Assembly (NCBI GenBank): GCA_903850425.1
Contig: CAINLR010000001.1
Coordinates: 62,001 to 126,000, forward strand
Direction of reading: 5' to 3'
Length of the DNA stretch: 64,000 nucleotides
Source of the DNA: an uncultured Verrucomicrobia subdivision 3 bacterium
GTDB lineage: Bacteria; Verrucomicrobiota; Verrucomicrobiia; Limisphaerales; UBA11358
A program made the position numbers and the translations under genes. This document shows positions 1-64,000 of this stretch, in pieces. Position 1 is the stretch's first letter, and each line of letters opens with the position of its first letter. The notes beneath the pieces are model-generated. The model made no database searches and had not been told where the DNA came from. It worked only from the letters and a program-made list of their open reading frames with translations.

Positions 1-2
1 AA

Positions 3-1130
3 TTCCAGCCGTTTCTCTATCGTGGCGGCTTCAGTTTGACGGGACTGGCCACGGCCGCATTGCTCGCCGTGGCGGTGTCGCCGCGCGCCCGGCTGGTGCC
101 GCGCGTGCTTTCGTGGGGGCCGTTGCGCTGGGTCGGACTGCGTTCGTATGGCATCTATCTCTGGCATTTCCCGGTGTTCATGCTCACGCGTCCGCAGTTG
201 GATGTTCCGTTGGCTGGCTGGCTGCTCCTGACCGTGCGCTTTGGCCTGACCTTGGGCATCGCGGCAGCTTCTTATCGCTGGGTGGAAACCCCGGTGCGAC
301 AGGGCGCGCTTGACCGTGCTTGGAACAACTGGCGGTCCGCTCCAGTTGGCGACCAGCGCCGACTCGGACTGCGGTGGGCGGCGGCATCGCTACCCATCCT
401 GGTGCTGGGTTTGACACTGGGGGTGTTTCTGCTGAAGGCCCAGGCACCGGCACCGCCGGATTATCTAAAACACAACCGGATGGCGGTTGGAAAACCTGCG
501 AATATCAAACCCAAATTGGCGCGTTCCGTGATCCAGCGCGCGCCCGCAGCCAGTTCCAACGTCGTGCGCGTGCCATCAATTCCACCGGTCAAACCGGCGC
601 CCGTGATCGTGACTCCGGACAATCAAGTTACCGCCATTGGCGATTCCGTCATGGAAGGCGTGGCCGATGAACTCAAGCAGGCTTTTGGCACCAACACCAT
701 TGTGGACGCGGATCAAGGCCGGCTGCCTTGGAATACCCCGGCCATTGTCAAGCATCTGCACCTGGCGGGGAAAATTCACGCGACCGTGATCCTGCACATT
801 GGCAACAATGGGTTTCTGAGCGCGGAGGTTTTCAACGCGATCATGGCTGAATTCAAGGATGCCCGGCAAATCGTGGTCGTGAATCTGAAAGTTCCCCGCC
901 CCTGGGAAAGCTTCAACAACCGGATGCTCGCCGCTGCCGTCAAGGCTTACCCCAATGCGGTGCTGGTGGATTGGCACGGCCTCATGGATGCCCGGCCCAA
1001 GTTGTTTTGGAAGGACGGCATTCACGTCCGCCCGGAAGGGGCCCGGGTCTATGCCGACCTGATGACGCAGGCGGTTCATCCGCGGTTGGCAATCAATCCC
1101 CCACAAACAACGGGGCTCATTCGCAAGTAG
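3..1130 (+). CDS. Acyltransferase-3 / SGNH hydrolase fusion, 3' part
   Basis: This is the C-terminal part of an OafA/OatA-like membrane O-acyltransferase; its frame is already open at the window edge, so the 5' end lies outside. The visible N-terminal portion holds hydrophobic helices including the YGIYLWHFPVF segment typical of acyltransferase family 3, then a last membrane span near LPILVLGLTLGVFLL. A Pro/Ala-rich linker leads to a C-terminal SGNH-hydrolase-like domain with the nucleophile block AIGDSVM (Ser codon at 645) and the terminal Asp-x-x-His block DGIHVRPEG (His codon at 1023). Such fusions acetylate peptidoglycan or surface polysaccharide in the periplasm; the actual acceptor cannot be read from sequence. 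Confidence 0.85.
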   Translation, partial: FQPFLYRGGFSLTGLATAALLAVAVSPRARLVPRVLSWGPLRWVGLRSYGIYLWHFPVFMLTRPQLDVPLAGWLLLTVRFGLTLGIAAASYRWVETPVRQGALDRAWNNWRSAPVGDQRRLGLRWAAASLPILVLGLTLGVFLLKAQAPAPPDYLKHNRMAVGKPANIKPKLARSVIQRAPAASSNVVRVPSIPPVKPAPVIVTPDNQVTAIGDSVMEGVADELKQAFGTNTIVDADQGRLPWNTPAIVKHLHLAGKIHATVILHIGNNGFLSAEVFNAIMAEFKDARQIVVVNLKVPRPWESFNNRMLAAAVKAYPNAVLVDWHGLMDARPKLFWKDGIHVRPEGARVYADLMTQAVHPRLAINPPQTTGLIRK

Positions 1131-1154
1131 GCCGGCAGCGGAGTTGACCTGGAT

Positions 1155-3548
1155 TCAAGCCTGAGTGGCGGCGGGCTTATCGTCGAGGCACTCGCGCACC
1201 AAGCGGACGAGGTCGCTGTAGGCGTAGGGCTTGGCCAGAAAACGTGAGTGGGTGCGGTCGAGAAATTCCGGGCTGATGACATCATCGGAATAACCGCTCG
1301 TGAAAATGACGTGCAGGCCCGGCTGTTCCGCGAGCATCCGCTGAGCGAGTTCCAGCCCCGACATGCCTTCGGGCATTTTCATGTCGGTCAGCAGCAGTTG
1401 AATTTCACTGCGGTGCGATTGCCAGACTTGCAGGGCTTCGCGCCCGGAGCCGGCTTCCAGCACGCGGTAGCCGCAGTCCGTGAGTATATCCCGCGCCATG
1501 TCGCGCAGCACCATCTCATCCTCCACCACTAGGATGCTTTCCGAACCACCGGCCACGGGTGTCACGTCCGCCGGTTTTTCAGATTCCACGGGCAGCGCTT
1601 CGTCGCAGGCGGGAAAATACACGGCAAACGTCGAGCCTCTGCCGACCGCGCTGAACACTTCCAGCCAGCCGCCGTGTTGACGCACAATGCCGAAGACGGT
1701 GGCCAATCCCAGCCCGGTGCCTTTGCCCACATCTTTGGTGGTAAAAAATGGTTCAAAGATCCGCGCCCGCACGGCATCCGTCATGCCGCAGCCGGTGTCG
1801 GTCACGAGCAGGCGCACGAACCGCCCCGGTCGCGCGTCGGGATTCCGTTCCGCGTAATTCAAATCTGCGTAAAATTCCTCGATGCTGATCGTCAGCGTGC
1901 CGCCCGCCGGCATGGCGTCGTGGGCATTGACGGCGAGGTTCATCAGCACCTGTTCGATCATGCCGGAATCGCCATAGACATTGGGCAAGGCCGGCGGCGC
2001 GTGGAATTCCAGCGCGATCGTTTCGCCCAGCAGCCGGCCCAGCATCTTGTTCATGTGGGTGACGATTTCCCGCAGATCCAGCACGCGCGGCTGCATCACA
2101 TTCTTGCGGGTGAACATGAGCAACTGCCGGGTGAGTCCCGCCGCGCGTTCGGCGGCGCCATAAATCGCCAGCACCGGGTCCAGCACCCGCGTGGACAGGC
2201 TCGTTTCCGACAGCAGTTTGCTGGAGTGGCCCTGAATGATGGTGAGCATGTTATTAAAATCATGCGCCACGCCGGCGGCGAGCTGGCCGATGGATTCCAT
2301 TTTTTGCGACTGCCGGAGTTGATCCTGCAAGTTCAGCCAATGGGTGATGTCCTCGCCATAGCAATGCACCACACCGCTGGCCGCCACCGGATGAAACCAC
2401 CACGAGATCGTCTGTTCGTTGATCTTGGTGATGTGGTTGGTCTTGTTTTCGCCGGACGCAAGGCACTCCCGGACGAGCTGCTGGAGCGGTTCTGGCAACA
2501 GTTCACGCGGATGATTCCGGCCCACGGCCGCCGCCAGTTTCGCGGCGGCGACGTTGAAATAATTCACCGAGCCATCCGACGCCAGTTCCAGCGCCGCGTT
2601 GGGATTTTCTTTCACAAAGGTCGCAAGCTTTTCATTCTCGGCCTCGGCCTTGATGCGTTCGGTGCCCATGCCCACCACCGTGGCGATGGCCAGCATAAAC
2701 TGGATTTCATCCGGCGAAAACTCGCGGCGATGCGTGGAGTGCGCCGCGAGCACGCCAAACGGCTTGCCCCGCGACGGGATCGCCACGGCAATGCCGCTGA
2801 CCACGCCGAGTTCGTCCAGCAGCGGCGAGTGGCTGTAATTGGTTTCCTGGCTCCAATCATTGACCACGGACACTTCCCCGGTGTCCGCCGTCCACGCCAT
2901 CTGCGACTGCTTGTTGCGGATGACAATGGTCTCACCGGTGGTTTTCGGGCTCCAGCCATAGACAGCCAGCGGATGCAGATGACCTTCGGGCATCCGCTGA
3001 AACAGCATCGCGTATTCCACGCCGAACATTTCCGCCACGCGATAAACCGCCTGTTCGTAGAGCACCTCCAGGCTTTTATTGGTCAGCGCGCACTGGCCCA
3101 CCGCCGACACGGCCGTCTGCTGCATGGCGCGATTGAGCAACTTCTGATCGGCCTCGTCGTTCTTTTTCTGCCGTTGTTGGAGGGCGTCCGCCATCTCGTC
3201 AAATTTCTGCGCGAGCTGGCCCAGTTCGCCCAACACTGCTTGGAGTCCCGTGCGCGCCTGCAAGTCACCCTTCGACAGCCGCAGCACGGCTTGCATCAAC
3301 ACCCGGACCTGGCGCAAAATAAAGTGTTCGCCGCCATACCACGCCGCCATCAACGCCAGCAGGCCCACGCTGAAGCTCGCCCACGGCACGTTCAATGCAT
3401 ACGGCCGGAGCCAGCCCGGGGCATAATCCCAAAACCAATTTTGGTTAATGATGAACGTGAGCACCAGTGCGGGGGAAATCCACAAGAAGACGCTGGCAAC
3501 AAGTTGCACGCGCACGCTCGAAAACCAATTTTTAAACTTGGACATCAT
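1155..3548 (-). CDS. Hybrid sensor histidine kinase (2TM-HAMP-GAF-PAS-HK-REC)
   Basis: A 797-residue membrane sensor. Two N-terminal hydrophobic helices (about residues 12-34 and 55-70) are followed by a HAMP-like region, a GAF-type domain (about 150-300), a PAS-like segment and a kinase core. The phospho-acceptor His is about residue 429 in [10 protein letters not shown]; the ATPase domain shows a DTGCGM box and a [11 protein letters not shown] box. A C-terminal receiver domain begins at ILVVEDE and has its phospho-Asp near residue 722 in [11 protein letters not shown], with the conserved Lys in FLAKPY. The HDFNN-type H-box is typical of hybrid kinases that pass phosphate through their own receiver. 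No partner regulator is adjacent. The ATG at 3545 is an equally possible start. Confidence 0.92.
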
Positions 3549-3596
3549 TTCGACCAGCCAGAGTATAAATCAAGACGCGGTCGGTGCGAATAACTT

Positions 3597-4244
3597 TCAG
3601 TTCGTTCCGCCGAGCGCGGCCGCCCGGCCGCGCGGCAGCTTGCCCAGATGGAGCAGCAAAAATCCTTGCAGCCACAGCCGCAACTCCGCCACTTGCGCCG
3701 CCGCCGGCCGCACGCGGAAAATCTGCGGCCAGTCGTCGTTCGCCAGGCGCCGGGCAATTTGCTGCGCGCCGGGCGTTAGCCGTGATGCCGCCAGATCGGG
3801 CTCCAGTCCCAGTTCACGCAACAGCTTTAATTCAATGGCCAAGACCGTTTGCGGAATCGCCGCCGTCCCGCACAGCGCGGCCAAAAGTTGTTCCAGCAAC
3901 GCCAAAATTCCCGGCAGCGGCGTGTCGGTTTCGGTGGCCTGCTCAATGAAGGCAGCCGCGTAGGCGGCTTGCTGCAATTTCAAAATGTCCTCGCGCAGCG
4001 GCCGGTGCGTCGCGCGCAATTTCACCTCGCGCAACGTGTGCAGATCGGAATGGCGGCTGCGGCTGAAGGAAAAGTCGGCGCTGTAAAATATGTCCAGCTT
4101 GCCGGCGAACGGCGATTTCGGCCGGCGCGCACCCTTGGCCACCGTGGCCAGGCGGCCCAATTCCGGCGTGAGCCAGTGGACAATGAGGCTGGTCTCGGTC
4201 AGCAGCCGCGTGCGCAGAATGACGCCATTGGCGGTTTCAATCAT
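3597..4244 (-). CDS. recO: DNA repair protein RecO
   Basis: A 215-residue RecO homologue. The N-terminal OB-fold shows the typical opening (ANGVILRTRLLTETSLIV, then TPELGRLATVAKGARRPKS) and is followed by a helical C-terminal domain. RecO works with RecR to load RecA on SSB-coated single-stranded DNA in gap repair. The protein is a little shorter than the E. coli version and no CxxC zinc pair is visible in the C-terminal half. It heads the leftward run recO-DUF502-ybeY-phoH-HIT; recO lying close to ybeY and phoH is a common bacterial arrangement. Confidence 0.88.
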   Translation of the reverse strand: MIETANGVILRTRLLTETSLIVHWLTPELGRLATVAKGARRPKSPFAGKLDIFYSADFSFSRSRHSDLHTLREVKLRATHRPLREDILKLQQAAYAAAFIEQATETDTPLPGILALLEQLLAALCGTAAIPQTVLAIELKLLRELGLEPDLAASRLTPGAQQIARRLANDDWPQIFRVRPAAAQVAELRLWLQGFLLLHLGKLPRGRAAALGGTN

Positions 4245-4304
4245 GGCCGTGAGGATGGAACTTGGTGGCTGGCATGACGCGGGTCGTAATCTGCGCGATC
4301 CTCT

Positions 4305-4964
4305 CTAATCCATCTTCGTTTCACTCGGCGCGATGGCGCCGAGGCTGACGATATACTTGATGCCGTCCGCCACGCTCAGGTCGAGCTTGGTCACTTTTTC
4401 CTCGGGCACGAGAATGAGAAAACCGGAGGTTGGGTTCGGGGTCGTGGGAATGAACACCGCCACCAGATTTTTGCCGGACTTTTTTTGCACTTCGCCCTGC
4501 GCTTCGTTGGTCAGGAAGCCGACCGAATAACTTCCCGCGCCGGGAAATTCCACGAGCACCACGGTCTTGAACGAATTCTTGTTTCCCGAAAAGGCCGCGT
4601 TGAGCTGTTTGATGGCGGCGTAAACTTTGTTGAGCAGCGGCACGTTCATCATCAGGGTGTCGAGCCATTCCAGCAGTCGTTTGCCGATGTAGTAACGCGC
4701 CAGCACGCCGACGATGGAAATCAAAATGACCGCCAGCACAAACGCCAGCACGCTCCAATACCAGAACATGTCACCCGAAACCGCATTCTCGTAGATGTCC
4801 TTTTTATCCAGAATGAACTTGAGGAAGAACAGCAGCGTGTCGGTGAAATTGGAAGCCGTGCGGAATAACCACGCCACAGCGGCCACCGACACGATGGCCG
4901 GCAGCGTCACCGCCAGGCCGGTGACGAAACTCGCGCGCCAGCGGGCAAAAAAAGTTTTTCTCAC
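4305..4964 (-). CDS. DUF502 family membrane protein
   Basis: A 219-residue protein with two membrane spans: about residues 13-33 (FVTGLAVTLPAIVSVAAVAWLF, shown in part) and 66-90 (FWYWSVLAFVLAVILISIVG). The remainder is a soluble beta-rich domain containing VVLVEFPGAGSYSVGF and VFIPTTPNPTSGFL, which are hallmarks of the DUF502 family. The molecular function is unknown. Its start codon overlaps the ybeY stop by four bases (ATGA), so translation is probably coupled to ybeY. Confidence 0.85.
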   Translation of the reverse strand: MRKTFFARWRASFVTGLAVTLPAIVSVAAVAWLFRTASNFTDTLLFFLKFILDKKDIYENAVSGDMFWYWSVLAFVLAVILISIVGVLARYYIGKRLLEWLDTLMMNVPLLNKVYAAIKQLNAAFSGNKNSFKTVVLVEFPGAGSYSVGFLTNEAQGEVQKKSGKNLVAVFIPTTPNPTSGFLILVPEEKVTKLDLSVADGIKYIVSLGAIAPSETKMD

Positions 4965-5488
4965 GCGCTGATTTTAGCTGCGGGCGAAAGTTGCGCGAGC
5001 GCAAACCGCTTGGCCAGCCGGCGCACCAGCCGGTTTTCCACGCGCTTCATCTTGCGCCGCAACGCCGGCGTCAAGTCGTCATGGCCGAGCAGGTGCAAAA
5101 CACCGTGGACGTTGTAACGAACCACTTCCGCCTGCCAGCTCGTCCTGAATTCTCTCGCTTGGGCGATGGCGACATCCACGCACACAAACAGTTCGCCGTG
5201 AATGATATTTTTGTAGGCGCCGACGTGCGGCGGCTCTGACTTTTTATTTTTGAGACTCCTTTCGTCGCCGCCTTCAAAATCTGAGTGATCAAACGTGATC
5301 ACATCCGTCGAGCCTTGGTGCTGAAGAAAGGCTTCGTTGATCAAGCTCATCTCCCGCGAACCTACGAGATTGATGCCCAGTTCCGCTTCCGTGATTTTTA
5401 ATTCAAGGAACAACGAACTCACGATCTGCTTGAGCAGCCGCGTGTTGATTTTTTTCGTCCGCTGGCGGTTGGCAATGACGATGTTCAT
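4961..5488 (-). CDS. ybeY: Endoribonuclease YbeY
   Basis: A 175-residue YbeY/UPF0054 homologue, a zinc-dependent RNase used in 16S rRNA 3'-end maturation and ribosome quality control. The metal-binding motif is intact as HGVLHLLGHDD (three His in an HxxxHxxxxxH pattern), and the family motif STDVITFDHSD is present. It carries a lysine-rich insertion (DERSLKNKKSEPP) between these motifs. It lies directly upstream of the DUF502 gene with a 4-base overlap and downstream of phoH across an 83-base gap holding an inverted repeat. No 7TM-HD gene sits between phoH and ybeY, unlike in many bacteria. Confidence 0.9.
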   Translation of the reverse strand: MNIVIANRQRTKKINTRLLKQIVSSLFLELKITEAELGINLVGSREMSLINEAFLQHQGSTDVITFDHSDFEGGDERSLKNKKSEPPHVGAYKNIIHGELFVCVDVAIAQAREFRTSWQAEVVRYNVHGVLHLLGHDDLTPALRRKMKRVENRLVRRLAKRFALAQLSPAAKISA

Positions 5489-5502
5489 TTCTGGTATGGT
5501 AG

Positions 5503-5558
5503 CAGCGGACGTGAGGAGGCTCGGTTGAATTTTGATTTGAGCCTCGTCACCTCGGCTG
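5503..5558. repeat. Imperfect inverted repeat between phoH and ybeY
   Basis: Arms at 5503-5522 (CAGCGGACGTGAGGAGGCTC) and 5539-5558 pair at 16 of 20 positions around a 16-base loop. The sequence lies in the phoH-ybeY gap and would form a stem-loop in a joint transcript. A related word (GACGTGAGGAG) recurs at about 19419-19429 after the lolD gene, which suggests a dispersed family. Confidence 0.55.
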
Positions 5559-5571
5559 CGACCGGTAAATT

Positions 5572-6546
5572 TTATTCCGCCTCAATGGTCCGGGCCTTGC
5601 CACGATGTTCCTCGTAGGCCGAGATGATGCGTTGCACCAGCGGATGCCGCACCACGTCGCGCTTGGAAAATTCCACGATGGCGATGCCCTCGGTCTTGTG
5701 CAGGGCGCGATGCGCCTCCACGAGGCCGGAATGTTTGTGCGACGGCAAATCCACCTGCGTCTCGTCGCCCGTGATGACCGCTTTCGAGCCGTGCCCCAGC
5801 CGCGTGAGAAACATCAGCATCTGCTCGGTCGTGGAATTTTGCGCCTCGTCCAGAATGATGAAGGCATTGTTCAGCGTGCGACCGCGCATGTAAGCCAGCG
5901 GGGCGATTTCGATGACGCCACGCTCCGTGAGTTTCACGATTTCTTCCGCCGGCATCATGTCCTGCAACGCATCATGCAGCGGCCGCAAATAGGGCGTGAT
6001 CTTTTCGTAAAGATCGCCGGGCAAAAATCCGAGCGCCTCGCCGGCCTCGACCGCCGGACGCGTCAAGATGATCCGTGAAGTTTTCCCCTCGCGCAACGCC
6101 GACAGCGCCATGGCCACCGCCAGAAACGTCTTGCCCGTGCCCGCCGGGCCGATGCCAAACGTGATGTCGTGCTTGCGGATCGCATCAATATATTTTTTCT
6201 GTCCGACGGTTTTGGGCGTGATACCGGACTTGCGTTCGTGTGTTTGCACGCGGTCGCTCACCATGTCTTTCAACGTGGACGCGCCCTCGTGCTTCACGAC
6301 ATTCAGCGCGTGGGTGAACTCACGGTTCTTCACCGGCGAACCGGCCTGCAGCAGGTTTTGCAGCGATGAAAAAAGTTGTTTCGCGCGCTCAATGTTCTCG
6401 GCGGTGCCGTCGAGTTTGATCCAGCCTTCGCGCGCCGTGGCCTTGACGCCCAGCTCGGTTTCGAGCGCCGCCAAATTGCGCGGCTCGTGGTTGAACAGTT
6501 GTTGCGCAAACCGCGCGTTCTCGTAATGAAGGGTTTCAGTGGCCAC
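5572..6546 (-). CDS. phoH: PhoH-family ATPase
   Basis: A 324-residue PhoH-like protein. The N-terminal ~100 residues resemble the KH-like RNA-binding segment of this family (LGVKATAREGWIKLDGT). The P-loop ATPase domain follows, with Walker A GPAGTGKT at about 133-140 and Walker B FIILDEAQN. It also has the family signatures LTRPAVEAGEALGFLPGDL and TGDETQVDLP. PhoH proteins are cytoplasmic nucleotide-binding proteins linked to RNA metabolism and are usually encoded beside ybeY, as here. The gene is 12 bases from the HIT gene upstream of it, so the two are probably one transcript. Confidence 0.92.
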   Translation of the reverse strand: MATETLHYENARFAQQLFNHEPRNLAALETELGVKATAREGWIKLDGTAENIERAKQLFSSLQNLLQAGSPVKNREFTHALNVVKHEGASTLKDMVSDRVQTHERKSGITPKTVGQKKYIDAIRKHDITFGIGPAGTGKTFLAVAMALSALREGKTSRIILTRPAVEAGEALGFLPGDLYEKITPYLRPLHDALQDMMPAEEIVKLTERGVIEIAPLAYMRGRTLNNAFIILDEAQNSTTEQMLMFLTRLGHGSKAVITGDETQVDLPSHKHSGLVEAHRALHKTEGIAIVEFSKRDVVRHPLVQRIISAYEEHRGKARTIEAE

Positions 6547-6558
6547 AAATTAAATGGT

Positions 6559-7044
6559 TTATTTTGCAAGTTCCGCCCGCAGTTTCGCCGCGATTTCCTG
6601 GAGCGCATCCGGCACGACCCCCGTGCCGGCGATGACTGGCATGAAATTCGTGTCGCCGGTCCAGCGCGGCACGATGTGGATGTGCAGATGTTCCGCGATG
6701 CCCGCGCCCGCGACTTTGCCGAGATTAATTCCCACGTTAAATCCGTCCGGCTTCATTACCGCCGTCAGCGCATTAACGCAGCGGCGCGTGAGCTTCCAGA
6801 GGTCAGCGCCTTCGTCGTCCGTCAACCCATTCAGATCGGCGACTTCTTTGTATGGCACCACCATCAAATGTCCGCCGTTGTAGGGATAGCGATTGAGCAG
6901 CGCAAAGCAGGTGCGATCGCGCACGATGACATAATTCGCCTCGTCTTCAGAGGCTTGCGCGATGCGCGCGAAGAGACCCGTCTTGGCTTCCGGCTTGGGC
7001 GAGAGAATGTATTCGATGCGCCACGGGGCATGCAGTGATTCCAT
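6559..7044 (-). CDS. HIT-domain protein (Ap4A phosphorylase-like)
   Basis: A 161-residue histidine-triad protein. It opens with ESLHAPWRIEYI, matching the LWAPWR-type opening of the diadenosine tetraphosphate phosphorylase-like HIT group, and carries the catalytic triad motif HLHIHIVPRW. The ATG at 7044 was preferred to an upstream in-frame start at 7215 because homology begins exactly here. The zinc-ligand CxxC usually found just after the opening is absent (GLFARI at that place). The likely role is hydrolysis or phosphorolysis of dinucleoside polyphosphates. It lies 12 bases upstream of phoH. Confidence 0.85.
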   Translation of the reverse strand: MESLHAPWRIEYILSPKPEAKTGLFARIAQASEDEANYVIVRDRTCFALLNRYPYNGGHLMVVPYKEVADLNGLTDDEGADLWKLTRRCVNALTAVMKPDGFNVGINLGKVAGAGIAEHLHIHIVPRWTGDTNFMPVIAGTGVVPDALQEIAAKLRAELAK

Positions 7045-7154
7045 GGGCGCAGGGTAGTGGGCACGGCGGAGAAAGTCAAAACTGGTGGCAGCTACTGAAC
7101 CCCGCTGCGGGATTGCCCAAGCGGAGCGACCCGACCGGGCGGCAGCGCCCACCG

Positions 7155-7562
7155 TCAACCTTTGATAAACGGCTTGAGCTGGGTGTCCAGATGCAGGATG
7201 TGGGCTTCGATCCACTGGCTGACGGTGTCGTGGAGGGTGGCCAGCACTTCGCGGCGGAAACCTTCAGCCTGGAAATGGGCTTTGAAGTTGCGGAAGAACG
7301 CCAGAAACTGGCTGTGGGCCTGTTTGTTTCTTTCGTGGCTCGGACAGCGAAACCGCTCCATGCACTGCTCCTCCTGCTTGAAATGTGTGTCCGCATAGTC
7401 CTCCAGAAAATCCACCAGGTTGATCATGAATTCACATTCCTCCCGGGTCGGATTGGTAATGGTCAACATTTCCTCCAGTCGGTTGATGTGGTCAATCAAC
7501 GTCCGATGCTGCTGGTCCAGTTGGCTGGAACCGGTCGCAAACTTTTCAGTCCAGATCACCAT
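7155..7562 (-). CDS. Bacteriohemerythrin
   Basis: A 135-residue single-domain hemerythrin. The di-iron ligand set is visible in order: His in QLDQQHRTLIDHIN, His and Glu in DTHFKQEEQCM, two His in HERNKQAHSQF, and the final His/Asp in WIEAHILHLD. Such proteins bind oxygen or sense redox/NO in the cytoplasm. It stands alone between the leftward housekeeping genes and a rightward phosphoesterase, so it probably has its own promoter in the 220-base gap upstream, where no clear promoter was found. Confidence 0.9.
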   Translation of the reverse strand: MVIWTEKFATGSSQLDQQHRTLIDHINRLEEMLTITNPTREECEFMINLVDFLEDYADTHFKQEEQCMERFRCPSHERNKQAHSQFLAFFRNFKAHFQAEGFRREVLATLHDTVSQWIEAHILHLDTQLKPFIKG

Positions 7563-7783
7563 ATTGAAACGGTTCTGTCTCTTGCCAGAACATGGCTGCC
7601 AGCGAATGCCGCTCCGGTCCAGCTAATGTTATCAATCAGCATTTAGTGCGTGAAGATTCCACGAAAGCCGGCGGATGTCACCTGTTTTTTGTGCGAACTT
7701 AAATGTGCGCGGCGGCGGGGGTGAATTGCCGCTCATCCTCGGGCTTGCCGCCGCTGGCAGGTTCCTTTAGCGTGCGGGAACCT

Positions 7784-8698
7784 ATGCCACTGCTGCTGCC
7801 CCAAGTTTCGCGCCGGGAATTCTTGAAACGCGCCGCGCTCGCCGGGGCCGCCACGGCGCTCGCACCCGCCAGCTTCGCCGGCATCTTCGGCAACGCGCGC
7901 GACCAACACACTTTTGCCTTCTTTTCTGACCCGCACATTGCCGCTGATGCCGCGCTGAAAAACAGCGGCGTCAACATGGCCGATAACCTCGCCGCCTGTG
8001 TGCGCGAACTCGCCGCGTGGCCGGTGAAGCCCGCCGCCGTCATCGTCAATGGCGACCTGCCATTCAAATCCGGCCTGCCGGAGGATTACGCAATGTTCGG
8101 AAAATTGATTGAACCGGTCCGCGCGCTGGCCCCGATGCATCTTTCGCTCGGCAACCACGATGAGCGGGAGAATTTCTGGCAGGCGTTTCCGCACGACGCC
8201 ACCAAGTTGAAAACGGTTCCGCACAAGCAGGCGACCCGGTTTGCCAGCGCCCGCGCCAACTTGTTGCTGCTCGATTCGCTCGACGTCACGCTGGCCACGC
8301 CCGGCGAACTGGGCGCGGCGCAATTGGAATGGCTCGCCCGCGAACTGGCGGCGCGACCGGACAAGCCGGCGATCATTGTGGGGCATCATAATTTGCAGGC
8401 ACCCGGCGGGCCGGCGGGTTTGAAAGACTCGGCCGCGTTGGAAGAAGTATTCGCGCGGCACCGGCAGGTGAAGGCCTACATCTATGGCCACACGCACAAC
8501 TGGCACGTCGAGACGCACGCGAGCGGCGTGCAACTCATCAACCTGCCGCCGACCGGCTATGTGTTTAAAGAAGGTCGTCCGAGCGGCTGGGTGCGCTGCG
8601 CGCTGGCCCGCGACGGCGCGGAGTTTGAACTGCGTTCGCTCGATGCGAAACATGCCGAACACGCGCAAGTAAAGAAACTGCAGTGGCGCACGGGCTGA
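7784..8698 (+). CDS. Tat-exported metallophosphoesterase
   Basis: A 304-residue calcineurin-like phosphoesterase. The chosen ATG places a twin-arginine signal (SRREFLKRAALAGAATALAP) at the N terminus, so export is as a folded metalloprotein; an upstream start at 7703 would bury it. Metal-site motifs appear in order: FFSDPHI (Asp-x-His), VNGDLPF, GNHDE, VGHHN and GHTHNWHV. The substrate is unknown; the class covers phosphodiesters and phosphomonoesters. A small membrane protein follows after 20 bases. Confidence 0.88.
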   Translation: MPLLLPQVSRREFLKRAALAGAATALAPASFAGIFGNARDQHTFAFFSDPHIAADAALKNSGVNMADNLAACVRELAAWPVKPAAVIVNGDLPFKSGLPEDYAMFGKLIEPVRALAPMHLSLGNHDERENFWQAFPHDATKLKTVPHKQATRFASARANLLLLDSLDVTLATPGELGAAQLEWLARELAARPDKPAIIVGHHNLQAPGGPAGLKDSAALEEVFARHRQVKAYIYGHTHNWHVETHASGVQLINLPPTGYVFKEGRPSGWVRCALARDGAEFELRSLDAKHAEHAQVKKLQWRTG

Positions 8699-8718
8699 GT
8701 TCAAGGTCCGGAAAAGTC

Positions 8719-8967
8719 ATGTCAGAGAAAAACGAATCCAATGGATCAAAGCACGGCTTCGTATTCGCAACGCTGCTGCTACTGCTGCCGGTTCTTTATG
8801 TTCTCAGCACCGGGCCCGTGGCGTGGAGCATGGACAAGACGCACCAGTTCGGCGGCTTGATTCCCAAGGAAGCCGTTGTTGATTTTTACAGCCCTGTAAT
8901 CTGGCTGCACGACGATACTTTTTTCCACGATCCGCTTGACCGCTACTGGCGGTTTTGGGGAGTTTAA
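8719..8967 (+). CDS. Small single-span membrane protein, unknown
   Basis: An 82-residue protein beginning with a charged MSEKNESNGSKHG stretch, one strong hydrophobic helix (FVFATLLLLLPVLYVLS) and a short Trp/Asp/His-rich tail. No family was recognised. It follows the phosphoesterase gene by 20 bases and ends 18 bases before the convergent aldo/keto reductase stop. An in-frame GTG at 8683 would overlap the upstream gene and is less likely. Confidence 0.6.
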   Translation: MSEKNESNGSKHGFVFATLLLLLPVLYVLSTGPVAWSMDKTHQFGGLIPKEAVVDFYSPVIWLHDDTFFHDPLDRYWRFWGV

Positions 8968-8985
8968 TCCCAGCCGTTCGCCAAT

Positions 8986-10167
8986 TCAACTCTTGCTCAA
9001 GCGTTCCACCGGCTTCTCGAAAAACATCCGGTGCGATTCTTCGAGGATGGCCGGGATGCGGTCGGCGAACGGGCTGTTTTTCAAGGCGGCAATCAAGTCG
9101 AGTTCCTTCAGCTTGGCCGCGTTCTCGCCGGGAAACCAATGCTCGGCCTGGCCCAGCAGGTTGTAGCGCATCTTGCCCCACGCGAGCAGGTCGAGCGGCT
9201 TGGCGTAGGTCCAGAGGCGGAGAATTTCCGAGACGTTGATCTGGCCGGGAACATCCACATAGTTTGGCAACCCTTCCGACCAGCGGGCGCACCAGTCGGC
9301 TCCCAGAACTTTTTCCAGTTCCGCGCGCAGCCGCTGTTCAATGGGCGCAATCGTCTGTGGAATCTCATCGTAATATTTCAGCGCCGCGACATGTTCGTCA
9401 AAATCCGTCGGCTTGGCCGCGCCACAGCTCAAGGTGTGAACCTCCGGGCGGTTGAGGCAATAGAGCCCATTGAACTGCATCGGCGTGAGCGGCGCGCACA
9501 GTTCGCTGATCTTCGGTCCCGGCTCCTGCAGTTTGCCGCCCTTGTCGTTCGGGCTGATGATGAAGACGCCCAGGTCGTGCTTCCGCGCAGCCAGCACGGC
9601 GGACCAGTTCAGGTCGTTGACGAAATACCAGTGCAGATTGACGTAATCGAATTCGCCGGTGTTGATGGCCTCCAAAATGATGTCCGTGGTGCCGTGCGTG
9701 GAAAAGCCGATGAAGCGGCAGCGGCCTTCCTTCTGCAATTTTCGGGCGGCGGCCAGGCAGCCGTTTTTCTGCAGCGACCAGTCGAGCGTCTCGCGGTGGT
9801 TGATGCCGTGCAACGACAGCAGGTCCACGTGGTCCAACTTCAAATAATTCATGGACTCGTCGAAGGTCTTGAGAAACTCCTCTGCCGTCGCTTTCGGCGA
9901 GACCTTCGTTTGCACGATCATTTTGTCGCGCGGCAATTTTGGCAGCAATGCGCCGAGCTGCATCTCGGATGTGCCGTAGCCGCGGGCCGTTTCGATGTGG
10001 TTGATGCCCAGTTCCAGCGCGCGGTGGATGCACGCCTCGAGATTCTCCTGGTTGGCGCGGGGGATTTCCGCCGGCGGCACATCCTGCCATTTGTGCTGGT
10101 AGCGCATTCCGCCACAGGAAATCACCGGCAGGTTCAATTCCGTCCGGCCAAAACGACGATACTTCAT
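8986..10167 (-). CDS. Aldo/keto reductase with decayed ferredoxin-like tail
   Basis: A 393-residue protein of the COG1453-like aldo/keto reductase type. The N-terminal barrel contains the tetrad as Glu59 (in place of the usual Asp), Tyr64, Lys88 and His120 (ETARGYG, QTKVSP, LSLHGI). In related proteins the C-terminal ~90 residues carry two Cys-rich ferredoxin-like motifs. Here the equivalent stretch ([20 protein letters not shown], then EHWFPGEN) keeps the backbone pattern but only one Cys. It is therefore probably a cluster-free NAD(P)H-dependent oxidoreductase. Start 10167 was chosen because homology begins at [11 protein letters not shown]. It is divergent from dapL. Confidence 0.82.
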
Positions 10168-10283
10168 GGCGCGGAAAATAGTTCCGTCTGACGCGGAAGG
10201 CAAGCCGTGGGAAATTAAATCAAATTGCGCGGCGAGGCGGTTTTCGTTAGCGTCTCGGCCTTCGATTTTACGATTTAATTTTT

Positions 10284-11522
10284 ATGGCCCTACTCAACGA
10301 CAATTTTCTCAAACTCAAAGCCGGCTATCTGTTTCCCGAAATCGGTCGGCGCGTGAAGGCGTTTTGCGACGCGAATCCCGAGGCGGCCAAGCGGCTCATT
10401 CGCTGCGGCATCGGCGATGTGACCGAACCGCTGCCGTTGAGCGTGATCTCCGCGATGCACAAGGCCGTGGACGAAATGGCTGTGCGCGAAAGCTTCAAGG
10501 GCTACGGACCGGAGCAGGGCTACGAATGGCTGCGCAGCGCGATTGCCAAGAATGATTTCCGCGATCGCGGATTGGAAATTGCCGACGATGAAATTTTTGT
10601 CAGCGACGGCTCGAAGTGCGATTGCGGCGCGATCCTCGACATTCTCGGATCAAAAAATAAAATCGCCATCAGCGATCCGGTTTATCCCGTTTACGTGGAC
10701 ACGAACGTGATGGTGGGCCACACCGGCGAGGCGAACGAAGCGGGCGCATATGCCAAGCTGGTTTATCTGCCGTGCAAGCCGGGCAATGATTTCATCCCCG
10801 AGCCGCCGAAGAAGCATGTGGACGTGATTTATCTCTGCTCGCCCAACAATCCGACCGGTGCCGCCGCCACGCGCGAACAGTTGGCAGCGTGGGTCAACTA
10901 CGCGCTCGAACATAAGTCCGTGATTTTGTTCGACGCGGCTTACGAGGCTTACATCACCGATCCGGCGCTGCCGCATTCCATTTACGAAATTCCCGGTGCG
11001 CGCGAATGCGCCATCGAGTTCCGCAGTTGCTCGAAGAACGGCGGCTTCACCGGCGTGCGCTGCGCCTGCACGGTCGTGCCCAAAACGCTGCTCGCGCAGA
11101 CCAAGACTGGCGAGTTCAAGCCGCTGCATCCGCTGTGGAATCGGCGCATGACGACGAAGTTCAACGGCGTGAGTTACATCGTGCAGCGCGCGGCGGAAGC
11201 ACTCTATTCGCCCGAAGGCAAGGCGCAGGTGCAGGCGCTCATCACTCATTATCTCGGCAACGCGGAAGTGTTGCGCAAAGGTGCAAAGAAAGCCGGGTTG
11301 AAAGTTTTTGGCGGTGTCAATGCGCCTTACATCTGGGTGCGCACTCCAAAAGGCGTCTCTAGCTGGCAGGCGTTCGACAAAATTCTCGCCGATGCCAACG
11401 TGGTGATCACGCCCGGCTCCGGCTTTGGTTCCAAGGGCGAAGGATTCTTCCGCATCAGCGCCTTCAACAGCCGCGCCAACGCCGAAGAAGTCGCGCGGCG
11501 GTTGCAGGAATTGAAGTGGTGA
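10284..11522 (+). CDS. dapL: LL-diaminopimelate aminotransferase
   Basis: A 412-residue class I/II aminotransferase of the DapL type. DapL converts tetrahydrodipicolinate directly to LL-diaminopimelate for lysine and peptidoglycan synthesis, using PLP and glutamate. The opening ([20 protein letters not shown]), [14 protein letters not shown] and the PLP-lysine motif [14 protein letters not shown] (Lys about residue 251) all fit this family. This one-step route is characteristic of Chlamydiae, Verrucomicrobia, plants and some others. The gene stands alone; a 116-base gap separates it from the divergent reductase. Confidence 0.93.
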
Positions 11523-11535
11523 AAGGAGCAAGCGG

Positions 11536-11644
11536 CAAGCTTCAACATCCAAGCACCAGAGGAATTCCAAACCTCAAGCTCCAAACCGGTGCGAACGGGG
11601 CGCGTTTGGTTATTGGGGCTTGAATGTGCTTTGGGGCGTGGAGC
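11536..11644. repeat. Word-like imperfect palindrome between dapL and the HDOD gene
   Basis: The gap between the convergent dapL and HDOD genes is built from words such as AAGCTTCAACATCCAAGCAC and CCAAACCTCAAGCTCCAAAC on the left. Their approximate reverse complement lies on the right (GTTTGGTTATTGGGGCTTGA, then ATGTGCTTTGGGG). Pairing is loose, not perfect. There is no T-run, so a plain intrinsic terminator is not supported. Confidence 0.5.
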
Positions 11645-11659
11645 AGGGGATTCGGAGCT

Positions 11660-12850
11660 TCACGCTGGCTGCTGTTCCGACTGCAATTCCGCCGCCGTAT
11701 CGCGCCAGTCATTGAGCCGGTCGGCGACGCCGATTTCCTCGAGATAATCCAGATTCAAGTTGGCGGCTTCGGAGGTATCGCACAGCGCGTTTGCCACATG
11801 GACCGCGGTGAGGGCGCTGAATTTCTTCAGGTCGGTCTTTTCCGGCGCGTAACGAAACGCCACGGCTTCCACAATCGCTGCGGGCAGTCCCCACAATCCG
11901 AACAGATAAGCGGCGAGGCCAGTGTGCGTCGCGCCGAAGATTTCGAGTTCGGCCTCATGCAGTGGGATTTTTTCCTGCGCCGCCAGTGCCAGCGCCTTTT
12001 CAAACTCCACCGGGAGGCTTTCGGCGAGCATGAGCTGGCCGATGTCGTGCAACATGCCGGCGGTGAAGGCGTCTTCGGACTCGGTGAACTCGGCGCGTTC
12101 CCGGCGCATGATGGTGCGGGCCAGATCGGCGCATTTCATCAGGTGCGTCCAGAGGGCGTCGGCTGAAAAATGTTTCAACTGGCCGGGTTTGAAGCTGGAA
12201 AAAACTTGCGCGGACAGAGTCAGGGAACGCACGGTGGTCATGCCGAGTTGCTGCACGGCTTCGACCGGGTCGGAGATTTTTTCCGGCAGCCCCAGCGCGG
12301 CGGAGTTGACGACTTGGAGGATTTTCGCGGTGATCGCCGGATCTTTGGCGACAATTTTGGCGATGTTTTCGATGGAGGAAGTGGGCGATTCGATTTCGCG
12401 GATGATGTCCAAATAGATCATCGGAAAGCTGGGCAGGGTCCGCATTTTCGCGGCGAGGCCGCGCAATTTATCGTCCTTCAAGTAAGCGTCGAGGCTGACG
12501 ATGCGGGCGAGCGTGGCTTTGAGGGTTTTGACTTCGAACGGTTTGGGAATGAACAGGTGCGTGCAGTGCAGAGAATCTGCGGCTTCCGCCTGGTCGCTGA
12601 CGCCGGAGATGATGATGCGGGAGGTTTGCGGGTAAAGTTTGCGGACTTCGGTGAGCAGTTCGATGCCGCTCATGCCGGGCATCTGCATGTCGGAGGCAAC
12701 CACGTCGAAAGGCGCCTGCCGCAGCAGTTCCATCGCGATCTGGCCATCGGCGGCGGTGGTGGTTTCCCATCGGTCGCTTTCGTCGGAAAGCATGATGCCG
12801 TAAAGCTGGCGCAGGACTTCGTTGTCTTCAACGAACAGGATTCGTTTCAT
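11660..12850 (-). CDS. Response regulator with HDOD output domain
   Basis: A 396-residue two-domain protein. The N-terminal receiver (about 1-120) has acidic residues in LFVEDNE, the phospho-Asp in VVASDMQMPGMSG and the Lys in FIPKPF. The C-terminal HDOD domain (about 140-370) contains LPSFPMIYLDII, VNSAALGLP and MLHDIGQLML. HDOD proteins are HD-like domains that often lack nucleotide hydrolase activity and act in signalling. No kinase is adjacent; the hybrid kinase 8 kb away is a possible but unproven partner. The start lies close to a rightward promoter for the small basic protein, so the 132-base gap is divergent. Confidence 0.9.
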   Translation of the reverse strand: MKRILFVEDNEVLRQLYGIMLSDESDRWETTTAADGQIAMELLRQAPFDVVASDMQMPGMSGIELLTEVRKLYPQTSRIIISGVSDQAEAADSLHCTHLFIPKPFEVKTLKATLARIVSLDAYLKDDKLRGLAAKMRTLPSFPMIYLDIIREIESPTSSIENIAKIVAKDPAITAKILQVVNSAALGLPEKISDPVEAVQQLGMTTVRSLTLSAQVFSSFKPGQLKHFSADALWTHLMKCADLARTIMRRERAEFTESEDAFTAGMLHDIGQLMLAESLPVEFEKALALAAQEKIPLHEAELEIFGATHTGLAAYLFGLWGLPAAIVEAVAFRYAPEKTDLKKFSALTAVHVANALCDTSEAANLNLDYLEEIGVADRLNDWRDTAAELQSEQQPA

Positions 12851-12903
12851 TCGGAATCACAGTTAGATAAGGCAAGCGCGGCAAAATGTCAGGTAATTTC
12901 TCA

Positions 12904-12931
12904 TTGCGGCACGAGGTTTGTTTGTTACTAT
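12904..12931 (+). promoter_or_regulatory. Candidate sigma-70-like promoter of the small basic protein gene
   Basis: TTGCGG at 12904-12909 and TACTAT at 12926-12931 are separated by 16 bases and lie about 50 bases before the ATG at 12983. The leader is AC-rich and has no Shine-Dalgarno sequence. This is a pattern match by eye, not a tested promoter. Confidence 0.4.
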
Positions 12932-12982
12932 GCACCTCCGCTTTTTGTTTAGCGGCTGAACTTTAACCAACCAAACGAATTT

Positions 12983-13138
12983 ATGTCACAGCACCGCAGT
13001 CTCCGCGCCGCCTCCACTCTCGGTGGCAAGCGCAATGTCCTCAAGCGTTTCGAGCGCACCGCGCTGCTCGAAAAACGCGGCCATCGCAAAGCCGGGGACA
13101 AGATCACCGGCCTCCGCAAAACCAAGCCGGACGCCTAA
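12983..13138 (+). CDS. Small basic protein of the Chlamydiae/Verrucomicrobia type
   Basis: A 51-residue, strongly basic, soluble protein: it begins MSQHRSLRAA, has the core RNVLKRFERTALLEKRG and ends GLRKTKPDA. The motif order matches the small basic protein family annotated in Chlamydiae and Verrucomicrobia (named from memory). The high Lys/Arg content suggests RNA or ribosome binding, but its role is not established. It begins 132 bases from the divergent HDOD gene, with a plausible promoter upstream, and is followed by the rluB-like gene. Confidence 0.8.
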   Translation: MSQHRSLRAASTLGGKRNVLKRFERTALLEKRGHRKAGDKITGLRKTKPDA

Positions 13139-13153
13139 GCGGTGCCGGGTGAC

Positions 13154-13200
13154 GGGTGGCGAGTGACGCGAAATCCCCCGCAACTTGTTACTGGCCACTT
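13154..13200. repeat. Short imperfect inverted repeat before the pseudouridine synthase
   Basis: GGGTGGCGAGTGAC (13154-13167) faces GTTACTGGCCACTT (13187-13200), pairing at about 10 of 14 positions. Left-arm copies of the word GTGACGGGTGGCGAGTGAC-like type suggest a dispersed repeat that has inserted between the two genes. It lies just before the RluB-type start and could affect its translation. Confidence 0.4.
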
Positions 13201-13216
13201 GGCGCGCGTCATTCTT

Positions 13217-13927
13217 GTGGTTCGCCTCCAAAAATTTCTCGCTGACGCCGGGGTGGCTTCGCGCCGCGCCGGGGAACAGATCATTCTGGACGGGCGCGTC
13301 AGCGTCAACGGCCAGAAAGTTGTTCTGCTCGGCACGAAGGTTGACCCTGACCACGACCGGGTTTCACTGGACGGCAAAACCCTCAACGTCAGCAAAAAGA
13401 TCTACCTTGCGCTGCACAAGCCGACCGGCTGCGTGTGTTCGCACAATGACGAACTGGGCCGCCCGACGATTTACGAACTGCTGCCGAAAGAATGGGGCAA
13501 GGTGAATTCCGTCGGCCGTTTGGATTACAACAGCGAAGGATTGATTTTTCTCACCAATGATGGACAATTCGCGCTGCGGCTGACGCATCCGCGCTACGGC
13601 GTCCGCAAAAAATATGTGGCGACTGTCGAGGGCGAGGTGACCGGTGAAATGCTCGCCGACTTCAAACGCGGCGTTTGGCACCACGGCGAAAAGCTCCAGG
13701 CCCAGGCCGCGCGGATCGTTTCGGCCAACCGGAACAAGAGCGTGGTGGAACTGGAATTGAGCGAAGGCAAAAACCGCGAAGTGCGGCGATTGTTTGAATC
13801 GCAAAATCTGGCGGTGAAACGGCTACAGCGGATTCAGATTGGCAAGATTAAACTGGCCGAATTGAAGCCCGGCCGCTGGCGAACGTTGAACGAGACGGAA
13901 ATTAAGACTTTGATTTCAAATATATGA
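13217..13927 (+). CDS. rluB: RluB/RsuA-family pseudouridine synthase
   Basis: A 236-residue rRNA pseudouridine synthase. An N-terminal S4 RNA-binding domain (RLQKFLADAGVASRRAGEQ) precedes the catalytic domain with the active-site Asp near residue 103 in VGRLDYNSEGLIFLTNDG. The motif GKNREVRRLFE is also typical. RluB modifies 23S rRNA; RsuA modifies 16S rRNA, and sequence alone leaves some doubt between them. The GTG at 13217 was preferred because it immediately precedes the S4 homology; an upstream ATG at 13142 would add non-conserved residues over a repeat. The stop overlaps the next start by four bases. Confidence 0.87.
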   Translation: MVRLQKFLADAGVASRRAGEQIILDGRVSVNGQKVVLLGTKVDPDHDRVSLDGKTLNVSKKIYLALHKPTGCVCSHNDELGRPTIYELLPKEWGKVNSVGRLDYNSEGLIFLTNDGQFALRLTHPRYGVRKKYVATVEGEVTGEMLADFKRGVWHHGEKLQAQAARIVSANRNKSVVELELSEGKNREVRRLFESQNLAVKRLQRIQIGKIKLAELKPGRWRTLNETEIKTLISNI

Positions 13928-15132
13928 AAATGAGTTGTTGGCTGGTTATCGGAATGAGCGTGGCCACCGGCGCGCTGGCACAGGTCAAAACAAATTCACT
14001 GCCGCCCATCCCCGCGCCGCTCACGGCTCTGCCGGTGGCGGTGGCGACGCCGGTTCCGGCGGTCACCAACCCGCCGGCCAAGAAAGCCGCCGTTCCCGCC
14101 GCCAAGCACAAGAAAACGGTCGTGGCCAAGAAAGCGGCGGCGCCGAAAGCAGTCGTGCCGCAGAAAACTTCCTTTGCCGCCCCCACGGTCGCCTTGATGC
14201 CCGGCGCGGCGGAAGTTGCGGTGGACAATCTGAACGTGCGCGGCCAGGCCGGCCTCAAGGGCGAATTCATCACCCACATCAGCAAAGGCAGCACGGTCAA
14301 TGTTCTCAGTCAAATCAATCTCGACAAACCCAAGACCGGCGAACCCGCCGCCTGGGCGAAAATTTCCCTGCCGACCAACGTGCTGGTCTGGGTGCATTCG
14401 CAGTTCATTGACGCCACCAACAAAACGGTGCTGCCGAAGAAACTGAATCTGCGCGCCGGACCGGGTGAGAACTACAGCGTGTTGGGCGCCATCGAACACG
14501 GCACCGCCGTCACCCCGGTGACAATGAAAGGCACCTGGACGCAAATCGAACCGCCGACTACCGCCTATGGTTTCGTGGCCGCGACGTATTTGAAACAAGC
14601 TGCGTCCGGAACGATGGTGCCGACCAACATTCCGGCTTCGGCGGAAACGGCCGTCACGCCCATCGCGCCCATCCCCGAACCGCCGCCCGCCACCACCGTG
14701 GTGGAAGCGCCGGCCATTGTGACCTTGCCGCCGCCGACGGTGCCCGAAACCCATGTGGTTCCCGCCGTGCCGCCGCCCGCCCCGGTGGTTCCGACGATTG
14801 CGCCGGTGGTGGCCGAGACGAACATCATTGCGGTTGACACCAATCCGCCGCCGCCGCGCATTGTGACGCACGAAGGCTTCGTGCGCCCCTCCGTCAGCAT
14901 TGTGGCTCCGACCTATTATGAACTGTGCGACCCGGTCAACAACAAGGCCATCAATTATCTCTACAGCACCACCACGAATTTGAATCTGGCCCGCTACAAC
15001 GGTTATCAAATCGTTGTGACCGGCGAAGAAGGTTTGGATGCCCGCTGGCGGGATACGCCCATGCTGACCGTTCAGCGCATCTACGTTCTCTCCACCAATT
15101 CCCCGAGTTCTCGTGGCAGCAAAACGCATTGA
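13924..15132 (+). CDS. Secreted protein with two SH3b domains and Pro/Ala-rich linkers
   Basis: A 402-residue protein with a signal peptide (CWLVIGMSVATGALA). A Lys/Ala/Pro-rich stretch reaches about residue 95. Two bacterial SH3-like domains follow, with DNLNVRGQAGLKGEFI and KKLNLRAGPGENYSVLG as their diagnostic NVRxGxx/NLRAGPG openings. A second Pro/Val/Thr-rich low-complexity segment (about 230-315) leads to a conserved-looking C-terminal ~90 residues. SH3b domains usually bind cell-wall peptides; a wall-associated or scaffold role is plausible. The start overlaps the pseudouridine synthase stop (ATGA), and the end overlaps folD by 20 bases. Confidence 0.75.
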   Translation: MKMSCWLVIGMSVATGALAQVKTNSLPPIPAPLTALPVAVATPVPAVTNPPAKKAAVPAAKHKKTVVAKKAAAPKAVVPQKTSFAAPTVALMPGAAEVAVDNLNVRGQAGLKGEFITHISKGSTVNVLSQINLDKPKTGEPAAWAKISLPTNVLVWVHSQFIDATNKTVLPKKLNLRAGPGENYSVLGAIEHGTAVTPVTMKGTWTQIEPPTTAYGFVAATYLKQAASGTMVPTNIPASAETAVTPIAPIPEPPPATTVVEAPAIVTLPPPTVPETHVVPAVPPPAPVVPTIAPVVAETNIIAVDTNPPPPRIVTHEGFVRPSVSIVAPTYYELCDPVNNKAINYLYSTTTNLNLARYNGYQIVVTGEEGLDARWRDTPMLTVQRIYVLSTNSPSSRGSKTH

Positions 15133-15997
15133 CGGTCGCGCCATTGCCGCGCAAATCCAGGCTGAACTCGCCGCGCGCGTCGCCGCCTTGAAGACGCGTG
15201 GCGTCACCCCGGGATTGGCTTTCGTTCGCGTGGGCGAAGATCCCGCGTCGAAAGTCTACGTCGGGCGCAAGGAAAAAGCCTGCGCTGAACTGGGCATAAT
15301 TTCCGAGACGCATGTCCTGCCGGAGAAAACTTCCGAGGCGGAACTCCTGGCGCTGCTGGCCAAATTAAACGCCAATGTCCGGTTGCACGGCATTCTCGTG
15401 CAAGCGCCGCTGCCGAAGCAGATTTCCGAATCCACAGTTTTCTCCACCGTGCTGCCGCAAAAAGACGTGGATGGTTTTCATCCGGTGAACGTCGGCAAGC
15501 TCATGCTGGGGGACGCGACCGGTTTCCGTCCTTGCACGCCGGCGGGCGTCATGGAATTGCTGGCGCGTTCCGGCGTGAAAACCGACGGTGCGGAAGTCGT
15601 CGTGCTTGGGCGCGGCAACATCGTCGGCAAACCGTTGGCGGCGCTGCTTTGTCAAAAAGGCAAGGGCGCGAATGCCACCGTGACGATTTGCCACTCGGCC
15701 ACGCGCGACATCAAAACGCACTGCCTGCGCGCGGATATTTTGATCGCCGCGATGGGTGTGGCGGAATTTGTGAAGGCCGACATGGTCAAGCCCGGTGCCG
15801 TCGTCATTGACGTGGGCGTCAACCGCGTGCCGGATGCGAATTCCAAAACCGGCACCAAACTGGTCGGCGATGTGGCTTTTGCCGCCGTGGAAAAAGTCGC
15901 CGGCTTGATCACCCCCAATCCCGGTGGCGTCGGCCCGATGACCATTGCGATGCTTTTGCAAAACACGGTTCGTGCGGCCGAAAATTCTATCAACTAA
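15113..15997 (+). CDS. folD: Bifunctional methylenetetrahydrofolate dehydrogenase/cyclohydrolase
   Basis: A 294-residue FolD. It interconverts 5,10-methylene-, methenyl- and 10-formyl-tetrahydrofolate in the cytoplasm, with NADP. Visible signatures are YVGRKEKACAELGI (catalytic Lys region), VQAPLPKQ, KDVDGFHPVNVGKL, the dinucleotide-binding GRGNIVGKPLAALL and ITPNPGGVGPMTIAMLLQNT. It starts with GTG inside the 3' end of the SH3b gene, with a 20-base overlap in another frame; the start fits the family N terminus (KRIDGRAIAAQIQAEL). Confidence 0.95.
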   Translation: MAAKRIDGRAIAAQIQAELAARVAALKTRGVTPGLAFVRVGEDPASKVYVGRKEKACAELGIISETHVLPEKTSEAELLALLAKLNANVRLHGILVQAPLPKQISESTVFSTVLPQKDVDGFHPVNVGKLMLGDATGFRPCTPAGVMELLARSGVKTDGAEVVVLGRGNIVGKPLAALLCQKGKGANATVTICHSATRDIKTHCLRADILIAAMGVAEFVKADMVKPGAVVIDVGVNRVPDANSKTGTKLVGDVAFAAVEKVAGLITPNPGGVGPMTIAMLLQNTVRAAENSIN

Positions 15998-16018
15998 AAA
16001 CTCTCAACTCTCAAACCA

Positions 16019-16450
16019 ATGCAACCCACCCGAATTCTCCCCGATCTTCAATGCTCGCTCATCTGCGAGGAAGTCCGCCAGGAAGCCAATGGCAACTTGT
16101 TCCTCATCGGGGTCGTGAATTTCATCCGCGTGCCGCAACTGCCCATCGTCGCCGGCCGCATCTGCCTCTTCAACCGTTGGACGGCGGGCATCGGCCAGTT
16201 CAACGAAACCATCCGCCTCATCGCGCCTGACCAGACGACGGTGTTGAACAAGGGCGAAATGAAATTTGAGCTGCGCGACCCCGCGCTCAGCGCAACGAAC
16301 GTGATGTTTTTCGGCCAGGTCAAGTTTGAGGTCGCCGGCACGTATTACATCGAAGTCCTCGTGGATGATGTCATGAAACTCCGCTACCCGGTGCCGGTCG
16401 TGCTGGCCCCCGCGCCGAACCAGCCGGCGGCTCCCGAAAAACAAGGCTGA
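16019..16450 (+). CDS. Conserved hypothetical protein (DUF6941-like)
   Basis: A 143-residue soluble protein without signal peptide. The opening CSLICEEVRQEANGNLFLIG followed by beta-rich sequence resembles the DUF6941 group (assignment from memory, moderate). The C-terminal part (GQVKFEVAGTYYIEVLVDD) reads as a beta-sandwich ending in a Pro/Ala tail. Function unknown. It begins 21 bases after folD and is followed at 33 bases by a membrane protein gene. Confidence 0.6.
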   Translation: MQPTRILPDLQCSLICEEVRQEANGNLFLIGVVNFIRVPQLPIVAGRICLFNRWTAGIGQFNETIRLIAPDQTTVLNKGEMKFELRDPALSATNVMFFGQVKFEVAGTYYIEVLVDDVMKLRYPVPVVLAPAPNQPAAPEKQG

Positions 16451-16483
16451 TTTTTCGGTGCGCTCTGTGGCATCATCCGCTGC

Positions 16484-17293
16484 GTGAGCGCGTTCACCGA
16501 ACCGAGTTTTGCCTGGGAGCCCATCACGCCGCGCGGCGTGGGGGCTTTTGCCCGCGCCTCGTTCGAGCGCTTGTTCATCATGCAGGCCGTCTTCGCCATC
16601 ATAGCGGCGTCGGCAGTTGTTTGGTTCCTCCACGACGGAGTTTTTCCCACGCTCGACACCGCCGTCAACGCGCTGCCCGAGGCCGGCGAAATCCGCAACG
16701 GCCAGCTTGACTGGCGCGGCGACTCGCCGGTGTTGCTCGCCGAAGGCGATGTGCTCGCCTTCATGGTGGACCCACAGCACGGCGGCACCATTCGCTCGCC
16801 TGCCGATTTTCAATTTGAATTTGGCCGGGATACCCTGCGCATTGTATCGCTGTTTGGTGAGACCGAGGTGGAATATCCACGAGGTTGGACCTTTGCCGCA
16901 AACAAGCGCGAAGCGCGGCCAGCCTGGGGCGCGTGGTCGCCGGAGATTCTCGGCCTTGCCGCCCTCGGAACTTTTTTCGGCCTGTTGCTCATCTGGGCCG
17001 TGCTCGCCACGTTTTATTTTCTGCCCGTCTGGCTGGTTTGCTTCTTTGTCAACCGCGACTTGAGCCTTGGTGCTAGCTGGAAGCTTGCCGCCGCCGCGCT
17101 CATGCCTGGTGCGCTGCTGTTGTCGCTCGCCATCGTGCTTTATGACCTGGCCTTTTTTGACCTGGTGCAATTCTGCTTTGCGTTCGGCATGCACCTGGTC
17201 ATCGGCTGGATTTATATCTTCGTCAGTCCCATGTTTTTGCATCGCGCCCTGCCGAAGGAAAAAGGGAATCCCTTTTTGCCGACAGCCAATTGA
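16484..17293 (+). CDS. Multi-span membrane protein, unknown
   Basis: A 269-residue protein starting with GTG. Hydrophobic helices are seen near residues 33-50 (MQAVFAIIAASAVVWFL), 160-190, 200-220 and 230-250. A ~100-residue hydrophilic beta-like domain between the first two spans probably faces the periplasm. No family was recognised. It sits 33 bases from the Lol-type permease gene and may be co-transcribed with it. Confidence 0.6.
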   Translation: MSAFTEPSFAWEPITPRGVGAFARASFERLFIMQAVFAIIAASAVVWFLHDGVFPTLDTAVNALPEAGEIRNGQLDWRGDSPVLLAEGDVLAFMVDPQHGGTIRSPADFQFEFGRDTLRIVSLFGETEVEYPRGWTFAANKREARPAWGAWSPEILGLAALGTFFGLLLIWAVLATFYFLPVWLVCFFVNRDLSLGASWKLAAAALMPGALLLSLAIVLYDLAFFDLVQFCFAFGMHLVIGWIYIFVSPMFLHRALPKEKGNPFLPTAN

Positions 17294-17326
17294 CACCGCC
17301 GCCCGGCGTCTCTAGCCTGTGCGTTC

Positions 17327-18601
17327 ATGTCGAAACTGCCGTTTGAACTCCTGCTCGCGCTGCGCTATCTGCGCCCGCGACGGACGTTCGTTTCCATCAT
17401 CACGCTGGTCTCCATCGTTGGCGTGGCGCTGGGCGTCGCGGTGTTGATCATCGTCATCAGCGTCATGAGCGGGTTCGACCACGATCTGCGCGAAAAAATC
17501 CTTGGTTTCAACGCCCACCTCACCGTCACGCAGACCGACGTGCCGATCAAAAATTATGCGCAAACCGCGGCCACCGTGGCGTTGAACAAGAATGTCAAAG
17601 GGGTCTCGCCTTTCATCTTCGGGCCGGTGCTGGTGGAAACGCAGGGCGACACCAACCACACGCCCAAGCAGGACGCGCCGATGCTGCGCGGCATTGATCC
17701 GGCAACCGAAAGCAAGGTCAGCGAGCTGCCGCGTCAGGTCATCGCCGGCAAATTCGATTTGAGCGGGCACGGACTCATCGTCGGCGCGGGTTTCGCGCAC
17801 AGCCTGAAACTGCAGATCGGCGATCATCTTTCCATCTTTTCCGCCAGCGAGATCAATAAAATCCGCGACGCAATCAAGAACAAGGAGGACGTCTCTATTC
17901 TGCCGGGCGATTACGAGGTGCGCGGCATTTTCGACACCGGCTATTACGAATACAATGCGCGGGTCATCGTTACCTCGCTTGAAAACGCACAGGATTTGTA
18001 TGGTCTGGAGGATTCCGTTCACGGCTTGTTTGTGACACTGAACGATCCCTATCAAGCCGATGAAGTGAGTCAGCAACTGACGAAATCGCTGGGCGAAGAC
18101 TTCTATGTCAGCACCTGGATGGAGCAGAGTTCGGGCATCCTCAACGCGCTCATCGTGGAAAAGAACGTGATGTTCTATCTCTTGTTCTTCATCGTGCTGG
18201 TCGCGGCGCTGTGCATCCTGAGCGCGCAGATTACCTTCGTCATTCAGAAGACCCGCGAGATCGGCATGTTAAAAGCGCTCGGCGCGAGCAAACTGCAAAT
18301 CTCCGGCATCTTCCTGTTCCAAAGCGCCATCATCGGCGTCATTGGCGTCACGTCCGGTTTCGGCCTCGGCATGTTGGCCGTGCGCTATCGCAATGAGTTT
18401 CTGCATCTGATGCGGAGTGCGACCGGCTGGGAATTGTTTCCTGCGTCGGTCTATGGCTTCGGTGAATTGCCCGCGCTGATCACGCCGGGCGATGTGGCGG
18501 TGATTTGCGTTACCTCGTTTGTGATTTGCCTTCTGGGCGGACTGCTGCCCGCGTGGCGTGCCGGCCGGTTGAAACCCGTGGAGGCCTTGCGTTATGAATA
18601 A
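17327..18601 (+). CDS. lolC: Lipoprotein-releasing ABC transporter permease (LolC/E type)
   Basis: A 424-residue permease of the LolC/LolE-FtsX type. The N-terminal cytoplasmic helix and first span (LALRYLRPRRTFVSIITLVS, then VALGVAVLIIVISVMSGFD) precede a ~220-residue periplasmic domain. Three C-terminal spans follow, with the family motif KTREIGMLKALGAS. With the ATPase encoded next it should extract lipoproteins from the inner membrane for transfer to the outer membrane. Only one permease gene is present here, so the complex may be a homodimer or use a distant partner. Confidence 0.85.
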   Translation: MSKLPFELLLALRYLRPRRTFVSIITLVSIVGVALGVAVLIIVISVMSGFDHDLREKILGFNAHLTVTQTDVPIKNYAQTAATVALNKNVKGVSPFIFGPVLVETQGDTNHTPKQDAPMLRGIDPATESKVSELPRQVIAGKFDLSGHGLIVGAGFAHSLKLQIGDHLSIFSASEINKIRDAIKNKEDVSILPGDYEVRGIFDTGYYEYNARVIVTSLENAQDLYGLEDSVHGLFVTLNDPYQADEVSQQLTKSLGEDFYVSTWMEQSSGILNALIVEKNVMFYLLFFIVLVAALCILSAQITFVIQKTREIGMLKALGASKLQISGIFLFQSAIIGVIGVTSGFGLGMLAVRYRNEFLHLMRSATGWELFPASVYGFGELPALITPGDVAVICVTSFVICLLGGLLPAWRAGRLKPVEALRYE

Positions 18602-18606
18602 AGTGG

Positions 18607-18706
18607 AAAACATCGAACATTCAACCTTCAACAACCAACATCCATTGAACCGTGGATGCGCGTCGCTTTGGATGTTCGGTGTTGAATGTTGGTGGTTGAA
18701 TGTTTC
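18607..18706. repeat. Near-palindromic repeat between lolC and lolD
   Basis: Left arm at about 18607-18646 and right arm at about 18668-18706 are near reverse complements. Both are built from the words AACATTCAACC, CAACAACCAACATCCA and their variants. The loop is about 20 bases. The element fills the gap between two genes of one likely operon and would form a strong hairpin in the shared mRNA. Confidence 0.7.
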
Positions 18707-18730
18707 CCCTTTGGCCACGGAAATTTTGTC

Positions 18731-19405
18731 ATGAGCGATCTCATTCTGTCCGCCCGCAGACTTAAAAAAACCTACGTCGTCGGCAAACGCACGTTGGAAG
18801 TTCTGCGCGGCGTGGACCTGGAAATTCCGCGCGGCGATTTCGTGGCGTTGCGCGGCGCGTCGGGCACCGGCAAAAGCACGCTGCTCCATCTGATCGGCGG
18901 ACTCGACACGCCGAAGGCCGGCGAAATCATTTATAACGGCGAAAATCTCGCGGCGTATTCGGAAAGCCGCCTGACGAAATTTCGCAATCGCAGCGTCGGC
19001 TTCGTCTTTCAGGCCTATCATTTACTGCCCGAACTCACCGCGCTTGAAAACGTCTGTCTCACCGCGCGGATCGCCCGCCTGCCGGCGGCGGCGGCCGAAA
19101 AACGCGGCCGTGAATTGCTGGCGCGCGTCGGCCTCGGCGAACGGCTGGAGCACAAGCCCTCCGAACTTTCCGGCGGAGAACAGCAGCGCGTCGCCATCGC
19201 CCGCGCGCTCGTCAATGAACCGGAATTGCTGCTGGCCGACGAGCCGACCGGCAACCTGGATTCGCACACCGGCGGCGAAATCATCGAACTGCTCAAGGGG
19301 CTGCGGGCCGAAAAGCAAATGACTTTGATCATCGCCACACACGACGCCAAGGTTGCCGCCACCGCGCCGCGCGTGATCGAGCTGGTGGACGGGCTGATTA
19401 TCTGA
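18731..19405 (+). CDS. lolD: Lipoprotein-releasing ABC transporter ATPase
   Basis: A 224-residue ABC ATPase of the MacB/LolD class. Walker A is GASGTGKST, the Q-loop is VGFVFQAYHLLPELTA, the signature is LSGGEQQRVAIARAL and Walker B is LLLADEPTGNLD. It should power the adjacent Lol-type permease. The ATG at 18731 was chosen over an upstream in-frame start because it gives the family N terminus and lies outside the intergenic repeat. Confidence 0.9.
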   Translation: MSDLILSARRLKKTYVVGKRTLEVLRGVDLEIPRGDFVALRGASGTGKSTLLHLIGGLDTPKAGEIIYNGENLAAYSESRLTKFRNRSVGFVFQAYHLLPELTALENVCLTARIARLPAAAAEKRGRELLARVGLGERLEHKPSELSGGEQQRVAIARALVNEPELLLADEPTGNLDSHTGGEIIELLKGLRAEKQMTLIIATHDAKVAATAPRVIELVDGLII

Positions 19406-19479
19406 ACTCGTCGGCGGCGACGTGAGGAGTCTCTAATTTATCTGATGCCGCGTGACCTCGACTCCTACCAATTAAGAAC

Positions 19480-20064
19480 ATGAGCCAAGCCTACTGGGAA
19501 TCCCGTTATCAAGCCGCCGACATGCCGTGGGAGAAAGGGGCCGCGTCGCCCGGCTTGGTGGATTTTCTCGCGGCGCATCCCGAACTGCCCCGCGGCACCG
19601 TCTGCGTGCCCGGATGCGGCACCGGCCACGATGCCCGCGAATTCGCCGCGGCCGGTTTTGCGACCTTCGGTTTTGACATCGCGCCGAGCGGGATTCTGTT
19701 GGCCCAGGAGAAAACGAAACAAGCCGGTCTCGAGGTCACGTTTCAACTCGCCGATTTTCTGCACGATGAGCCGCCGCAGAAATTCGACTGGCTGTTTGAA
19801 CATACTTTGTTCTGCGCCATCCAACCTAAGGAGCGCGAGGAATATGTTCGCGCGGTGCGGCGCTGGCTGAAGCCGGATGGCAATTATCTCGCGGTGAATT
19901 ATCTGATTCCCGACGTGGACGGGCCGCCGTTCGGCACCACGCGCGAGGAAATCCGGCGCTGGTTTTCGCCGCACTTCGACCTGCTGGCCGAATGGGTGCC
20001 GCGCTCGTATCCCAACCGCACCAACAAAGAACGGATGTTTTGCTGGCGGCGGAAAGCGAGTTAA
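19480..20064 (+). CDS. TPMT-family SAM-dependent methyltransferase
   Basis: A 194-residue methyltransferase of the thiopurine S-methyltransferase family. It has the opening YWESRYQAADMPWEKG, the SAM-binding motif VCVPGCGTGHDAREFAAAGF and the acidic FGFDIAPSG. The bacterial family includes enzymes that methylate chalcogen or halide/thiol substrates; which one applies here is not visible. It lies 74 bases after lolD and 78 bases before the rhomboid gene, both gaps without clear signals except a partial repeat word at about 19419-19429. Confidence 0.85.
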   Translation: MSQAYWESRYQAADMPWEKGAASPGLVDFLAAHPELPRGTVCVPGCGTGHDAREFAAAGFATFGFDIAPSGILLAQEKTKQAGLEVTFQLADFLHDEPPQKFDWLFEHTLFCAIQPKEREEYVRAVRRWLKPDGNYLAVNYLIPDVDGPPFGTTREEIRRWFSPHFDLLAEWVPRSYPNRTNKERMFCWRRKAS

Positions 20065-20142
20065 CCGGCGCGCGCGTCGCCATGGAACTCTGGCCGCCGG
20101 AAAGCGGTTTGAAAAATTAGCCGCCGCCGTTACTATTCTGCC

Positions 20143-21039
20143 ATGCTTGAAGATCGTGACTATATGCGCCAGCCGGAATATCGCGACCCGATGTTCCGCG
20201 CGCCGGGTTGGTCTTGGACGCTGGTGCTGCTCATCGCCTACGCGGTGGTTTTTGTCGCGGAAATTCTCGTCTCGCCCGTGCCCCGGCGGCTGATTCCTGG
20301 CAATGCCTTTTGCGACACCTACCTCGCGCTCAGCAAAGAAGGAATTGAGCATGGCTTCGTCTGGCAACTCCTGACCTACCAGTTCATGCATGCGGGGTTG
20401 TTGCATCTGTGCTTTAATGCTTGGGCCATTTACGCGTTTGGCCGCGAACTGGAGCGGTTGCTCGGTGGCAAAAGGTATCTGGCGCTGATTTTCGCCAGCG
20501 GCGTGGTGGGCGGTGTCTTTCAAGTCCTGACCGCCATCCTTTGGCCGCAATTATTTGGTGGCTCGGTGGTGGGCGCGTCGGCGTGCGCCTTCGGCCTGGT
20601 GGCCGCCTTCGCCATGATCTTTCCCGAGCGCGAACTGATGATTCTGGTGGCCTTTGTGATTCCCGTGCGGTTGCGGGCCAAAACTCTGCTGATCATTTCC
20701 GCCGTGCTCGCTGTCGCCGGCATCGTCTTTTCGGAATCGGTTCTGGGCGGCAACGTCGCCAACGCCGCGCATCTCGGCGGCATGGCGATGGGCTGGTTTT
20801 TTGTGCGTAAAATTCTGCAAGTCGACTGGTCCCGGCTGACGGGAAAAATGCGCCCGGTCAAGCAAAACGAACCGCGCCGCCCATCGGTGCAACCGCAGCC
20901 TGAGAAATCTGAAGCCAATTTTTTGGAAGCAGAAGTGGACCCGATCTTGGACAAAATCTCCGCCCACGGCATCCAAAGCCTGACCGCCCGCGAACGCGAG
21001 ATCCTGGAATCGGCGCGCAAGAAAATGACCCGCTCCTGA
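20143..21039 (+). CDS. Rhomboid protease with C-terminal DUF6576-like tail
   Basis: A 298-residue intramembrane serine protease. Six or so hydrophobic spans contain the rhomboid landmarks: YQFMHAGLLHLCFNAWA, the catalytic-Ser region VVGASACAFGLVAAF (GxSx type) and the catalytic His in NAAHLGGMAMGW. A soluble tail follows the last span and ends with DPILDKISAHGIQSLTARE, which resembles the DUF6576 domain often fused to rhomboids (from memory). The substrate is unknown. Confidence 0.88.
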   Translation: MLEDRDYMRQPEYRDPMFRAPGWSWTLVLLIAYAVVFVAEILVSPVPRRLIPGNAFCDTYLALSKEGIEHGFVWQLLTYQFMHAGLLHLCFNAWAIYAFGRELERLLGGKRYLALIFASGVVGGVFQVLTAILWPQLFGGSVVGASACAFGLVAAFAMIFPERELMILVAFVIPVRLRAKTLLIISAVLAVAGIVFSESVLGGNVANAAHLGGMAMGWFFVRKILQVDWSRLTGKMRPVKQNEPRRPSVQPQPEKSEANFLEAEVDPILDKISAHGIQSLTAREREILESARKKMTRS

Positions 21040-21046
21040 GCCGCCC

Positions 21047-22021
21047 ATGCCCGCCGCAAAACTTCACGGCCAGGCCGTCCGCACGCTCGTGTTCTGCACG
21101 TTTTTATGGGCGTTGAGCTTTCCCGCGATGAAGGCGCTGTCGCTGGAGCAGCACACGCTGCTGCCCGACGCGGGCAGTTGGTTCTTCACTTCGCTCGGGG
21201 TCATGTATCGTTTTGGCGCGGCGGGACTGGTGCTGCTCTTGTTCAATGTTGCCGCGCTAAAAACCATTTCCCGCCGGGAGACGGAGCAGGGAATCGCGCT
21301 CGCGGTGTTCGGCGTGGCCGGAATTCTTTTCCAGATGGACGGACTGGCTTACACGCTCGCCTCCACGTCCGCCTTTCTGACACAGGGCTACTGCGTGTTC
21401 ATCCCCATGTGGGGGCTGATCATCCACCGCCGGCATCCCTCGCTGAAAATTTATTTAAGCACGCTCCTCGTGGTCATCGGCGTGGCGGTGCTCGCGGAGA
21501 TCAACTTCCATTCGTTCAAATTGGGCCGCGGTGAAATCGAAACACTGATCGCCTCGGTTTTGTTCACCGGGCAAATCCTGCTGCTCGAGAATCCGCGCTA
21601 CGCGGCGAACCGCGCCGGCAATTTTTCGACCGTGATGTTCCTGGCGATGGCGCTGCTCTGCCTCCCGCTCGTCTGGGCGACCGCCCCAAACGCCGCCGCC
21701 GGTTTGCACGCTTACTCTTCGCTGATGGCCGTTGGGCTGATGGCTTCGCTCGTCGTGTTCTGCACGGTTTTCGCTTACACGCTGATGAACCGTTGGCAAC
21801 GCCATGTGACCGCCACGGAAGCGGGCTTGATTTATTGCATCGAACCGGTCGTCGCCAGCGCGCTCGCGCTGTTCCTGCCGGGTTGGTTGTCGCACTGGGG
21901 CAACATAAATTACGGCAACGAACAGCTCACCTGGCGGCTGCTGCTCGGCGGCGGACTCATCACGGCGGCGAACGTATTGCTGCAATCGCGCTGGCTCGAA
22001 ACGGAAACCCCGAAAACTTGA
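21047..22021 (+). CDS. EamA/DMT-superfamily transporter
   Basis: A 324-residue membrane protein with about ten hydrophobic spans in two EamA-like halves. The first half includes FLWALSFPAMKAL and ASTSAFLTQGYCVFIPMWGL; the second half ends with the CIEPVVASALALFLPG motif typical of drug/metabolite exporters. The substrate cannot be inferred. It follows the rhomboid gene by 7 bases, so the two are probably transcribed together. Confidence 0.87.
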   Translation: MPAAKLHGQAVRTLVFCTFLWALSFPAMKALSLEQHTLLPDAGSWFFTSLGVMYRFGAAGLVLLLFNVAALKTISRRETEQGIALAVFGVAGILFQMDGLAYTLASTSAFLTQGYCVFIPMWGLIIHRRHPSLKIYLSTLLVVIGVAVLAEINFHSFKLGRGEIETLIASVLFTGQILLLENPRYAANRAGNFSTVMFLAMALLCLPLVWATAPNAAAGLHAYSSLMAVGLMASLVVFCTVFAYTLMNRWQRHVTATEAGLIYCIEPVVASALALFLPGWLSHWGNINYGNEQLTWRLLLGGGLITAANVLLQSRWLETETPKT

Positions 22022-22104
22022 ATGCGTGCGGTGGCTCCTTTCAAGCCGGCAGTCTGGAGCGAATCGCTTTTGCCAAAACTTTTTTTGAACGTTTTTTTGG
22101 TTAA

Positions 22105-22133
22105 TTGTCAAACATCACCAAAGCGTGAAAGAT
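22105..22133 (+). promoter_or_regulatory. Possible promoter of the Gld-like operon
   Basis: TTGTCA at 22105-22110 is followed after 17 bases by AAAGAT at 22128-22133, about 55 bases before the ATP-binding gene. The -10 match is weak, so this is only a candidate. Confidence 0.25.
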
Positions 22134-22188
22134 GCTTGTAACCATGTGTGTTTCCAGTGCGCCACGCCAAAATTGACCTTCGGTTGTC

Positions 22189-23130
22189 ATGATAAAAGTT
22201 CAGAACCTGACCAAGATATTTGGAACCAAACGGGCGGTGGACGGAATTTCTTTTTCCGTTGAACGCGGCGAAGTGCTGGGCTTCCTCGGTCCGAACGGCG
22301 CGGGTAAATCCACGACCATGCGGATGATCACCGGCTTCCTGCCACCCACCAAAGGCTCCATCACGGTCGGTGGCCACGACATCGTGGAGCAGCCGATTCC
22401 CGCCAAAAAGCTCATGGGCTATCTCCCCGAAAACGCTCCCGCCTACACGGACATGACCGTGTATGGCTTTCTGGATTTTGCGGCCGAGATTCGTGGCCTG
22501 CGCGGCGATGCCAAGAAGTCCGCCATCAACCGCGTCGTGGAATTGTGCTTCCTGAACTCCGTGCTGCATCAAAACGTGGACACGCTTTCCAAAGGCTACC
22601 GGCACCGCACCTGTTTCGCGCAATCCATCATTCACGATCCGGACATCCTCGTGCTGGACGAACCGACGGATGGTCTCGACCCGAATCAGAAACATGAAAT
22701 CCGTCAGCTCATCCGCCGAATGGGCGAGAAGAAGGCGATCATTTTTTCCACGCACATTCTTGAAGAAGTGGACGCGGTTTGCTCGCGCGCCATCATCATT
22801 GATCGCGGCACGATTGTGGCGAACGGCACGCCGGCGGAGTTGCGGCGCAAGTCCGAGTGGGCTGGCGCGGTGACGTTGCGGTTGAACAACGTGGCCGAAG
22901 CGGCGGTGCGGCAGAAGTTGAATCAACTGCGCGCGGCCAAAAAAATTTCAATGACGACGAATGGCGATCGCGTGACGGTGACGGTTTATCCGCGGGTCTT
23001 CGGCGACGGTGATCTGACGCGCGAAGTCATCGAGGCCACGAGTGGCTGGCCGGTGGAAGAGCTGCGCACGGAGGAAGGTCGTCTGGACGAAGTCTTCCGC
23101 AGTCTCACGATGCCGGACACGAAAAATTAA
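22189..23130 (+). CDS. ABC transporter ATPase (GldA-like)
   Basis: A 313-residue ABC-2-type ATPase. Walker A is GPNGAGKST, the signature region reads LSKGYRHRTCFAQS (a divergent form typical of GldA/CcmA-like ATPases) and Walker B is ILVLDEPTDGLDP. The C-terminal ~90 residues are the usual extra domain of this class. It heads an operon with an ABC-2 permease, a GldG-like protein and a DUF4340 protein. In Bacteroidetes the GldA/F/G set is needed for gliding; in other phyla its role is unclear. Confidence 0.9.
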   Translation: MIKVQNLTKIFGTKRAVDGISFSVERGEVLGFLGPNGAGKSTTMRMITGFLPPTKGSITVGGHDIVEQPIPAKKLMGYLPENAPAYTDMTVYGFLDFAAEIRGLRGDAKKSAINRVVELCFLNSVLHQNVDTLSKGYRHRTCFAQSIIHDPDILVLDEPTDGLDPNQKHEIRQLIRRMGEKKAIIFSTHILEEVDAVCSRAIIIDRGTIVANGTPAELRRKSEWAGAVTLRLNNVAEAAVRQKLNQLRAAKKISMTTNGDRVTVTVYPRVFGDGDLTREVIEATSGWPVEELRTEEGRLDEVFRSLTMPDTKN

Positions 23131-23159
23131 ATCCGAAACTCGAATTTCGAAATCCGATT

Positions 23160-23912
23160 ATGAATCCCGTTGGCAACATTAAAACCATTGCGAAGCGTGA
23201 ACTACGGGCCTATTTCGCATCGCCGGTGGCGTATGTGTTCATCGTCATTTTCCTGCTGTTGAACGGATTTTTCACGTTCATGATCGGCGGATTTTTCGAG
23301 CGCGGCGAAGCGTCGCTCGCGAACTCGTTTTTCAACTGGCACCCGTGGTTCTACCTGTTTCTGGTGCCAGCGGTCGGCATGAGGCTGTGGGCGGATGAAC
23401 GTCGTGTCGGCACCTTGGAATTGTTGCTGACGATGCCCATCGCGCCGTGGGAAGCCATCGTCGGAAAATTCGTCGCGTCCTGGCTGTTTCTCGGTCTCGC
23501 GCTGGTGCTGACGTTTCCGGTCGTGCTGACGGTGAATCATCTCGGCAGCCCGGACAACGGCGTCATTTTCGCCGCGTATGTCGGGAGCTGGCTGATGGCG
23601 GGCGCGTATCTGGCGGTGAGTTGCATCACGTCGGCCATCACGCGCAGCCAGGTGGTGAGCTTCATCATCTCGGTGGTCGCGTGTTTGTTCCTGATTCTTG
23701 CGGGCTTTCCGCCGGTCATCAATCTGCTGCAAAACCTGACGAACAACTGGCAATGGCTCGTGGATGTGGTCACTTCGTTCAGCGTCATTACGCACTTCGA
23801 AGGATTTCAAAAAGGCGTGCTCGATTCGCGTGACGTGATTTTCTTCCTGTCGGTGATCGGGTTCTCACTGTTCACCACCAGCGTGATTTTGCGAACGCAT
23901 CGCACCAACTAA
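23160..23912 (+). CDS. ABC-2 type permease (GldF-like)
   Basis: A 250-residue permease with six hydrophobic spans. It opens with IKTIAKRELRAYFASPVAYV, characteristic of the GldF-type ABC-2 permeases, and includes MRLWADERRVGTLELLLTMP. It pairs with the ATPase 29 bases upstream. A large near-palindromic repeat separates it from the GldG-like gene. Confidence 0.88.
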   Translation: MNPVGNIKTIAKRELRAYFASPVAYVFIVIFLLLNGFFTFMIGGFFERGEASLANSFFNWHPWFYLFLVPAVGMRLWADERRVGTLELLLTMPIAPWEAIVGKFVASWLFLGLALVLTFPVVLTVNHLGSPDNGVIFAAYVGSWLMAGAYLAVSCITSAITRSQVVSFIISVVACLFLILAGFPPVINLLQNLTNNWQWLVDVVTSFSVITHFEGFQKGVLDSRDVIFFLSVIGFSLFTTSVILRTHRTN

Positions 23913-23915
23913 TTT

Positions 23916-24065
23916 TAACCACGGATGAACACGGCTAAAAAAATCGCTCAAGGGTTTAAGCGTCGGATTGTTGACGCAGAAACGCCTCGACGCATCGCGC
24001 CTGAACGCTTTAATGCCTTGGCGTTTTGTTCTTATCCGTGTTTATCCGTGTCCATCCGTGGTTAC
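23916..24065. repeat. Foldback repeat between the permease and GldG-like genes
   Basis: The left arm (23916-23940) contains AACCACGGATGAACACGGCT. The right arm (24031-24065) carries ATCCGTG three times at 24034, 24044 and 24054, an exact 10-base period, and ends TCCATCCGTGGTTAC. The arms are approximate reverse complements around a ~90-base centre. The element fills almost the entire gap between two operon genes. Confidence 0.75.
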
Positions 24066-24074
24066 TGATTGAAT

Positions 24075-25973
24075 ATGCAAAAGAAGTCGCTCGAAACTAT
24101 TCTCTATTCCACCGCCGGCATCGGCGTGATGCTGGTAATGATTGTCGCGGTCAACGTCATCTTCGGCGCGAAGCCGGTGCGCGTGGACATGACGCAAGAA
24201 AGAGCTTACACGCTGTCCGCCGGCACGAAGGCGGTGCTCAAGAAACTGGACACGCCGATCAAAGTGCGTTTTTATTGCACACAAAGCGAAACGGCCACGC
24301 CGGAATCGGTTTATCTGAAAAGCTACGCGCGCAAGGTGGAAGACTTGTTGCAGGAATACAAACAGATTGCCGGCAAAAATCTGCTCATCGAGAAATATGA
24401 TCCGCAGCCGGACTCGGACGCGGAAGATTCCGCGCGGCTCGACGGCCTGGAACCGCAGCAGCTTAATCTCTACGACCGCTATTATCTCGGCCTCGCCGTG
24501 AGTCTCGCGGATGAGCGCGTGGCGATTCCGTTCCTCGCGCCGAATCGCGAGAAGTTGTTGGAATACGATCTCACGCGCGCCATCGCCCGCGTGTTCACGC
24601 CGGAGAAACCCACGGTGGGCGTGATGAGCGCGTTGCCAGTGTTCGGCGAGCCGAGCAATCCCATGATGATGCAGATGGGCCAGCAAGGCGCTCCGCCGTG
24701 GACGCTCATCGAACAATTGAAGCAGGACTTCACCGTGAAACGCGTGGAGATGACGGCAGATAAAATTGACGACGACGTGAAAGTTCTGCTGGTTATTCAT
24801 CCGAAAGAAATATCCGACAAGGCGCAATACGCGATTGATCAGTTCGTGCTCCGTGGCGGGAAATTGATCGCCTTCCTTGATCCGCAATCGGCAACCGCGA
24901 GCCGTCAACAAAACCCGATGATGGGCGGTCGTGGCGATTCGGCATCCTCATCGCTGGACAAATTATTGAAGGCTTGGGGCGTGCAGTTCGATACGAGCAA
25001 AGTCGTGGCGGATTTGAATTTCAAAATGCAATTGCGCAATCGCACCGGCCAGCCGATGGATGCGCCCGCATGGCTCGGCCTCACGGCAGAAGGCATCAAT
25101 CACGACGACATCGCGACGAGTCAGATTGATAACATCTGGCTGCCGATGTGTGGCGCGTTCATCGGCACACCGAGCGCCGGCCTCAAGGAAACCGTTTTGC
25201 TCAACAGCACCAAAGAGGCGCAGCTCGTGGATGGCTTCATGGCGAACATGGACGGTGGCAGTTTGCGCGAGGGCATCAAGCCTGCCGGTGTGAATTACAA
25301 GCTTGCCATCCGCCTGGACGGGAAATTCAAGACCGCTTTCCCTGACGGCGCACCGAAAGATGCGAGCGACACGAACAGCGTGGCCAAGGCGAGCGATTCG
25401 TTGAAGGAATCGAAAGTAGATACTTCCGTGGTGCTGTTCGGCGATTCAGATTTTATCGCCGATGAATTTTCGCTGCGCAAAATGGACAGTCCGTTCGGCC
25501 AGATGGTGAGCCAGTTGAATGCGAATTTGAATCTCGCACAGAACGTGGTCGAGCAGATGGCCGGTGACAGCAATCTCATTGGCGTGCGGAGTCGCGCGGC
25601 GCTGGCGCGGCCGTTCACCCTCGTGAAAAAGATGGAAGCCGAAGCGGAATCACGCGGCCAGGCGAAGGTTTTGGAATTGCAAAAAAGCTTGGAAGAAACG
25701 CAGCAGCGCTTGAGTGAGCTTCAGCAGCAGCGGCAGGACAAGGATCAGCGTTTCATTTTGTCCGCCGAGCAGAAGGCCGAGTTGGATAACTTCCGCAAAA
25801 AGCAAGCGGAGGTCAGCAAGGAACTCAAGCAGGCGCAGAAAGATTTGCGCAAGGAAGTCGTCTCGCTGGAGACGCGCGTCAAGTGGCTCAACATTCTCGC
25901 CATGCCGTTTGGCGTGACACTGGCCGGCGTGGGCATCGCTGTAATCAAACGCAAAAAGACCTCAGCCAAATGA
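24075..25973 (+). CDS. GldG-like substrate-binding ABC accessory protein
   Basis: A 632-residue protein with an N-terminal membrane span (TAGIGVMLVMIVAVNVIFG) and a large periplasmic domain of the ABC_transp_aux/GldG family (VDMTQERAYTLSAGTKAVLK, then KVRFYCTQ). A coiled coil (about 515-600) and a final span (LAMPFGVTLAGVGIAVI) close the protein. The ATG at 24075 follows a TTG that would add two residues. Its stop overlaps the DUF4340 start (ATGA), which implies translational coupling. Confidence 0.82.
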   Translation: MQKKSLETILYSTAGIGVMLVMIVAVNVIFGAKPVRVDMTQERAYTLSAGTKAVLKKLDTPIKVRFYCTQSETATPESVYLKSYARKVEDLLQEYKQIAGKNLLIEKYDPQPDSDAEDSARLDGLEPQQLNLYDRYYLGLAVSLADERVAIPFLAPNREKLLEYDLTRAIARVFTPEKPTVGVMSALPVFGEPSNPMMMQMGQQGAPPWTLIEQLKQDFTVKRVEMTADKIDDDVKVLLVIHPKEISDKAQYAIDQFVLRGGKLIAFLDPQSATASRQQNPMMGGRGDSASSSLDKLLKAWGVQFDTSKVVADLNFKMQLRNRTGQPMDAPAWLGLTAEGINHDDIATSQIDNIWLPMCGAFIGTPSAGLKETVLLNSTKEAQLVDGFMANMDGGSLREGIKPAGVNYKLAIRLDGKFKTAFPDGAPKDASDTNSVAKASDSLKESKVDTSVVLFGDSDFIADEFSLRKMDSPFGQMVSQLNANLNLAQNVVEQMAGDSNLIGVRSRAALARPFTLVKKMEAEAESRGQAKVLELQKSLEETQQRLSELQQQRQDKDQRFILSAEQKAELDNFRKKQAEVSKELKQAQKDLRKEVVSLETRVKWLNILAMPFGVTLAGVGIAVIKRKKTSAK

Positions 25974-27100
25974 ACCGGAAACAATTCATCATTCTCTTGG
26001 TGCTCGTCGTCGTTGTCGGCGGAGCGGGACTGCTTGTTCGGCAACGGGGTCAGACTTCGTGGCAAAGCGGCGGTCAAGCCATTGGGCAAAAGTTACTGCC
26101 GAATCTCGCCGTGAACGACATCGCCCAGATCAACATCAAGTCGGCGACGGGCGAGTTGAATCTGGCCAAGCGCGATAATTTTTGGCGCGTGCGGGAGCGC
26201 GCTGATTATCCGGCGAACTTTGCCGAGATCAGCGGGCTTCTCCTCAAGTTTTCCGAGTTGAAAATCGCGCAGAGCCAGGAGGTGGGCGCGTCGCAGTTGG
26301 GACGGTTTGAATTGCTGCCGCCAACGGCCGGCGCGAATGCCGGCACGCTGGTGGCGCTGAAAGATCAGGCCGGCAAGGCGCTCGCCACCCTTTTGCTCGG
26401 CAAGAAGCACCAGTCCAAGTCGGGCGATCAAAGCTGGCCTGATGGGCGATTCGTCATGACTGGCATGGGGGCGAAGTCGCTCGCGGTGATTTCCGATCCG
26501 CTGGACAATGTTCAAGCGAAGCCAGAGTCGTGGCTGAACAAAGATTTTTTGAGCATCGAAAGTCCGCGCAGCATTGCGGTGCAGTTTGCGCAGGCAACCA
26601 ACTCCTGGAAACTCACCCGCGCCAGCGAAACGAATGACTGGCAGCTCGCCGACGCCAAGGCGGACGAGAAACTCGATTCGGCAAAAATCTCCAGCGTCAC
26701 CAGCCCGTTCAGTGCCGCGAGTTTCAGCGACGTTTCCGCATTGACCGCTAGCAATGCGCCGAACGGGACGACTTTGACCGTGGAAACATTTGATGGTTTT
26801 ACCTATGTCGCCAAGATTGGCGCGAGCGAAAACGGCAATTATCCGGTCAACTTCGCCGTCCGCGCCAAACTCGCCGTGGAGCGCATCGCCGCAAAAGATG
26901 AGAAACCCGCAGACAAAGCCACGCTCGACCAGGAATTCAAAGACCGCCAGGCGAAACTCAACGAAAAGTTCGCGCGCGAAAAACTATGCGAATCGTGGGT
27001 GTATTTCCTGCCGGCTGGCTCAGTTGATTCCGGAATCAAGCCGAAAAACGAGCTTTTGGGCGAAGTCGCTAAGGAGACACTCTCACCAGCTGGAAAATGA
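25970..27100 (+). CDS. DUF4340 protein
   Basis: A 376-residue protein with an N-terminal signal-anchor (FIILLVLVVVVGGAGLLV) and an extracytoplasmic beta-rich domain. The stretches DIAQINIKSATGELNLAKRD and WRVRERADYPANFAEISGLL fit the DUF4340 family. This family is regularly encoded after GldG-like genes, so the product is probably a fourth component of the same envelope complex. Function is unknown. Confidence 0.8.
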   Translation: MNRKQFIILLVLVVVVGGAGLLVRQRGQTSWQSGGQAIGQKLLPNLAVNDIAQINIKSATGELNLAKRDNFWRVRERADYPANFAEISGLLLKFSELKIAQSQEVGASQLGRFELLPPTAGANAGTLVALKDQAGKALATLLLGKKHQSKSGDQSWPDGRFVMTGMGAKSLAVISDPLDNVQAKPESWLNKDFLSIESPRSIAVQFAQATNSWKLTRASETNDWQLADAKADEKLDSAKISSVTSPFSAASFSDVSALTASNAPNGTTLTVETFDGFTYVAKIGASENGNYPVNFAVRAKLAVERIAAKDEKPADKATLDQEFKDRQAKLNEKFAREKLCESWVYFLPAGSVDSGIKPKNELLGEVAKETLSPAGK

Positions 27101-27211
27101 ACTGTGTGCCAGCCCGGGTGCTTTCAGGTGCGCATTCGTCCGGGCTTGTTCGTTTCAAGACAATCACGATTCAGGCTTTTTAATTTCGGGTTTTTCTTTT
27201 TTAATGGTGTC

Positions 27212-28546
27212 ATGATTTTACGTTACTCGCGCCCCGAAATGCGGGCCATCTGGACCGACGAAAACAAACTCAAGGTCTGGCTGCAAATTGAACTGCTCGC
27301 GAGCCAAGCCTTGGTGAAGGAAGGCATCGTGCCCAAGGCCGATTTCGCCGCGATGAAACGTGGTGCCGACAAATGTTTCGCCGACACCCGGGCCTTGACC
27401 GAACGCGCCAAGGAATTGGAGAAGACGCTGAACCATGACGTCATCGGTTTCACCACCGCGGTGGCCGAGCAGATTAATGGTCGCGCGAGCCGCTGGCTCC
27501 ATTTCGGCCTGACGAGCAGCGACATCGTGGATACCTGTTTCGCCGTGCAGATGGTGCAGAGCGCGGACATCCTGATCGCCGACGTCCAAAAGCTGTTGCC
27601 CATCATCGCCCGTCGCGCGAAGGAACATAAATTCACACCCTGTATCGGTCGCAGCCACGGCATCCACGGCGAACCGACGACCTTCGGTTTGAAAATGGCG
27701 CTCATGCATGACGAGTTTTCCCGCGCGCTCGAACGCCTTGAACGCGCCCGCAAAGTCGTCGCCATCGGTAAACTCTCCGGTGCCGTCGGCACGAGCGCTC
27801 ATCTCTCGCCGAAGGTGGAAAATTTTGTCTGCAAACAACTCGGCCTTGTGCCGGCACCCATCGCCACGCAAGTCGTGCAGCGGGACATCCACGCGGAGTT
27901 CATGAACACACTGGCGCTCATCGGCGCGAGCATGGAACGCTGGTCGGTGGAATTTCGCCATCTGCAACGCACCGAAGTGCTCGAAGCCGAGGAAGCCTTC
28001 ACCGTCGGCCAGAAAGGTTCGAGCGCCATGCCGCACAAGCGCAATCCGATCACCTGGGAACGCCTTACCGGGCTCGCCCGCGTGCTGCGCGGCAATGCCG
28101 TCGCCGCGCTGGAAAACGTGGCGCTCTGGCACGAACGCGATATTTCGCATTCGTCCGTCGAGCGCATCATCTTCCCCGATTCCTGCACGCTGCTGGATTA
28201 CATGTTCGGCCTGCTCACGCGCCTGATGGACGGACTCGTCGTCTATCCCGCGAACATGAAGAAGAACCTCGGCCTCTCACTCGGCATGTGGAACAGCCAG
28301 ACCGTCCTGCTCGCGTTGATCAAGAAAGGTCTGACCCGCGAAGACGCCTACGCCCTCGTGCAGCGTGGCGCGATGAAGACCTGGGAGGTGAAGCATGCCG
28401 GTCGCGATGACGCGGACTTTCTCGAAGTCTTGAAGGCCGATTCCGACGTGGCGAAACACTTCAAGCAAGGTGAACTCGAAAAACTCTGCTCGCTGGATTT
28501 CCACTTCAAAGAAGTAAATAACCGGTTCCAGCAGTTGGGACTTTGA
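27212..28546 (+). CDS. purB: Adenylosuccinate lyase
   Basis: A 444-residue enzyme of the fumarase/aspartase superfamily. It cleaves SAICAR and adenylosuccinate in purine synthesis, in the cytoplasm. The opening RYSRPEMRAIWTDENKLKVW, the THFGLTSSDIVD-type stretch (LHFGLTSSDIVDT) and the signature GSSAMPHKRNP are clear. The ATG at 27212 was chosen since homology begins at MILRYSRPEM; an upstream open frame to 27104 is not conserved-looking. Confidence 0.95.
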   Translation: MILRYSRPEMRAIWTDENKLKVWLQIELLASQALVKEGIVPKADFAAMKRGADKCFADTRALTERAKELEKTLNHDVIGFTTAVAEQINGRASRWLHFGLTSSDIVDTCFAVQMVQSADILIADVQKLLPIIARRAKEHKFTPCIGRSHGIHGEPTTFGLKMALMHDEFSRALERLERARKVVAIGKLSGAVGTSAHLSPKVENFVCKQLGLVPAPIATQVVQRDIHAEFMNTLALIGASMERWSVEFRHLQRTEVLEAEEAFTVGQKGSSAMPHKRNPITWERLTGLARVLRGNAVAALENVALWHERDISHSSVERIIFPDSCTLLDYMFGLLTRLMDGLVVYPANMKKNLGLSLGMWNSQTVLLALIKKGLTREDAYALVQRGAMKTWEVKHAGRDDADFLEVLKADSDVAKHFKQGELEKLCSLDFHFKEVNNRFQQLGL

Positions 28547-28985
28547 CCACAAATGGCCCTAGCCGAACCGGGCGCGATGAACGAATTGATCGTGAACCAG
28601 TCCGACGCGATGCCAAAGTCGCTGCGGGATTGCAATTGATATAGCCGAGTGGGGTGACTCGTTCATGTCACGTTGTATGGGTCGTCCGTGTTGGGATCGG
28701 CCGCGGGCGCGGGTGGTGCCGGAGTTTTGCAGCAACCAAGCGATCGGCAGGCCGTTGGTGGCCAGCGCGCCTTGCTGACTGGAATCGGTTTGGTGATTGG
28801 CGACGGCGATGCCTAATCCGTGGCGCATTCTCAAAGTTATTTGAGAGCGGCGACTGATTCGGGCCGACGCGCCCGCAGGCTGGCACGCCTGCCCTACCGC
28901 TCCGACCGGGGCTTCCAATTTGGAGACGGTGAGGGTCTTTGCCAATCGATTTGAATATGGGCAACCGATTACCGCTAGGAAGCCA
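28547..28985. other. Intergenic region with repeat-like sequence and no clear gene
   Basis: This 439-base gap lies between convergent purB and cytochrome genes. It contains a 28-codon reading frame (28553-28639) of no recognised family. It also has a GC-rich word CGCAGGCTGGCACGCCTGCC near 28872-28895 that is self-complementary (GGCAGGCGTGCCAGCCTGC on the other strand). Overlapping open frames on both strands are composed of Arg/Pro-rich text and look non-coding. A decayed gene cannot be excluded. Confidence 0.5.
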
Positions 28986-30674
28986 TCAGCGCGTCTTCAA
29001 ATATTCGATCAAGTCCATGCGCTGTTCGGGAGTGAGTTTCGCGCCGAGGACGCCTTGCTTTTTCGGGCCATCCCGAAATTCGTGGCCGGCGTTTGAATTC
29101 CCGGCCAGTGAGGTGTCGAAGCGAAAACCGCCGTGAATCGGATCTTTTTCGTAGCCGATGAGCACCGGATCGAATTCCAGGTTTCCCGTGAAGAAGGTCT
29201 TGCTCCGCTCCTCGACCGGCGAGAGCAACTCATAAAGATTCGGCACGGAACCGTTGTGAAGATAGGGCGGCGTTGCCCAAACGCTGGTCAAGCTGTGGGC
29301 GCGGTAGGCCAGGTTGGCGGCGAACAGATTCTCCCGGCCCTGGTTCATTTTGGACTGTTCGTCCGGCCCGATGCCGAGCTCCTGATATTTGCGCTGGGCG
29401 ATCTTCTCGGTGACCAGTTGCAGCGCTTCCCCTGCCGAGATGACGCCGAAGCCGAGGTCGCCGGTGTCAATTTTATGGTTCTTCAAATTAGTGGCCTGGT
29501 TCGGATCCGTGCCGATTTCTTCGAGTGGGATCAGCCGGATCTTAAAGAGGTGCTTGGTCTCATCCCATCGAGGCTCGTGGCAGCCCGCGCAACGGGCCTT
29601 GAAGAGATCGGCCCCACGCTTGGCTTGGTCATGATTGATCGGCCCCAGGATGTCCTCGGGCCAGGCCGGTGGCTGAAGTTTGCCGACCAAGGTTTCGAGC
29701 GCGTGCAGGTTGAGGATCTTGACGCTCGATTGATACAGGTCGTTTGAATTCCCTTTGAGCGTGGCCACCGCCCCGACGCCCAGCACTTCGCCAATATTGC
29801 GTCCCATCGGTTGATGGATGGAGCCGTTGTATTGCACCCAATCCCAGTTGAGGCCATTCCAAACGGCCGGATAACTTACCGGCGCGTCGGCCACGGCGAG
29901 ATTCGCTTCGATGCCGAGTTTGCCGAAGCCGTTGTTGCCGCCGCGACCCAGCGCGTCCTGTCGGCCAAACCCATCGGGGGTGGGATAAAGGCCGCGTTTC
30001 TTTGCGGTTTTTTGAATCGCGGAAACTTCGCGGATTTGTTCCTTAACCTCTTCGTGCAACGCCCGCTTGGCGGCGGCGGTATAGTGATCGCCCAGCACGC
30101 GATGCGCAAAGCGGTCAAACTTGAGTGGGTCGAGTTCGGTGATGGCCAGCGCTTGGAACATCTCTTCAATGAAGGAGGTGAGATCCAACGTGCCTTCGCC
30201 GCCATCGATGCGAATGCCCATACCGCCGTAATTGAGTTGACCCGAGTGACAGGCGGCACAGGTAAGGCCGAGGTAGGGCTTCTTGGTCACCTCATTCACA
30301 TCCTTCACCATGCCCACCGGCAACCGGTCCGGGTTGTCGAGCGTGCTGAGGTCCGGCAGGAACCGGTAGCGTGCCACATGGTCGTTCGCGCGAAATAGTT
30401 TTGTGCTCAGCGCTTGTTCGAGGGCCATGAACCAATCGTAGGGGAGGATCTGCGTGCCTTGGGCGGTGTGGTAGTAGGCCTGGCGTTCCGCCGCCGTCCA
30501 GCCTTGATCCAGAACGCGCAGGTCATAGGTCGGGGCCGGTTGCGGCAGGTCTTTGCAGGAAACCGCCGTCAGAAGCAAAACGACACTCCCGACCGCGACC
30601 AGCGCGCTCTGGAACCGCTGGCGCGATGCCGGCGCGGATGGATGACCGAAAATTGAAAATTGCATTTGCTTCAT
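28986..30674 (-). CDS. RoxA-like diheme cytochrome c, probable lipoprotein
   Basis: A 562-residue exported c-type cytochrome. The N-terminal hydrophobic stretch ends in LLLTAVSCKDL, a plausible lipobox. Two heme motifs, CAACH (about residue 137) and CAGCH (about residue 360), are widely spaced. The context PYDWFMALEQ, LPVGMVKD and YLGLTCAACHSGQLNYGG...IRIDGG resembles the di-heme cytochrome c peroxidase/RoxA (rubber oxygenase)-like family. That group includes dioxygenases and proteins of unknown role; the substrate is not predictable. The gene stands alone, with 344 bases upstream lacking recognised genes. Confidence 0.82.
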   Translation of the reverse strand: MKQMQFSIFGHPSAPASRQRFQSALVAVGSVVLLLTAVSCKDLPQPAPTYDLRVLDQGWTAAERQAYYHTAQGTQILPYDWFMALEQALSTKLFRANDHVARYRFLPDLSTLDNPDRLPVGMVKDVNEVTKKPYLGLTCAACHSGQLNYGGMGIRIDGGEGTLDLTSFIEEMFQALAITELDPLKFDRFAHRVLGDHYTAAAKRALHEEVKEQIREVSAIQKTAKKRGLYPTPDGFGRQDALGRGGNNGFGKLGIEANLAVADAPVSYPAVWNGLNWDWVQYNGSIHQPMGRNIGEVLGVGAVATLKGNSNDLYQSSVKILNLHALETLVGKLQPPAWPEDILGPINHDQAKRGADLFKARCAGCHEPRWDETKHLFKIRLIPLEEIGTDPNQATNLKNHKIDTGDLGFGVISAGEALQLVTEKIAQRKYQELGIGPDEQSKMNQGRENLFAANLAYRAHSLTSVWATPPYLHNGSVPNLYELLSPVEERSKTFFTGNLEFDPVLIGYEKDPIHGGFRFDTSLAGNSNAGHEFRDGPKKQGVLGAKLTPEQRMDLIEYLKTR

Positions 30675-31018
30675 TAGGAGTTAGATGGCCTCAAGAACCG
30701 CATTCGTTTTTATCATGCGTGGTAGGAAAGTGTCAACCAAAAGGAGTGCGCTTAGGGCAAGAAAGGTGGATTTGACTTGCGCGTTTTGAGGTTCGATCTC
30801 ATAGTCCCCGGCATGATGAGGCGGCCTCAATGCGCCATAAGCATGGCTGCTCCGAGGTTTTTCCCCAATGTTTACCGGTCCCCGGACCCCGGACGCGCCG
30901 TCATTGATTTTCCACGCCGGCCAATGCTCCATTAACAACCATTTATGAAAAAGTTTGTCTGCCGGACCCGGTTGTTGCTGCGCGCCCGGAGCCGACGGCC
31001 AAATCAGCAACCTCGGCG
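30675..31018. other. Gap upstream of the diheme cytochrome, no supported gene
   Basis: This stretch should hold the leftward promoter of the cytochrome gene, but no convincing -35/-10 pair was found. At about 30982-31086 one forward frame reads ADGQISNLGGGFPERLFVEF and stops shortly after, which might be a degraded piece of a coding region joined to the downstream fragment in a different frame. Confidence 0.4.
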
Positions 31019-31642
31019 GTGGTTTTCCCGAACGGCTTTTTGTCGAGTTCGATTTCGACGAAGTTCACCCGGTGCAAAACCGCCATTGAAGACCGGAGGT
31101 GGTCAAACTTCTTTAAGTTGAACAATCCGCCGTATTGGAACGCTGGTGATGTTTTTGGTTATCTGGTGCTGGCCGGCCACGGCACGATCACCAACGACTG
31201 CAGTAATACCACGGCGGTTAACGGCCTGCTGACCGCCGCCCTCGGACCGATTGGCGCGGCCGCGCCGGAATTGCCCGTCGAATGGCTGCGCACGAACACG
31301 CTCTGTCCGTCGCCCGGCACCACCTACGATTCCCTCAAGGGCACGAATTCGGATGGCCCCAGCATTGATGTGGTGAATTTCACCATTCCTGGCCAAGGCA
31401 CCATCTTTGCCCGCAATTTCAGCCACGGTAATCTGACGAGTCCCATCACCCCACCGGCTCCGAATTCCCTCTTTGTCATGGGCCGCACCAAGACCAATAT
31501 CGTCTTGCACTGGCTCGGTGAATTCCAGCTCCAATCGGCTCCGAGCCTGCCGGGCACGTTCACCGACGTGACCGGCGCCTTGAACGGGCCATACACCAAC
31601 ACGCTCAACGGCCAGCAACGGTATTTCCGCCTGCGGCAGTAG
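31019..31642 (+). pseudogene. C-terminal fragment of a secreted protein
   Basis: The frame encodes 207 residues starting at GTG, but no signal peptide precedes it. The middle part (PYWNAGDVFGYLVLAGHG and ARNFSHGNLTSP) and the end look like a C-terminal module common in secreted Verrucomicrobia proteins: a stretch of the type FQLQSAPSLPGTFTDVTG followed by a final YFRLRQ. The first ~45 residues are atypical. The most likely reading is a truncated remnant, possibly frameshifted around 31090; an intact small gene is the alternative. Confidence 0.45.
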
Positions 31643-31710
31643 CCAGCGGGCCTGGGGAAATGGCCCCGGCGCGTTTTTGTTTTGAAACTTTCATCGGCGG
31701 CTGGTTTTGA

Positions 31711-32991
31711 ATGAAAGACTTTATGCCGCAGTTTTCATACAAAGCCCGCAAACGTTCCGGCGAACTCATCGAAGGCCAGCTCGAGGTGGCCGACCGCCCG
31801 GCGGCGTTGGCGCAGATCCAACGGCTCGGGCTGTTTCCCATTGCGGTGGACACGGCCAAGGCGGGCGCGACGACGGCGGTGCGTCCGGGCGCAAAGAATT
31901 TCAGCCTCGCCGCCTTCCTGCCGCCGGCGATGCGCGAGCAGATGACCCAAAAGCGGAAACCCAAGCTGCAGGAACTCGCCACTTTCACCACGCAGATGGC
32001 CAATCTGCTCAAGTCCGGCATGCCACTCACGGTGGCGCTCACCAGCATGACGCATCTGCAGACGAAGGGGATTCCGGCGGAGGTCACGCGCGAGTTGAAA
32101 CAGGAAGTGACCGAGGGCCGCGGCTTGTCCGACGCGATGGCGCGGCAGCCCCGGATTTTTTCCGACTTGTATGTGAACATGGTGCGTGCCGGCGAACAGA
32201 GCGGTTCGCTGGTGGAGGTGCTGCGGCGCATGGCGAAACACTTCCAGCAGTTCGCCGAAATCCAGGCGAAGTTCAAATCCGCGATGATTTACCCCATGAT
32301 GGTGATTTGCGTCGGGCTGCTGCTCGTGGTCTTTTTCATGACGGTGATGATGCCGAAGTTCATTGACATTTTTAACGGGTTCAACGTGGAACTGCCTTTG
32401 CCGACCAAAATGCTAATCGGCATGAGCAAGCTGTTCACGGATTACTGGTGGCTGCTCGGGCTGCTGGTCGTGGCGGCGATTGTCGTCTTCAAACGCTTCT
32501 CCAGCAGCGCGGCGGGCGGGCGTAAAATGGATGAATGGCAGATGAAGATGCCGGTGTTTGGCAATGTGGTAAAGGTCAACCTGTTTGGCCAATTTTCCCG
32601 CACGCTCGGCACCTTGCTGCAAAACGGCGTGCCGGTGTTGAGCGCGCTGAAGATCACGGAGCAGGTGATGCCCAACATTCTGATCAAGGAGGCGATTGCC
32701 AAAACGCGCGAGCAGGTGACCGACGGCAAGACGCTGGCGCAACCGCTGGCGCAGAGTAAACTATTTCCCCAGCTCATGGTGGACCTCGTCCGCATCGGTG
32801 AGGAAACCGGCGACGTGCCCGGCGCGCTGAACAATCTCGCCGACACCTACGAGACCGAGCTGGAACTGGCGCTGCGGGTGATGTCCGACCTGATCGGCCC
32901 GGTGCTGATTATTGCCATGGCGATCATCGTCGGGTTCCTGCTGCTGAGCATTTTCCTGCCGCTATTCAAGCTCATCGCTTCAATTCACTGA
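31711..32991 (+). CDS. gspF: Type II secretion inner-membrane protein GspF
   Basis: A 426-residue platform protein of type II secretion / type IV pilus systems. It has two T2SF domains: the first around ELATFTTQMANLLKSGMPLT, the second around QFSRTLGTLLQNGVPVLSAL. Three hydrophobic spans are seen at about 205-225, 245-265 and 395-420. The N-terminal PQFSYKARKRSGELIEGQLE is typical. A second ATG at 31723 may be the real start. It opens a coupled operon with four pseudopilin genes; the ATPase and secretin are not in the window. Confidence 0.9.
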   Translation: MKDFMPQFSYKARKRSGELIEGQLEVADRPAALAQIQRLGLFPIAVDTAKAGATTAVRPGAKNFSLAAFLPPAMREQMTQKRKPKLQELATFTTQMANLLKSGMPLTVALTSMTHLQTKGIPAEVTRELKQEVTEGRGLSDAMARQPRIFSDLYVNMVRAGEQSGSLVEVLRRMAKHFQQFAEIQAKFKSAMIYPMMVICVGLLLVVFFMTVMMPKFIDIFNGFNVELPLPTKMLIGMSKLFTDYWWLLGLLVVAAIVVFKRFSSSAAGGRKMDEWQMKMPVFGNVVKVNLFGQFSRTLGTLLQNGVPVLSALKITEQVMPNILIKEAIAKTREQVTDGKTLAQPLAQSKLFPQLMVDLVRIGEETGDVPGALNNLADTYETELELALRVMSDLIGPVLIIAMAIIVGFLLLSIFLPLFKLIASIH

Positions 32992-33521
32992 TGAATTTGC
33001 GAACCACAAATCTCCACTGGCCGATGGCGAACGGGCGTAATGCTCCGTCCTTCCGCCGGGCGTTCACGCTCATCGAGATCATGATTGTGGTGGCCATCAT
33101 GGGGCTGATCGCGGCCATGGGGCTGCCGGCCTTGATGAAGGTGATCCAGAAAGAAGGCATGCGAAAAGCCTTGAGCGATGTGACCGATGTTTGCGCCTCG
33201 GCGCGGGCGCGGGCCATCCTGTTAAACCAAACCATCGCCGTGACCTTCCACCCGGCGGCGCGTTCGTTTTCGGTGGAAGGTGGCGGCGCTCCCGGCGGCG
33301 GCCTGCTGGTCAGTTCGTCGGCTTTGCCGGACGGCGTGGAGTTCGCGATGCTCGACATCAACCAGCAGGATTTCAGCGCCTCTGAATGGGGCAAGGTCCG
33401 GTTTTTTCCGAATGGCACGAGCGACGAATTGACGGTGGTGCTGCATGACAAGGACGCCTGGCACAAAATAACCTTGGAATTTGCGACCGGCATGGCCACG
33501 GTCAGCGACGTGGACCGATGA
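32991..33521 (+). CDS. gspH: Type II secretion pseudopilin, GspH-like
   Basis: A 176-residue pseudopilin. The class III signal is RRAFTLIEIMIVVAIMGLIA, with Glu at mature position 5 after cleavage before Phe. The mature protein has the helix then beta sequence (RAILLNQTIAVTFHPAARSF) typical of minor pseudopilin GspH. Its ATG shares one base with the gspF stop. The residue before the cleavage site is Ala rather than the usual Gly. Confidence 0.82.
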   Translation: MNLRTTNLHWPMANGRNAPSFRRAFTLIEIMIVVAIMGLIAAMGLPALMKVIQKEGMRKALSDVTDVCASARARAILLNQTIAVTFHPAARSFSVEGGGAPGGGLLVSSSALPDGVEFAMLDINQQDFSASEWGKVRFFPNGTSDELTVVLHDKDAWHKITLEFATGMATVSDVDR

Positions 33522-33946
33522 AACTTCAATATTCAACCCAGGCTCGGCGCGCCTTCTCGCTTTTGGAAGTGATGATTGCCATTGGCATTTTCTTCCTGGC
33601 CGTGTTCGCGATTCTCAACCTCGTGTCCAGCGCGCTCGGCAATGCCCGCCGGCTGCAGCGGCCGCTCGTGGATGCGAGCGCGCTCGTCTCCCAGCTCTCG
33701 CTCACGAACAAACTGCGCGAGGGCACTTACTCGGGCAACCTCGGCGACATGCTGGGCAAGGCCTATCAGGATTATAACTGGATGGGTGAGATTCGCGAGG
33801 TCGGGTCGAACCATCTCTATTCCGCCGAGTATGTCATTCGCCATGCGCGCGGCGGTGCGGAAATCATCTCGCAGACCAGCACATTGTTTTTCCGGCCGCA
33901 ATCCGACCCCGGCAGTCTCGACGGGGGCAATTTCATCCATAAATGA
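33518..33946 (+). CDS. gspI: Type II secretion minor pseudopilin, GspI-like
   Basis: A 142-residue pseudopilin with processing site ARRAFSLLEVMIAIGIFFLA. The short length and position between H and J in the gene order suit GspI. GspI, J, K and H form the pseudopilus tip. It overlaps both neighbours by four bases, so translation is coupled through the operon. Confidence 0.78.
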   Translation: MKLQYSTQARRAFSLLEVMIAIGIFFLAVFAILNLVSSALGNARRLQRPLVDASALVSQLSLTNKLREGTYSGNLGDMLGKAYQDYNWMGEIREVGSNHLYSAEYVIRHARGGAEIISQTSTLFFRPQSDPGSLDGGNFIHK

Positions 33947-34683
33947 CCTGGGCCCGACCATCCGCCCGCCGCGCGTTCACCCTGATTGAAATCATGGTGG
34001 CCATCGCGGTGTTCAGCATCATCATCGCGGCGGTGTATGCCACATTTTTTGCCGTGATGCGCGGCAGCCAGGTCGGGCGCAAAGCCGCCGCGGACGCGCA
34101 GCGCCAGCGCATCGCGCTCCACACCATCGAGGATTCGATGATGTGCATCCAATCGTTCCAAGCGTCGCCGCGCTATTACAGCTTCATCGTGGAGAACGGC
34201 GCGTCGCCCATCCTGAGTTTCGCGTCGCGCGTGCCGGAAATTTTTCCGCGCAACGGAAAATTCGGTGACTTCAATCTGCGGCGCATGACCTTTACGCTCG
34301 AAGGCGCGGCGAATGGCGGCAAGGATCTCGTGCTGCGGCAATGTCCGATCCTCATGACCATGGAAGATTTTCCCGACGAACAAAAATACCCGCTCATTCT
34401 CGCCCACGACGTCAAAAAATTCGACATCGAGTGCTGGGACACGAACCAACTGGACTGGGTCGGCGAATGGAACGACACCAATTCCATTCCGCCGATGCTG
34501 CGCATCGCATTGGTCATGGGCACCAGCGCCACGGCCGAAAAGCCCGCCACGGAATACGCCGTCGTGCGCGCCTTTTCCGTGCCCTCGGGCATGATGCCCG
34601 CCGTGGTGCAGATGGGCAACGCGGGCGGCCTGCCGGGCCAGCCGCCGATTCCACCAGTAGCCAAATCGCCGACCGGGAAGTAA
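33943..34683 (+). CDS. gspJ: Type II secretion minor pseudopilin, GspJ-like
   Basis: A 246-residue pseudopilin with processing site ARRAFTLIEIMVAIAVFSII and Glu at mature position 5. The length, beta-rich body and position before the GspK-like gene fit GspJ. The C-terminal tail is Pro/Gly-rich (NAGGLPGQPPIPPVAKSPTG). It overlaps the next gene by one base (TAATG). Confidence 0.8.
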   Translation: MTWARPSARRAFTLIEIMVAIAVFSIIIAAVYATFFAVMRGSQVGRKAAADAQRQRIALHTIEDSMMCIQSFQASPRYYSFIVENGASPILSFASRVPEIFPRNGKFGDFNLRRMTFTLEGAANGGKDLVLRQCPILMTMEDFPDEQKYPLILAHDVKKFDIECWDTNQLDWVGEWNDTNSIPPMLRIALVMGTSATAEKPATEYAVVRAFSVPSGMMPAVVQMGNAGGLPGQPPIPPVAKSPTGK

Positions 34684-35741
34684 TGAAAATCCTCCGCCCC
34701 CAATCCCATCGCGGCGTGGCGATCATCTTCGTGCTGATTGCCATCACGGTTTTATCCATCATGGCCGGCCTGTTCGCGTTTTCCATGAAGGTGGAGACGC
34801 GGCTGGCGGGGAACTCGGACAAGGATGAACAATTACTCTGGGTTGGCCGCGCCGGCGTGGAGCGGGCGCGCTGGATCCTCGCACTGGAAGGGCAGGTGCC
34901 GTTCACGGACAAAAATCAAATCTGGGCCGGCGGCCCCGGCGAAGGCCCGGAGACCAACAGCGCGCTGGCGGGAATTTCCCTGGATAATTTTCCCGTGGGC
35001 GAAGGCACCGTGTCGCTGAAAATGACCGAGCTGGAAAGCAAACTCAATGTCAACGGGGCGGACACACCGCTCATCCAGCAGGTGCTCACCACCATGGGCG
35101 TCAGCGCCAGCGACATGTCCGTCGTGGCCGATTCCATTCAAGACTGGGTGGATCGCGACGATTCCACGCGGCCCGCCGGGGCCGAGAGCGATTATTACCA
35201 GGGCTTGTCGCCGCCGTATTACTCCAAAAACGCGCCGATGGATGACATCTCGGAATTGCTCCTGGTCAAAGGCGTCACGCTGCCGATGTTCCGCGGCGGC
35301 AGCGACACCAACCGCATGGGCGCGGCTTTCCAGCATCATCACCTCGGTTTTGGCAATGCGCCGGGCGAGACGCCGGATTATCCCTTTGGCCTCAAGGATG
35401 TGTTCACGCCATTCTCCACCGGCAAGTTGAACGTCAATACCGCCGACGAAAACACGCTGACCTGCATTCCCGGCCTCGACACCACCAGCGTCCAGAACAT
35501 TCTGAAATTCCGCTCCGGCGAAGGCGGCACCGACGGTTCCATGGCCGTGCAAAATCTGGGCCAGTTGCAATCCGTCGTGGGCGCGCAGGCGATGGCTCAA
35601 ATCAACCGCTACTGCACGGTGCGCGGCAGCACCTACGAAGTCCACGCCACCGCCACGATCGGCGACTACAGCCGCGAATATATCGCCATCCTCTTCCGCA
35701 ACGGCCCCAACGTGCAAGTCGTCAGCTTCCATTGGAATTGA
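34683..35741 (+). CDS. gspK: Type II secretion minor pseudopilin, GspK-like
   Basis: A 352-residue GspK homologue. The N-terminal HRGVAIIFVLIAITVLSIM follows the GspK pattern, which lacks the Glu-5 of other pseudopilins. Repeated helical SAM-like segments include KLNVNGADTPLIQQVL, the acidic stretch QDWVDRDDSTRPAGAESDYY and KLNVNTADENTLTCIPGLD, as in the large GspK tip protein. The start is set by the one-base overlap with gspJ; the longer open frame upstream is a shadow of gspJ. Confidence 0.85.
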   Translation: MKILRPQSHRGVAIIFVLIAITVLSIMAGLFAFSMKVETRLAGNSDKDEQLLWVGRAGVERARWILALEGQVPFTDKNQIWAGGPGEGPETNSALAGISLDNFPVGEGTVSLKMTELESKLNVNGADTPLIQQVLTTMGVSASDMSVVADSIQDWVDRDDSTRPAGAESDYYQGLSPPYYSKNAPMDDISELLLVKGVTLPMFRGGSDTNRMGAAFQHHHLGFGNAPGETPDYPFGLKDVFTPFSTGKLNVNTADENTLTCIPGLDTTSVQNILKFRSGEGGTDGSMAVQNLGQLQSVVGAQAMAQINRYCTVRGSTYEVHATATIGDYSREYIAILFRNGPNVQVVSFHWN

Positions 35742-35776
35742 GTTGAAATCAAAACGCCGCCCGTTATCGTTTCGCC

Positions 35777-36280
35777 ATGCGCGCGATTCTGAGTTTTCTG
35801 TTCACGCTCGGCTTGTTCCTCTCCGTTCAGGCCGACGAATTCGCTCCCGCCGCCGCCACCCGCACCGCCGCGGCGCCGGCTGCCAAGGCGGGGAAGGTGG
35901 TCAAGGTGTTGCCGCTTTGGCTTGACCAGCAGGGACGCATCGCCACTTCGCCGAGCCTGTTTGACCGCGACGCTTACCAGGCTTACTTGCGCGAGCACAC
36001 GAATGAAGTTTCCGCCCTGCGCTTCGATGTGAGCTGGTCCGCCGACAAAAACGGCACTGAAAAATTAACGCTCCGCGCGGAGTTGCGCGGTGTGGGCGAG
36101 GCCGGCATCCCACGGTTGAAAAATCTCGAAACTGAAGTCGCGCCCGGTCGGTTTGGCCGGTGGACTTCGCTGACCCTGGGCGGCGAGGACTTCAAACAAT
36201 TCGGCGCGGTGGTCGCTTGGCGCGTCACGCTGTGGAACGGCAGCCACCTGCTCGGCTCCCAACAATCCTTTCTGTGGTGA
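35777..36280 (+). CDS. Small exported protein, unknown
   Basis: A 167-residue protein with a clear signal peptide (AILSFLFTLGLFLSVQA) and an Ala-rich mature start. The rest is predicted beta-rich (LRFDVSWSADKNGTEKLTLR) with a conserved-looking WRVTLWNGSHLLGSQQSFLW end. No family was recognised. It lies 35 bases after gspK and overlaps the next gene by four bases (GTGA), so a role linked to the secretion operon is plausible. Confidence 0.6.
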   Translation: MRAILSFLFTLGLFLSVQADEFAPAAATRTAAAPAAKAGKVVKVLPLWLDQQGRIATSPSLFDRDAYQAYLREHTNEVSALRFDVSWSADKNGTEKLTLRAELRGVGEAGIPRLKNLETEVAPGRFGRWTSLTLGGEDFKQFGAVVAWRVTLWNGSHLLGSQQSFLW

Positions 36281-37857
36281 GGGCGGCGGCGCGCATTTTT
36301 CTGACAAGTTGGATCGCGCTGGCCGGCGCGGGTGTGGTTCACGCCAAGGAACTGGCGGCTTATCGCGCGGGCGATGTGGCCGAGGCGGACATTGCCACGC
36401 CGGTCGCCTTGGACGTCGTGAATCCCGAGGCCACTGCGGCGCGCACAGCGGCGGCGGCGAAAATTCCCGCCATTTTCTGCGACTTTCCCCACGCCGCCAC
36501 GAATGCGATGGTGGCGGAATTTCAGTCAGCCTTCGCCGCCACCCGCGCGCGTTTTCTTGCGGCCATCGCGCAATCCTATCACAAGCCGGTGCTGGATGCC
36601 GCAGCGATTGGCTCAACTGATTTTTCCGCGCTCGTTACCAATTTCAATGCGCAGAGCAAAACATTTCCCGTGCCCACCGAACTTGCTGCGCAATGGGCGC
36701 GCGGCGCGGACGGTCTGGAAACGCAAACCGCCGTGCTCGGCCGCCTGTTGCAAATCATGCGCCGGCCGGTGCATGCCGATGAGTTTCCCGCCGGTTTCAT
36801 TTTGGGTGACAAGGCGCGGTTCGTCGCCGTCAGCCAGCCCGATGAGACGCCTTCGCTCGCGGCGGCGACGCAAGGCGGCAAGCTGATTGCCGCCACCAAT
36901 CTGACGACGCTCGCCCGGTTGCGGATGCTGTTCCGTCACGGTTTTCCGAAAACCGACCAGGCTTATGCCTCGGCCCTCGCGGAATTTCTCCAGCCGGTGT
37001 GCGCACCGGCCGTGGCGGTAACGCAAGCGGCGCGCGAGCAGGCCGGGCGCGACCTCGCGATCACGGATCATTACGCCGCCGGTCAAACCATCGTCCGGCG
37101 CGGCGCGGTCCTGGACGCGAAAGCCCTGGCCGCGCTGGAACAACTGGCCCAAAAAGCGCCGACCCCCGTCGTTGGTAATGCTGCGGCCGTCGCCGCCCGC
37201 GAGGTTTTCGTGCCCGCCCGCAGTTATGAACTCTGGCTCCTCGCCGCGCTCGTGGTGGTTTCGTTGGTTTCCTTCGCCTCCATTTTTCTGACGTGGCGTT
37301 CACTGGGTTTACGCCGGGAGATTGCCGCCGCCGTGCCCGTGCGCGTGGAGAGTTCCGCCACAGGGACGTCCGGTGCGACCCCCATTGATCAAGCCGTCAA
37401 AGCCGCCGTGGTGCAGGAACTGGCCGCGATGCGCGTGGAACTGGCCAAGACTCAGCCAAGCACTACGAACAAGCCGCTGGCGACCAATGGTCACGCGGAC
37501 AAGAGCGCGGATACGTTGATGGTCAACATGCACGAGCACTGTCTCGCGGGACTGCTGGCCGAGGGCCAGGCCTTGCTCGCCGCCAACGAACTGGAGAAGG
37601 CGCTGAAGTGTTACGACACCGTGTTGACGCTGCATCCGGATCATGCCGAAGCGTTCGTCAAAATGGGCAGCGTGCTGGAGAAGCTCGGCCGCAACGATGA
37701 AGCCTTTGCGAGTTACGATTGCGCCATTGCGGTGGATGATTCGATGACGGTCGCCTATCTCCACAAGGGTGGCTTGTGCAATCGTCTCGCGCGTTACGAG
37801 GAGGCGACCCGGTGCTACGAAAAAGCGCTGTTGAAACCGGAGCAGCACCCGGCCTGA
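36277..37857 (+). CDS. 7TMR-HDED-like sensor domain fused to TPR repeats
   Basis: A 526-residue envelope protein. A signal peptide (FLTSWIALAGAGVVHA) is followed by ~280 residues matching the extracellular HDED-type domain of 7TM-HD proteins: AYRAGDVAEADIATPVALDV near the start, LQPVCAPAVAVTQAAREQAG and AGQTIVRRGAVLDAKAL near its end. One span (about 318-338) replaces the usual seven, and the cytoplasmic part holds tetratricopeptide repeats (about 410-520), not an HD phosphodiesterase. The GTG at 36277 (or 36274) was chosen because homology starts there and it overlaps the previous stop. Function unknown; a scaffold coupled to the secretion operon is a guess. Confidence 0.7.
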   Translation: MRAAARIFLTSWIALAGAGVVHAKELAAYRAGDVAEADIATPVALDVVNPEATAARTAAAAKIPAIFCDFPHAATNAMVAEFQSAFAATRARFLAAIAQSYHKPVLDAAAIGSTDFSALVTNFNAQSKTFPVPTELAAQWARGADGLETQTAVLGRLLQIMRRPVHADEFPAGFILGDKARFVAVSQPDETPSLAAATQGGKLIAATNLTTLARLRMLFRHGFPKTDQAYASALAEFLQPVCAPAVAVTQAAREQAGRDLAITDHYAAGQTIVRRGAVLDAKALAALEQLAQKAPTPVVGNAAAVAAREVFVPARSYELWLLAALVVVSLVSFASIFLTWRSLGLRREIAAAVPVRVESSATGTSGATPIDQAVKAAVVQELAAMRVELAKTQPSTTNKPLATNGHADKSADTLMVNMHEHCLAGLLAEGQALLAANELEKALKCYDTVLTLHPDHAEAFVKMGSVLEKLGRNDEAFASYDCAIAVDDSMTVAYLHKGGLCNRLARYEEATRCYEKALLKPEQHPA

Positions 37858-37876
37858 TCACTGACTTTGCCGCGTC

Positions 37877-38392
37877 ATGATTCCCGTCAAAATATTTTGC
37901 GCCTGCGGCCAGAAATATTCCTTTGAAGTTCAGCCGGAGGCTGGGCAGATGCCCGTGTCCATCTCCTGCCCGGTTTGCCAGCGTGATGGCACCACGGAGG
38001 CCAACCAGATCATTGCCCGCGCGCTCAATGGCAAAACCCAGCCGCTGCCGCCGCCGCGCGTCAATTCATTGCTGAACGCGGCGCAGCCCAACCTCGAACC
38101 GCACCTCGTGGCCGCACTCAAGGACGCCATCGTGCAGGAACTCGCCTTGCAGCGCCGTGAACTGCTCGCCGGCCAGCAGGCCGCCGCCGCCGAACTCTCC
38201 GACCTCGCCCGGCGCCTCGAAGCCGTGCAAACGCCAATGCTCGAAAGGCTCCGCGCCTACGAACAACGCATCCTGGAATTGGAACAGGAACTTGGAGCGC
38301 AGACGAAGGAAAATCGCGAACTGCTGAAATTGAAGATTGAGATGATCCGCAGCCAGTTGGCCGTCGAGCGCCGCCGGGTGGATTTTAACTGA
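37877..38392 (+). CDS. Cys-motif / coiled-coil protein, unknown
   Basis: A 171-residue cytoplasmic protein. Its N terminus has four cysteines in the pattern CxC...CPVC (IFCACGQKYSF and ISCPVCQRDG), likely a small zinc ribbon. From about residue 75 it is a long Ala/Glu/Leu/Arg-rich coiled coil (ELSDLARRLEAVQTPMLERL). No family was recognised. It lies 19 bases after the HDED-TPR gene and probably ends the secretion-linked operon. Confidence 0.6.
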   Translation: MIPVKIFCACGQKYSFEVQPEAGQMPVSISCPVCQRDGTTEANQIIARALNGKTQPLPPPRVNSLLNAAQPNLEPHLVAALKDAIVQELALQRRELLAGQQAAAAELSDLARRLEAVQTPMLERLRAYEQRILELEQELGAQTKENRELLKLKIEMIRSQLAVERRRVDFN

Positions 38393-38894
38393 AGATTGTT
38401 CCAGCGGGGCGGGGTCTGAAGGTCCAGATTTCCAGCTCCCAACCAGAGCCTTTTCAAACCAGCGACGACATCCCCTGACCCTCTCCCGCCGGGCGAGGGA
38501 ACAGCGGTTGGTCGCATGTTCTTTTCCTGGTATCGCGGAGCGCCTGGCCATCGTGGTTTGGACGAAAAGCTGGGAGTGTTTCACGCCCCGCTGGGGAAAT
38601 GTAAACCCTGATCGGACGCTCAGTTTTTTGGTGATGCAAGAATGAACTCATACCATTTCTCCATGATAACCGGCACATTACTGGTAGGGCCGAGCTGCGG
38701 CTCGGCCTCCCCGCTTGGCGTCGCGGCAGCGACGCCCTACCAATGCACCGGTTGTTTTTGAAAATTGGTATCAATCGAGGAACATCGTTTAATTCAACAT
38801 CCCGCCGATTATTTTCAATTCACTGGTGGGCGGCCTGGTTTGGTAGAGTGTCGGGCAAAGGTCAAACAACTGCATTCCTTGAAAGGATTATATT
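38393..38894. other. Non-coding gap with repeats
   Basis: A 502-base gap after the secretion operon. It contains a CCCTCTCCCGCCGGGCGAGGGA word near 38479-38500 of the kind found in dispersed palindromes and the foldback element at 38650-38771. The open frames within it are repeat-derived text. A promoter for the next gene should lie in the last ~100 bases, but no clear one was seen. Confidence 0.55.
38650..38771. repeat. Composite foldback element with two internal perfect hairpins
   Basis: Outer arms at about 38650-38689 and 38735-38771 are near reverse complements (ATACCATTTCTCCATGATAA facing TTTTTGAAAATTGGTAT, then CCGG...GGTAGGG facing CCCTACC...CCGG). Inside are two perfect 8-base-pair hairpins: GGCCGAGC/GCTCGGCC with loop TGCG (38688-38707) and GGCGTCGC/GCGACGCC with loop GGCA (38717-38736). 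This order resembles REP/MITE-like non-autonomous elements. Confidence 0.75.
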
Positions 38895-39263
38895 ATGAAA
38901 ACAACTCGCCTCCTGTTCTGGACCCCCCGAATTCTCTGCCTCCTGTTTGCCGGCTTCGTCAGCATATTCGCGCTGGATGTGTTTCAAGAAAACCACGGGT
39001 TCTGGAACACTGCCCTTGCCTTGCTGATACACCTGATCCCCACCGGCATCCTGTTGATCATATTGGCCGTGTCCTGGCGCTGGGAATGGATTGGAGCGCT
39101 GATCTTCCCGGCGTTGGGCGTATTCTACATCATCTCCTGCTGGGGCAGATTTCCGTGGCAGACTTATTTGATCATGGCGGGACCGCTGGTGCTCGTCGGT
39201 ATTCTGTTCTTGTTGGGCTGGCTCCAGCGACGTAAATCATCTTTGGCAACCGATGTCGGTTAG
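38895..39263 (+). CDS. Small four-span membrane protein, unknown
   Basis: A 122-residue protein with four hydrophobic helices: RILCLLFAGFVSIFAL, ALALLIHLIPTGILLIILAV, WIGALIFPALGVFYIISCW and LIMAGPLVLVGILFLLGWL. The opening LLFWTPRILCLLF is a pattern seen in a widespread small membrane family of unknown function. It ends 30 bases before the MFS gene. Confidence 0.65.
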   Translation: MKTTRLLFWTPRILCLLFAGFVSIFALDVFQENHGFWNTALALLIHLIPTGILLIILAVSWRWEWIGALIFPALGVFYIISCWGRFPWQTYLIMAGPLVLVGILFLLGWLQRRKSSLATDVG

Positions 39264-39293
39264 TCCGCCAGCATTGATTTGGAACCCGAGCAA

Positions 39294-40751
39294 ATGATGA
39301 ATGCACTTCCTACTTCGGCCAGCGCAGGTTCAGGCCGTTCGCTGTCGTTTCCGGGCGCGCGCGCGGCGTTGGTGTTGCTGCTGCTCATCAATCTGTTCAA
39401 CTACATTGATCGTCAGGTGCTGGCGACCGTGGTGGATTACATCCAAGCCAGCCTGTTCCAAAAAACCGGCGGAAGTGTATCGCCGCTTTTGCTGAACATG
39501 CAGGATTGGTGCGGCCTGCATCTGGGCTTCAAACCGGAATTGGCTCTCATCGGTGTGCTCGGCATGGCTTTCATGTTCGTTTACATGATCGGTGCGCCGG
39601 TGTTTGGCCGGTTGGCTGAGCGCTACTCCCGTTGGACGCTGGTCGGCGTCGGCGTGATTCTCTGGAGCCTGGCCACCGGGGCGAGCGGCTTCGCCGGCGG
39701 TTTCTTTGCGCTGCTGCTCACTCGCTGCTTCGTGGGCGTCGGCGAAGCCGCCTACGGGCCGGTGGCACCGGTCCTGATTTCGGATCTCTACCCGGTGAAG
39801 ATGCGCGGTCAAGTGCTGGCGTGGTTTTACATGGCCATCCCGGTGGGCAGTGCGCTGGGCTTTGTGATTGGCGACCTGGTAGCGCGCTCGGGCATCGGCG
39901 CATGGGGTGAACGGGCCCTCGGCATCCACGCCGAAAGCTGGCGCTGGGCTTTCTACCTCGTCGTGATCCCGGGGGTCGTGCTGGGGCTTTGGAGTTTCTT
40001 CATGAAGGAGCCGCCACGCGGCCAGGCGGATTTGGCGCAAGGTGCCAGCGTCACCAAGGTAAACTGGCGCACCTACCTCGTGTTTCTGCGAACACCCTCT
40101 TACGTCTTTTGCACCCTGGGCATGACCGCGATGACCTTCGCCATGGGCGGCATCGCGTTCTGGATGGCCTACTATCTCAAGCACAAGTCCGGTGCCCCGG
40201 AGGCCGTCAAGACGATCTTCGGTGCCATCACCGTGGTGGCCGGGCTTTCCGCGACGCCGCTGGGCGGATGGGTGGGAGACAAGCTCCGTGCCCGAATCCC
40301 CGGCTCCTATTTTCTCGTTTCGGGCGTGGGCATGCTCGCCGGCTTTCCGTTCCTGCTGCTCACGGTCAACGCCAGCTTCCCGGTGGACGGCAGCTTTCCG
40401 ATGATCTGGGTCTGGCTGTTCATCACCTGTTTCTGTCTGTTTTTCAATACCGGCCCGACCAACACCATCCTGGCCAACGTCACGCATCCGTCCATCCGCG
40501 CCGCCGGTTTCGCGCTGAATATTCTGGTGATCCACGCCTTCGGCGACGTGGTTTCGCCCGTCATCATCGGCATCATCAGTGACCGTTACAGCATGACCAC
40601 CGCTTTCACCGTGGTCGGCGTCATGTTTTTGGTGGCCGGCGTTTGGTGGCTGGCCGGAATGAAATTCCTGCAACCCGACACGGAACTGGCACCCCAGCGG
40701 TTGACTTTTGGCAGTCAGCCGTCGAAAGGGCAACCGGCATCACCGGTTTGA
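39294..40751 (+). CDS. MFS transporter, spinster-like
   Basis: A 485-residue major facilitator with about twelve spans. The first span motif NLFNYIDRQVLATVV is characteristic of spinster-type MFS proteins, and the loop GRLAERYSRWTLVGVGV matches the MFS motif A region. An extended loop after the first span carries the stretch LLNMQDWCGLHLGFKPELAL. The substrate is unknown. The ATG at 39294 is preferred over the TTG at 39279. Confidence 0.88.
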   Translation: MMNALPTSASAGSGRSLSFPGARAALVLLLLINLFNYIDRQVLATVVDYIQASLFQKTGGSVSPLLLNMQDWCGLHLGFKPELALIGVLGMAFMFVYMIGAPVFGRLAERYSRWTLVGVGVILWSLATGASGFAGGFFALLLTRCFVGVGEAAYGPVAPVLISDLYPVKMRGQVLAWFYMAIPVGSALGFVIGDLVARSGIGAWGERALGIHAESWRWAFYLVVIPGVVLGLWSFFMKEPPRGQADLAQGASVTKVNWRTYLVFLRTPSYVFCTLGMTAMTFAMGGIAFWMAYYLKHKSGAPEAVKTIFGAITVVAGLSATPLGGWVGDKLRARIPGSYFLVSGVGMLAGFPFLLLTVNASFPVDGSFPMIWVWLFITCFCLFFNTGPTNTILANVTHPSIRAAGFALNILVIHAFGDVVSPVIIGIISDRYSMTTAFTVVGVMFLVAGVWWLAGMKFLQPDTELAPQRLTFGSQPSKGQPASPV

Positions 40752-41025
40752 AACGAGGGCGGAGCAGTTTTGGCTTCACTCCGACAATGGCGGCCGCCTG
40801 GAAACCAGGTCTATTCTGAAGGCGTTTCGTCTCCGTCGTGGCGATGCGGTGGTGGACGTTCCCGGCGGAGCCGGTCGCGTATCCTTCCACCTGGCTCAAG
40901 CAAAACGGATTTGGTGCTCAGCCTATGGATTGGGCGGGCCGGTGCGGGAGAATGCTTCGCTCCGGGAAAATGGCCACGAAATAAATTCAGTTGTTCTCGG
41001 AACGAGTGCTGTTTTTGCGGCTTAG
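40744..41025 (+). pseudogene. Possible methyltransferase fragment
   Basis: Overlapping the end of the MFS gene, a frame reads RFETRAEQFW, then RSILKAFRLRRGDAVVDVPG and GAGRVSFHLAQAK. This resembles SAM-methyltransferase motif I (VxDVPCGxGR), with Gly at the usual Cys position. The homology-like text ends after about 60 residues and the rest is featureless, so it looks like a truncated remnant. The remainder of the 303-base gap shows no other feature. Confidence 0.35.
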
Positions 41026-41054
41026 TTGTTGGAATTTCGCTGAAGCTCGGCGCT

Positions 41055-41948
41055 TTATTTTCCGCCGGACTTTTTCTCCTGCGCCTGCAACGCCTGCTCG
41101 AAGCAGTTCAACGCCTCATCATAACACCGCAGCCGGTTCAGCAGTCCGCCCTTGTGCAGGCGCGCGGACACGAAAGTGCCATCCGCCGCAATCGCGCGGT
41201 CGCAGCTCGCCAACGCCTCCTCCATCCGGCCCAGTTTTTCCAGCGCCGTCGCCCGTTTGACGAGCGCTTCGCCGTGATCCGGCTGGGCGGATAAAAACTT
41301 GTCGAAACTTTCCAGCGCCTTCTGGGCCTGGTTTGTCTCCAGAAATTTCTGGCCCTCATCCAGCACGTTTGCCGATTTCACGACGGCGATTTCCGGCAAC
41401 ATCCGCTGGCCGCTTTCGAGTTCGCGGATGCGCTGTTCCAACCGGTCAACGACGTCCAGCAGGCGGACATTGGAATTTTCGACCGTCGCGCGACCCGGCG
41501 CGGCGAGTGGGTGAACCGAACTGGCGTTGACGAGCAGCGACTGATGCTGTGCGGAAATCTCGGCGATCTGGGTGAACGCGCGCCACTGAAAATAAACCAT
41601 CAAGAGCAGGATACCCAGGCCCACCAGCCCGAACGCGCCCGCCAGCATGAGCGTGAGCTGCTGGGTTTTGCGCGCGGCCTCCACATCGCCGTTGCGCTGC
41701 GCCGTGACCGTCTGTTCGAGCGATTGCAACCGCGCCGCCAGCGACTCGGCATTCTTCCGGGCCTCGTCTGCGGCCGTCAACCGGTTAGCTTCCACAGCCA
41801 GTTGGGTCGCGTGTAACTGCTCCTGGATTTGGAGATAGCCATTCGCCACCGCATCGTTCGTGATGATGGGTAAATTCGTCTGCCCCCGCGCCGGCGCGAC
41901 AAACAATGCGGCGGTCAAAACCAGCGATAGAATCAGAGTTAGTTTCAT
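41055..41948 (-). CDS. Membrane-anchored TPR protein
   Basis: A 297-residue protein with signal peptide (LILSLVLTAALFVAPARG), a coiled-coil segment, one membrane span (LTLMLAGAFGLVGLGILLLM) and C-terminal TPR repeats. The last ~75 residues closely parallel the C terminus of the HDED-TPR protein at 36277-37857: EKLGRMEEALASCDRAIA and ARLHKGGLLNRL here against EKLGRNDEAFASYDCAIA and AYLHKGGLCNRL there. It is probably a paralogous scaffold. The start at 41948 gives a proper signal peptide; the longer frame to 42050 does not. Confidence 0.7.
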   Translation of the reverse strand: MKLTLILSLVLTAALFVAPARGQTNLPIITNDAVANGYLQIQEQLHATQLAVEANRLTAADEARKNAESLAARLQSLEQTVTAQRNGDVEAARKTQQLTLMLAGAFGLVGLGILLLMVYFQWRAFTQIAEISAQHQSLLVNASSVHPLAAPGRATVENSNVRLLDVVDRLEQRIRELESGQRMLPEIAVVKSANVLDEGQKFLETNQAQKALESFDKFLSAQPDHGEALVKRATALEKLGRMEEALASCDRAIAADGTFVSARLHKGGLLNRLRCYDEALNCFEQALQAQEKKSGGK

Positions 41949-42110
41949 TTTAATACTGATCGTTAGCGTGAATTGAGGGCAAATTGAAGTCAAGCGCGCG
42001 GCACCAGGAGTTGTGCGTCTGGATTTCCCAGAGCGCGAGTTGGCGTTCAAGCTCTCGCTTGTCCTCGCGCACGCTAATGCATGAACTCCAACTCAAGCCG
42101 CCACGCGCCG

Positions 42111-42875
42111 CTACTTGGTATTTAAATCAAATTTCAACCAGGTGCGCGAGTCGGTTTGAGGGTTATCCATCTCCATGCTCTCCAGTTGATACTGGCCGTC
42201 CACTTTTTTTACTTTTTTGGGATAAAATTTTTTCAGCAGCTTGCCATTCGCATCGTAAGCTTCGGCTTGAATGATGGCCCCACCTTCGCTGTCAATCCAG
42301 GACAACACCCGCGCATAGGCATTGGTGGTTGGATTGGGATTTACACTTTCCAGAACCGCGCAGCCCCGGCTGCTCCGCACTTCCCGCTTCAAAACTTTTT
42401 GCTGCGGCCAGTGGAAAAATTCCAGGCCCAGATCCGCGAGCCAGAAGTCGGAACCCGCGAACGAAACCATGGTTTCGTTGCCCGACAAAATCACGTCGCC
42501 CCCGTTGGCGTCGTGGGAGTGATATTCGTTGGCCTGGTTTTGGGTGTGGGTGATGGTCACCCAATTCGTTCCCGCCTCATAGCGGCTGGTCCAGTTGGTC
42601 TCGGAAACCACCGTGGCAAAAAACACCGGGATTTCGAGGCGTTTGCCGTGGGTGTCTTTGAATTTGAGAACCCCGGTTGTGCTGAGATTTTCAGCCGGGC
42701 GTTGCTCCAGCAACTGATGCACCAAGTTGCGCCCTTCGGTTTCCGCGTCGGCCAAGGCGTTCGTCGTTTCGGTTCTGGAGCTGATCGTGAACAATAGATT
42801 CATCGCCGCCACCAATAATGGCAGGGCGAAAGCGCTCCGCCGCCGTTCCGCGCCGCCTGGAAAACATTGGGTCAT
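42111..42875 (-). CDS. LolA-like outer-membrane lipoprotein-sorting protein
   Basis: A 254-residue exported protein overlapping the lon stop by four bases. A hydrophobic N terminus (SAFALPLLVAAMNLLFTI) precedes a beta-rich domain. SDFWLADLGLEFFHWPQQKV, the RVLSWIDSEGGAIIQAEAYD stretch and the ending YQLESMEMDNPQTDSRTWLK follow the pattern of LolA/LppX-fold proteins annotated as outer-membrane lipoprotein-sorting proteins. It may serve lipoprotein or lipid transport. The longer open frame to 43391 is a shadow of lon. Confidence 0.65.
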   Translation of the reverse strand: MTQCFPGGAERRRSAFALPLLVAAMNLLFTISSRTETTNALADAETEGRNLVHQLLEQRPAENLSTTGVLKFKDTHGKRLEIPVFFATVVSETNWTSRYEAGTNWVTITHTQNQANEYHSHDANGGDVILSGNETMVSFAGSDFWLADLGLEFFHWPQQKVLKREVRSSRGCAVLESVNPNPTTNAYARVLSWIDSEGGAIIQAEAYDANGKLLKKFYPKKVKKVDGQYQLESMEMDNPQTDSRTWLKFDLNTK

Positions 42876-45313
42876 TTCGCCTCCAGCGCCAGTTCCAGCA
42901 CTTCGGAAATCTGCCGCACAAAATGAACTTTCAGTTTGGCGCGGACTTCGGCGGGCACGTCTTGCCAGTCGGGCCGGTTGCCTTCCGGCAAAATCACCTG
43001 TTTCACGCCGAAGCGCGCCGCCGCCAGCACCTTTTCCTTGATGCCGCCCACGCGCAGCACGCGGCCGCGCAAACTGATTTCGCCCGTCATCGCCGTGTCC
43101 GACCGCACGCGACGATTGCTCAACAGCGAAGCCAGCGCCGCCACGAGCGTGATGCCCGCGCTCGGCCCGTCCTTCGGCGTCGCGCCGGCGGGAACGTGGA
43201 TGTGCAAATCGTGTTTGTTGTAATCGTCCATTTCGACGCCGAGCTTTTTGGCCTGGCTGCGTAAGTAGCTCAAGGCGGTCTGCGCGCTTTCCTTCATGAC
43301 ATCCCCAAGTGAGCCGGTCAGCAAGAGGCCGCCGCGGCCGCGCATCCGGGTGGCTTCGATGAACAGCACGTCGCCGCCCACCGGCGTCCACGCGAGGCCG
43401 GTGGCGATACCGAATTCGGAAATTTTCTCCGCGCTTTCAAAAACGAACGGCGCATGGCCGAGATAGTCCTTCAAGTTCTCGACTTCGAGTTTGATGGTCG
43501 TGGCGGAGCCATTGCCCGCGATGATTTTGCGCGTCGCTTTGCGGGCGAGGGCGGCGATTTCACGTTCCAGCTGGCGCACGCCGGCTTCGCGCGTGTATTC
43601 GCGGATAAGCACGCGCAGCGCGGCGTCGGAAAACTTCAGGTCTTTGCGCGTGAGGCCATGTTCCTCCAGTTGGCGCGGAATGAGGTGCCGTTTGGCAATC
43701 TGGAGTTTTTCAGACTCGGTGTAACTGGGCAGTTCAATGACTTCGAGCCGGTCGCGCAACGCGGCATGAATGGGTTCCATCCAATTCGCGGTGGCAATGA
43801 ATAGCACGCGCGAAAGATCGAAGGGCAGGTCGAGATAATGATCGGTGAACGTGCTGTTTTGTCCGGGGTCGAGCACTTCCAGCAACGCCGCCGCCGGGTC
43901 GCCGCGAAAGTCCGCGCCCACCTTGTCGAGTTCGTCCAGGAGAATGACCGGGTTGCGGCTTTCGATGCGGCGCAACGTCTGGATGATGCGGCCGGGCAGC
44001 GCGCCGACGTAGGTGCGGCGATGGCCGCGAATCTCCGCTTCGTCGCGCATGCCGCCCAAGGAAATCCGCGCGAATTTGCGACCCAGCGCGTCGGCCACGC
44101 TTTTGCCGAGCGACGTTTTGCCGACGCCGGGTGGGCCGACCAGACAGAGAATCGGCCCTTTGATTTGTTTGCGACGTTTGATGACGGCGAGAAATTCCAG
44201 CAGCCGGTCTTTGACTTTGGCGAGGCCGAAATGCTGGTCGTTCAGGATTTTTTCCGCGCCCTTCAAATCCAGCTTGTCCTCCGTGGTGGCTTCCCACGGC
44301 AGGTTCAAAATCCAGTCGAGGTAATTCCGTGAGACGCCATATTCAGCGGCAGCGGGCGACGTCTGCTGCATCCGATCCAGTTCCTGATTCGCCGCCTTGC
44401 GCGCGTCGTCGGGCAGCCTGGCTTTCTCGATTTTTTCACGCAGCGCGCGGATTTCGTTCGCATTCGGATCGGTGTCGCCGAGTTCGCGCTGGATGACGCG
44501 CATCTGTTCGCGCAGGAAAAAATCGCGCTGCGTCTTGGCGATGTTCGAGGCGACATCGCTCTGAATCTTCGAGCTCAACGTCAGCACTTCCTGTTCGCGA
44601 TTGAGCAGCGGCAGTAGCTTTTGCAGCCGCTCCCGAACGGAAACCGTTTCGAGTAATTTCTGGCGGTCATCCAAACTCAAATTCAGATTGGCCGCGATCA
44701 AGTCGGCGAAGTGGCCGGCATGCTCAGTGTTCATCGCGGCGATTTTCACCTGATCGCTCAAGGAACTGGAAATCTTGGAGATTTCCTCGAATTGCTTGTG
44801 GGCGTTGCGGAGCATCGCCTGTAATTCCACGGTGTCTTCCGCCTCGTCGCGCAACAGCTCAAAGCGCGCGCGCAGATACGGATTCGGCGGCTGGAAATCT
44901 TTGATGCGGATGCGCCAGAGGCCTTCGACGAGCACGCGCACGGTGCCGTCGGGGAACTTCACCATTTTGGTGAGCCGCGACACACAGCCGATGTCGTGCA
45001 GGTCGGCGGGGGCTGGTTCGGCCACTTCCGGCCGCTTTTGCAACACGGCTCCAAGCAGCCGGTCGCCGGCGACGAGGTCATCAATCAGCTTCAGACTCGG
45101 GCCGGTTTCGACGAGCAGCGGCACGACCGCGCCGGGAAAAATGACAATGTCCGACAGCCCAAGAATGGGCAGGACGTCCGGCAGCGAGCCCGTCGAAATG
45201 CGCGCCGCACCGTCGGCTTTGTCGCTGGTGCCGAGGATGCTGATGAATTCTGTCTCCGGCGATTTCATCGTCGGTTGATCAATTTTGGGTTCTTCCGCGC
45301 CGGAAATTTTCAT
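42872..45313 (-). CDS. lon: ATP-dependent protease Lon
   Basis: An 813-residue full-length Lon. The N-terminal substrate-binding domain (LPILGLSDIVIFPGAVVPLL) is followed by a coiled coil, an AAA+ domain (Walker A GPPGVGKTS at about 393, Walker B PVILLDELDKV) and the protease domain with catalytic Ser near 718 (PKDGPSAGITL) and Lys near 761 (GGIKEKVLAA). It degrades misfolded and regulatory proteins in the cytoplasm. The hsp20 gene lies 6 bases upstream, giving a chaperone-protease pair, and the LolA-like gene overlaps downstream. Confidence 0.95.
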   Translation of the reverse strand: MKISGAEEPKIDQPTMKSPETEFISILGTSDKADGAARISTGSLPDVLPILGLSDIVIFPGAVVPLLVETGPSLKLIDDLVAGDRLLGAVLQKRPEVAEPAPADLHDIGCVSRLTKMVKFPDGTVRVLVEGLWRIRIKDFQPPNPYLRARFELLRDEAEDTVELQAMLRNAHKQFEEISKISSSLSDQVKIAAMNTEHAGHFADLIAANLNLSLDDRQKLLETVSVRERLQKLLPLLNREQEVLTLSSKIQSDVASNIAKTQRDFFLREQMRVIQRELGDTDPNANEIRALREKIEKARLPDDARKAANQELDRMQQTSPAAAEYGVSRNYLDWILNLPWEATTEDKLDLKGAEKILNDQHFGLAKVKDRLLEFLAVIKRRKQIKGPILCLVGPPGVGKTSLGKSVADALGRKFARISLGGMRDEAEIRGHRRTYVGALPGRIIQTLRRIESRNPVILLDELDKVGADFRGDPAAALLEVLDPGQNSTFTDHYLDLPFDLSRVLFIATANWMEPIHAALRDRLEVIELPSYTESEKLQIAKRHLIPRQLEEHGLTRKDLKFSDAALRVLIREYTREAGVRQLEREIAALARKATRKIIAGNGSATTIKLEVENLKDYLGHAPFVFESAEKISEFGIATGLAWTPVGGDVLFIEATRMRGRGGLLLTGSLGDVMKESAQTALSYLRSQAKKLGVEMDDYNKHDLHIHVPAGATPKDGPSAGITLVAALASLLSNRRVRSDTAMTGEISLRGRVLRVGGIKEKVLAAARFGVKQVILPEGNRPDWQDVPAEVRAKLKVHFVRQISEVLELALEAK

Positions 45314-45319
45314 GCGCGG

Positions 45320-45742
45320 TTAGACCCCTTCACTGATCGGGACTTTGGTGGGCTTCGTTTGCATGGGGAGCGCCAGCGGCACATCAATGCGCAGAAAACC
45401 GTTCACATAAACCGCCTTGGCGCGGTTCAAATCATGGCCCGGCGGCAGATCCAGCACCGTTTCAAACGGGCCATAGCTGATTTCCATCACCAGAAAACTG
45501 CAATGCGGCGCGCGGCAGCAATCCGGCCGGACCCCGCTGATCCGCAACCGCTGGCCCTCGACGATGATTTCGAGGCTGTCGCTTTTCATGCCCGCCAGCT
45601 CAATCTTGATGACCAAGCCGGACTCGGTGGAATAAATATCGGTGTTCGGCGTCCAGCGCCCCGTGGCGGGTTCGCCGGCGGCACCCAAGGTGCCATTGTG
45701 CGCAAGGTAGTGGTTGGAAGAACTGACTTTGGTGACAGCCAT
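45320..45742 (-). CDS. Hsp20/alpha-crystallin small heat-shock protein
   Basis: A 140-residue small heat-shock protein. The alpha-crystallin domain runs from about residue 30 (WTPNTDIYSTESGLVIKIEL) through the GPFETVLDLPPGHDLNRAKA stretch to NGFLRIDVPLA. A Cys/His-containing insertion (RPDCCRAPHCSF) lies in the middle where most members have RxxR-type loop residues, which is unusual. It holds unfolding proteins in the cytoplasm and is 6 bases upstream of lon, so both are probably one stress-induced transcript. Confidence 0.85.
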   Translation of the reverse strand: MAVTKVSSSNHYLAHNGTLGAAGEPATGRWTPNTDIYSTESGLVIKIELAGMKSDSLEIIVEGQRLRISGVRPDCCRAPHCSFLVMEISYGPFETVLDLPPGHDLNRAKAVYVNGFLRIDVPLALPMQTKPTKVPISEGV

Positions 45743-45763
45743 GATAAAGGTGGTTTACGAGGT

Positions 45764-45922
45764 TCAGAGCGGCGAATCTGACTTTTTTGCAGCCGGAGCT
45801 TTGGGGTGGGAACAACTGCTGCCGCAGCCGCAACCGGACTTTTTACTGCCGGAACCGCGCCAGACAAAAATAACGGCGGCGGTCAAAATCACCGCTAACG
45901 CAAGGAATTGCTGCCAAGTCAT
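45764..45922 (-). CDS. FeoB-associated-type Cys-rich membrane peptide
   Basis: A 52-residue protein with one N-terminal span (FLALAVILTAAVIFVWRG) and a cytoplasmic Cys cluster (GCGCGSSCSH) followed by a Lys/Pro tail. This matches the small FeoB-associated Cys-rich membrane protein pattern, but no feo genes are nearby. Metal binding is likely; the physiological role is unknown. It is 21 bases upstream of hsp20. Confidence 0.65.
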   Translation of the reverse strand: MTWQQFLALAVILTAAVIFVWRGSGSKKSGCGCGSSCSHPKAPAAKKSDSPL

Positions 45923-46096
45923 GCTGGCAACATAGCTGCAAACCCCGCAGGCGCAAATGGAAATTTTTTTATGCACAGAGTGCGTCCGCCTAATCAAATT
46001 GCCGGCGAACTGAACGCTGGCGCTGGCTGGCGATCCTGCTCCGGCGGTTGCCGATTTTCGACGTTGAACTTTTCGCCGCGCCGCCTACGCTGCGGC

Positions 46097-46507
46097 ATGG
46101 CCGAATTATTTCGTCATCACCATCGCGTCAGTTACGCCGAATGCACCGTCGGCGATCACATTTATCACGCGCGTTATCTCGACCTGCTCGAAGCGGCGCG
46201 CGGCGAATTCATGCGCGCGCTGGGCACCACCGTGCTGGAGCTGCAGGAACGCGATTATATTTTCCCCGTCATCGAGGCGCAGGTGCGCTACAAGTCGCCC
46301 GCGCGCTACGATGACGCGCTGACCATCGAAGTCTGGGTGACGCGCGTCGAGCGTGTGCGGCTTAACTTTGGCCATCGGATTTTGAATCAGGCCGGGAAAA
46401 CAATTCTCGAAGCCGAAACTTTTCACGCCTGCACCAGCCGCGCGGAAAAGCCCAGGCGTCTGCCGGCGGAACTGGCCGCAAAGCTCGCGCCGTTTTTGGT
46501 GGCATAA
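46097..46507 (+). CDS. YbgC-like acyl-CoA thioesterase
   Basis: A 136-residue 4-hydroxybenzoyl-CoA thioesterase (hotdog) family protein. Family landmarks are HHRVSYAECTVGDHIYHARY (Asp/Glu-containing active loop), EVWVTRVERVRLNFGHRIL and the acidic C-terminal helix. In YbgC proteins the YxxTDxxGxVYxxxYL-like opening has Asp; here the Glu in YAECT may be its counterpart. The likely role is hydrolysis of short acyl-CoA or acyl-ACP in the cytoplasm. The ATG at 46097 gives the family N terminus. Confidence 0.83.
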   Translation: MAELFRHHHRVSYAECTVGDHIYHARYLDLLEAARGEFMRALGTTVLELQERDYIFPVIEAQVRYKSPARYDDALTIEVWVTRVERVRLNFGHRILNQAGKTILEAETFHACTSRAEKPRRLPAELAAKLAPFLVA

Positions 46508-46601
46508 AGCCAATGGCAAATTACCGGTGCGGGCCCGGGCACCCAATCCCTGATCTGGACGCCGGACGCCCGCCCCCTTGAACCTCGGATTGCCAGAGCG
46601 G

Positions 46602-46661
46602 CCCCTCATCCCGGCCTTCTGCCCCGCTCGGGGAGACGGTGGCCGCAGGCCGGATGAGAGG
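46602..46661. repeat. Palindromic repeat between convergent genes
   Basis: CCCCTCATCCCGGCCT at the left pairs with AGGCCGGATGAGAGG at the right with one bulge. A short inner hairpin CCCC/GGGG (46622-46633) lies between. The word CTCATCCGGCCT with its complement is a common dispersed palindrome in genomes of this kind (from memory). It lies between convergent stops and could act as a transcription barrier, although no T-run follows. Confidence 0.6.
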
Positions 46662-46662
46662 A

Positions 46663-49338
46663 CTAAGGACTGACCCGCGCACGATAAAATTCCTGCGGAC
46701 TGTTCGTGGTTGAATCCGTCGTGAAACTGAACACTCCGTTGGTGCTGGTCAGGTTCGTCAGCACGCTCCAGTCGGCGAGATTCGTTGAAGTATCAATCGT
46801 GTAACGCCAGAACGCGTCCCCGCTAAAACAAATTTGCAACGAGCCGTCGGGCTGCCCGTTGATGGACTGGAACTGGGCCGCGCCGGGCGGCACCAGCGCG
46901 AGCACGGCGTTGGAACTCACGACGGCTCCGGCGAGGTTGGTGGCCAGGAGGGAATAATTTCCGGTGTTCGTGGCGGCGACGGAGGCCAGGGCGAAGTTGG
47001 CATTGGTCGCGCCGAAAATATTCGTGCCGTTGAAGCGCCATTGGAAATTCGGCGCGGGCACGCCGCTCGCGCTGGCGGTGAACTGCACATTGGTTCCCAG
47101 CTTCACCGTTTGCGGCAGCGGGTTCGTCCTGATGAGCGGTGCCACGGCGGGCACTTCCACGCGCACATTGTCCACCAAACCGAAGCTGAGATTGGGGTTG
47201 TCGGACACCGAGGGGAACGAATCCCAGTAGCCGATGAAAATATTGCTGGCGGTGAATGTGACATTGGAAATGGCGGCGATTTTTAGTCCGTCAATAAACC
47301 ATTCGATGGTGCTGTCGGTTTTGTTGATGACCACATCCCGCCACGCAAAACCCACCGTGCCGACCTCCAGAGCTCCGGTCTGCTGGGCGAAACCGGACTG
47401 CTGCAATGAGGGGGCGGTCTGGCCGCCGGGAAAAACATTCGCGTAATAGGGATGGCCATTGCCGCGCACATTCGTATCGGTGCCGCCGCTGTAACTACCG
47501 GTGGTTGCCGCCAGCAACGTGGGGCCGAGATACGCGCGCCAGTCGGGCAGGGTGGCCGAGGTGTCCGTGGCCTGGCCTTCGCCATCGGTCGCGAACCACG
47601 CGCCGTCCGCGGCGCCGCTGTTCCATTGCACGCTATTCCCGGCAGTGCCGAGGCCGGCGGTGACATGTTCGGTCGAACCCGTTCCGCCCAATGGAAATGG
47701 CCCGTTGGCATTGATCCACAGGTCAAAGTGCAGCCGATAATTGCCGGCGAAACTTTGGCCTATCGGTGACATGTTCAGCGCCGCCGTGACGCCGAGCGAC
47801 AGGTTTGCCTCAAATTTCACGCCTTTGGTTGTGCCACCGAGGGAGTTGGGCGCGGAGGGAATTCCGCGCGCTGAATAGTCGAAGGGAAAGGTAATGCGCG
47901 TGTCGGCAGACGATGGGTTCAGCGTCCAGTTGGCGGCAGAGTTGGTGTCGAAATTATCGCTGAAGACGGGTGTGAACAGCGGATGGACGGTGAGCACGGC
48001 GACACTGCTCGTCACGCTGCCGAAGGTGTTCGTGAGGATGACGGTGTAGTTTCCGGCGTTGCCGGTCTGGACGTTAGTCAGCGCGAGCGTGGAGTTCGTG
48101 GCATTTGCAATGTTGGTTCCATTCAAGCGCCACTGGTATTTCAACGTCGGCGAGCCATCCGCTGCGACGCGCATGGTGATGGCCGAACCCAGATCCGCGA
48201 AACGGCTCGACGGGGTGGAACTGATTGTGGGTGGCAAATTGCCCAGCGCGGTGCCGCCGATGGCGGGCCATTTGTTTGGCGTGACTGCGTGGTGCTGGCA
48301 GCTCCACCAACTGACGCCGCGATACCCGCCCGACGTCGCGGCGGGCGAATTGGTTTTCAGCGCGTTGATGAAATTGGTGATGGACGAGCCGTCCACCAGG
48401 CCGTTGACGGAATTGTAACCCTGGCCGATGGGCACAATCGGCTTGATGGCATTGGTGCTGAAGCCGGTCAATCCGTTTTGCCAGTTGCGCCACTCAGTGT
48501 TCAGGCGCGTGACCATGGTAACGGCGTAATTGGTCCCGCCAATGTCTGCCCAATACGCCTGCGGCATCACGGCATCACAATTGGTGCCGAACGCGACGTA
48601 GGGAAAACCGGAATGCGAACTGATGATCGGATAAGGCGCGTGGGCAAGAAAGCGGGTGGGGTAGGCCGCGCGGATGCCCTGGCAATAAGCGGTCGCGGCG
48701 GCGGCGTTGTTGGCCAGGACTTCGTATTCGGTTTCCGCATCAATGATGAAACCGTCCGCACCCAGGCCGAGGCTGTTCGTGGCGACGAAAATTTCACCGG
48801 CGACATTCGCCCCGTAAGCGTAGGCCCAGCCGAAAATTTTCAGGCCGGCCGCGTGTGCGCGGTTGACCAGGTCGGCGGTGAATTGAGGCGCACCGGCGGA
48901 AGGATAGAGGCTGCCGCCGTCGCCGCATTTGACGGTGATCCACTGCATCCCCTTGGCTTTCTCGTAATCAATCACACCCTGGACATCCGCCACGCCCAAC
49001 GAAGAAAGGCAACTGCTCATTTGCCAGATCCAGTCGCCCTTGCCGAGGTTGGCGGCATCCACGCCATTGTCCAAGGTGAGGTGGAATGGGATGATCGGCG
49101 TGGGGCTGGGTTTCGCTGGCGCGGCCACGGCGTTGGTGGCTTCACTGGAATGATCCGAAGGGTCAACCCCCGGAGGCGGCCATTGCCCGTCATGCGTGCG
49201 CCGGTAATATAAATCCGCATCGTCGGGCACGGCGCGCGCAAAAATTGTCAGCGCAGAAATCAAAACGCCCACCGCGCCAGTCCACTGGAAATTAAGAAAA
49301 GAGTTTCGGCGTAAACTTTTTCGCAGCGCGAACGGCAT
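46663..49338 (-). CDS. Secreted protein with TIM-barrel-like domain and Ig-like repeats
   Basis: An 891-residue exported protein (signal AVGVLISALTIFARA). Residues ~75-400 read as a glycoside-hydrolase-like (beta/alpha) barrel: GKGDWIWQMSSCLSSLGVAD, MQWITVKCGDGG, AGLKIFGWAYAYG and GLGADGFIIDAETEYE. An Ig-like domain follows (KYQWRLNGTNIANATNSTLA), then a ~200-residue lectin-like segment and a second Ig-like domain (NFQWRFNGTNIFGATNANFA) with a C-terminal YRARVSP end. The Ig pattern PxYQWxxNGTxI is common in Verrucomicrobia surface proteins. The enzyme substrate is unknown; the acidic pair in IIDAETE is a candidate catalytic site. Confidence 0.75.
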   Translation of the reverse strand: MPFALRKSLRRNSFLNFQWTGAVGVLISALTIFARAVPDDADLYYRRTHDGQWPPPGVDPSDHSSEATNAVAAPAKPSPTPIIPFHLTLDNGVDAANLGKGDWIWQMSSCLSSLGVADVQGVIDYEKAKGMQWITVKCGDGGSLYPSAGAPQFTADLVNRAHAAGLKIFGWAYAYGANVAGEIFVATNSLGLGADGFIIDAETEYEVLANNAAAATAYCQGIRAAYPTRFLAHAPYPIISSHSGFPYVAFGTNCDAVMPQAYWADIGGTNYAVTMVTRLNTEWRNWQNGLTGFSTNAIKPIVPIGQGYNSVNGLVDGSSITNFINALKTNSPAATSGGYRGVSWWSCQHHAVTPNKWPAIGGTALGNLPPTISSTPSSRFADLGSAITMRVAADGSPTLKYQWRLNGTNIANATNSTLALTNVQTGNAGNYTVILTNTFGSVTSSVAVLTVHPLFTPVFSDNFDTNSAANWTLNPSSADTRITFPFDYSARGIPSAPNSLGGTTKGVKFEANLSLGVTAALNMSPIGQSFAGNYRLHFDLWINANGPFPLGGTGSTEHVTAGLGTAGNSVQWNSGAADGAWFATDGEGQATDTSATLPDWRAYLGPTLLAATTGSYSGGTDTNVRGNGHPYYANVFPGGQTAPSLQQSGFAQQTGALEVGTVGFAWRDVVINKTDSTIEWFIDGLKIAAISNVTFTASNIFIGYWDSFPSVSDNPNLSFGLVDNVRVEVPAVAPLIRTNPLPQTVKLGTNVQFTASASGVPAPNFQWRFNGTNIFGATNANFALASVAATNTGNYSLLATNLAGAVVSSNAVLALVPPGAAQFQSINGQPDGSLQICFSGDAFWRYTIDTSTNLADWSVLTNLTSTNGVFSFTTDSTTNSPQEFYRARVSP

Positions 49339-49357
49339 AACGGCGCGGCCTACTTTA

Positions 49358-50446
49358 TTAGCCCAGCGGCATTCCATGCGCCTCGGCCACCGCTTTGTAA
49401 GTGACCTTGCCATCCTTGATGTTGATGCCGCCGAGCAGCGCGGGATATTTCTGACAAGCCTCCTCCACGCCGAAGTCTGCCAGCATTTCAAGATAGCGAT
49501 ACGTCACATTCGTCAATGCCTGCGTGGCCGTGCGGGCATACGCGCCCGGCATGTTCGCCACGCAATAATGCGTCACGCCTTCCTCGACATACACCGGATT
49601 GTGATGCGTGGTGGCGCGCGACGTTTCGGCGCAGCCGCCCTGGTCAATCGCGATGTCCACCAGCACGCTGCCGGGCCGCATCCGGCGGAGCATTTCGCGG
49701 GAAATTAATTTCGGCGCTTTCGCTCCCGGCACTAGCACCGCGCCGATCAGCAAGTCCACCGTCGGCAGCAAATCCATCAGATGCGCCTCGCTGGAAAAGA
49801 GCGTGTGCGCCGTGTGTAGCGTGATGTCGAGAAACCGCATCCGCTCCAGATCCACTTCGAGAATCGTCACGTCCGCACCCAGTCCTTGCGCCATGCGGGC
49901 CGCGTTCACGCCCGCGGCACCGCCGCCGAGCACCACCACTTTGCCCGGCAACACGCCCGGCACACCACCGAGCAGCGTGCCGCTGCCGCCAAAATGTTTG
50001 GCCAGAAAATAGCCGCCGACGAGCACGCTCATGCGCCCGGCGATTTCGCTCATCGGCTCGAGCAGCGGCAGCCGGCGGTTCACTTCGATCGTTTCGTAAG
50101 CGATGCACGTCGCGCCGGATTTCATCAACGCCTCGGTCAGGGGCCGGCTGGCGGCGAGGTGCAGGTAGGTGAACAGAATTTGTCCGGGCCGCAGCAGCGG
50201 CAGTTCGCTGGGCAGCGGCTCTTTGACTTTGATGATCAAATCGGCTTCGGCAAAAACCGTCGCGTGCGAATCCACGAGTTTCGCGCCCGCCGCTTCGTAT
50301 TCCGCGTCGGGGTAACCCGCGCCGATGCCGGCACCGCGTTCAACGACGGCCTGGTGGCCGCGCTTGATGAGTTGATAGACACCGCTCGGCAACAAAGCGA
50401 CGCGGTATTCCTGTTCTTTGATTTCTTTGGGAACGCCTACAATCAT
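49358..50446 (-). CDS. ald: Alanine dehydrogenase
   Basis: A 362-residue NAD-dependent L-alanine dehydrogenase. It has the N-terminal [20 protein letters not shown], the active-site region [11 protein letters not shown], the dinucleotide-binding [16 protein letters not shown] and the C-terminal [20 protein letters not shown]. It interconverts alanine with pyruvate and ammonia in the cytoplasm. No co-transcribed partner is apparent; the secreted-protein gene starts 19 bases after its stop. Confidence 0.93.
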
Positions 50447-50566
50447 AAATAATTCCTTATTCGCAAGACGCTAACAAACTCGACTCTCAAGTCAACCATT
50501 GTGCGGCGCAGGTTGAACCGGTTCGCGCCGACGCACCATCCAGCTCGGTTTTCAGGATCAACCTGT

Positions 50567-51730
50567 TTACCGACCGGGCCCCAGCACGCGCTGAATTGTC
50601 CAGCCCAAGGCAATGAGCGCAATTACCGAAGAAGCCGGAACCACGATGGCGCGCCGATACCACGGCCGGTGGCGAAACCAGCCGACGGCGAGAAAAGCGC
50701 TGGCGATCACCGCGAGCTGACCACATTCTACGCCGAGGTTGAAGCCGACCAGGCCGGTGAGAAAATTCTCCCGGGGCAGGCCGACCTGGGCGAACGCGCT
50801 GGCGAAGCCGAGTCCGTGAACCAAGCCGAAACAAAAAACTACCGCATAGCGCCACGGCTTTATTTCTTTGGTGAAAATATTTTCCACCGCCACAAATACG
50901 ATAGACGCAGCGATCAATGGCTCCGTGATGGCGGCGGGCAGTCGCACCACGCCATAGAGTGCCAGCCCAAGAGTGATAGAGTGGGCGATGGTAAAAGCAG
51001 AGACCTGCCAGAGCAGTGGTTTCAGCCTTGCGCTGAACAGAAAAATTCCCAAAACAAAGAGGATGTGATCCTGTCCCTCGGGCACGATGTGGTGGAAGCC
51101 GACGATGAGATAACGACCAATGGCAACCAGCTTATCGCCGGCTCGTGGCGTTTGAAGGGCAATGCTTACCTGGCTGGAGTATTCGCCGGCGGAAACGGGT
51201 TCGTCGTGACTGTTGCCACCAGGCAGTTCGAGCACATGGACGGTATCGCCCAACACATACGGCAGGCGGATCGCGAGCGTGTGCGCGTGGTCGGGGAGCG
51301 TTCCGGAAAAAACAATTTCGCCCGGCACCAAAATGCGCGGCTGCAAATTGCGCGCGAGCACCGCGTCCACCGTTGCCAAATCAGGCAATGTCCATGCGGT
51401 GATGGTGGCATTGCCGACATCGGTGCGCATCACGACCTCGTGGCGAAAGTTTTCGTCGGCGAGTGCGAGATCATCTGCCAGCGTCGCGCGCGGCCCGGCC
51501 AGCAGGGCTTCGAGTTGATCGTTGCTGGTCTTGAGCGAGGTCTCGCCCAAGGCGAAAGAAAGAATGTCAACGTTCAGCGAGGCGCTAAAGTGTCCGTTCG
51601 GCTCGACCTTGACTTGCAACGTGGTGAATTCCGTGGGATGCGCCCCGGCCGCTTGGGGAAATAATAAAACGGTCAGCAAAAAGGCCAGCCCGGCAAGGGC
51701 TGGCCTTGAATGGAAGCGACGACAGCGCAC
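50567..51730 (-). CDS. HupE/UreJ-like membrane protein
   Basis: A 387-residue protein with signal peptide (LAFLLTVLLFPQAAGAHP), an exported beta-rich domain (about 30-190) and a C-terminal HupE/UreJ membrane domain of about six spans with GFHHIVPEGQDHILFVLG. HupE/UreJ proteins are linked to nickel/cobalt handling, but no hydrogenase or urease genes are near. Its GTG start overlaps the GH38 stop (TAGTG). A terminator-like hairpin lies within its signal-peptide codons, so how it is expressed is uncertain. Confidence 0.8.
   Translation of the reverse strand: MRCRRFHSRPALAGLAFLLTVLLFPQAAGAHPTEFTTLQVKVEPNGHFSASLNVDILSFALGETSLKTSNDQLEALLAGPRATLADDLALADENFRHEVVMRTDVGNATITAWTLPDLATVDAVLARNLQPRILVPGEIVFSGTLPDHAHTLAIRLPYVLGDTVHVLELPGGNSHDEPVSAGEYSSQVSIALQTPRAGDKLVAIGRYLIVGFHHIVPEGQDHILFVLGIFLFSARLKPLLWQVSAFTIAHSITLGLALYGVVRLPAAITEPLIAASIVFVAVENIFTKEIKPWRYAVVFCFGLVHGLGFASAFAQVGLPRENFLTGLVGFNLGVECGQLAVIASAFLAVGWFRHRPWYRRAIVVPASSVIALIALGWTIQRVLGPGR
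51678..51707 (-). terminator. Intrinsic-terminator-like hairpin after the GH38 gene
   Basis: On the minus strand a perfect 11-base-pair stem (AAGGCCAGCCC / GGGCTGGCCTT, loop TTGCC) is followed by a T-run that starts with the stem's last bases (TTTTTGC). It begins 22 bases after the GH38 stop and sits inside the 5' codons of the HupE-like gene. It fits a Rho-independent terminator or attenuator. Confidence 0.65.
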
Positions 51731-54700
51731 TAATCAGGTTTGGTTTTCGCAAACAGCTCCTTGACCTCCGCCGCGGTGAGCGCGCCGCGACGGATGGTGA
51801 AGGATTGAAGCGAGCCGTGGAAGCTACGTTCATGTTCCCAAGGATCCGGCGTGCCGATGTTCACGAATGAATTTGCGTCGTCCTTCAGTTCAATATCGCG
51901 ACGGCCAATGGGCGCGCCGTCTTTATAGAGCGCGAGCGTTTTGCCATTGAAAGTCGCGGTGAGCATTTGCCAGCGGCCGACTTCGAGCGGGGAACGGCTC
52001 ACGACATCTTGATTGGCCGCCCAAAAGCGGATGCCATCGTTGATGATCGCAAAATAGCGGCTGGTTCCGCCATCGGAATTATCTTCATCTGTGCCGAAGC
52101 CCGCGATAATGATCCGGTCTTCCGGCGTGCGCTCCGGCTTGACCAAAACATTCATGGTCCACATGTCGCTCTTCTTCAGCGGCAAGCCGGCGACATTGGT
52201 CTTGATACCCTTGGCCGAAAGTTGAGGCGCTTTCATGGAATAGGCTAGATTCTGGGCGTCGAACGGCAATGAGGTTGGGGTAATGACATTACCATTGGCG
52301 CTCCGATCTTTGACTCCGCTTACCTTGAGCGTGAAGTCCTTTCCGGCCGGAATCGGCGCGGCAAAAGTCACCGTAACATTTCGGCCATCGGTTGATTGCG
52401 TAACTTTGCTGATGGCCAGAGCCGGCTCCACCACATAATTGTTCGCATCCGCTGCCGTTGCCGGATCAAGTGATTTGGAGAAAACCAAATCAAGTGCGGT
52501 CAAATTTTTATCTGCCAACATGCTCACGACTGCGGGCGGGGTGTTGTCATGAATTTCAATATTACCCCGAACGATCGGCCCAACTTTGCCGTTTTCATCA
52601 ATTTGGGCGACGGCGATTTTTACCGGGTCGGAACACATAATAGGCTCGAAGTATGCGGGCGAACTGGCGATTGGATCACTGCCGTCCAGCGTGTAATGCA
52701 AATCGCCGGGACGATGATAAAGCGGCGCGATCAGCGTGATAGCAGTCGCTTGATTATAACTCTGGCCCGCTTGCGGAATGACGGGCCCGCCACCGGGCTG
52801 ATGATTGGCAAGCGTGTCATAGAGCGGTGCCGCCGGCGGCGTGGCGGTGGGTTCGCTGGCCACGCTCACGGCGAAGACGCGGATCTTGGAATTATCCGGC
52901 AGCGTCAGATTCTTCGTGCCGGCGGGCAAATCGTAGGTGAGTTCGAACAGATACGAAAAGCTGTAGAAGGCATCACCCTGAGGTGTGTTGTGGTGCGTGG
53001 CAAACCAAGCGACCGGCGTGCGTTTGATAAAGCCCGGCGTGAGACCAATCGGCGGCTGGCTCGGTTCTAGGTCGATCCGCTGATTCGGATTATCCCAAAC
53101 GCGGTTGTCCCATTGGCCGATGTAGCCGGTCCAATTGGGAATGTTAAAGGACTGCGTGCCGGAACCGATTTTGAGCTGACCCGTCGCGTCGCCGTCAGCC
53201 GCCACCAACAGATGGACGCGATTGAAATTTCCGATCGGCAAGTCAAGGCTCTGGCCGCGCGCCGTGACAGCGTTCTTTTGGCCATCAGCAGCGGAACCGA
53301 GTTGGAACTCGACGCCTTCACGGGTGATTTGTTTCGGAAACATTTCGGCCGGATACGCCGCGCCGCTGGAGTTCATGGCGCCATCGTCGCGCTTGGTCCG
53401 GCTGCTGACGACGTCCGTATCGAAACTCAGCGGCACCGCTTGACTGGACACGCGTGCCACCGTTGCGGTCGGTGGCGCGAGCTTGAGCGCGAAGGCTTTT
53501 AGTCCGAATCCCTTCATGCTGAAGTTGAGCTGGCCAGCTTGAATCGTGGCATTGCCAATGGGCGCTTCCTGACCATTCACCTCGCGAGCAGCGGTGATGG
53601 CGACCGGGAAACGCAGCGCGATATTTGCGGCGGGCTTACCGGTAAGTTCTTTGAAGCGGACAATAATTTCGTCGCTGTCTTCGGCTTTCTTCACGGCTTC
53701 GACTTGAACCTGGTCGCTATTGACGGTCAGCAACGAGAAGGTGCGGGCGTTGCCGGAATGCGCTTCCGGCAGAAACGCGCGCAGCGGTTGATTAAGCCGC
53801 GCGGCCTGCCACGCGTCACGACCTTCGCTCCAATCACCCTTGTGGCCGGCGATGGCATAGACGATTTCATGACGGCCCTGATCCTGCGTGCCCTGATCGC
53901 GATAACCACCGCGCGTGCCAGGCGTGTAGAGCAGCGTGAGGCGCAGCGTATTATTGTCGGGTTTGTCGGAACCATATTTGGAGTCGCTCATCACTTCCAC
54001 GCCATAGCCGCCACTGGCGTCGGTAAGATCCATCCATTGTTGCAGCGGCAATTCGAAGCGCGTGGGCTTGTCATTGTCGCGTATTGAAACGCCGACTTTG
54101 TCGGCAAAAGCCGCATTGCTGTTGGCGGCGGTGAAAGTAAAATCGGCTTTCAAGCTGGCTCCAAACGAGCGCCAGTCAATGTTGTTGAACAGTTCAACGC
54201 GGTCGCCACCACTGCCGGCGGCCAGTCGGATTTGCTGCGTGAAGGTGCTGTTCTCCGTCGTGCGTTTGACTTCGAGAGTCACGCGAGCCGGGCCGGATTC
54301 GACGATGCGAATTTCCGCCGGGCCTTCGACGAAACCACGCGCGGGCTTTTGGCGATCTTCCCAATCCATGTTCCAAGCCGGCCACTGCGCCGGATTTTCC
54401 GAATGGAATGAAAGCCGTGCCGGAGCGGAGAGTAGTTCGCGATTGAGCGCTTTGTCGAAAACGGAACCGATGTCACCGGTGGCATTCAGCGAGACTTTGT
54501 AGCGAGCGTTTTCAAGTGTGTTGACAGTGACGGCCAGACTAGACGCCGCTGCGCTCGTCGCTTCCGGGCGCACATCGTAGATGGCGTAACCGACTGAAGG
54601 AACTTTCGCAACGAAGAGCACGCGGAGCGTATTGCCATCGCGTCCGAGAATCTGCGTCGGCACCGGCTGACCCTCTGGATTGTAGGCCGTGACGGCACCA

Positions 54701-56034
54701 GGAACTTTTCCGGCAAACGAAATGTTAGCTTCAACCGCATCTTCGCGTTCGATCGCGAGCGGATTATAAACCGCGACCGGAACGCCTTTGGCGGTGGTAT
54801 TGAGAGTAGATAGCACAGCGGCAGAAGAACGTTCGGCAACGTAAGCGAATTGATTCAGCGCCAGAACTTCGTCGTTCCAGGAGTATTCGTAAGCCTTCGG
54901 CAAGCTGGTGCCGGGCATGATGTCGTGCATCTGGGAACCGAGCACCAGATCCCAACCCGCGTAGATGGTGGACTGCGGATAAGGCGCGGCGCCGAGCCAG
55001 TAGGCAATCGTGGCCGCGCTTTCGGCGGCGTTGGCGAGCTGCTCATTCTGCCGGTTCCATCGCTTCATGTAAGCTTCCGAGGAAAGCGAGCCGGCCGAGT
55101 GATTGACCAACAGCAAGTCGCCTTTGTAGGTCGGCAGCTTAGCGGCCTGTTCCAGGCTGATGTCATTATACATTTCGTCGGAGCGCGCAGAGATCACGCG
55201 AACCGGGCTGTTATTGGTCATCGCGCGTTCGATCCATCTGACGGATTCGTCGCTGGGAGCGCCGCCTTTGTCGCCCGTGCCGTAATATTTGTAATCGGCA
55301 AAGACGCCTGACTTTTCACCGGTGACATTGATGCGCTTGAGCCATGATTCGCTCTTGCTCAAGTCTTCCGTCACGCGTGCGCCGTAGCCGCCGGGATTCA
55401 AGGCGGCGATGACCGACGATCCGTCCGGTCCAACCCATGTGCCGATGCTGAAAGGAACTCCAATCGCCGAGCCCCAGGTGAGTTTCTGGGTGGAAAATCC
55501 CTTGAGTCCTTCATGGGTAAAGATCGTGGGCAGTGAAGCGGGAAACCCAAAACAATCCGGCAGCAAATAGTCGTCGCTTTGGATGCCAAACTCACGCTTG
55601 AAGTAATGATTCCCGTAAAGCGTCTGGCGGACAAACGATTCGAGCGAAGGAATGTTGGCATCGTTTTCGTCCACCGACGAACCGCCCGGATACCAGCGGC
55701 CTTGTTGAACATATTTTTTCACGCGCTCGAAGCCTTCGGGATAATACTCCTGCATGAACTCGTAACGCCGCGAACCGGTAAAGTTAAACACATAGTTCGG
55801 ATATTTTTCCAGGAGAGGGAAGTTCTGCTCCATCGTGTTGCGCACAAAATCCTGGATGGTGGTGTAGTAAGACCAGCGCCATTGCGTGTCGAGGTGCGCG
55901 TAGCCCACGACATAGAGATTCTTGTCCTGCGCGAGATCCGCCGGCTTGGCGGGTTGTTTTTGAAACGCGTCGGCGCCGAACAAGGCGGTGGCAACGCAAC
56001 AGTTGCACATTAAGAGGCCGAAAACTTTTTTCAT
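51730..56034 (-). CDS. Very large GH38 alpha-mannosidase
   Basis: A 1434-residue exported glycoside hydrolase family 38 enzyme. After the signal (FGLLMCNCCVATALFGA) the catalytic domain shows the zinc site YAHLDTQWRWSY (His47, Asp49) and the nucleophile motif LLPDCFGFP (Asp160). The family beta domains follow. C-terminal additions include a chitobiase-like module (LHYTLDGSDPIASSPAYFEP, about 1110-1130), a bacterial Ig-like stretch and a LamG/concanavalin-like end (about 1290-1430). GH38 removes alpha-mannosyl residues by a retaining mechanism. It lies 31 bases after the PTS gene, so sugar release and uptake are probably co-regulated. Start 56034 restores the signal peptide. Confidence 0.9.
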   Translation of the reverse strand: MKKVFGLLMCNCCVATALFGADAFQKQPAKPADLAQDKNLYVVGYAHLDTQWRWSYYTTIQDFVRNTMEQNFPLLEKYPNYVFNFTGSRRYEFMQEYYPEGFERVKKYVQQGRWYPGGSSVDENDANIPSLESFVRQTLYGNHYFKREFGIQSDDYLLPDCFGFPASLPTIFTHEGLKGFSTQKLTWGSAIGVPFSIGTWVGPDGSSVIAALNPGGYGARVTEDLSKSESWLKRINVTGEKSGVFADYKYYGTGDKGGAPSDESVRWIERAMTNNSPVRVISARSDEMYNDISLEQAAKLPTYKGDLLLVNHSAGSLSSEAYMKRWNRQNEQLANAAESAATIAYWLGAAPYPQSTIYAGWDLVLGSQMHDIMPGTSLPKAYEYSWNDEVLALNQFAYVAERSSAAVLSTLNTTAKGVPVAVYNPLAIEREDAVEANISFAGKVPGAVTAYNPEGQPVPTQILGRDGNTLRVLFVAKVPSVGYAIYDVRPEATSAAASSLAVTVNTLENARYKVSLNATGDIGSVFDKALNRELLSAPARLSFHSENPAQWPAWNMDWEDRQKPARGFVEGPAEIRIVESGPARVTLEVKRTTENSTFTQQIRLAAGSGGDRVELFNNIDWRSFGASLKADFTFTAANSNAAFADKVGVSIRDNDKPTRFELPLQQWMDLTDASGGYGVEVMSDSKYGSDKPDNNTLRLTLLYTPGTRGGYRDQGTQDQGRHEIVYAIAGHKGDWSEGRDAWQAARLNQPLRAFLPEAHSGNARTFSLLTVNSDQVQVEAVKKAEDSDEIIVRFKELTGKPAANIALRFPVAITAAREVNGQEAPIGNATIQAGQLNFSMKGFGLKAFALKLAPPTATVARVSSQAVPLSFDTDVVSSRTKRDDGAMNSSGAAYPAEMFPKQITREGVEFQLGSAADGQKNAVTARGQSLDLPIGNFNRVHLLVAADGDATGQLKIGSGTQSFNIPNWTGYIGQWDNRVWDNPNQRIDLEPSQPPIGLTPGFIKRTPVAWFATHHNTPQGDAFYSFSYLFELTYDLPAGTKNLTLPDNSKIRVFAVSVASEPTATPPAAPLYDTLANHQPGGGPVIPQAGQSYNQATAITLIAPLYHRPGDLHYTLDGSDPIASSPAYFEPIMCSDPVKIAVAQIDENGKVGPIVRGNIEIHDNTPPAVVSMLADKNLTALDLVFSKSLDPATAADANNYVVEPALAISKVTQSTDGRNVTVTFAAPIPAGKDFTLKVSGVKDRSANGNVITPTSLPFDAQNLAYSMKAPQLSAKGIKTNVAGLPLKKSDMWTMNVLVKPERTPEDRIIIAGFGTDEDNSDGGTSRYFAIINDGIRFWAANQDVVSRSPLEVGRWQMLTATFNGKTLALYKDGAPIGRRDIELKDDANSFVNIGTPDPWEHERSFHGSLQSFTIRRGALTAAEVKELFAKTKPD

Positions 56035-56065
56035 AATTATTGGGGGAGCGTTTTGCGAATTGAAC

Positions 56066-58570
56066 TTAAAATATTTTTTGCACCACGGCACAAAGCCGGT
56101 CGGGATCAGTTTCTCGTTCGAGTTCCGCGCGAAAATCGTCGTCCATGATCTGCCGCGCGAGTTTGGCCAGCACTTGCATGTGGGCATTGCCGCCCTTCGC
56201 CGCGCGAATGCCGAGCAGAATCACCACGCGCACCGGCTGGCCGTCGAGCGAATTCCACTCCACCGGCGATTTCAGTTTGAGCAGCACCAACGAGTTGAAA
56301 CGCACGGCGTTCGTCTGGCAATGGGGAATGGCGAAGCCGTGGCCAAAGCCGGTGGAATAAGTTGCCTCGCGCCGCCAAACCGCATCTTCCACCGCTGGGG
56401 AATCATCGGTCCGCCCCATGACAAACAGACGGTCAACCGCCTGCTTGATCACTTCTGCCTTGGTCGTCGCGTCGCAGTCAATCATGACCAAATCGGTCTC
56501 CAGCAGCGGCACGTTGACTTGCGCCGAAAATTGTTCCAGCAGCGCGCTCACATCATCCGCCGTCGCGCAGTTCAACGCGGCTTCCAGCAACTGTTGACAT
56601 TTAGGCTGGTTCAGCCGAGCCAATTCAGCCTTAAGCCCGGCGACCGACGGCGCAGCGGCGCTGATTTTATTCAAACCAAGCCCAGCCAGCAGCGGCAGAA
56701 AACGCACTTGTCCGCCCATTTCACCGCACAAACTGATTTCCTTTTGCTGCGCCCGCGCGGCATCCGCGATGAGTTTGAGCAGGCGAAGAAAAGCCGGTTG
56801 CAGCGGATTCAACAGCGTTGCGAGCTGCGTATTCATGCGGTCCGCAGCCATGAAATACTGAAGTAGATCATTTGAACCGATGCTGAAAAAATCCAGTTCC
56901 TGACTCAGCGCGGCCATCGCCAGTGCCGCCGCTGGCACTTCGATCATGGCACCCACGGACATGGCTGGATCAAAGGCGATGTTTTCCGCCGCACATTTTT
57001 TTTGCTCCTCGACAACGATGTTTTTCACCCAGCGCGCTTCATCCACTGTGGCGATCATCGGAATCATCACACTCAATTTTCCGTTGGCCGAGGCGCGCAC
57101 CAGCGCCCGGATTTGCGTGCGGAACAGCGCTTCAAATTCTGGATAAATCCGGACCGCTCGCCGGCCGAGAAACGGATTTTCCTCCGCCGGCAAATTGAGA
57201 TACGCCAGCGGCTTGTCGCCGCCGACATCCAGCGTGCGAATCACCACCGGCCGGCCGTTCGCGGCGGCGAGCACGGCTTGGTAACTTTCAACTTGTTCCG
57301 ACTCGTCCGGCGGCGTGGGGCGGTCCAGAAACAGCATTTCGGTGCGGAATAGCCCAACGCCTTCCGCGCCGGAATCAAACGCCCCGGCTGCTTCTCCGGC
57401 GGTGGAGATATTGGCGGCGATTTCAATTCGTTGTCCGTCCTCGGTAGCCGCGTCGCGGGCAGCTAATTTTCCAAGTCGCGCTCGCCGGCCTGTGATGCGC
57501 CGTTCTTCCAGCGTGTAATAGCGCCGAGCCGCATCCGTGAGATTCGTCACGAGCGCACCGGCATCCGCATCCACCACGATTTCCTGATGATCAAATTGAA
57601 TCGTCGAAAGATTCGTCACGCCGGCCAGCGTCGGGATGTTAAACGAGCGGGCGAGAATCACCGTGTGCGAAGTGCCGCCGGCTCTGGCCAGCACGAGGCC
57701 TTTCAAAAACTTCCTGTCGAGCGCGAGAAATTGTCCGGGCGTCAGCGCTTCGGCGACGACGACGGCATCGGCGGTTAATTTGACCTCGGCGGACTTGGCA
57801 GCTTCGCCGTAAATCTCTCCCAACAGTTGCAGACAGACATCCTGAATGTCCAATGCCCGCTCACGCAACATTTCGTTGCCGCTCGCCGCCAGCAGGTTTG
57901 AAAAATGCAGCTCTGCCTCTTCAATCGCGCCCGCCGCCGTGCGCTGACGTGTGATCACCGCCTCGCGCAAGCTGGTGCGAAAATCCACATCGCGAGCGAT
58001 GGACTGATGCACCTTGACGAGTTCCGCCTCGATGTGCTTCGTGCGGCCCAGTCGCTGAAGGTAAGTTGCGTTTAATTTTTCCAGCGCCGCTTCCAATCGT
58101 TGCCATTCCATTTCTGTGTCAGTCACGCCGTGGCGCGGCAGCGATGGCGGAATGGAAAATTTTCCGAACGGCACCACGCGTCCGCGTCCGATGCCCGGCA
58201 CCACGCGCTGGCCGCGATAAATCGTCGCGCCAGCATCGCGCAAGCAGGGTGAAAGTGGTGTGGCGGCCTCGGTTTTCGTCGCCGTCAGCGGCGCATCGCA
58301 ATGGGGAAATTTATCACGCAAAAAGGCGCGTAACCCCGCCATCGCCTCGTGTTCATCCGGCCCGCTCACCGTGAAGACACAGGAGTCCCCCATCCGGACA
58401 TCCGTGCCAACCATCGCCAGAATACTCTTGCCGTTGGCGGCGCGCTGCGTGCGGCGGTTGAACAGCGTCACGGCGGAAGAAAAATGACGCACCACTTCTT
58501 CCAGCGCACTCGCGGGCCGCGCATGAATTCCGCTAGGCAGCGGACAAACGAATTCCTGCTCCAGAGCCAT
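56066..58570 (-). CDS. HPr-Enzyme I-EIIA phosphotransferase fusion
   Basis: An 834-residue single polypeptide containing three PTS units. HPr is N-terminal with His16 in PSGIHARPASALEE. Enzyme I follows with its phospho-His near 302 (GGTSHTVILAR) and the ISLCGEMGG catalytic Cys motif. A C-terminal fructose-type EIIA has its His near 750 (GFAIPHCQ). It carries phosphate from PEP to the separate EIIB encoded 5 bases upstream. Fused arrangements exist elsewhere in other domain orders. No phosphofructokinase gene is in the window. Confidence 0.93.
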   Translation of the reverse strand: MALEQEFVCPLPSGIHARPASALEEVVRHFSSAVTLFNRRTQRAANGKSILAMVGTDVRMGDSCVFTVSGPDEHEAMAGLRAFLRDKFPHCDAPLTATKTEAATPLSPCLRDAGATIYRGQRVVPGIGRGRVVPFGKFSIPPSLPRHGVTDTEMEWQRLEAALEKLNATYLQRLGRTKHIEAELVKVHQSIARDVDFRTSLREAVITRQRTAAGAIEEAELHFSNLLAASGNEMLRERALDIQDVCLQLLGEIYGEAAKSAEVKLTADAVVVAEALTPGQFLALDRKFLKGLVLARAGGTSHTVILARSFNIPTLAGVTNLSTIQFDHQEIVVDADAGALVTNLTDAARRYYTLEERRITGRRARLGKLAARDAATEDGQRIEIAANISTAGEAAGAFDSGAEGVGLFRTEMLFLDRPTPPDESEQVESYQAVLAAANGRPVVIRTLDVGGDKPLAYLNLPAEENPFLGRRAVRIYPEFEALFRTQIRALVRASANGKLSVMIPMIATVDEARWVKNIVVEEQKKCAAENIAFDPAMSVGAMIEVPAAALAMAALSQELDFFSIGSNDLLQYFMAADRMNTQLATLLNPLQPAFLRLLKLIADAARAQQKEISLCGEMGGQVRFLPLLAGLGLNKISAAAPSVAGLKAELARLNQPKCQQLLEAALNCATADDVSALLEQFSAQVNVPLLETDLVMIDCDATTKAEVIKQAVDRLFVMGRTDDSPAVEDAVWRREATYSTGFGHGFAIPHCQTNAVRFNSLVLLKLKSPVEWNSLDGQPVRVVILLGIRAAKGGNAHMQVLAKLARQIMDDDFRAELERETDPDRLCAVVQKIF

Positions 58571-58575
58571 GACGA

Positions 58576-58872
58576 TTATTTCGCCTGGGCGAAAATGGCT
58601 TCCGGATCCTTCAGCGCCGCCTGGACCGGCACTTGAATTTTGCGCGCGTTGGCAAATCGTTCCTCTTGTTCAATCGCAATGTCCGTCGCGAGGATGACCG
58701 CATCGGCGGCATCCACTTCGGCTTGCGTCAATTCGTTTTGAATGCCCATGGCCCCCTGGGTTTCAACCTTGATGGTGTGCCCCAGTTTCTTGGCCGTTTT
58801 TTCCAGTTGGGCGGCGGCCATGTAGGTGTGGGCGATGCCCGTCGGGCACGCAGTGACAGCGACGAAGTTCAT
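58576..58872 (-). CDS. PTS fructose-type EIIB
   Basis: A 98-residue soluble EIIB of the fructose family with the phospho-Cys in VTACPTGIAHTYMAA (Cys9). It takes phosphate from the EIIA domain and passes it to the sugar in EIIC. In most FruA systems it is fused to EIIC; here it is a separate short protein. It lies 8 bases from the EIIC gene and 5 bases from the HPr-EI-EIIA gene. Confidence 0.9.
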   Translation of the reverse strand: MNFVAVTACPTGIAHTYMAAAQLEKTAKKLGHTIKVETQGAMGIQNELTQAEVDAADAVILATDIAIEQEERFANARKIQVPVQAALKDPEAIFAQAK

Positions 58873-58880
58873 GTTTTATT

Positions 58881-59933
58881 TTATTTCGTGGTGGCGGGAT
58901 TGGAATTTTTTTTGATTAAATTAATCGTGATGGCGGTGACGAGTGAGCCGGTAATAATCGCGACCACGTAAATCAGCCGGTGATCAATCACGGGCAGAAC
59001 AATCGGCCCGCCGTGCGGCGCGTGATCGCCCACGCCGCCGAGCATCGCAATCGTGGCGGAAACCATCGAGCCCAACATGATGGTTGGAATTACCCGCAAA
59101 GGATCGCCGGCCGCAAAGGGAATCGCCCCCTCGGTGACGCCCACCAAACCCATGCCCAGCGCGGCTAGCCCGGATTCGCGTTGTTCTTCCGTCCAACTTT
59201 TGCGGCCGATTAACGTTGCCAATCCCAAGCCGAGCGGCGGCGTGCAAATGGCGGCGGCACAGGCACCCATGATGGCATAATTGCCCTGCTGAATCATGGC
59301 CGCGCCAAAGAAGAACGCCGCCTTGTTGACCGGTCCGCCCATGTCGAAAGCGATCATCGCGCCCAACACCATCGCCAGCACAATCTGCGACCCGCTTTGC
59401 AAACCTTCCAAGAACTTCATCATATCTACCATGATGGTCGCGATTGGGATATTCAACGTCAGCATCAGCAAACCGACGGGCAAGGCGGACAAAATCGGAA
59501 TCACAATGATCGGCATGATCGGCCGAAACATCGTCGGCACCTTGAGTTTTTTCAGCAAGTTTGTCACATGTCCCGCAACCATGCCGATGATAATCGCGCC
59601 CAGAAACCCCGCGCTCGCGGATTTGCCGTCCACGATTTGCGGCATGCCCGCGATGAACCCGCCGACAAATCCCGGCACCAAACCTGGGCGGCTGGCCATG
59701 CCAAACGCTATGAAACCGGCCAGCACCGCTGGAAACAATTGGAACGCCGTCGTGCCAATCGTCAACATTTTTTTGACCAGTGCCGGGGCTTTGGAAAAGT
59801 CCGGGCCGGTGGCCGTCATCGGCACAAAGGTGATGGATAGCGCAATCAAAATGCCGCCACAGGCAATAAAGGGAATGACGTGGGAAACTCCGGTCAACAG
59901 ATACTGTTTATGCTTTTGCAACAAGGCTTTCAT
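58881..59933 (-). CDS. PTS fructose-type EIIC permease
   Basis: A 350-residue EIIC with about nine or ten hydrophobic spans. Signatures are LTGVSHVIPFIACGGILIAL near the N terminus, AFDMGGPVNKAAF in the middle and GVTEGAIPFAAGDPLRVIP, the sugar-site motif of the fructose/mannitol group. It forms the membrane channel. Whether it takes fructose, mannose or mannosyl sugars cannot be settled; the two adjacent mannosidase genes favour a mannose-related substrate. Confidence 0.9.
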   Translation of the reverse strand: MKALLQKHKQYLLTGVSHVIPFIACGGILIALSITFVPMTATGPDFSKAPALVKKMLTIGTTAFQLFPAVLAGFIAFGMASRPGLVPGFVGGFIAGMPQIVDGKSASAGFLGAIIIGMVAGHVTNLLKKLKVPTMFRPIMPIIVIPILSALPVGLLMLTLNIPIATIMVDMMKFLEGLQSGSQIVLAMVLGAMIAFDMGGPVNKAAFFFGAAMIQQGNYAIMGACAAAICTPPLGLGLATLIGRKSWTEEQRESGLAALGMGLVGVTEGAIPFAAGDPLRVIPTIMLGSMVSATIAMLGGVGDHAPHGGPIVLPVIDHRLIYVVAIITGSLVTAITINLIKKNSNPATTK

Positions 59934-60008
59934 GCTTGGTTAGTGGGGCTTTAATGGGTGATGTGATTGCTGATTTGAACTCATTCTGCATTTCCGCCCG
60001 CCTGCGGG

Positions 60009-60033
60009 CAATCTCAAAGCTTTGCGGAGATTG
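60009..60033. promoter_or_regulatory. Inverted repeat upstream of the PTS operon
   Basis: CAATCTC (60009-60015) and GAGATTG (60027-60033) are perfect inverted arms around an 11-base centre containing AAAGCTTT. It lies about 76-100 bases before the EIIC start on the minus strand. It could be an operator or a leader hairpin. No promoter pair was convincing in the 280-base gap. Confidence 0.3.
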
Positions 60034-60213
60034 TAAACCGGCCAAATATTCAAAGCGCCCGCCTGCTTGGTGATTGACAAACAGAAGCAGCGGTCGGCTT
60101 GATTGTGTGGCATTTCATTGGTTTAGAAAAGTAACGGCAATCGCGCCCAGTAGCCAGCCCCCCAATCTGATAGTTTTCGATTCCAGCTCATTCCCTGATT
60201 GCGTCATGAATGC

Positions 60214-61314
60214 TTAATGTTCCGATTCGCCCGGAACTTCCGGGATACCTGGATCATCAAGAATTTGCACGGCGGTGGCGCCACATAGCGTTTTCCAATC
60301 TTGCAGCACCCAGACGACTTTCTTGTCCGGAGTCACTTCGACCAGTTGCGGGCCTCTGCCATTGTCGCCGCGCGAAGTCAAGATGGTGTTGCCGTTGGCC
60401 AGCCGGGTGGCCGTCTGCGCAGCGGAGGCCAGACGATATTGCTCCGGCAGATCACGGTTCTTGAGTTCCCAGACTGTCTGGCCTTTGGAATTAACTTCAC
60501 GCGTGAGGTTGTCGCCTTCGGCGGAGATCAGGGTATTACCGTTCTTGAGCCGGATGGCCGCCCATGGCATCTTGATTTTATATTGCCAGATTTCGTTGAA
60601 ATTTTTGTCATATTCCACGATGACGCCCATGCCGAAGACAGAGACGAGGTAGGTGCCTTGGCTGGTGACGCGCGTCCGGCGGAACTGTCCATGAATCCCG
60701 TTGGGATTCGGCGGCTGGCTGAACGGGAGGACATGTTCAACCTCGGTGGCTCCGGTCTTGATGTTGACGACCATCAGCTTGGGCGGCAGCCCATTCACGA
60801 CGAACATGACCCGGTCTAACCCGATGGGCTGGCAAGTATGGATTTCCGTGTGATTGGCGCCGCCGGCCTTATTGCAATCATAGCGCCACACCACTTTTTT
60901 ATCCGGCGTGATTTCGGCAATGTATTCCATTCGGGTATAGAGAATGTTGCCGTTGGAAAGCATCCACACATCGTCGTATTCGTAGCTCGTGCCGGTGGAA
61001 TAGGTCCAGATCACCTTGCCATCGTTGACGAGGAACATCTTGTCATAATTCTCACCGACATACAGCATCGGGTGCTGCGCGAGACCTTTGCCGGGCAGAT
61101 TGGGAGGCGTGATGCCGTTCGTCCACTTGCCGGCGGGCGACGGAGTTTCGTCCAGCCCCAGCGCCGGCACATTCGCGGCGGTGAAGAGATGGAGCACATC
61201 CATGCAAGGTGTCGCCGAGGCCGACTTGGTGGTCGGCGTGTAACAGCCAGTCGCAGTCGCGAGCAAGCCGATGGCCGTGAATGCCGCCAGAAGGGAGCGA
61301 AGGTTTCTATTCAT
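60214..61314 (-). CDS. Lipoprotein with beta-propeller-like repeats
   Basis: A 366-residue lipoprotein (LLATATGCYTP lipobox). The mature protein has repeated motifs such as VIWTYSTGTSYEYDD, NGNILYTRMEYIAEITPDKK and VVWRYDC, repeated later as NGNTLISAEGD, NGNTILTSRGD and VEVTPDKKVVWVLQD. These are typical of arylsulfotransferase/PQQ-like propellers. It probably faces the periplasm. Its position between GH92 and the PTS genes suggests a binding or scaffolding role in glycan use, not shown. Confidence 0.75.
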   Translation of the reverse strand: MNRNLRSLLAAFTAIGLLATATGCYTPTTKSASATPCMDVLHLFTAANVPALGLDETPSPAGKWTNGITPPNLPGKGLAQHPMLYVGENYDKMFLVNDGKVIWTYSTGTSYEYDDVWMLSNGNILYTRMEYIAEITPDKKVVWRYDCNKAGGANHTEIHTCQPIGLDRVMFVVNGLPPKLMVVNIKTGATEVEHVLPFSQPPNPNGIHGQFRRTRVTSQGTYLVSVFGMGVIVEYDKNFNEIWQYKIKMPWAAIRLKNGNTLISAEGDNLTREVNSKGQTVWELKNRDLPEQYRLASAAQTATRLANGNTILTSRGDNGRGPQLVEVTPDKKVVWVLQDWKTLCGATAVQILDDPGIPEVPGESEH

Positions 61315-61401
61315 GCTAAATAATTTTAGAGTTGAGTCACTTCTATAAAGCGATTGTTCTGGCCAAACATGTTTTGATCGGATGGTATCGCCCTATTCTT
61401 G

Positions 61402-63582
61402 CTACTTCAAATAAATATCCAGTTCCTTGCCCTGCAGCATGTCGGCGTAGTTGACAAACCATCCATCAAGAGGTTTGCCGCCGATGGTGATTTTAACGAT
61501 GTTCTTGCCTTGGCCTTTTTTGACGATGGTGAAGGTTTTGCCATTGCCCAGGGTCATGGCGATTTTGTCGAACATCGGCACCGATACGATATATTCAGGA
61601 TCGGCGGGCGAGTAGGGATATATGCCCATCGCGTTGAAGACATACCAACCGGTGAGCGAACCCTCATCATCCATCCCTGGCAAGGCCAGACCTTCGGGCC
61701 CCATGCCAAAGTAATGGGCGAGCAGTTTGGTGAGGATCGCCTGTGCTTTCTCCGGCTTGTTGATGAAATAATAGAGGTAAGGATAGCCGATGTCCGGCTG
61801 GTTACCCATGCAGAACTGTCCGAGAAAACATGATAGATTATCCACCGCATAACCTCGCCAAGGCGCGGTAAAGAGGGTGTCGAGTTTCTGCTCAAAATCC
61901 GCCGGGCTTTGGTAGAGGCTGATCAAGCCCGGCGTATTCTGCGGCACAAAGAAAGATGCCTGCCAGGCATTTGCCTCGCGATACATATACTCGTAGTAGG
62001 GATAATAGGGATCGAACGGCGTGCACCAATTTCCATCGGCAAGGCGGCCCCGCATCAACTCCGATTCTGGATCGAAGACGTTCTTATAGTTCTGGCTGCG
62101 CTTCATCATCTGGCTGTAAACATTGGTATCCCCCAGCGCCTTGGCCAGCTGGGCAATGGCATAATCGGAATAGGCAAATTCAAGCGTCTTGGTGGTTCCA
62201 GCAGTTGATTTGGTTTCGGTTACCGGGTGGGCGATGTTGACTTCGGGAACATAGCCTGACGCCAGATACTCTTGGTTGTGAGGCCGGGCCCGATTACCGT
62301 CGGTCGTATTGGCATTGTTCAGCATGTAACCGAATGCCTTTTGAACATCATAGCCTCGAACATCGCGCAGATACGACCCCGTGATGTAAGCCGAACCAAA
62401 ATCACCGTGGAACGAGGTAGGCAGAAATCCTGAACGCGCGCTGCCGCGCAGCATGGAGTTGATAATGTCATTGCTGACATCGGGAACCAGCATATCCAAC
62501 AGGACCAGTTGGGTGCGGAAGACATCCCACAAAGCCGGACTCCCCAGATTTTCGGGTTCAGCGCCCGCGTCGCTTGAAGCGTTCGGGAACCAGAACTGCC
62601 GGAAGAGACAGGAGTAGAACAGCTCTTTCTCTCGGTCGGTTCCTCCGGTTACCTGAATCTTGTTGAGAACTGTTTCCCAGGTTTGATCGGCCGCTTTATA
62701 AACCTGATCAAAGCTCTTGTCGGCAATTTCAGCTTCCAAGTTGTGTTTGGCCGCTTCAACACTGGTATAGGAAAGGGCGATCTTTACCTCCAAAGGCTTG
62801 CTTTCGATTTCGAAGCCGATGACGGGCACATCAATCTGGCCGCTGATTCTCCTTTGGCCGCCGGCGCCCTGGCCAGAACGCGGGATGTTGGGCTGGTTGG
62901 GATTGCGCTTGTAATTGCCGATGCTTTTGATGCGGTGATTCATCACGGCATAAAAGCACAAACCGCCCTGTTTGCCCGAAACGGCATGGTCGCCCGCTGG
63001 TTGCAAATCCCAACTGCTGCTGCCGCCGCCTGCATGCACCAAGTCGAAGGCGAGTTTCTTCTCTTGTCCACCTTGATAGGTGAATCGGTAATAGGCACAA
63101 CGTCTAGTGGCGGTAATCTCAGCGTTGATGTGATAGCGCTCAAGAAAAACCCGATAATAGCCGGGGTGGGCCGATTCGTGGGTGTGGCTATAGCTTGATG
63201 CGAAATCATCGGCAGTGAAGCCGTTGCCCTCAAGCGGCATCAAGGGAAGGTTCTGTCTTCCCCACTGCGTGTTGCTCGTCTGCGCGAAAGCCTTGATTGT
63301 GTTGACTTCGTATTCATATCCGCTGCCGCTGCCATAGGTGGTGATCGGACCTGCCTGAACCATCGCAAAGGGAACAGTTGCCGAGGGCGCGTTCAGGCCG
63401 TTCCAGGTGCGCCAAGGCGGAACATAGCCAAGGTCGGCACTGTTGGTCAGAACGGTGGTTCCGAGAAAGGGATTCACATAGTCCACTGGCCGCTTTTGAG
63501 CTTGCGCAAGGCACGTCGCAATCAACATCAGGCCGAGCGAAAGAAAAGGTTTAATCAGGGGTGTTCGCATGCAAGAGCGCAT
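61402..63582 (-). CDS. GH92 alpha-mannosidase
   Basis: A 726-residue exported glycoside hydrolase family 92 enzyme. After the signal (LSLGLMLIATCLAQAQ) it opens with the family hallmark VDYVNPFLGT. The C-terminal (alpha/alpha) barrel contains YREANAWQASFFVPQ, whose Glu (about residue 536) corresponds to the general acid region, and DDEGSLTGWYVFNAMGIYP. GH92 are calcium-dependent inverting exo-alpha-mannosidases acting on N-glycans or mannan. The galM-like gene ends 9 bases upstream, so the two are probably one transcript. ATG at 63570 is an alternative start. Confidence 0.92.
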   Translation of the reverse strand: MRSCMRTPLIKPFLSLGLMLIATCLAQAQKRPVDYVNPFLGTTVLTNSADLGYVPPWRTWNGLNAPSATVPFAMVQAGPITTYGSGSGYEYEVNTIKAFAQTSNTQWGRQNLPLMPLEGNGFTADDFASSYSHTHESAHPGYYRVFLERYHINAEITATRRCAYYRFTYQGGQEKKLAFDLVHAGGGSSSWDLQPAGDHAVSGKQGGLCFYAVMNHRIKSIGNYKRNPNQPNIPRSGQGAGGQRRISGQIDVPVIGFEIESKPLEVKIALSYTSVEAAKHNLEAEIADKSFDQVYKAADQTWETVLNKIQVTGGTDREKELFYSCLFRQFWFPNASSDAGAEPENLGSPALWDVFRTQLVLLDMLVPDVSNDIINSMLRGSARSGFLPTSFHGDFGSAYITGSYLRDVRGYDVQKAFGYMLNNANTTDGNRARPHNQEYLASGYVPEVNIAHPVTETKSTAGTTKTLEFAYSDYAIAQLAKALGDTNVYSQMMKRSQNYKNVFDPESELMRGRLADGNWCTPFDPYYPYYEYMYREANAWQASFFVPQNTPGLISLYQSPADFEQKLDTLFTAPWRGYAVDNLSCFLGQFCMGNQPDIGYPYLYYFINKPEKAQAILTKLLAHYFGMGPEGLALPGMDDEGSLTGWYVFNAMGIYPYSPADPEYIVSVPMFDKIAMTLGNGKTFTIVKKGQGKNIVKITIGGKPLDGWFVNYADMLQGKELDIYLK

Positions 63583-63591
63583 ATTTCTAGC

Positions 63592-64000
63592 TTATTTTGC
63601 CATAAAGGTAAACAGGGTCGTTTCCTTCAATCGTTCTCCGGGCCGAATCACGATTGACGGAAAATTGGCGTGATGGATAGCGTCCGGGTAATGTTGAGTC
63701 TCCAGACAAACAGCGGTATGGCTCAAATGGTTGGCGGTGAAGAGTTGCACGGCAGGTTGGGTGGTGCGCACTTCCATGATCCGGCCGCTGCGGGGTTCCT
63801 CGAGTCGCGCCGCCAACTTCATGACTTGGTCTTCGCCCAGAATGTAATTGTGATCGTAGCCGTTCATCAGCGGCTTTAACTGTTCGATGCGGTCTCCAAT
63901 GCGAGTTGGTTGATTGAAATCCATGAGCGTGCCTTTGAGCGGCAGGATCTCGCCCGTGGTAATTGAATCCGTGTCCGTCGGGGTATAACAATTGGACGGA
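63592..64000 (-). CDS. galM: Aldose 1-epimerase, C-terminal part
   Basis: The 136 visible residues continue past the window edge. They include NCYTPTDTDSITTGEILPLK, LMNGYDHNYIL and the C-terminal QHYPDAIHHANFPSIVIRPG, all typical of galactose mutarotase/aldose epimerase. The enzyme interconverts sugar anomers released by hydrolases. It precedes GH92 by 9 bases, fitting a sugar-release operon. Confidence 0.9.
   Translation of the reverse strand, partial: PSNCYTPTDTDSITTGEILPLKGTLMDFNQPTRIGDRIEQLKPLMNGYDHNYILGEDQVMKLAARLEEPRSGRIMEVRTTQPAVQLFTANHLSHTAVCLETQHYPDAIHHANFPSIVIRPGERLKETTLFTFMAK

Follow-up and report, generated by a model that had tools for sequence, protein, structure and literature searches.

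Does the alpha-mannosidase encoded beside a complete PTS in an uncultured Verrucomicrobia subdivision 3 bacterium belong to one pathway with that importer? This question was raised by an earlier note on a stretch of 64,000 nucleotides of contig CAINLR010000001.1 (hereafter the window), in which GH38 and GH92 mannosidases were proposed to feed the PTS. In this study, we characterized the genes of the locus, compared their arrangement across genomes, and weighed the readings that it allows.

The gene row and its products

Profile searches agree with the earlier note on the genes that it named, their families, and their common minus strand (Table 1). The HupE_UreJ_2 gene, which overlaps the GH38 gene by 1 bp, was missing from its list. 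From the epimerase to GH38, the intergenic gaps measure 9, 87, 280, 8, 5, and 31 bp; five of the six are thus under 100 bp, as had been said of most of them. Because of the 280-bp gap, the row divides into two groups: a core of EIIC, EIIB, HPr-EI-EIIA, and GH38 together with HupE_UreJ_2, and an upstream group of epimerase, GH92, and lipoprotein. The genes of the row may be co-transcribed, and the 280-bp gap is a possible start of the PTS-GH38 transcript. Promoter-like and terminator-like sites were no commoner than in shuffled sequence (6 against 7.2 and 17 against 20.1 expected, respectively), and an Rfam scan of positions 40000-64000 returned nothing over threshold. In line with the earlier statement that no SusCD pair is visible, a Pfam scan of 10 window proteins detected none. 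Read across the window boundary into the neighbouring part of the contig, the full epimerase comprises 361 aa and starts at window-equivalent position 64677; by eye, its N-terminus is signal-like.

Table 1. Features of the locus, in window positions
Feature	Positions	Strand	Evidence
HupE_UreJ_2 membrane protein	50567..51730	-	PF13795 160.2 bits (Pfam cut-off 24.5); predicted N-terminal extracytoplasmic domain
Putative GH38 alpha-mannosidase, 1434 aa	51730..56034	-	PF01074, PF09261, PF07748, PF17677, PF13385
Multiphosphoryl transfer protein HPr-EI-EIIA(Fru)	56066..58570	-	PF00381, PF05524, PF00391, PF02896, PF00359
PTS EIIB, Fru family, Cys9	58576..58872	-	TIGR00829 116.9 bits
PTS EIIC, Fru family	58881..59933	-	NF007787 342.8 bits, TIGR01427 281.9 bits
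280-bp gap between two gene groups	59934..60213		Coordinates
Lipoprotein-like beta-propeller, function not assigned	60214..61314	-	PF22701 36.0 bits; PDB propellers matched
GH92 glycosidase, putative alpha-mannosidase	61402..63582	-	PF07971 392.8 bits, TIGR01180 424.6 bits; PDB 6f8z 1.8e-91
Aldose 1-epimerase, C-terminal part in window	63592..64000	-	PF01263 100.1 bits; gene runs on past window

The Fru-family PTS set is complete, comprising EIIA, EIIB, EIIC, HPr, and EI, and phosphorylation-site motifs are present. The HPr, EI, and EIIA parts of the fusion protein carry His motifs, and we take these and the motif of EIIB to be the residues that receive phosphate. The fusion protein is 43% identical to E. 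coli PtsA, and EIIB shows 51% identity to FruA and 49% to MngA. EIIC matched no Pfam family at 0.001. It passes the cut-off of NCBIfam TIGR01427, the fructose EIIC family (157.55 bits), and scores below that of the Frw equivalog NF007787 (426 bits). Among the four E. coli references used, the nearest is FrwC (45% identity), ahead of FruA (41%), MngA (32%), and FryC (27%).

The N-terminal, middle, and C-terminal domains of GH38 all exceed their Pfam cut-offs (148.1, 42.5, and 113.1 bits), and the C-terminal part bears CHB_HEX_C/Fn3_assoc and LamG domains; LamG was also found in further GH38 loci. The likely start lies 51 codons inside the longest ORF. The active-site motifs HLD (98), PDCFG (210), and MHD (420; long-ORF numbering) align with HID, PDTFG, and FHD of Ams1, and presumably they form the metal site and hold the nucleophile Asp. 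The closest solved structures are Ams1/MAN2C1-like (7vqo, 9.2e-70). With its domains and catalytic motifs intact, the protein is a putative alpha-mannosidase, and its hydrophobic, signal-like N-terminus, as judged from hydropathy, indicates that it is probably exported.

Linkage of GH38 and the PTS across genomes

Relatives were fetched by EIIC alone. The 80 loci analyzed are the best 80 of 265 found by window-EIIC peptide patterns and are therefore biased to close kin; their organism names are the submitters', and some of their ORFs are antisense because ORFs were picked by length. Locus L003 and genome G186, whose contigs are equally long (57880), were treated as one organism, with its copy L085 omitted from the EIIC tree; L004 and L005 come from one bin, and L034 and L036 are very alike. 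GH38 adjoins the PTS in 42 of the 80 loci, 17 loci with long flanks lack it, and 21 are undecided at contig ends, which gives 42 of 59 decidable loci. In 41 of the 42 the HPr-EI-EIIA protein is present as well, L068 being the one without it. By labels assigned by hand, GH38 lies downstream of the PTS in 28 loci, upstream in 10, divergent in three, and on both sides in one. Two GH38 types have joined PTS of the window type, both with N-terminal hydrophobic segments. The GH38-bearing loci occur in most of the deep branches of the EIIC tree, and several other phyla share the pairing.

Within the class, the window-type EIIC occurs in four of 236 genomes and type-a GH38 in six, and all four are among the six (hypergeometric 1.2e-7, taking the genomes as independent and ignoring kinship). 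This rarity agrees with the earlier view that such uptake is unusual for the group. As a control, we used the FruA-type fructose PTS, which a further 11 genomes of the class carry; beside it, FruK stands in 10 of 11 loci and GH38 in none. FruK was found beside none of 82 window-type PTS loci, many of them cut by contig ends. Given the recurrence among relatives and the FruA-type control, the arrangement goes beyond chance, and the GH38-PTS link is real. Hence, the proposed tie between an alpha-mannosidase and the PTS is well supported for GH38, and glycosidase genes that are never conserved beside the PTS genes, the outcome named as speaking against it, are not what we observe.

The 17 long-flank loci without adjacent GH38 belong to Bacillota (6), Planctomycetota (4), Verrucomicrobiota (3), Acidobacteriota (2), Ignavibacteriota (1), and Calditrichota (1). 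Two of these, L032 and L052, have GH38 farther off. L004 has no GH38 and carries a GH76 gene directly after the PTS. In genome G022, GH38 is absent from 12.8 kb around the PTS, and a type-a GH38 lies on another contig. Loci without adjacent GH38 also have unrelated neighbours, such as an OPT transporter (L020), IMPDH (L049), or GH35 (L032). An AraC-family gene, an assignment confirmed by Pfam for the three genes scanned, is found near the PTS in 22 loci and stands divergent right before EIIC in 16.

GH92 and the lipoprotein lie outside the conserved core. The N-terminal and catalytic domains of GH92 exceed their cut-offs (128.9 and 392.8 bits), and a hydrophobic segment spans residues 8-26. 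When the 80 loci were searched with the window GH92 by tblastn, nothing matched at 1e-6, and GH92 was accordingly rejected as part of the conserved core; of the two mannosidases coupled to the PTS in the earlier note, GH38 alone belongs to it. L003 has a terminal 112-aa ORF that matches the window GH92 at 1e-5, and both G186 and G022 encode GH92s with 28-30% identity near GH38. The linkage of GH92 is loose, covering the host genome and two relatives within its order. The lipoprotein, described earlier as a repeat lipoprotein, is indeed present, and its matches make it a beta-propeller. It too was rejected as a core part: tblastn among the 80 loci recovered it only in L004, near the PTS in opposite orientation. 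At 1e-70 it occurs in four of 236 genomes, and in three places in the host genome.

A proposed pathway and its alternatives

The pairing of GH38 with the PTS suggests that this importer type takes up mannose. We consider it rather probable that the locus is a catabolic alpha-mannoside operon, in which an exported GH38 frees mannose and a Frw-type PTS imports it as mannose-6-phosphate. Beyond the inner membrane, mannose would be cleaved off alpha-mannosides by GH38, possibly assisted by the upstream GH92 and aldose epimerase, which would be exported as well. HPr-EI-EIIA and EIIC-EIIB would pass phosphate from PEP to the sugar, which would enter as mannose-6-phosphate and be converted by mannose-6-phosphate isomerase (ManA) to fructose-6-phosphate. 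ManA is over cut-off in the host genome (one gene) and in genome G015. The GH76 gene of L004, an MGH1-like gene of L041, and the AraC-family genes near the PTS also speak for this reading; against it stand the 17 long-flank loci without adjacent GH38, the unrelated neighbours of some loci, G022 with its GH38 on another contig, the fruK genes of G186 and G022, the fructose-family score of EIIC, and the promoter scan.

Alternatively, the PTS might bring in and phosphorylate an alpha-mannoside, for instance mannosylglycerate, and GH38 might cut it inside the cell. The mngA-mngB pair of E. coli is a known case of a Fru-family PTS with GH38, according to annotation and the excerpted text of PMC2815779, and the identity of EIIB to MngA would fit, although that to FruA is marginally higher. 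In L041, a locus lacking GH38, EIIB and the fusion protein are separated by a gene that may be counted on the same side; in Pfam it scores best as MGH1-like (33.1 bits), with other six-hairpin families close behind. However, both GH38 types carry N-terminal hydrophobic segments, EIIC is closer to FrwC than to MngA, and the NCBIfam mannosylglycerate hydrolase model gives GH38 87.5 bits against a cut-off of 1138. We regard import before cleavage as quite unlikely.

It is also unlikely that the PTS serves fructose or another hexose, with the mannosidase as a mere neighbour in the same glycan-rich niche and no direct hand-over. EIIC does belong to the fructose EIIC family by its TIGR01427 score, and G186 and G022 have a window-type EIIC together with fruK over cut-off elsewhere in the genome. 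Nevertheless, FruK is missing beside the window-type PTS while it accompanies nearly all FruA-type loci, no 1-phosphofructokinase is over cut-off in the host genome or G015, and the GH38 linkage spans phyla. Finally, the PTS and GH38 could have spread by transfer as a cassette, linked by joint inheritance and not by one pathway. This would suit a module so sparse in the class yet present in several phyla, but the two GH38 types stand in differing positions beside the PTS, which a single cassette does not explain; we judge spread as a cassette highly improbable.

Returning to the proposed mannoside operon, it would give a testable sugar, mannose, to a PTS type whose E. coli annotation names none, and would link a sugar PTS with the degradation of glycans in Planctomycetota, among other phyla. 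An excerpt of a previous study describes the Planctomycetes and related taxa studied as having no PTS transporters (Comas et al. 2008, PMC2405797). Among titles and abstract openings of open-licence PMC articles, we found no description of either a PTS-mannosidase or a HupE-mannosidase pairing.

The HupE_UreJ_2 gene adds a further component. Its six best-scoring homologues in the 236 genomes all adjoin GH38, three of them a divergent GH38 with no PTS on that stretch. In G223, GH38 beside HupE was confirmed; a second copy on contig C1 of this genome can also be aligned from residue 9 to 355, and the surrounding 8.5 kb, which ends 0.3 kb past it, contains no GH38. GH38 adjacency is confined to some homologues, the best-scoring ones. 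An invariant His occupies the likely mature N-terminus; the rows without GH38 link are local alignments in which N-terminal conservation is unreadable. Fold comparison of the predicted extracytoplasmic domain ranked Cu- and Zn-binding domains first, including the Cu-bound Ang-1 domain of PDB 9gce (Z 13.6, rmsd 3.5, 151 aligned); sequence similarity to 9gce does not reach significance (E 1.6). For the membrane part, the best rows (Z up to 9.3) are indistinguishable from common helical arrangements. The predicted Cu/Zn-binding domain suggests a metal role. Excerpts of the literature link the HupE family to nickel and cobalt (PMC2667541) and mention Co(II)-dependent GH38s (PMC11697051); a nickel or cobalt supplier was considered and is weakened by the fold ranking. 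A tentative and somewhat doubtful extension is that the Frw-type PTS is fundamentally an importer of mannose supplied by exported GH38 enzymes, and that this HupE_UreJ_2 branch is a dedicated GH38 metal partner, loading or guarding the mannosidase metal. If true, one operon would hold enzyme, metal supply, and importer. Why HupE-like metal proteins stand beside GH38 genes with or without a PTS is a new question.

Comparison with known systems

A close known layout is the Frw PTS of E. coli (PtsA, FrwC, FrwB), which shares the HPr-EI-EIIA fusion and the separate EIIC and EIIB; in the tree, the module EIICs have FrwC as their sister, with a support of 88. Its neighbours are fsaB and pflDC, where the window has glycosidases. 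The mngAB system of E. coli, which the earlier note did not name, likewise combines a Fru-family PTS with an adjacent GH38 alpha-mannosidase. However, MngA is a single IIABC chain, the regulator is MngR, and MngB, which acts on a phosphorylated mannoside according to the excerpted PMC2815779, is 23% identical to the window GH38. Unlike in mngAB, the window enzyme looks exported and the PTS carries its own EI and HPr. The FruA-FruK fructose PTS is of the same family and differs in its fused EII and in its neighbours. Among GH38 enzymes, the catalytic motifs align with those of Ams1, of the Ams1/MAN2C1-like group, whereas the signal-like N-terminus and the added LamG set the window enzyme apart from Ams1, and its GH38 domain starts near residue 40 (mature reading), against about 280 in Ams1. 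The HupE_UreJ_2 protein, in turn, resembles the protein with the Ang-1 domain in combining a PF13795 membrane part with an extracytoplasmic domain of similar predicted fold.

Gene order and distribution within the class

The gene row lies on the minus strand at the right end of the window, in the order epimerase, GH92, lipoprotein-like propeller, EIIC, EIIB, HPr-EI-EIIA (the fusion protein), GH38 and the membrane protein HupE_UreJ_2 (HupE). This confirms the row and the families named in an earlier note, which had overlooked HupE. Gaps of 8, 5 and 31 bp separate EIIC, EIIB, the fusion protein and GH38 in turn, and HupE shares 1 bp with GH38. A 280-bp gap separates EIIC from the upstream genes (epimerase, GH92 and propeller); the epimerase gene extends 677 bp beyond the window. 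Phosphorylation-site motifs in the PTS proteins and active-site motifs in GH38 were found, and the N-terminus of GH38 is hydrophobic.

Among 236 genomes of the class, EIIC of the window type (at least 61% identity) is present in 4, and a FruA-like fused EII in 11 further genomes. The host's GH38 type (at 1e-100) occurs in 6 of the 236, all four EIIC-bearing genomes among them. Both genes occur together in the host (G000), G186 and G015 and on separate contigs in G022; G067 and G163 carry this GH38 with no EIIC match. PEP-utilizers_C matches were obtained in 10 of 10 genomes searched, EIIC-less ones included.

Coordinates of individual features in the window, the host genome (G000) and fetched loci
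Sequence	Coordinates	Feature
Window	56034	likely start of GH38 (1434 aa, minus strand)
Window	46663-49491	942-aa ORF with Ig-like domains (PF13927); N-terminal half without Pfam match at 0.001
L082, just outside window	6002-12239	two Rex-like regulators (PF06971 + PF02629); NuoE-, NuoF- and [FeFe]-hydrogenase large-subunit-like gene cluster (PF01257, PF01512, PF02906)
G000, contig C39	9682-10545	second EI-like gene, open frame of 629 aa
G000, contig C79 (L128)	8939-13568	two more copies of the lipoprotein-like protein (70, 73%), 2.4 kb apart
G000, contig C169 (L124)	16116-17024	AraC relative; two stops in matched frame, 287-aa ORF open
L024, contig labelled Bacteroidota	2224-16683	PTS flanked by three ORFs matching the GH38 profile
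L012	6438-9254	outer-membrane barrel, weak TonB plug match

Mannosidases and other neighbours of the PTS across phyla

Loci were retrieved by EIIC alone, keeping the best 80 of 265 relatives, and a GH38 profile was made from these 80. With adjacency defined as a distance of no more than about 5.5 kb ahead of EIIC or 2.5 kb past the final PTS gene, GH38 adjoins the PTS in 42 of the 80 loci and is absent in 17 with long flanks; 21 are undecided, being cut by contig ends. By submitters' names, the 42 belong to Planctomycetota (14), Acidobacteriota (11), Aminicenantes (6), Verrucomicrobiota (3) and Chrysiogenota, Bacteroidota, Ignavibacteriota and Gemmatimonadota (1 each), with 4 unnamed. The base rate of GH38N was 20 matches in 10 genomes (~42 Mb). 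The fusion protein is missing from one of the 42 (L068).

Relative to the PTS, GH38 is downstream in 28 of these loci, upstream in 10 and divergent in 3, and L024 has it on both sides (labels assigned by hand). Nine of the 10 upstream GH38s, L031 being the exception, are only 28-30% identical to that of the window; in the L028 GH38 the domain starts at residue 291. N-terminal segments, judged by hydropathy rather than by a signal-peptide predictor, are hydrophobic in 30 of 30 motif-search rows of the first GH38 type (L085 duplicating L003) and in 8 second-type rows whose N-termini are intact. That two GH38 types occur with a single PTS type speaks for a metabolic link.

The mannosidase-PTS coupling proposed earlier is supported for GH38 but not for GH92, which is outside the wider module. 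In the window GH92 belongs to the upstream gene group; G022 has two GH92s upstream of a GH38 of the host's type, away from the PTS, and G186 has one ~3.5 kb past its PTS-linked GH38. Thus, GH92 accompanies GH38 in three genomes, all from one order.

In 22 loci the PTS has an AraC-family gene nearby, which in 16 of them is divergent and directly precedes EIIC; the three scanned were all over Pfam cut-offs. The window has none beside the PTS. A 57% relative of these regulators, AraC by Pfam, is on host contig C169, divergent from a gene that by eye resembles a sugar-porter MFS. Loci without adjacent GH38 contain GH76 and GH43 (L004), an MGH1-like gene (L041) or GH130 (L036), but also GH35 (L032), an OPT transporter (L020) and IMPDH (L049). 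Four Acidobacteriota loci (L012, L052, L056, L058) have large outer-membrane-barrel proteins near the PTS that belong to one protein cluster, of which the L012 member was scanned.

HupE beside GH38

The class scan listed 44 HupE places. The six best (G000, G067, G022, G015, G223 contig C4, G163) all adjoin GH38. In G022, G067 and G223 the GH38 is divergent and over the Pfam cut-off, and these stretches gave no PTS match; in G163 both genes are incomplete, the GH38 end preceding HupE on one contig. Of 21 examined among the remaining 38 places (three with less than 4 kb on one side), one adjoins GH38, a second G223 copy (GH38 59.4 bits), and 20 do not. The alignment of the unlinked HupE on contig C1 of G223 spans residues 9-355, so full-length alignment alone is no marker of the GH38-linked group. 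HupE-GH38 neighbours away from the PTS are found at L088, L089, L090, L092 and L117.

HupE follows the long PTS-linked GH38 in the window, L002, L044, L059, L061, L066, L067 and L086; it is absent in L033, and L047 and L077 end too soon to tell. LamG is over cut-off in all of this set that were scanned (the window, L002, L044, L061, L066, L067 and L086). No HupE follows the shorter PTS-linked GH38s examined, though several reach a contig end, or the long GH38 of G015 away from the PTS (L095). The extracytoplasmic domain of the predicted HupE model (pLDDT 77, pTM 0.55) resembles Cu-bound 9gce (Z 13.6) and Zn-binding ZrgA and PA4063 (Z 8.6-10.8). His31, by eye at the likely signal-peptide end, is invariant in 8 of 8 aligned proteins. 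We hypothesize a metal role for HupE.

The imported sugar and known systems

The PTS might import fructose or another hexose with no direct hand-over from the mannosidase. At 11 FruA-like control loci, FruK is present in 10 and GH38 in none. Near the window-type EIIC, FruK was found at none of 82 loci on the DNA examined, 28 of the best 80 being shorter than 12 kb. No 1-PFK is over cut-off in G000 and G015; in G186 and G022 it lies away from the PTS. Of the 10 genomes searched, 9 have ManA over cut-off, including all four PTS-bearing ones. This pattern makes fructose the less likely sugar, and mannose fits as a candidate. The absence of FruK depends partly on short loci, which leaves some room for another hexose and tempers our confidence. 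We consider import of fructose or another hexose, uncoupled from the mannosidase, unlikely, and think it fairly probable that an exported mannosidase supplies a Frw-type PTS importing mannose.

The closest known system is E. coli Frw (PtsA 43%, FrwC 45%), whose annotation names no sugar. The mngAB operon is known to combine a Fru-family PTS with GH38, and its enzyme acts on the phosphorylated mannoside (PMC2815779). Unlike mngAB, with its action on a phosphorylated mannoside, the window locus most likely works by cleavage followed by import.
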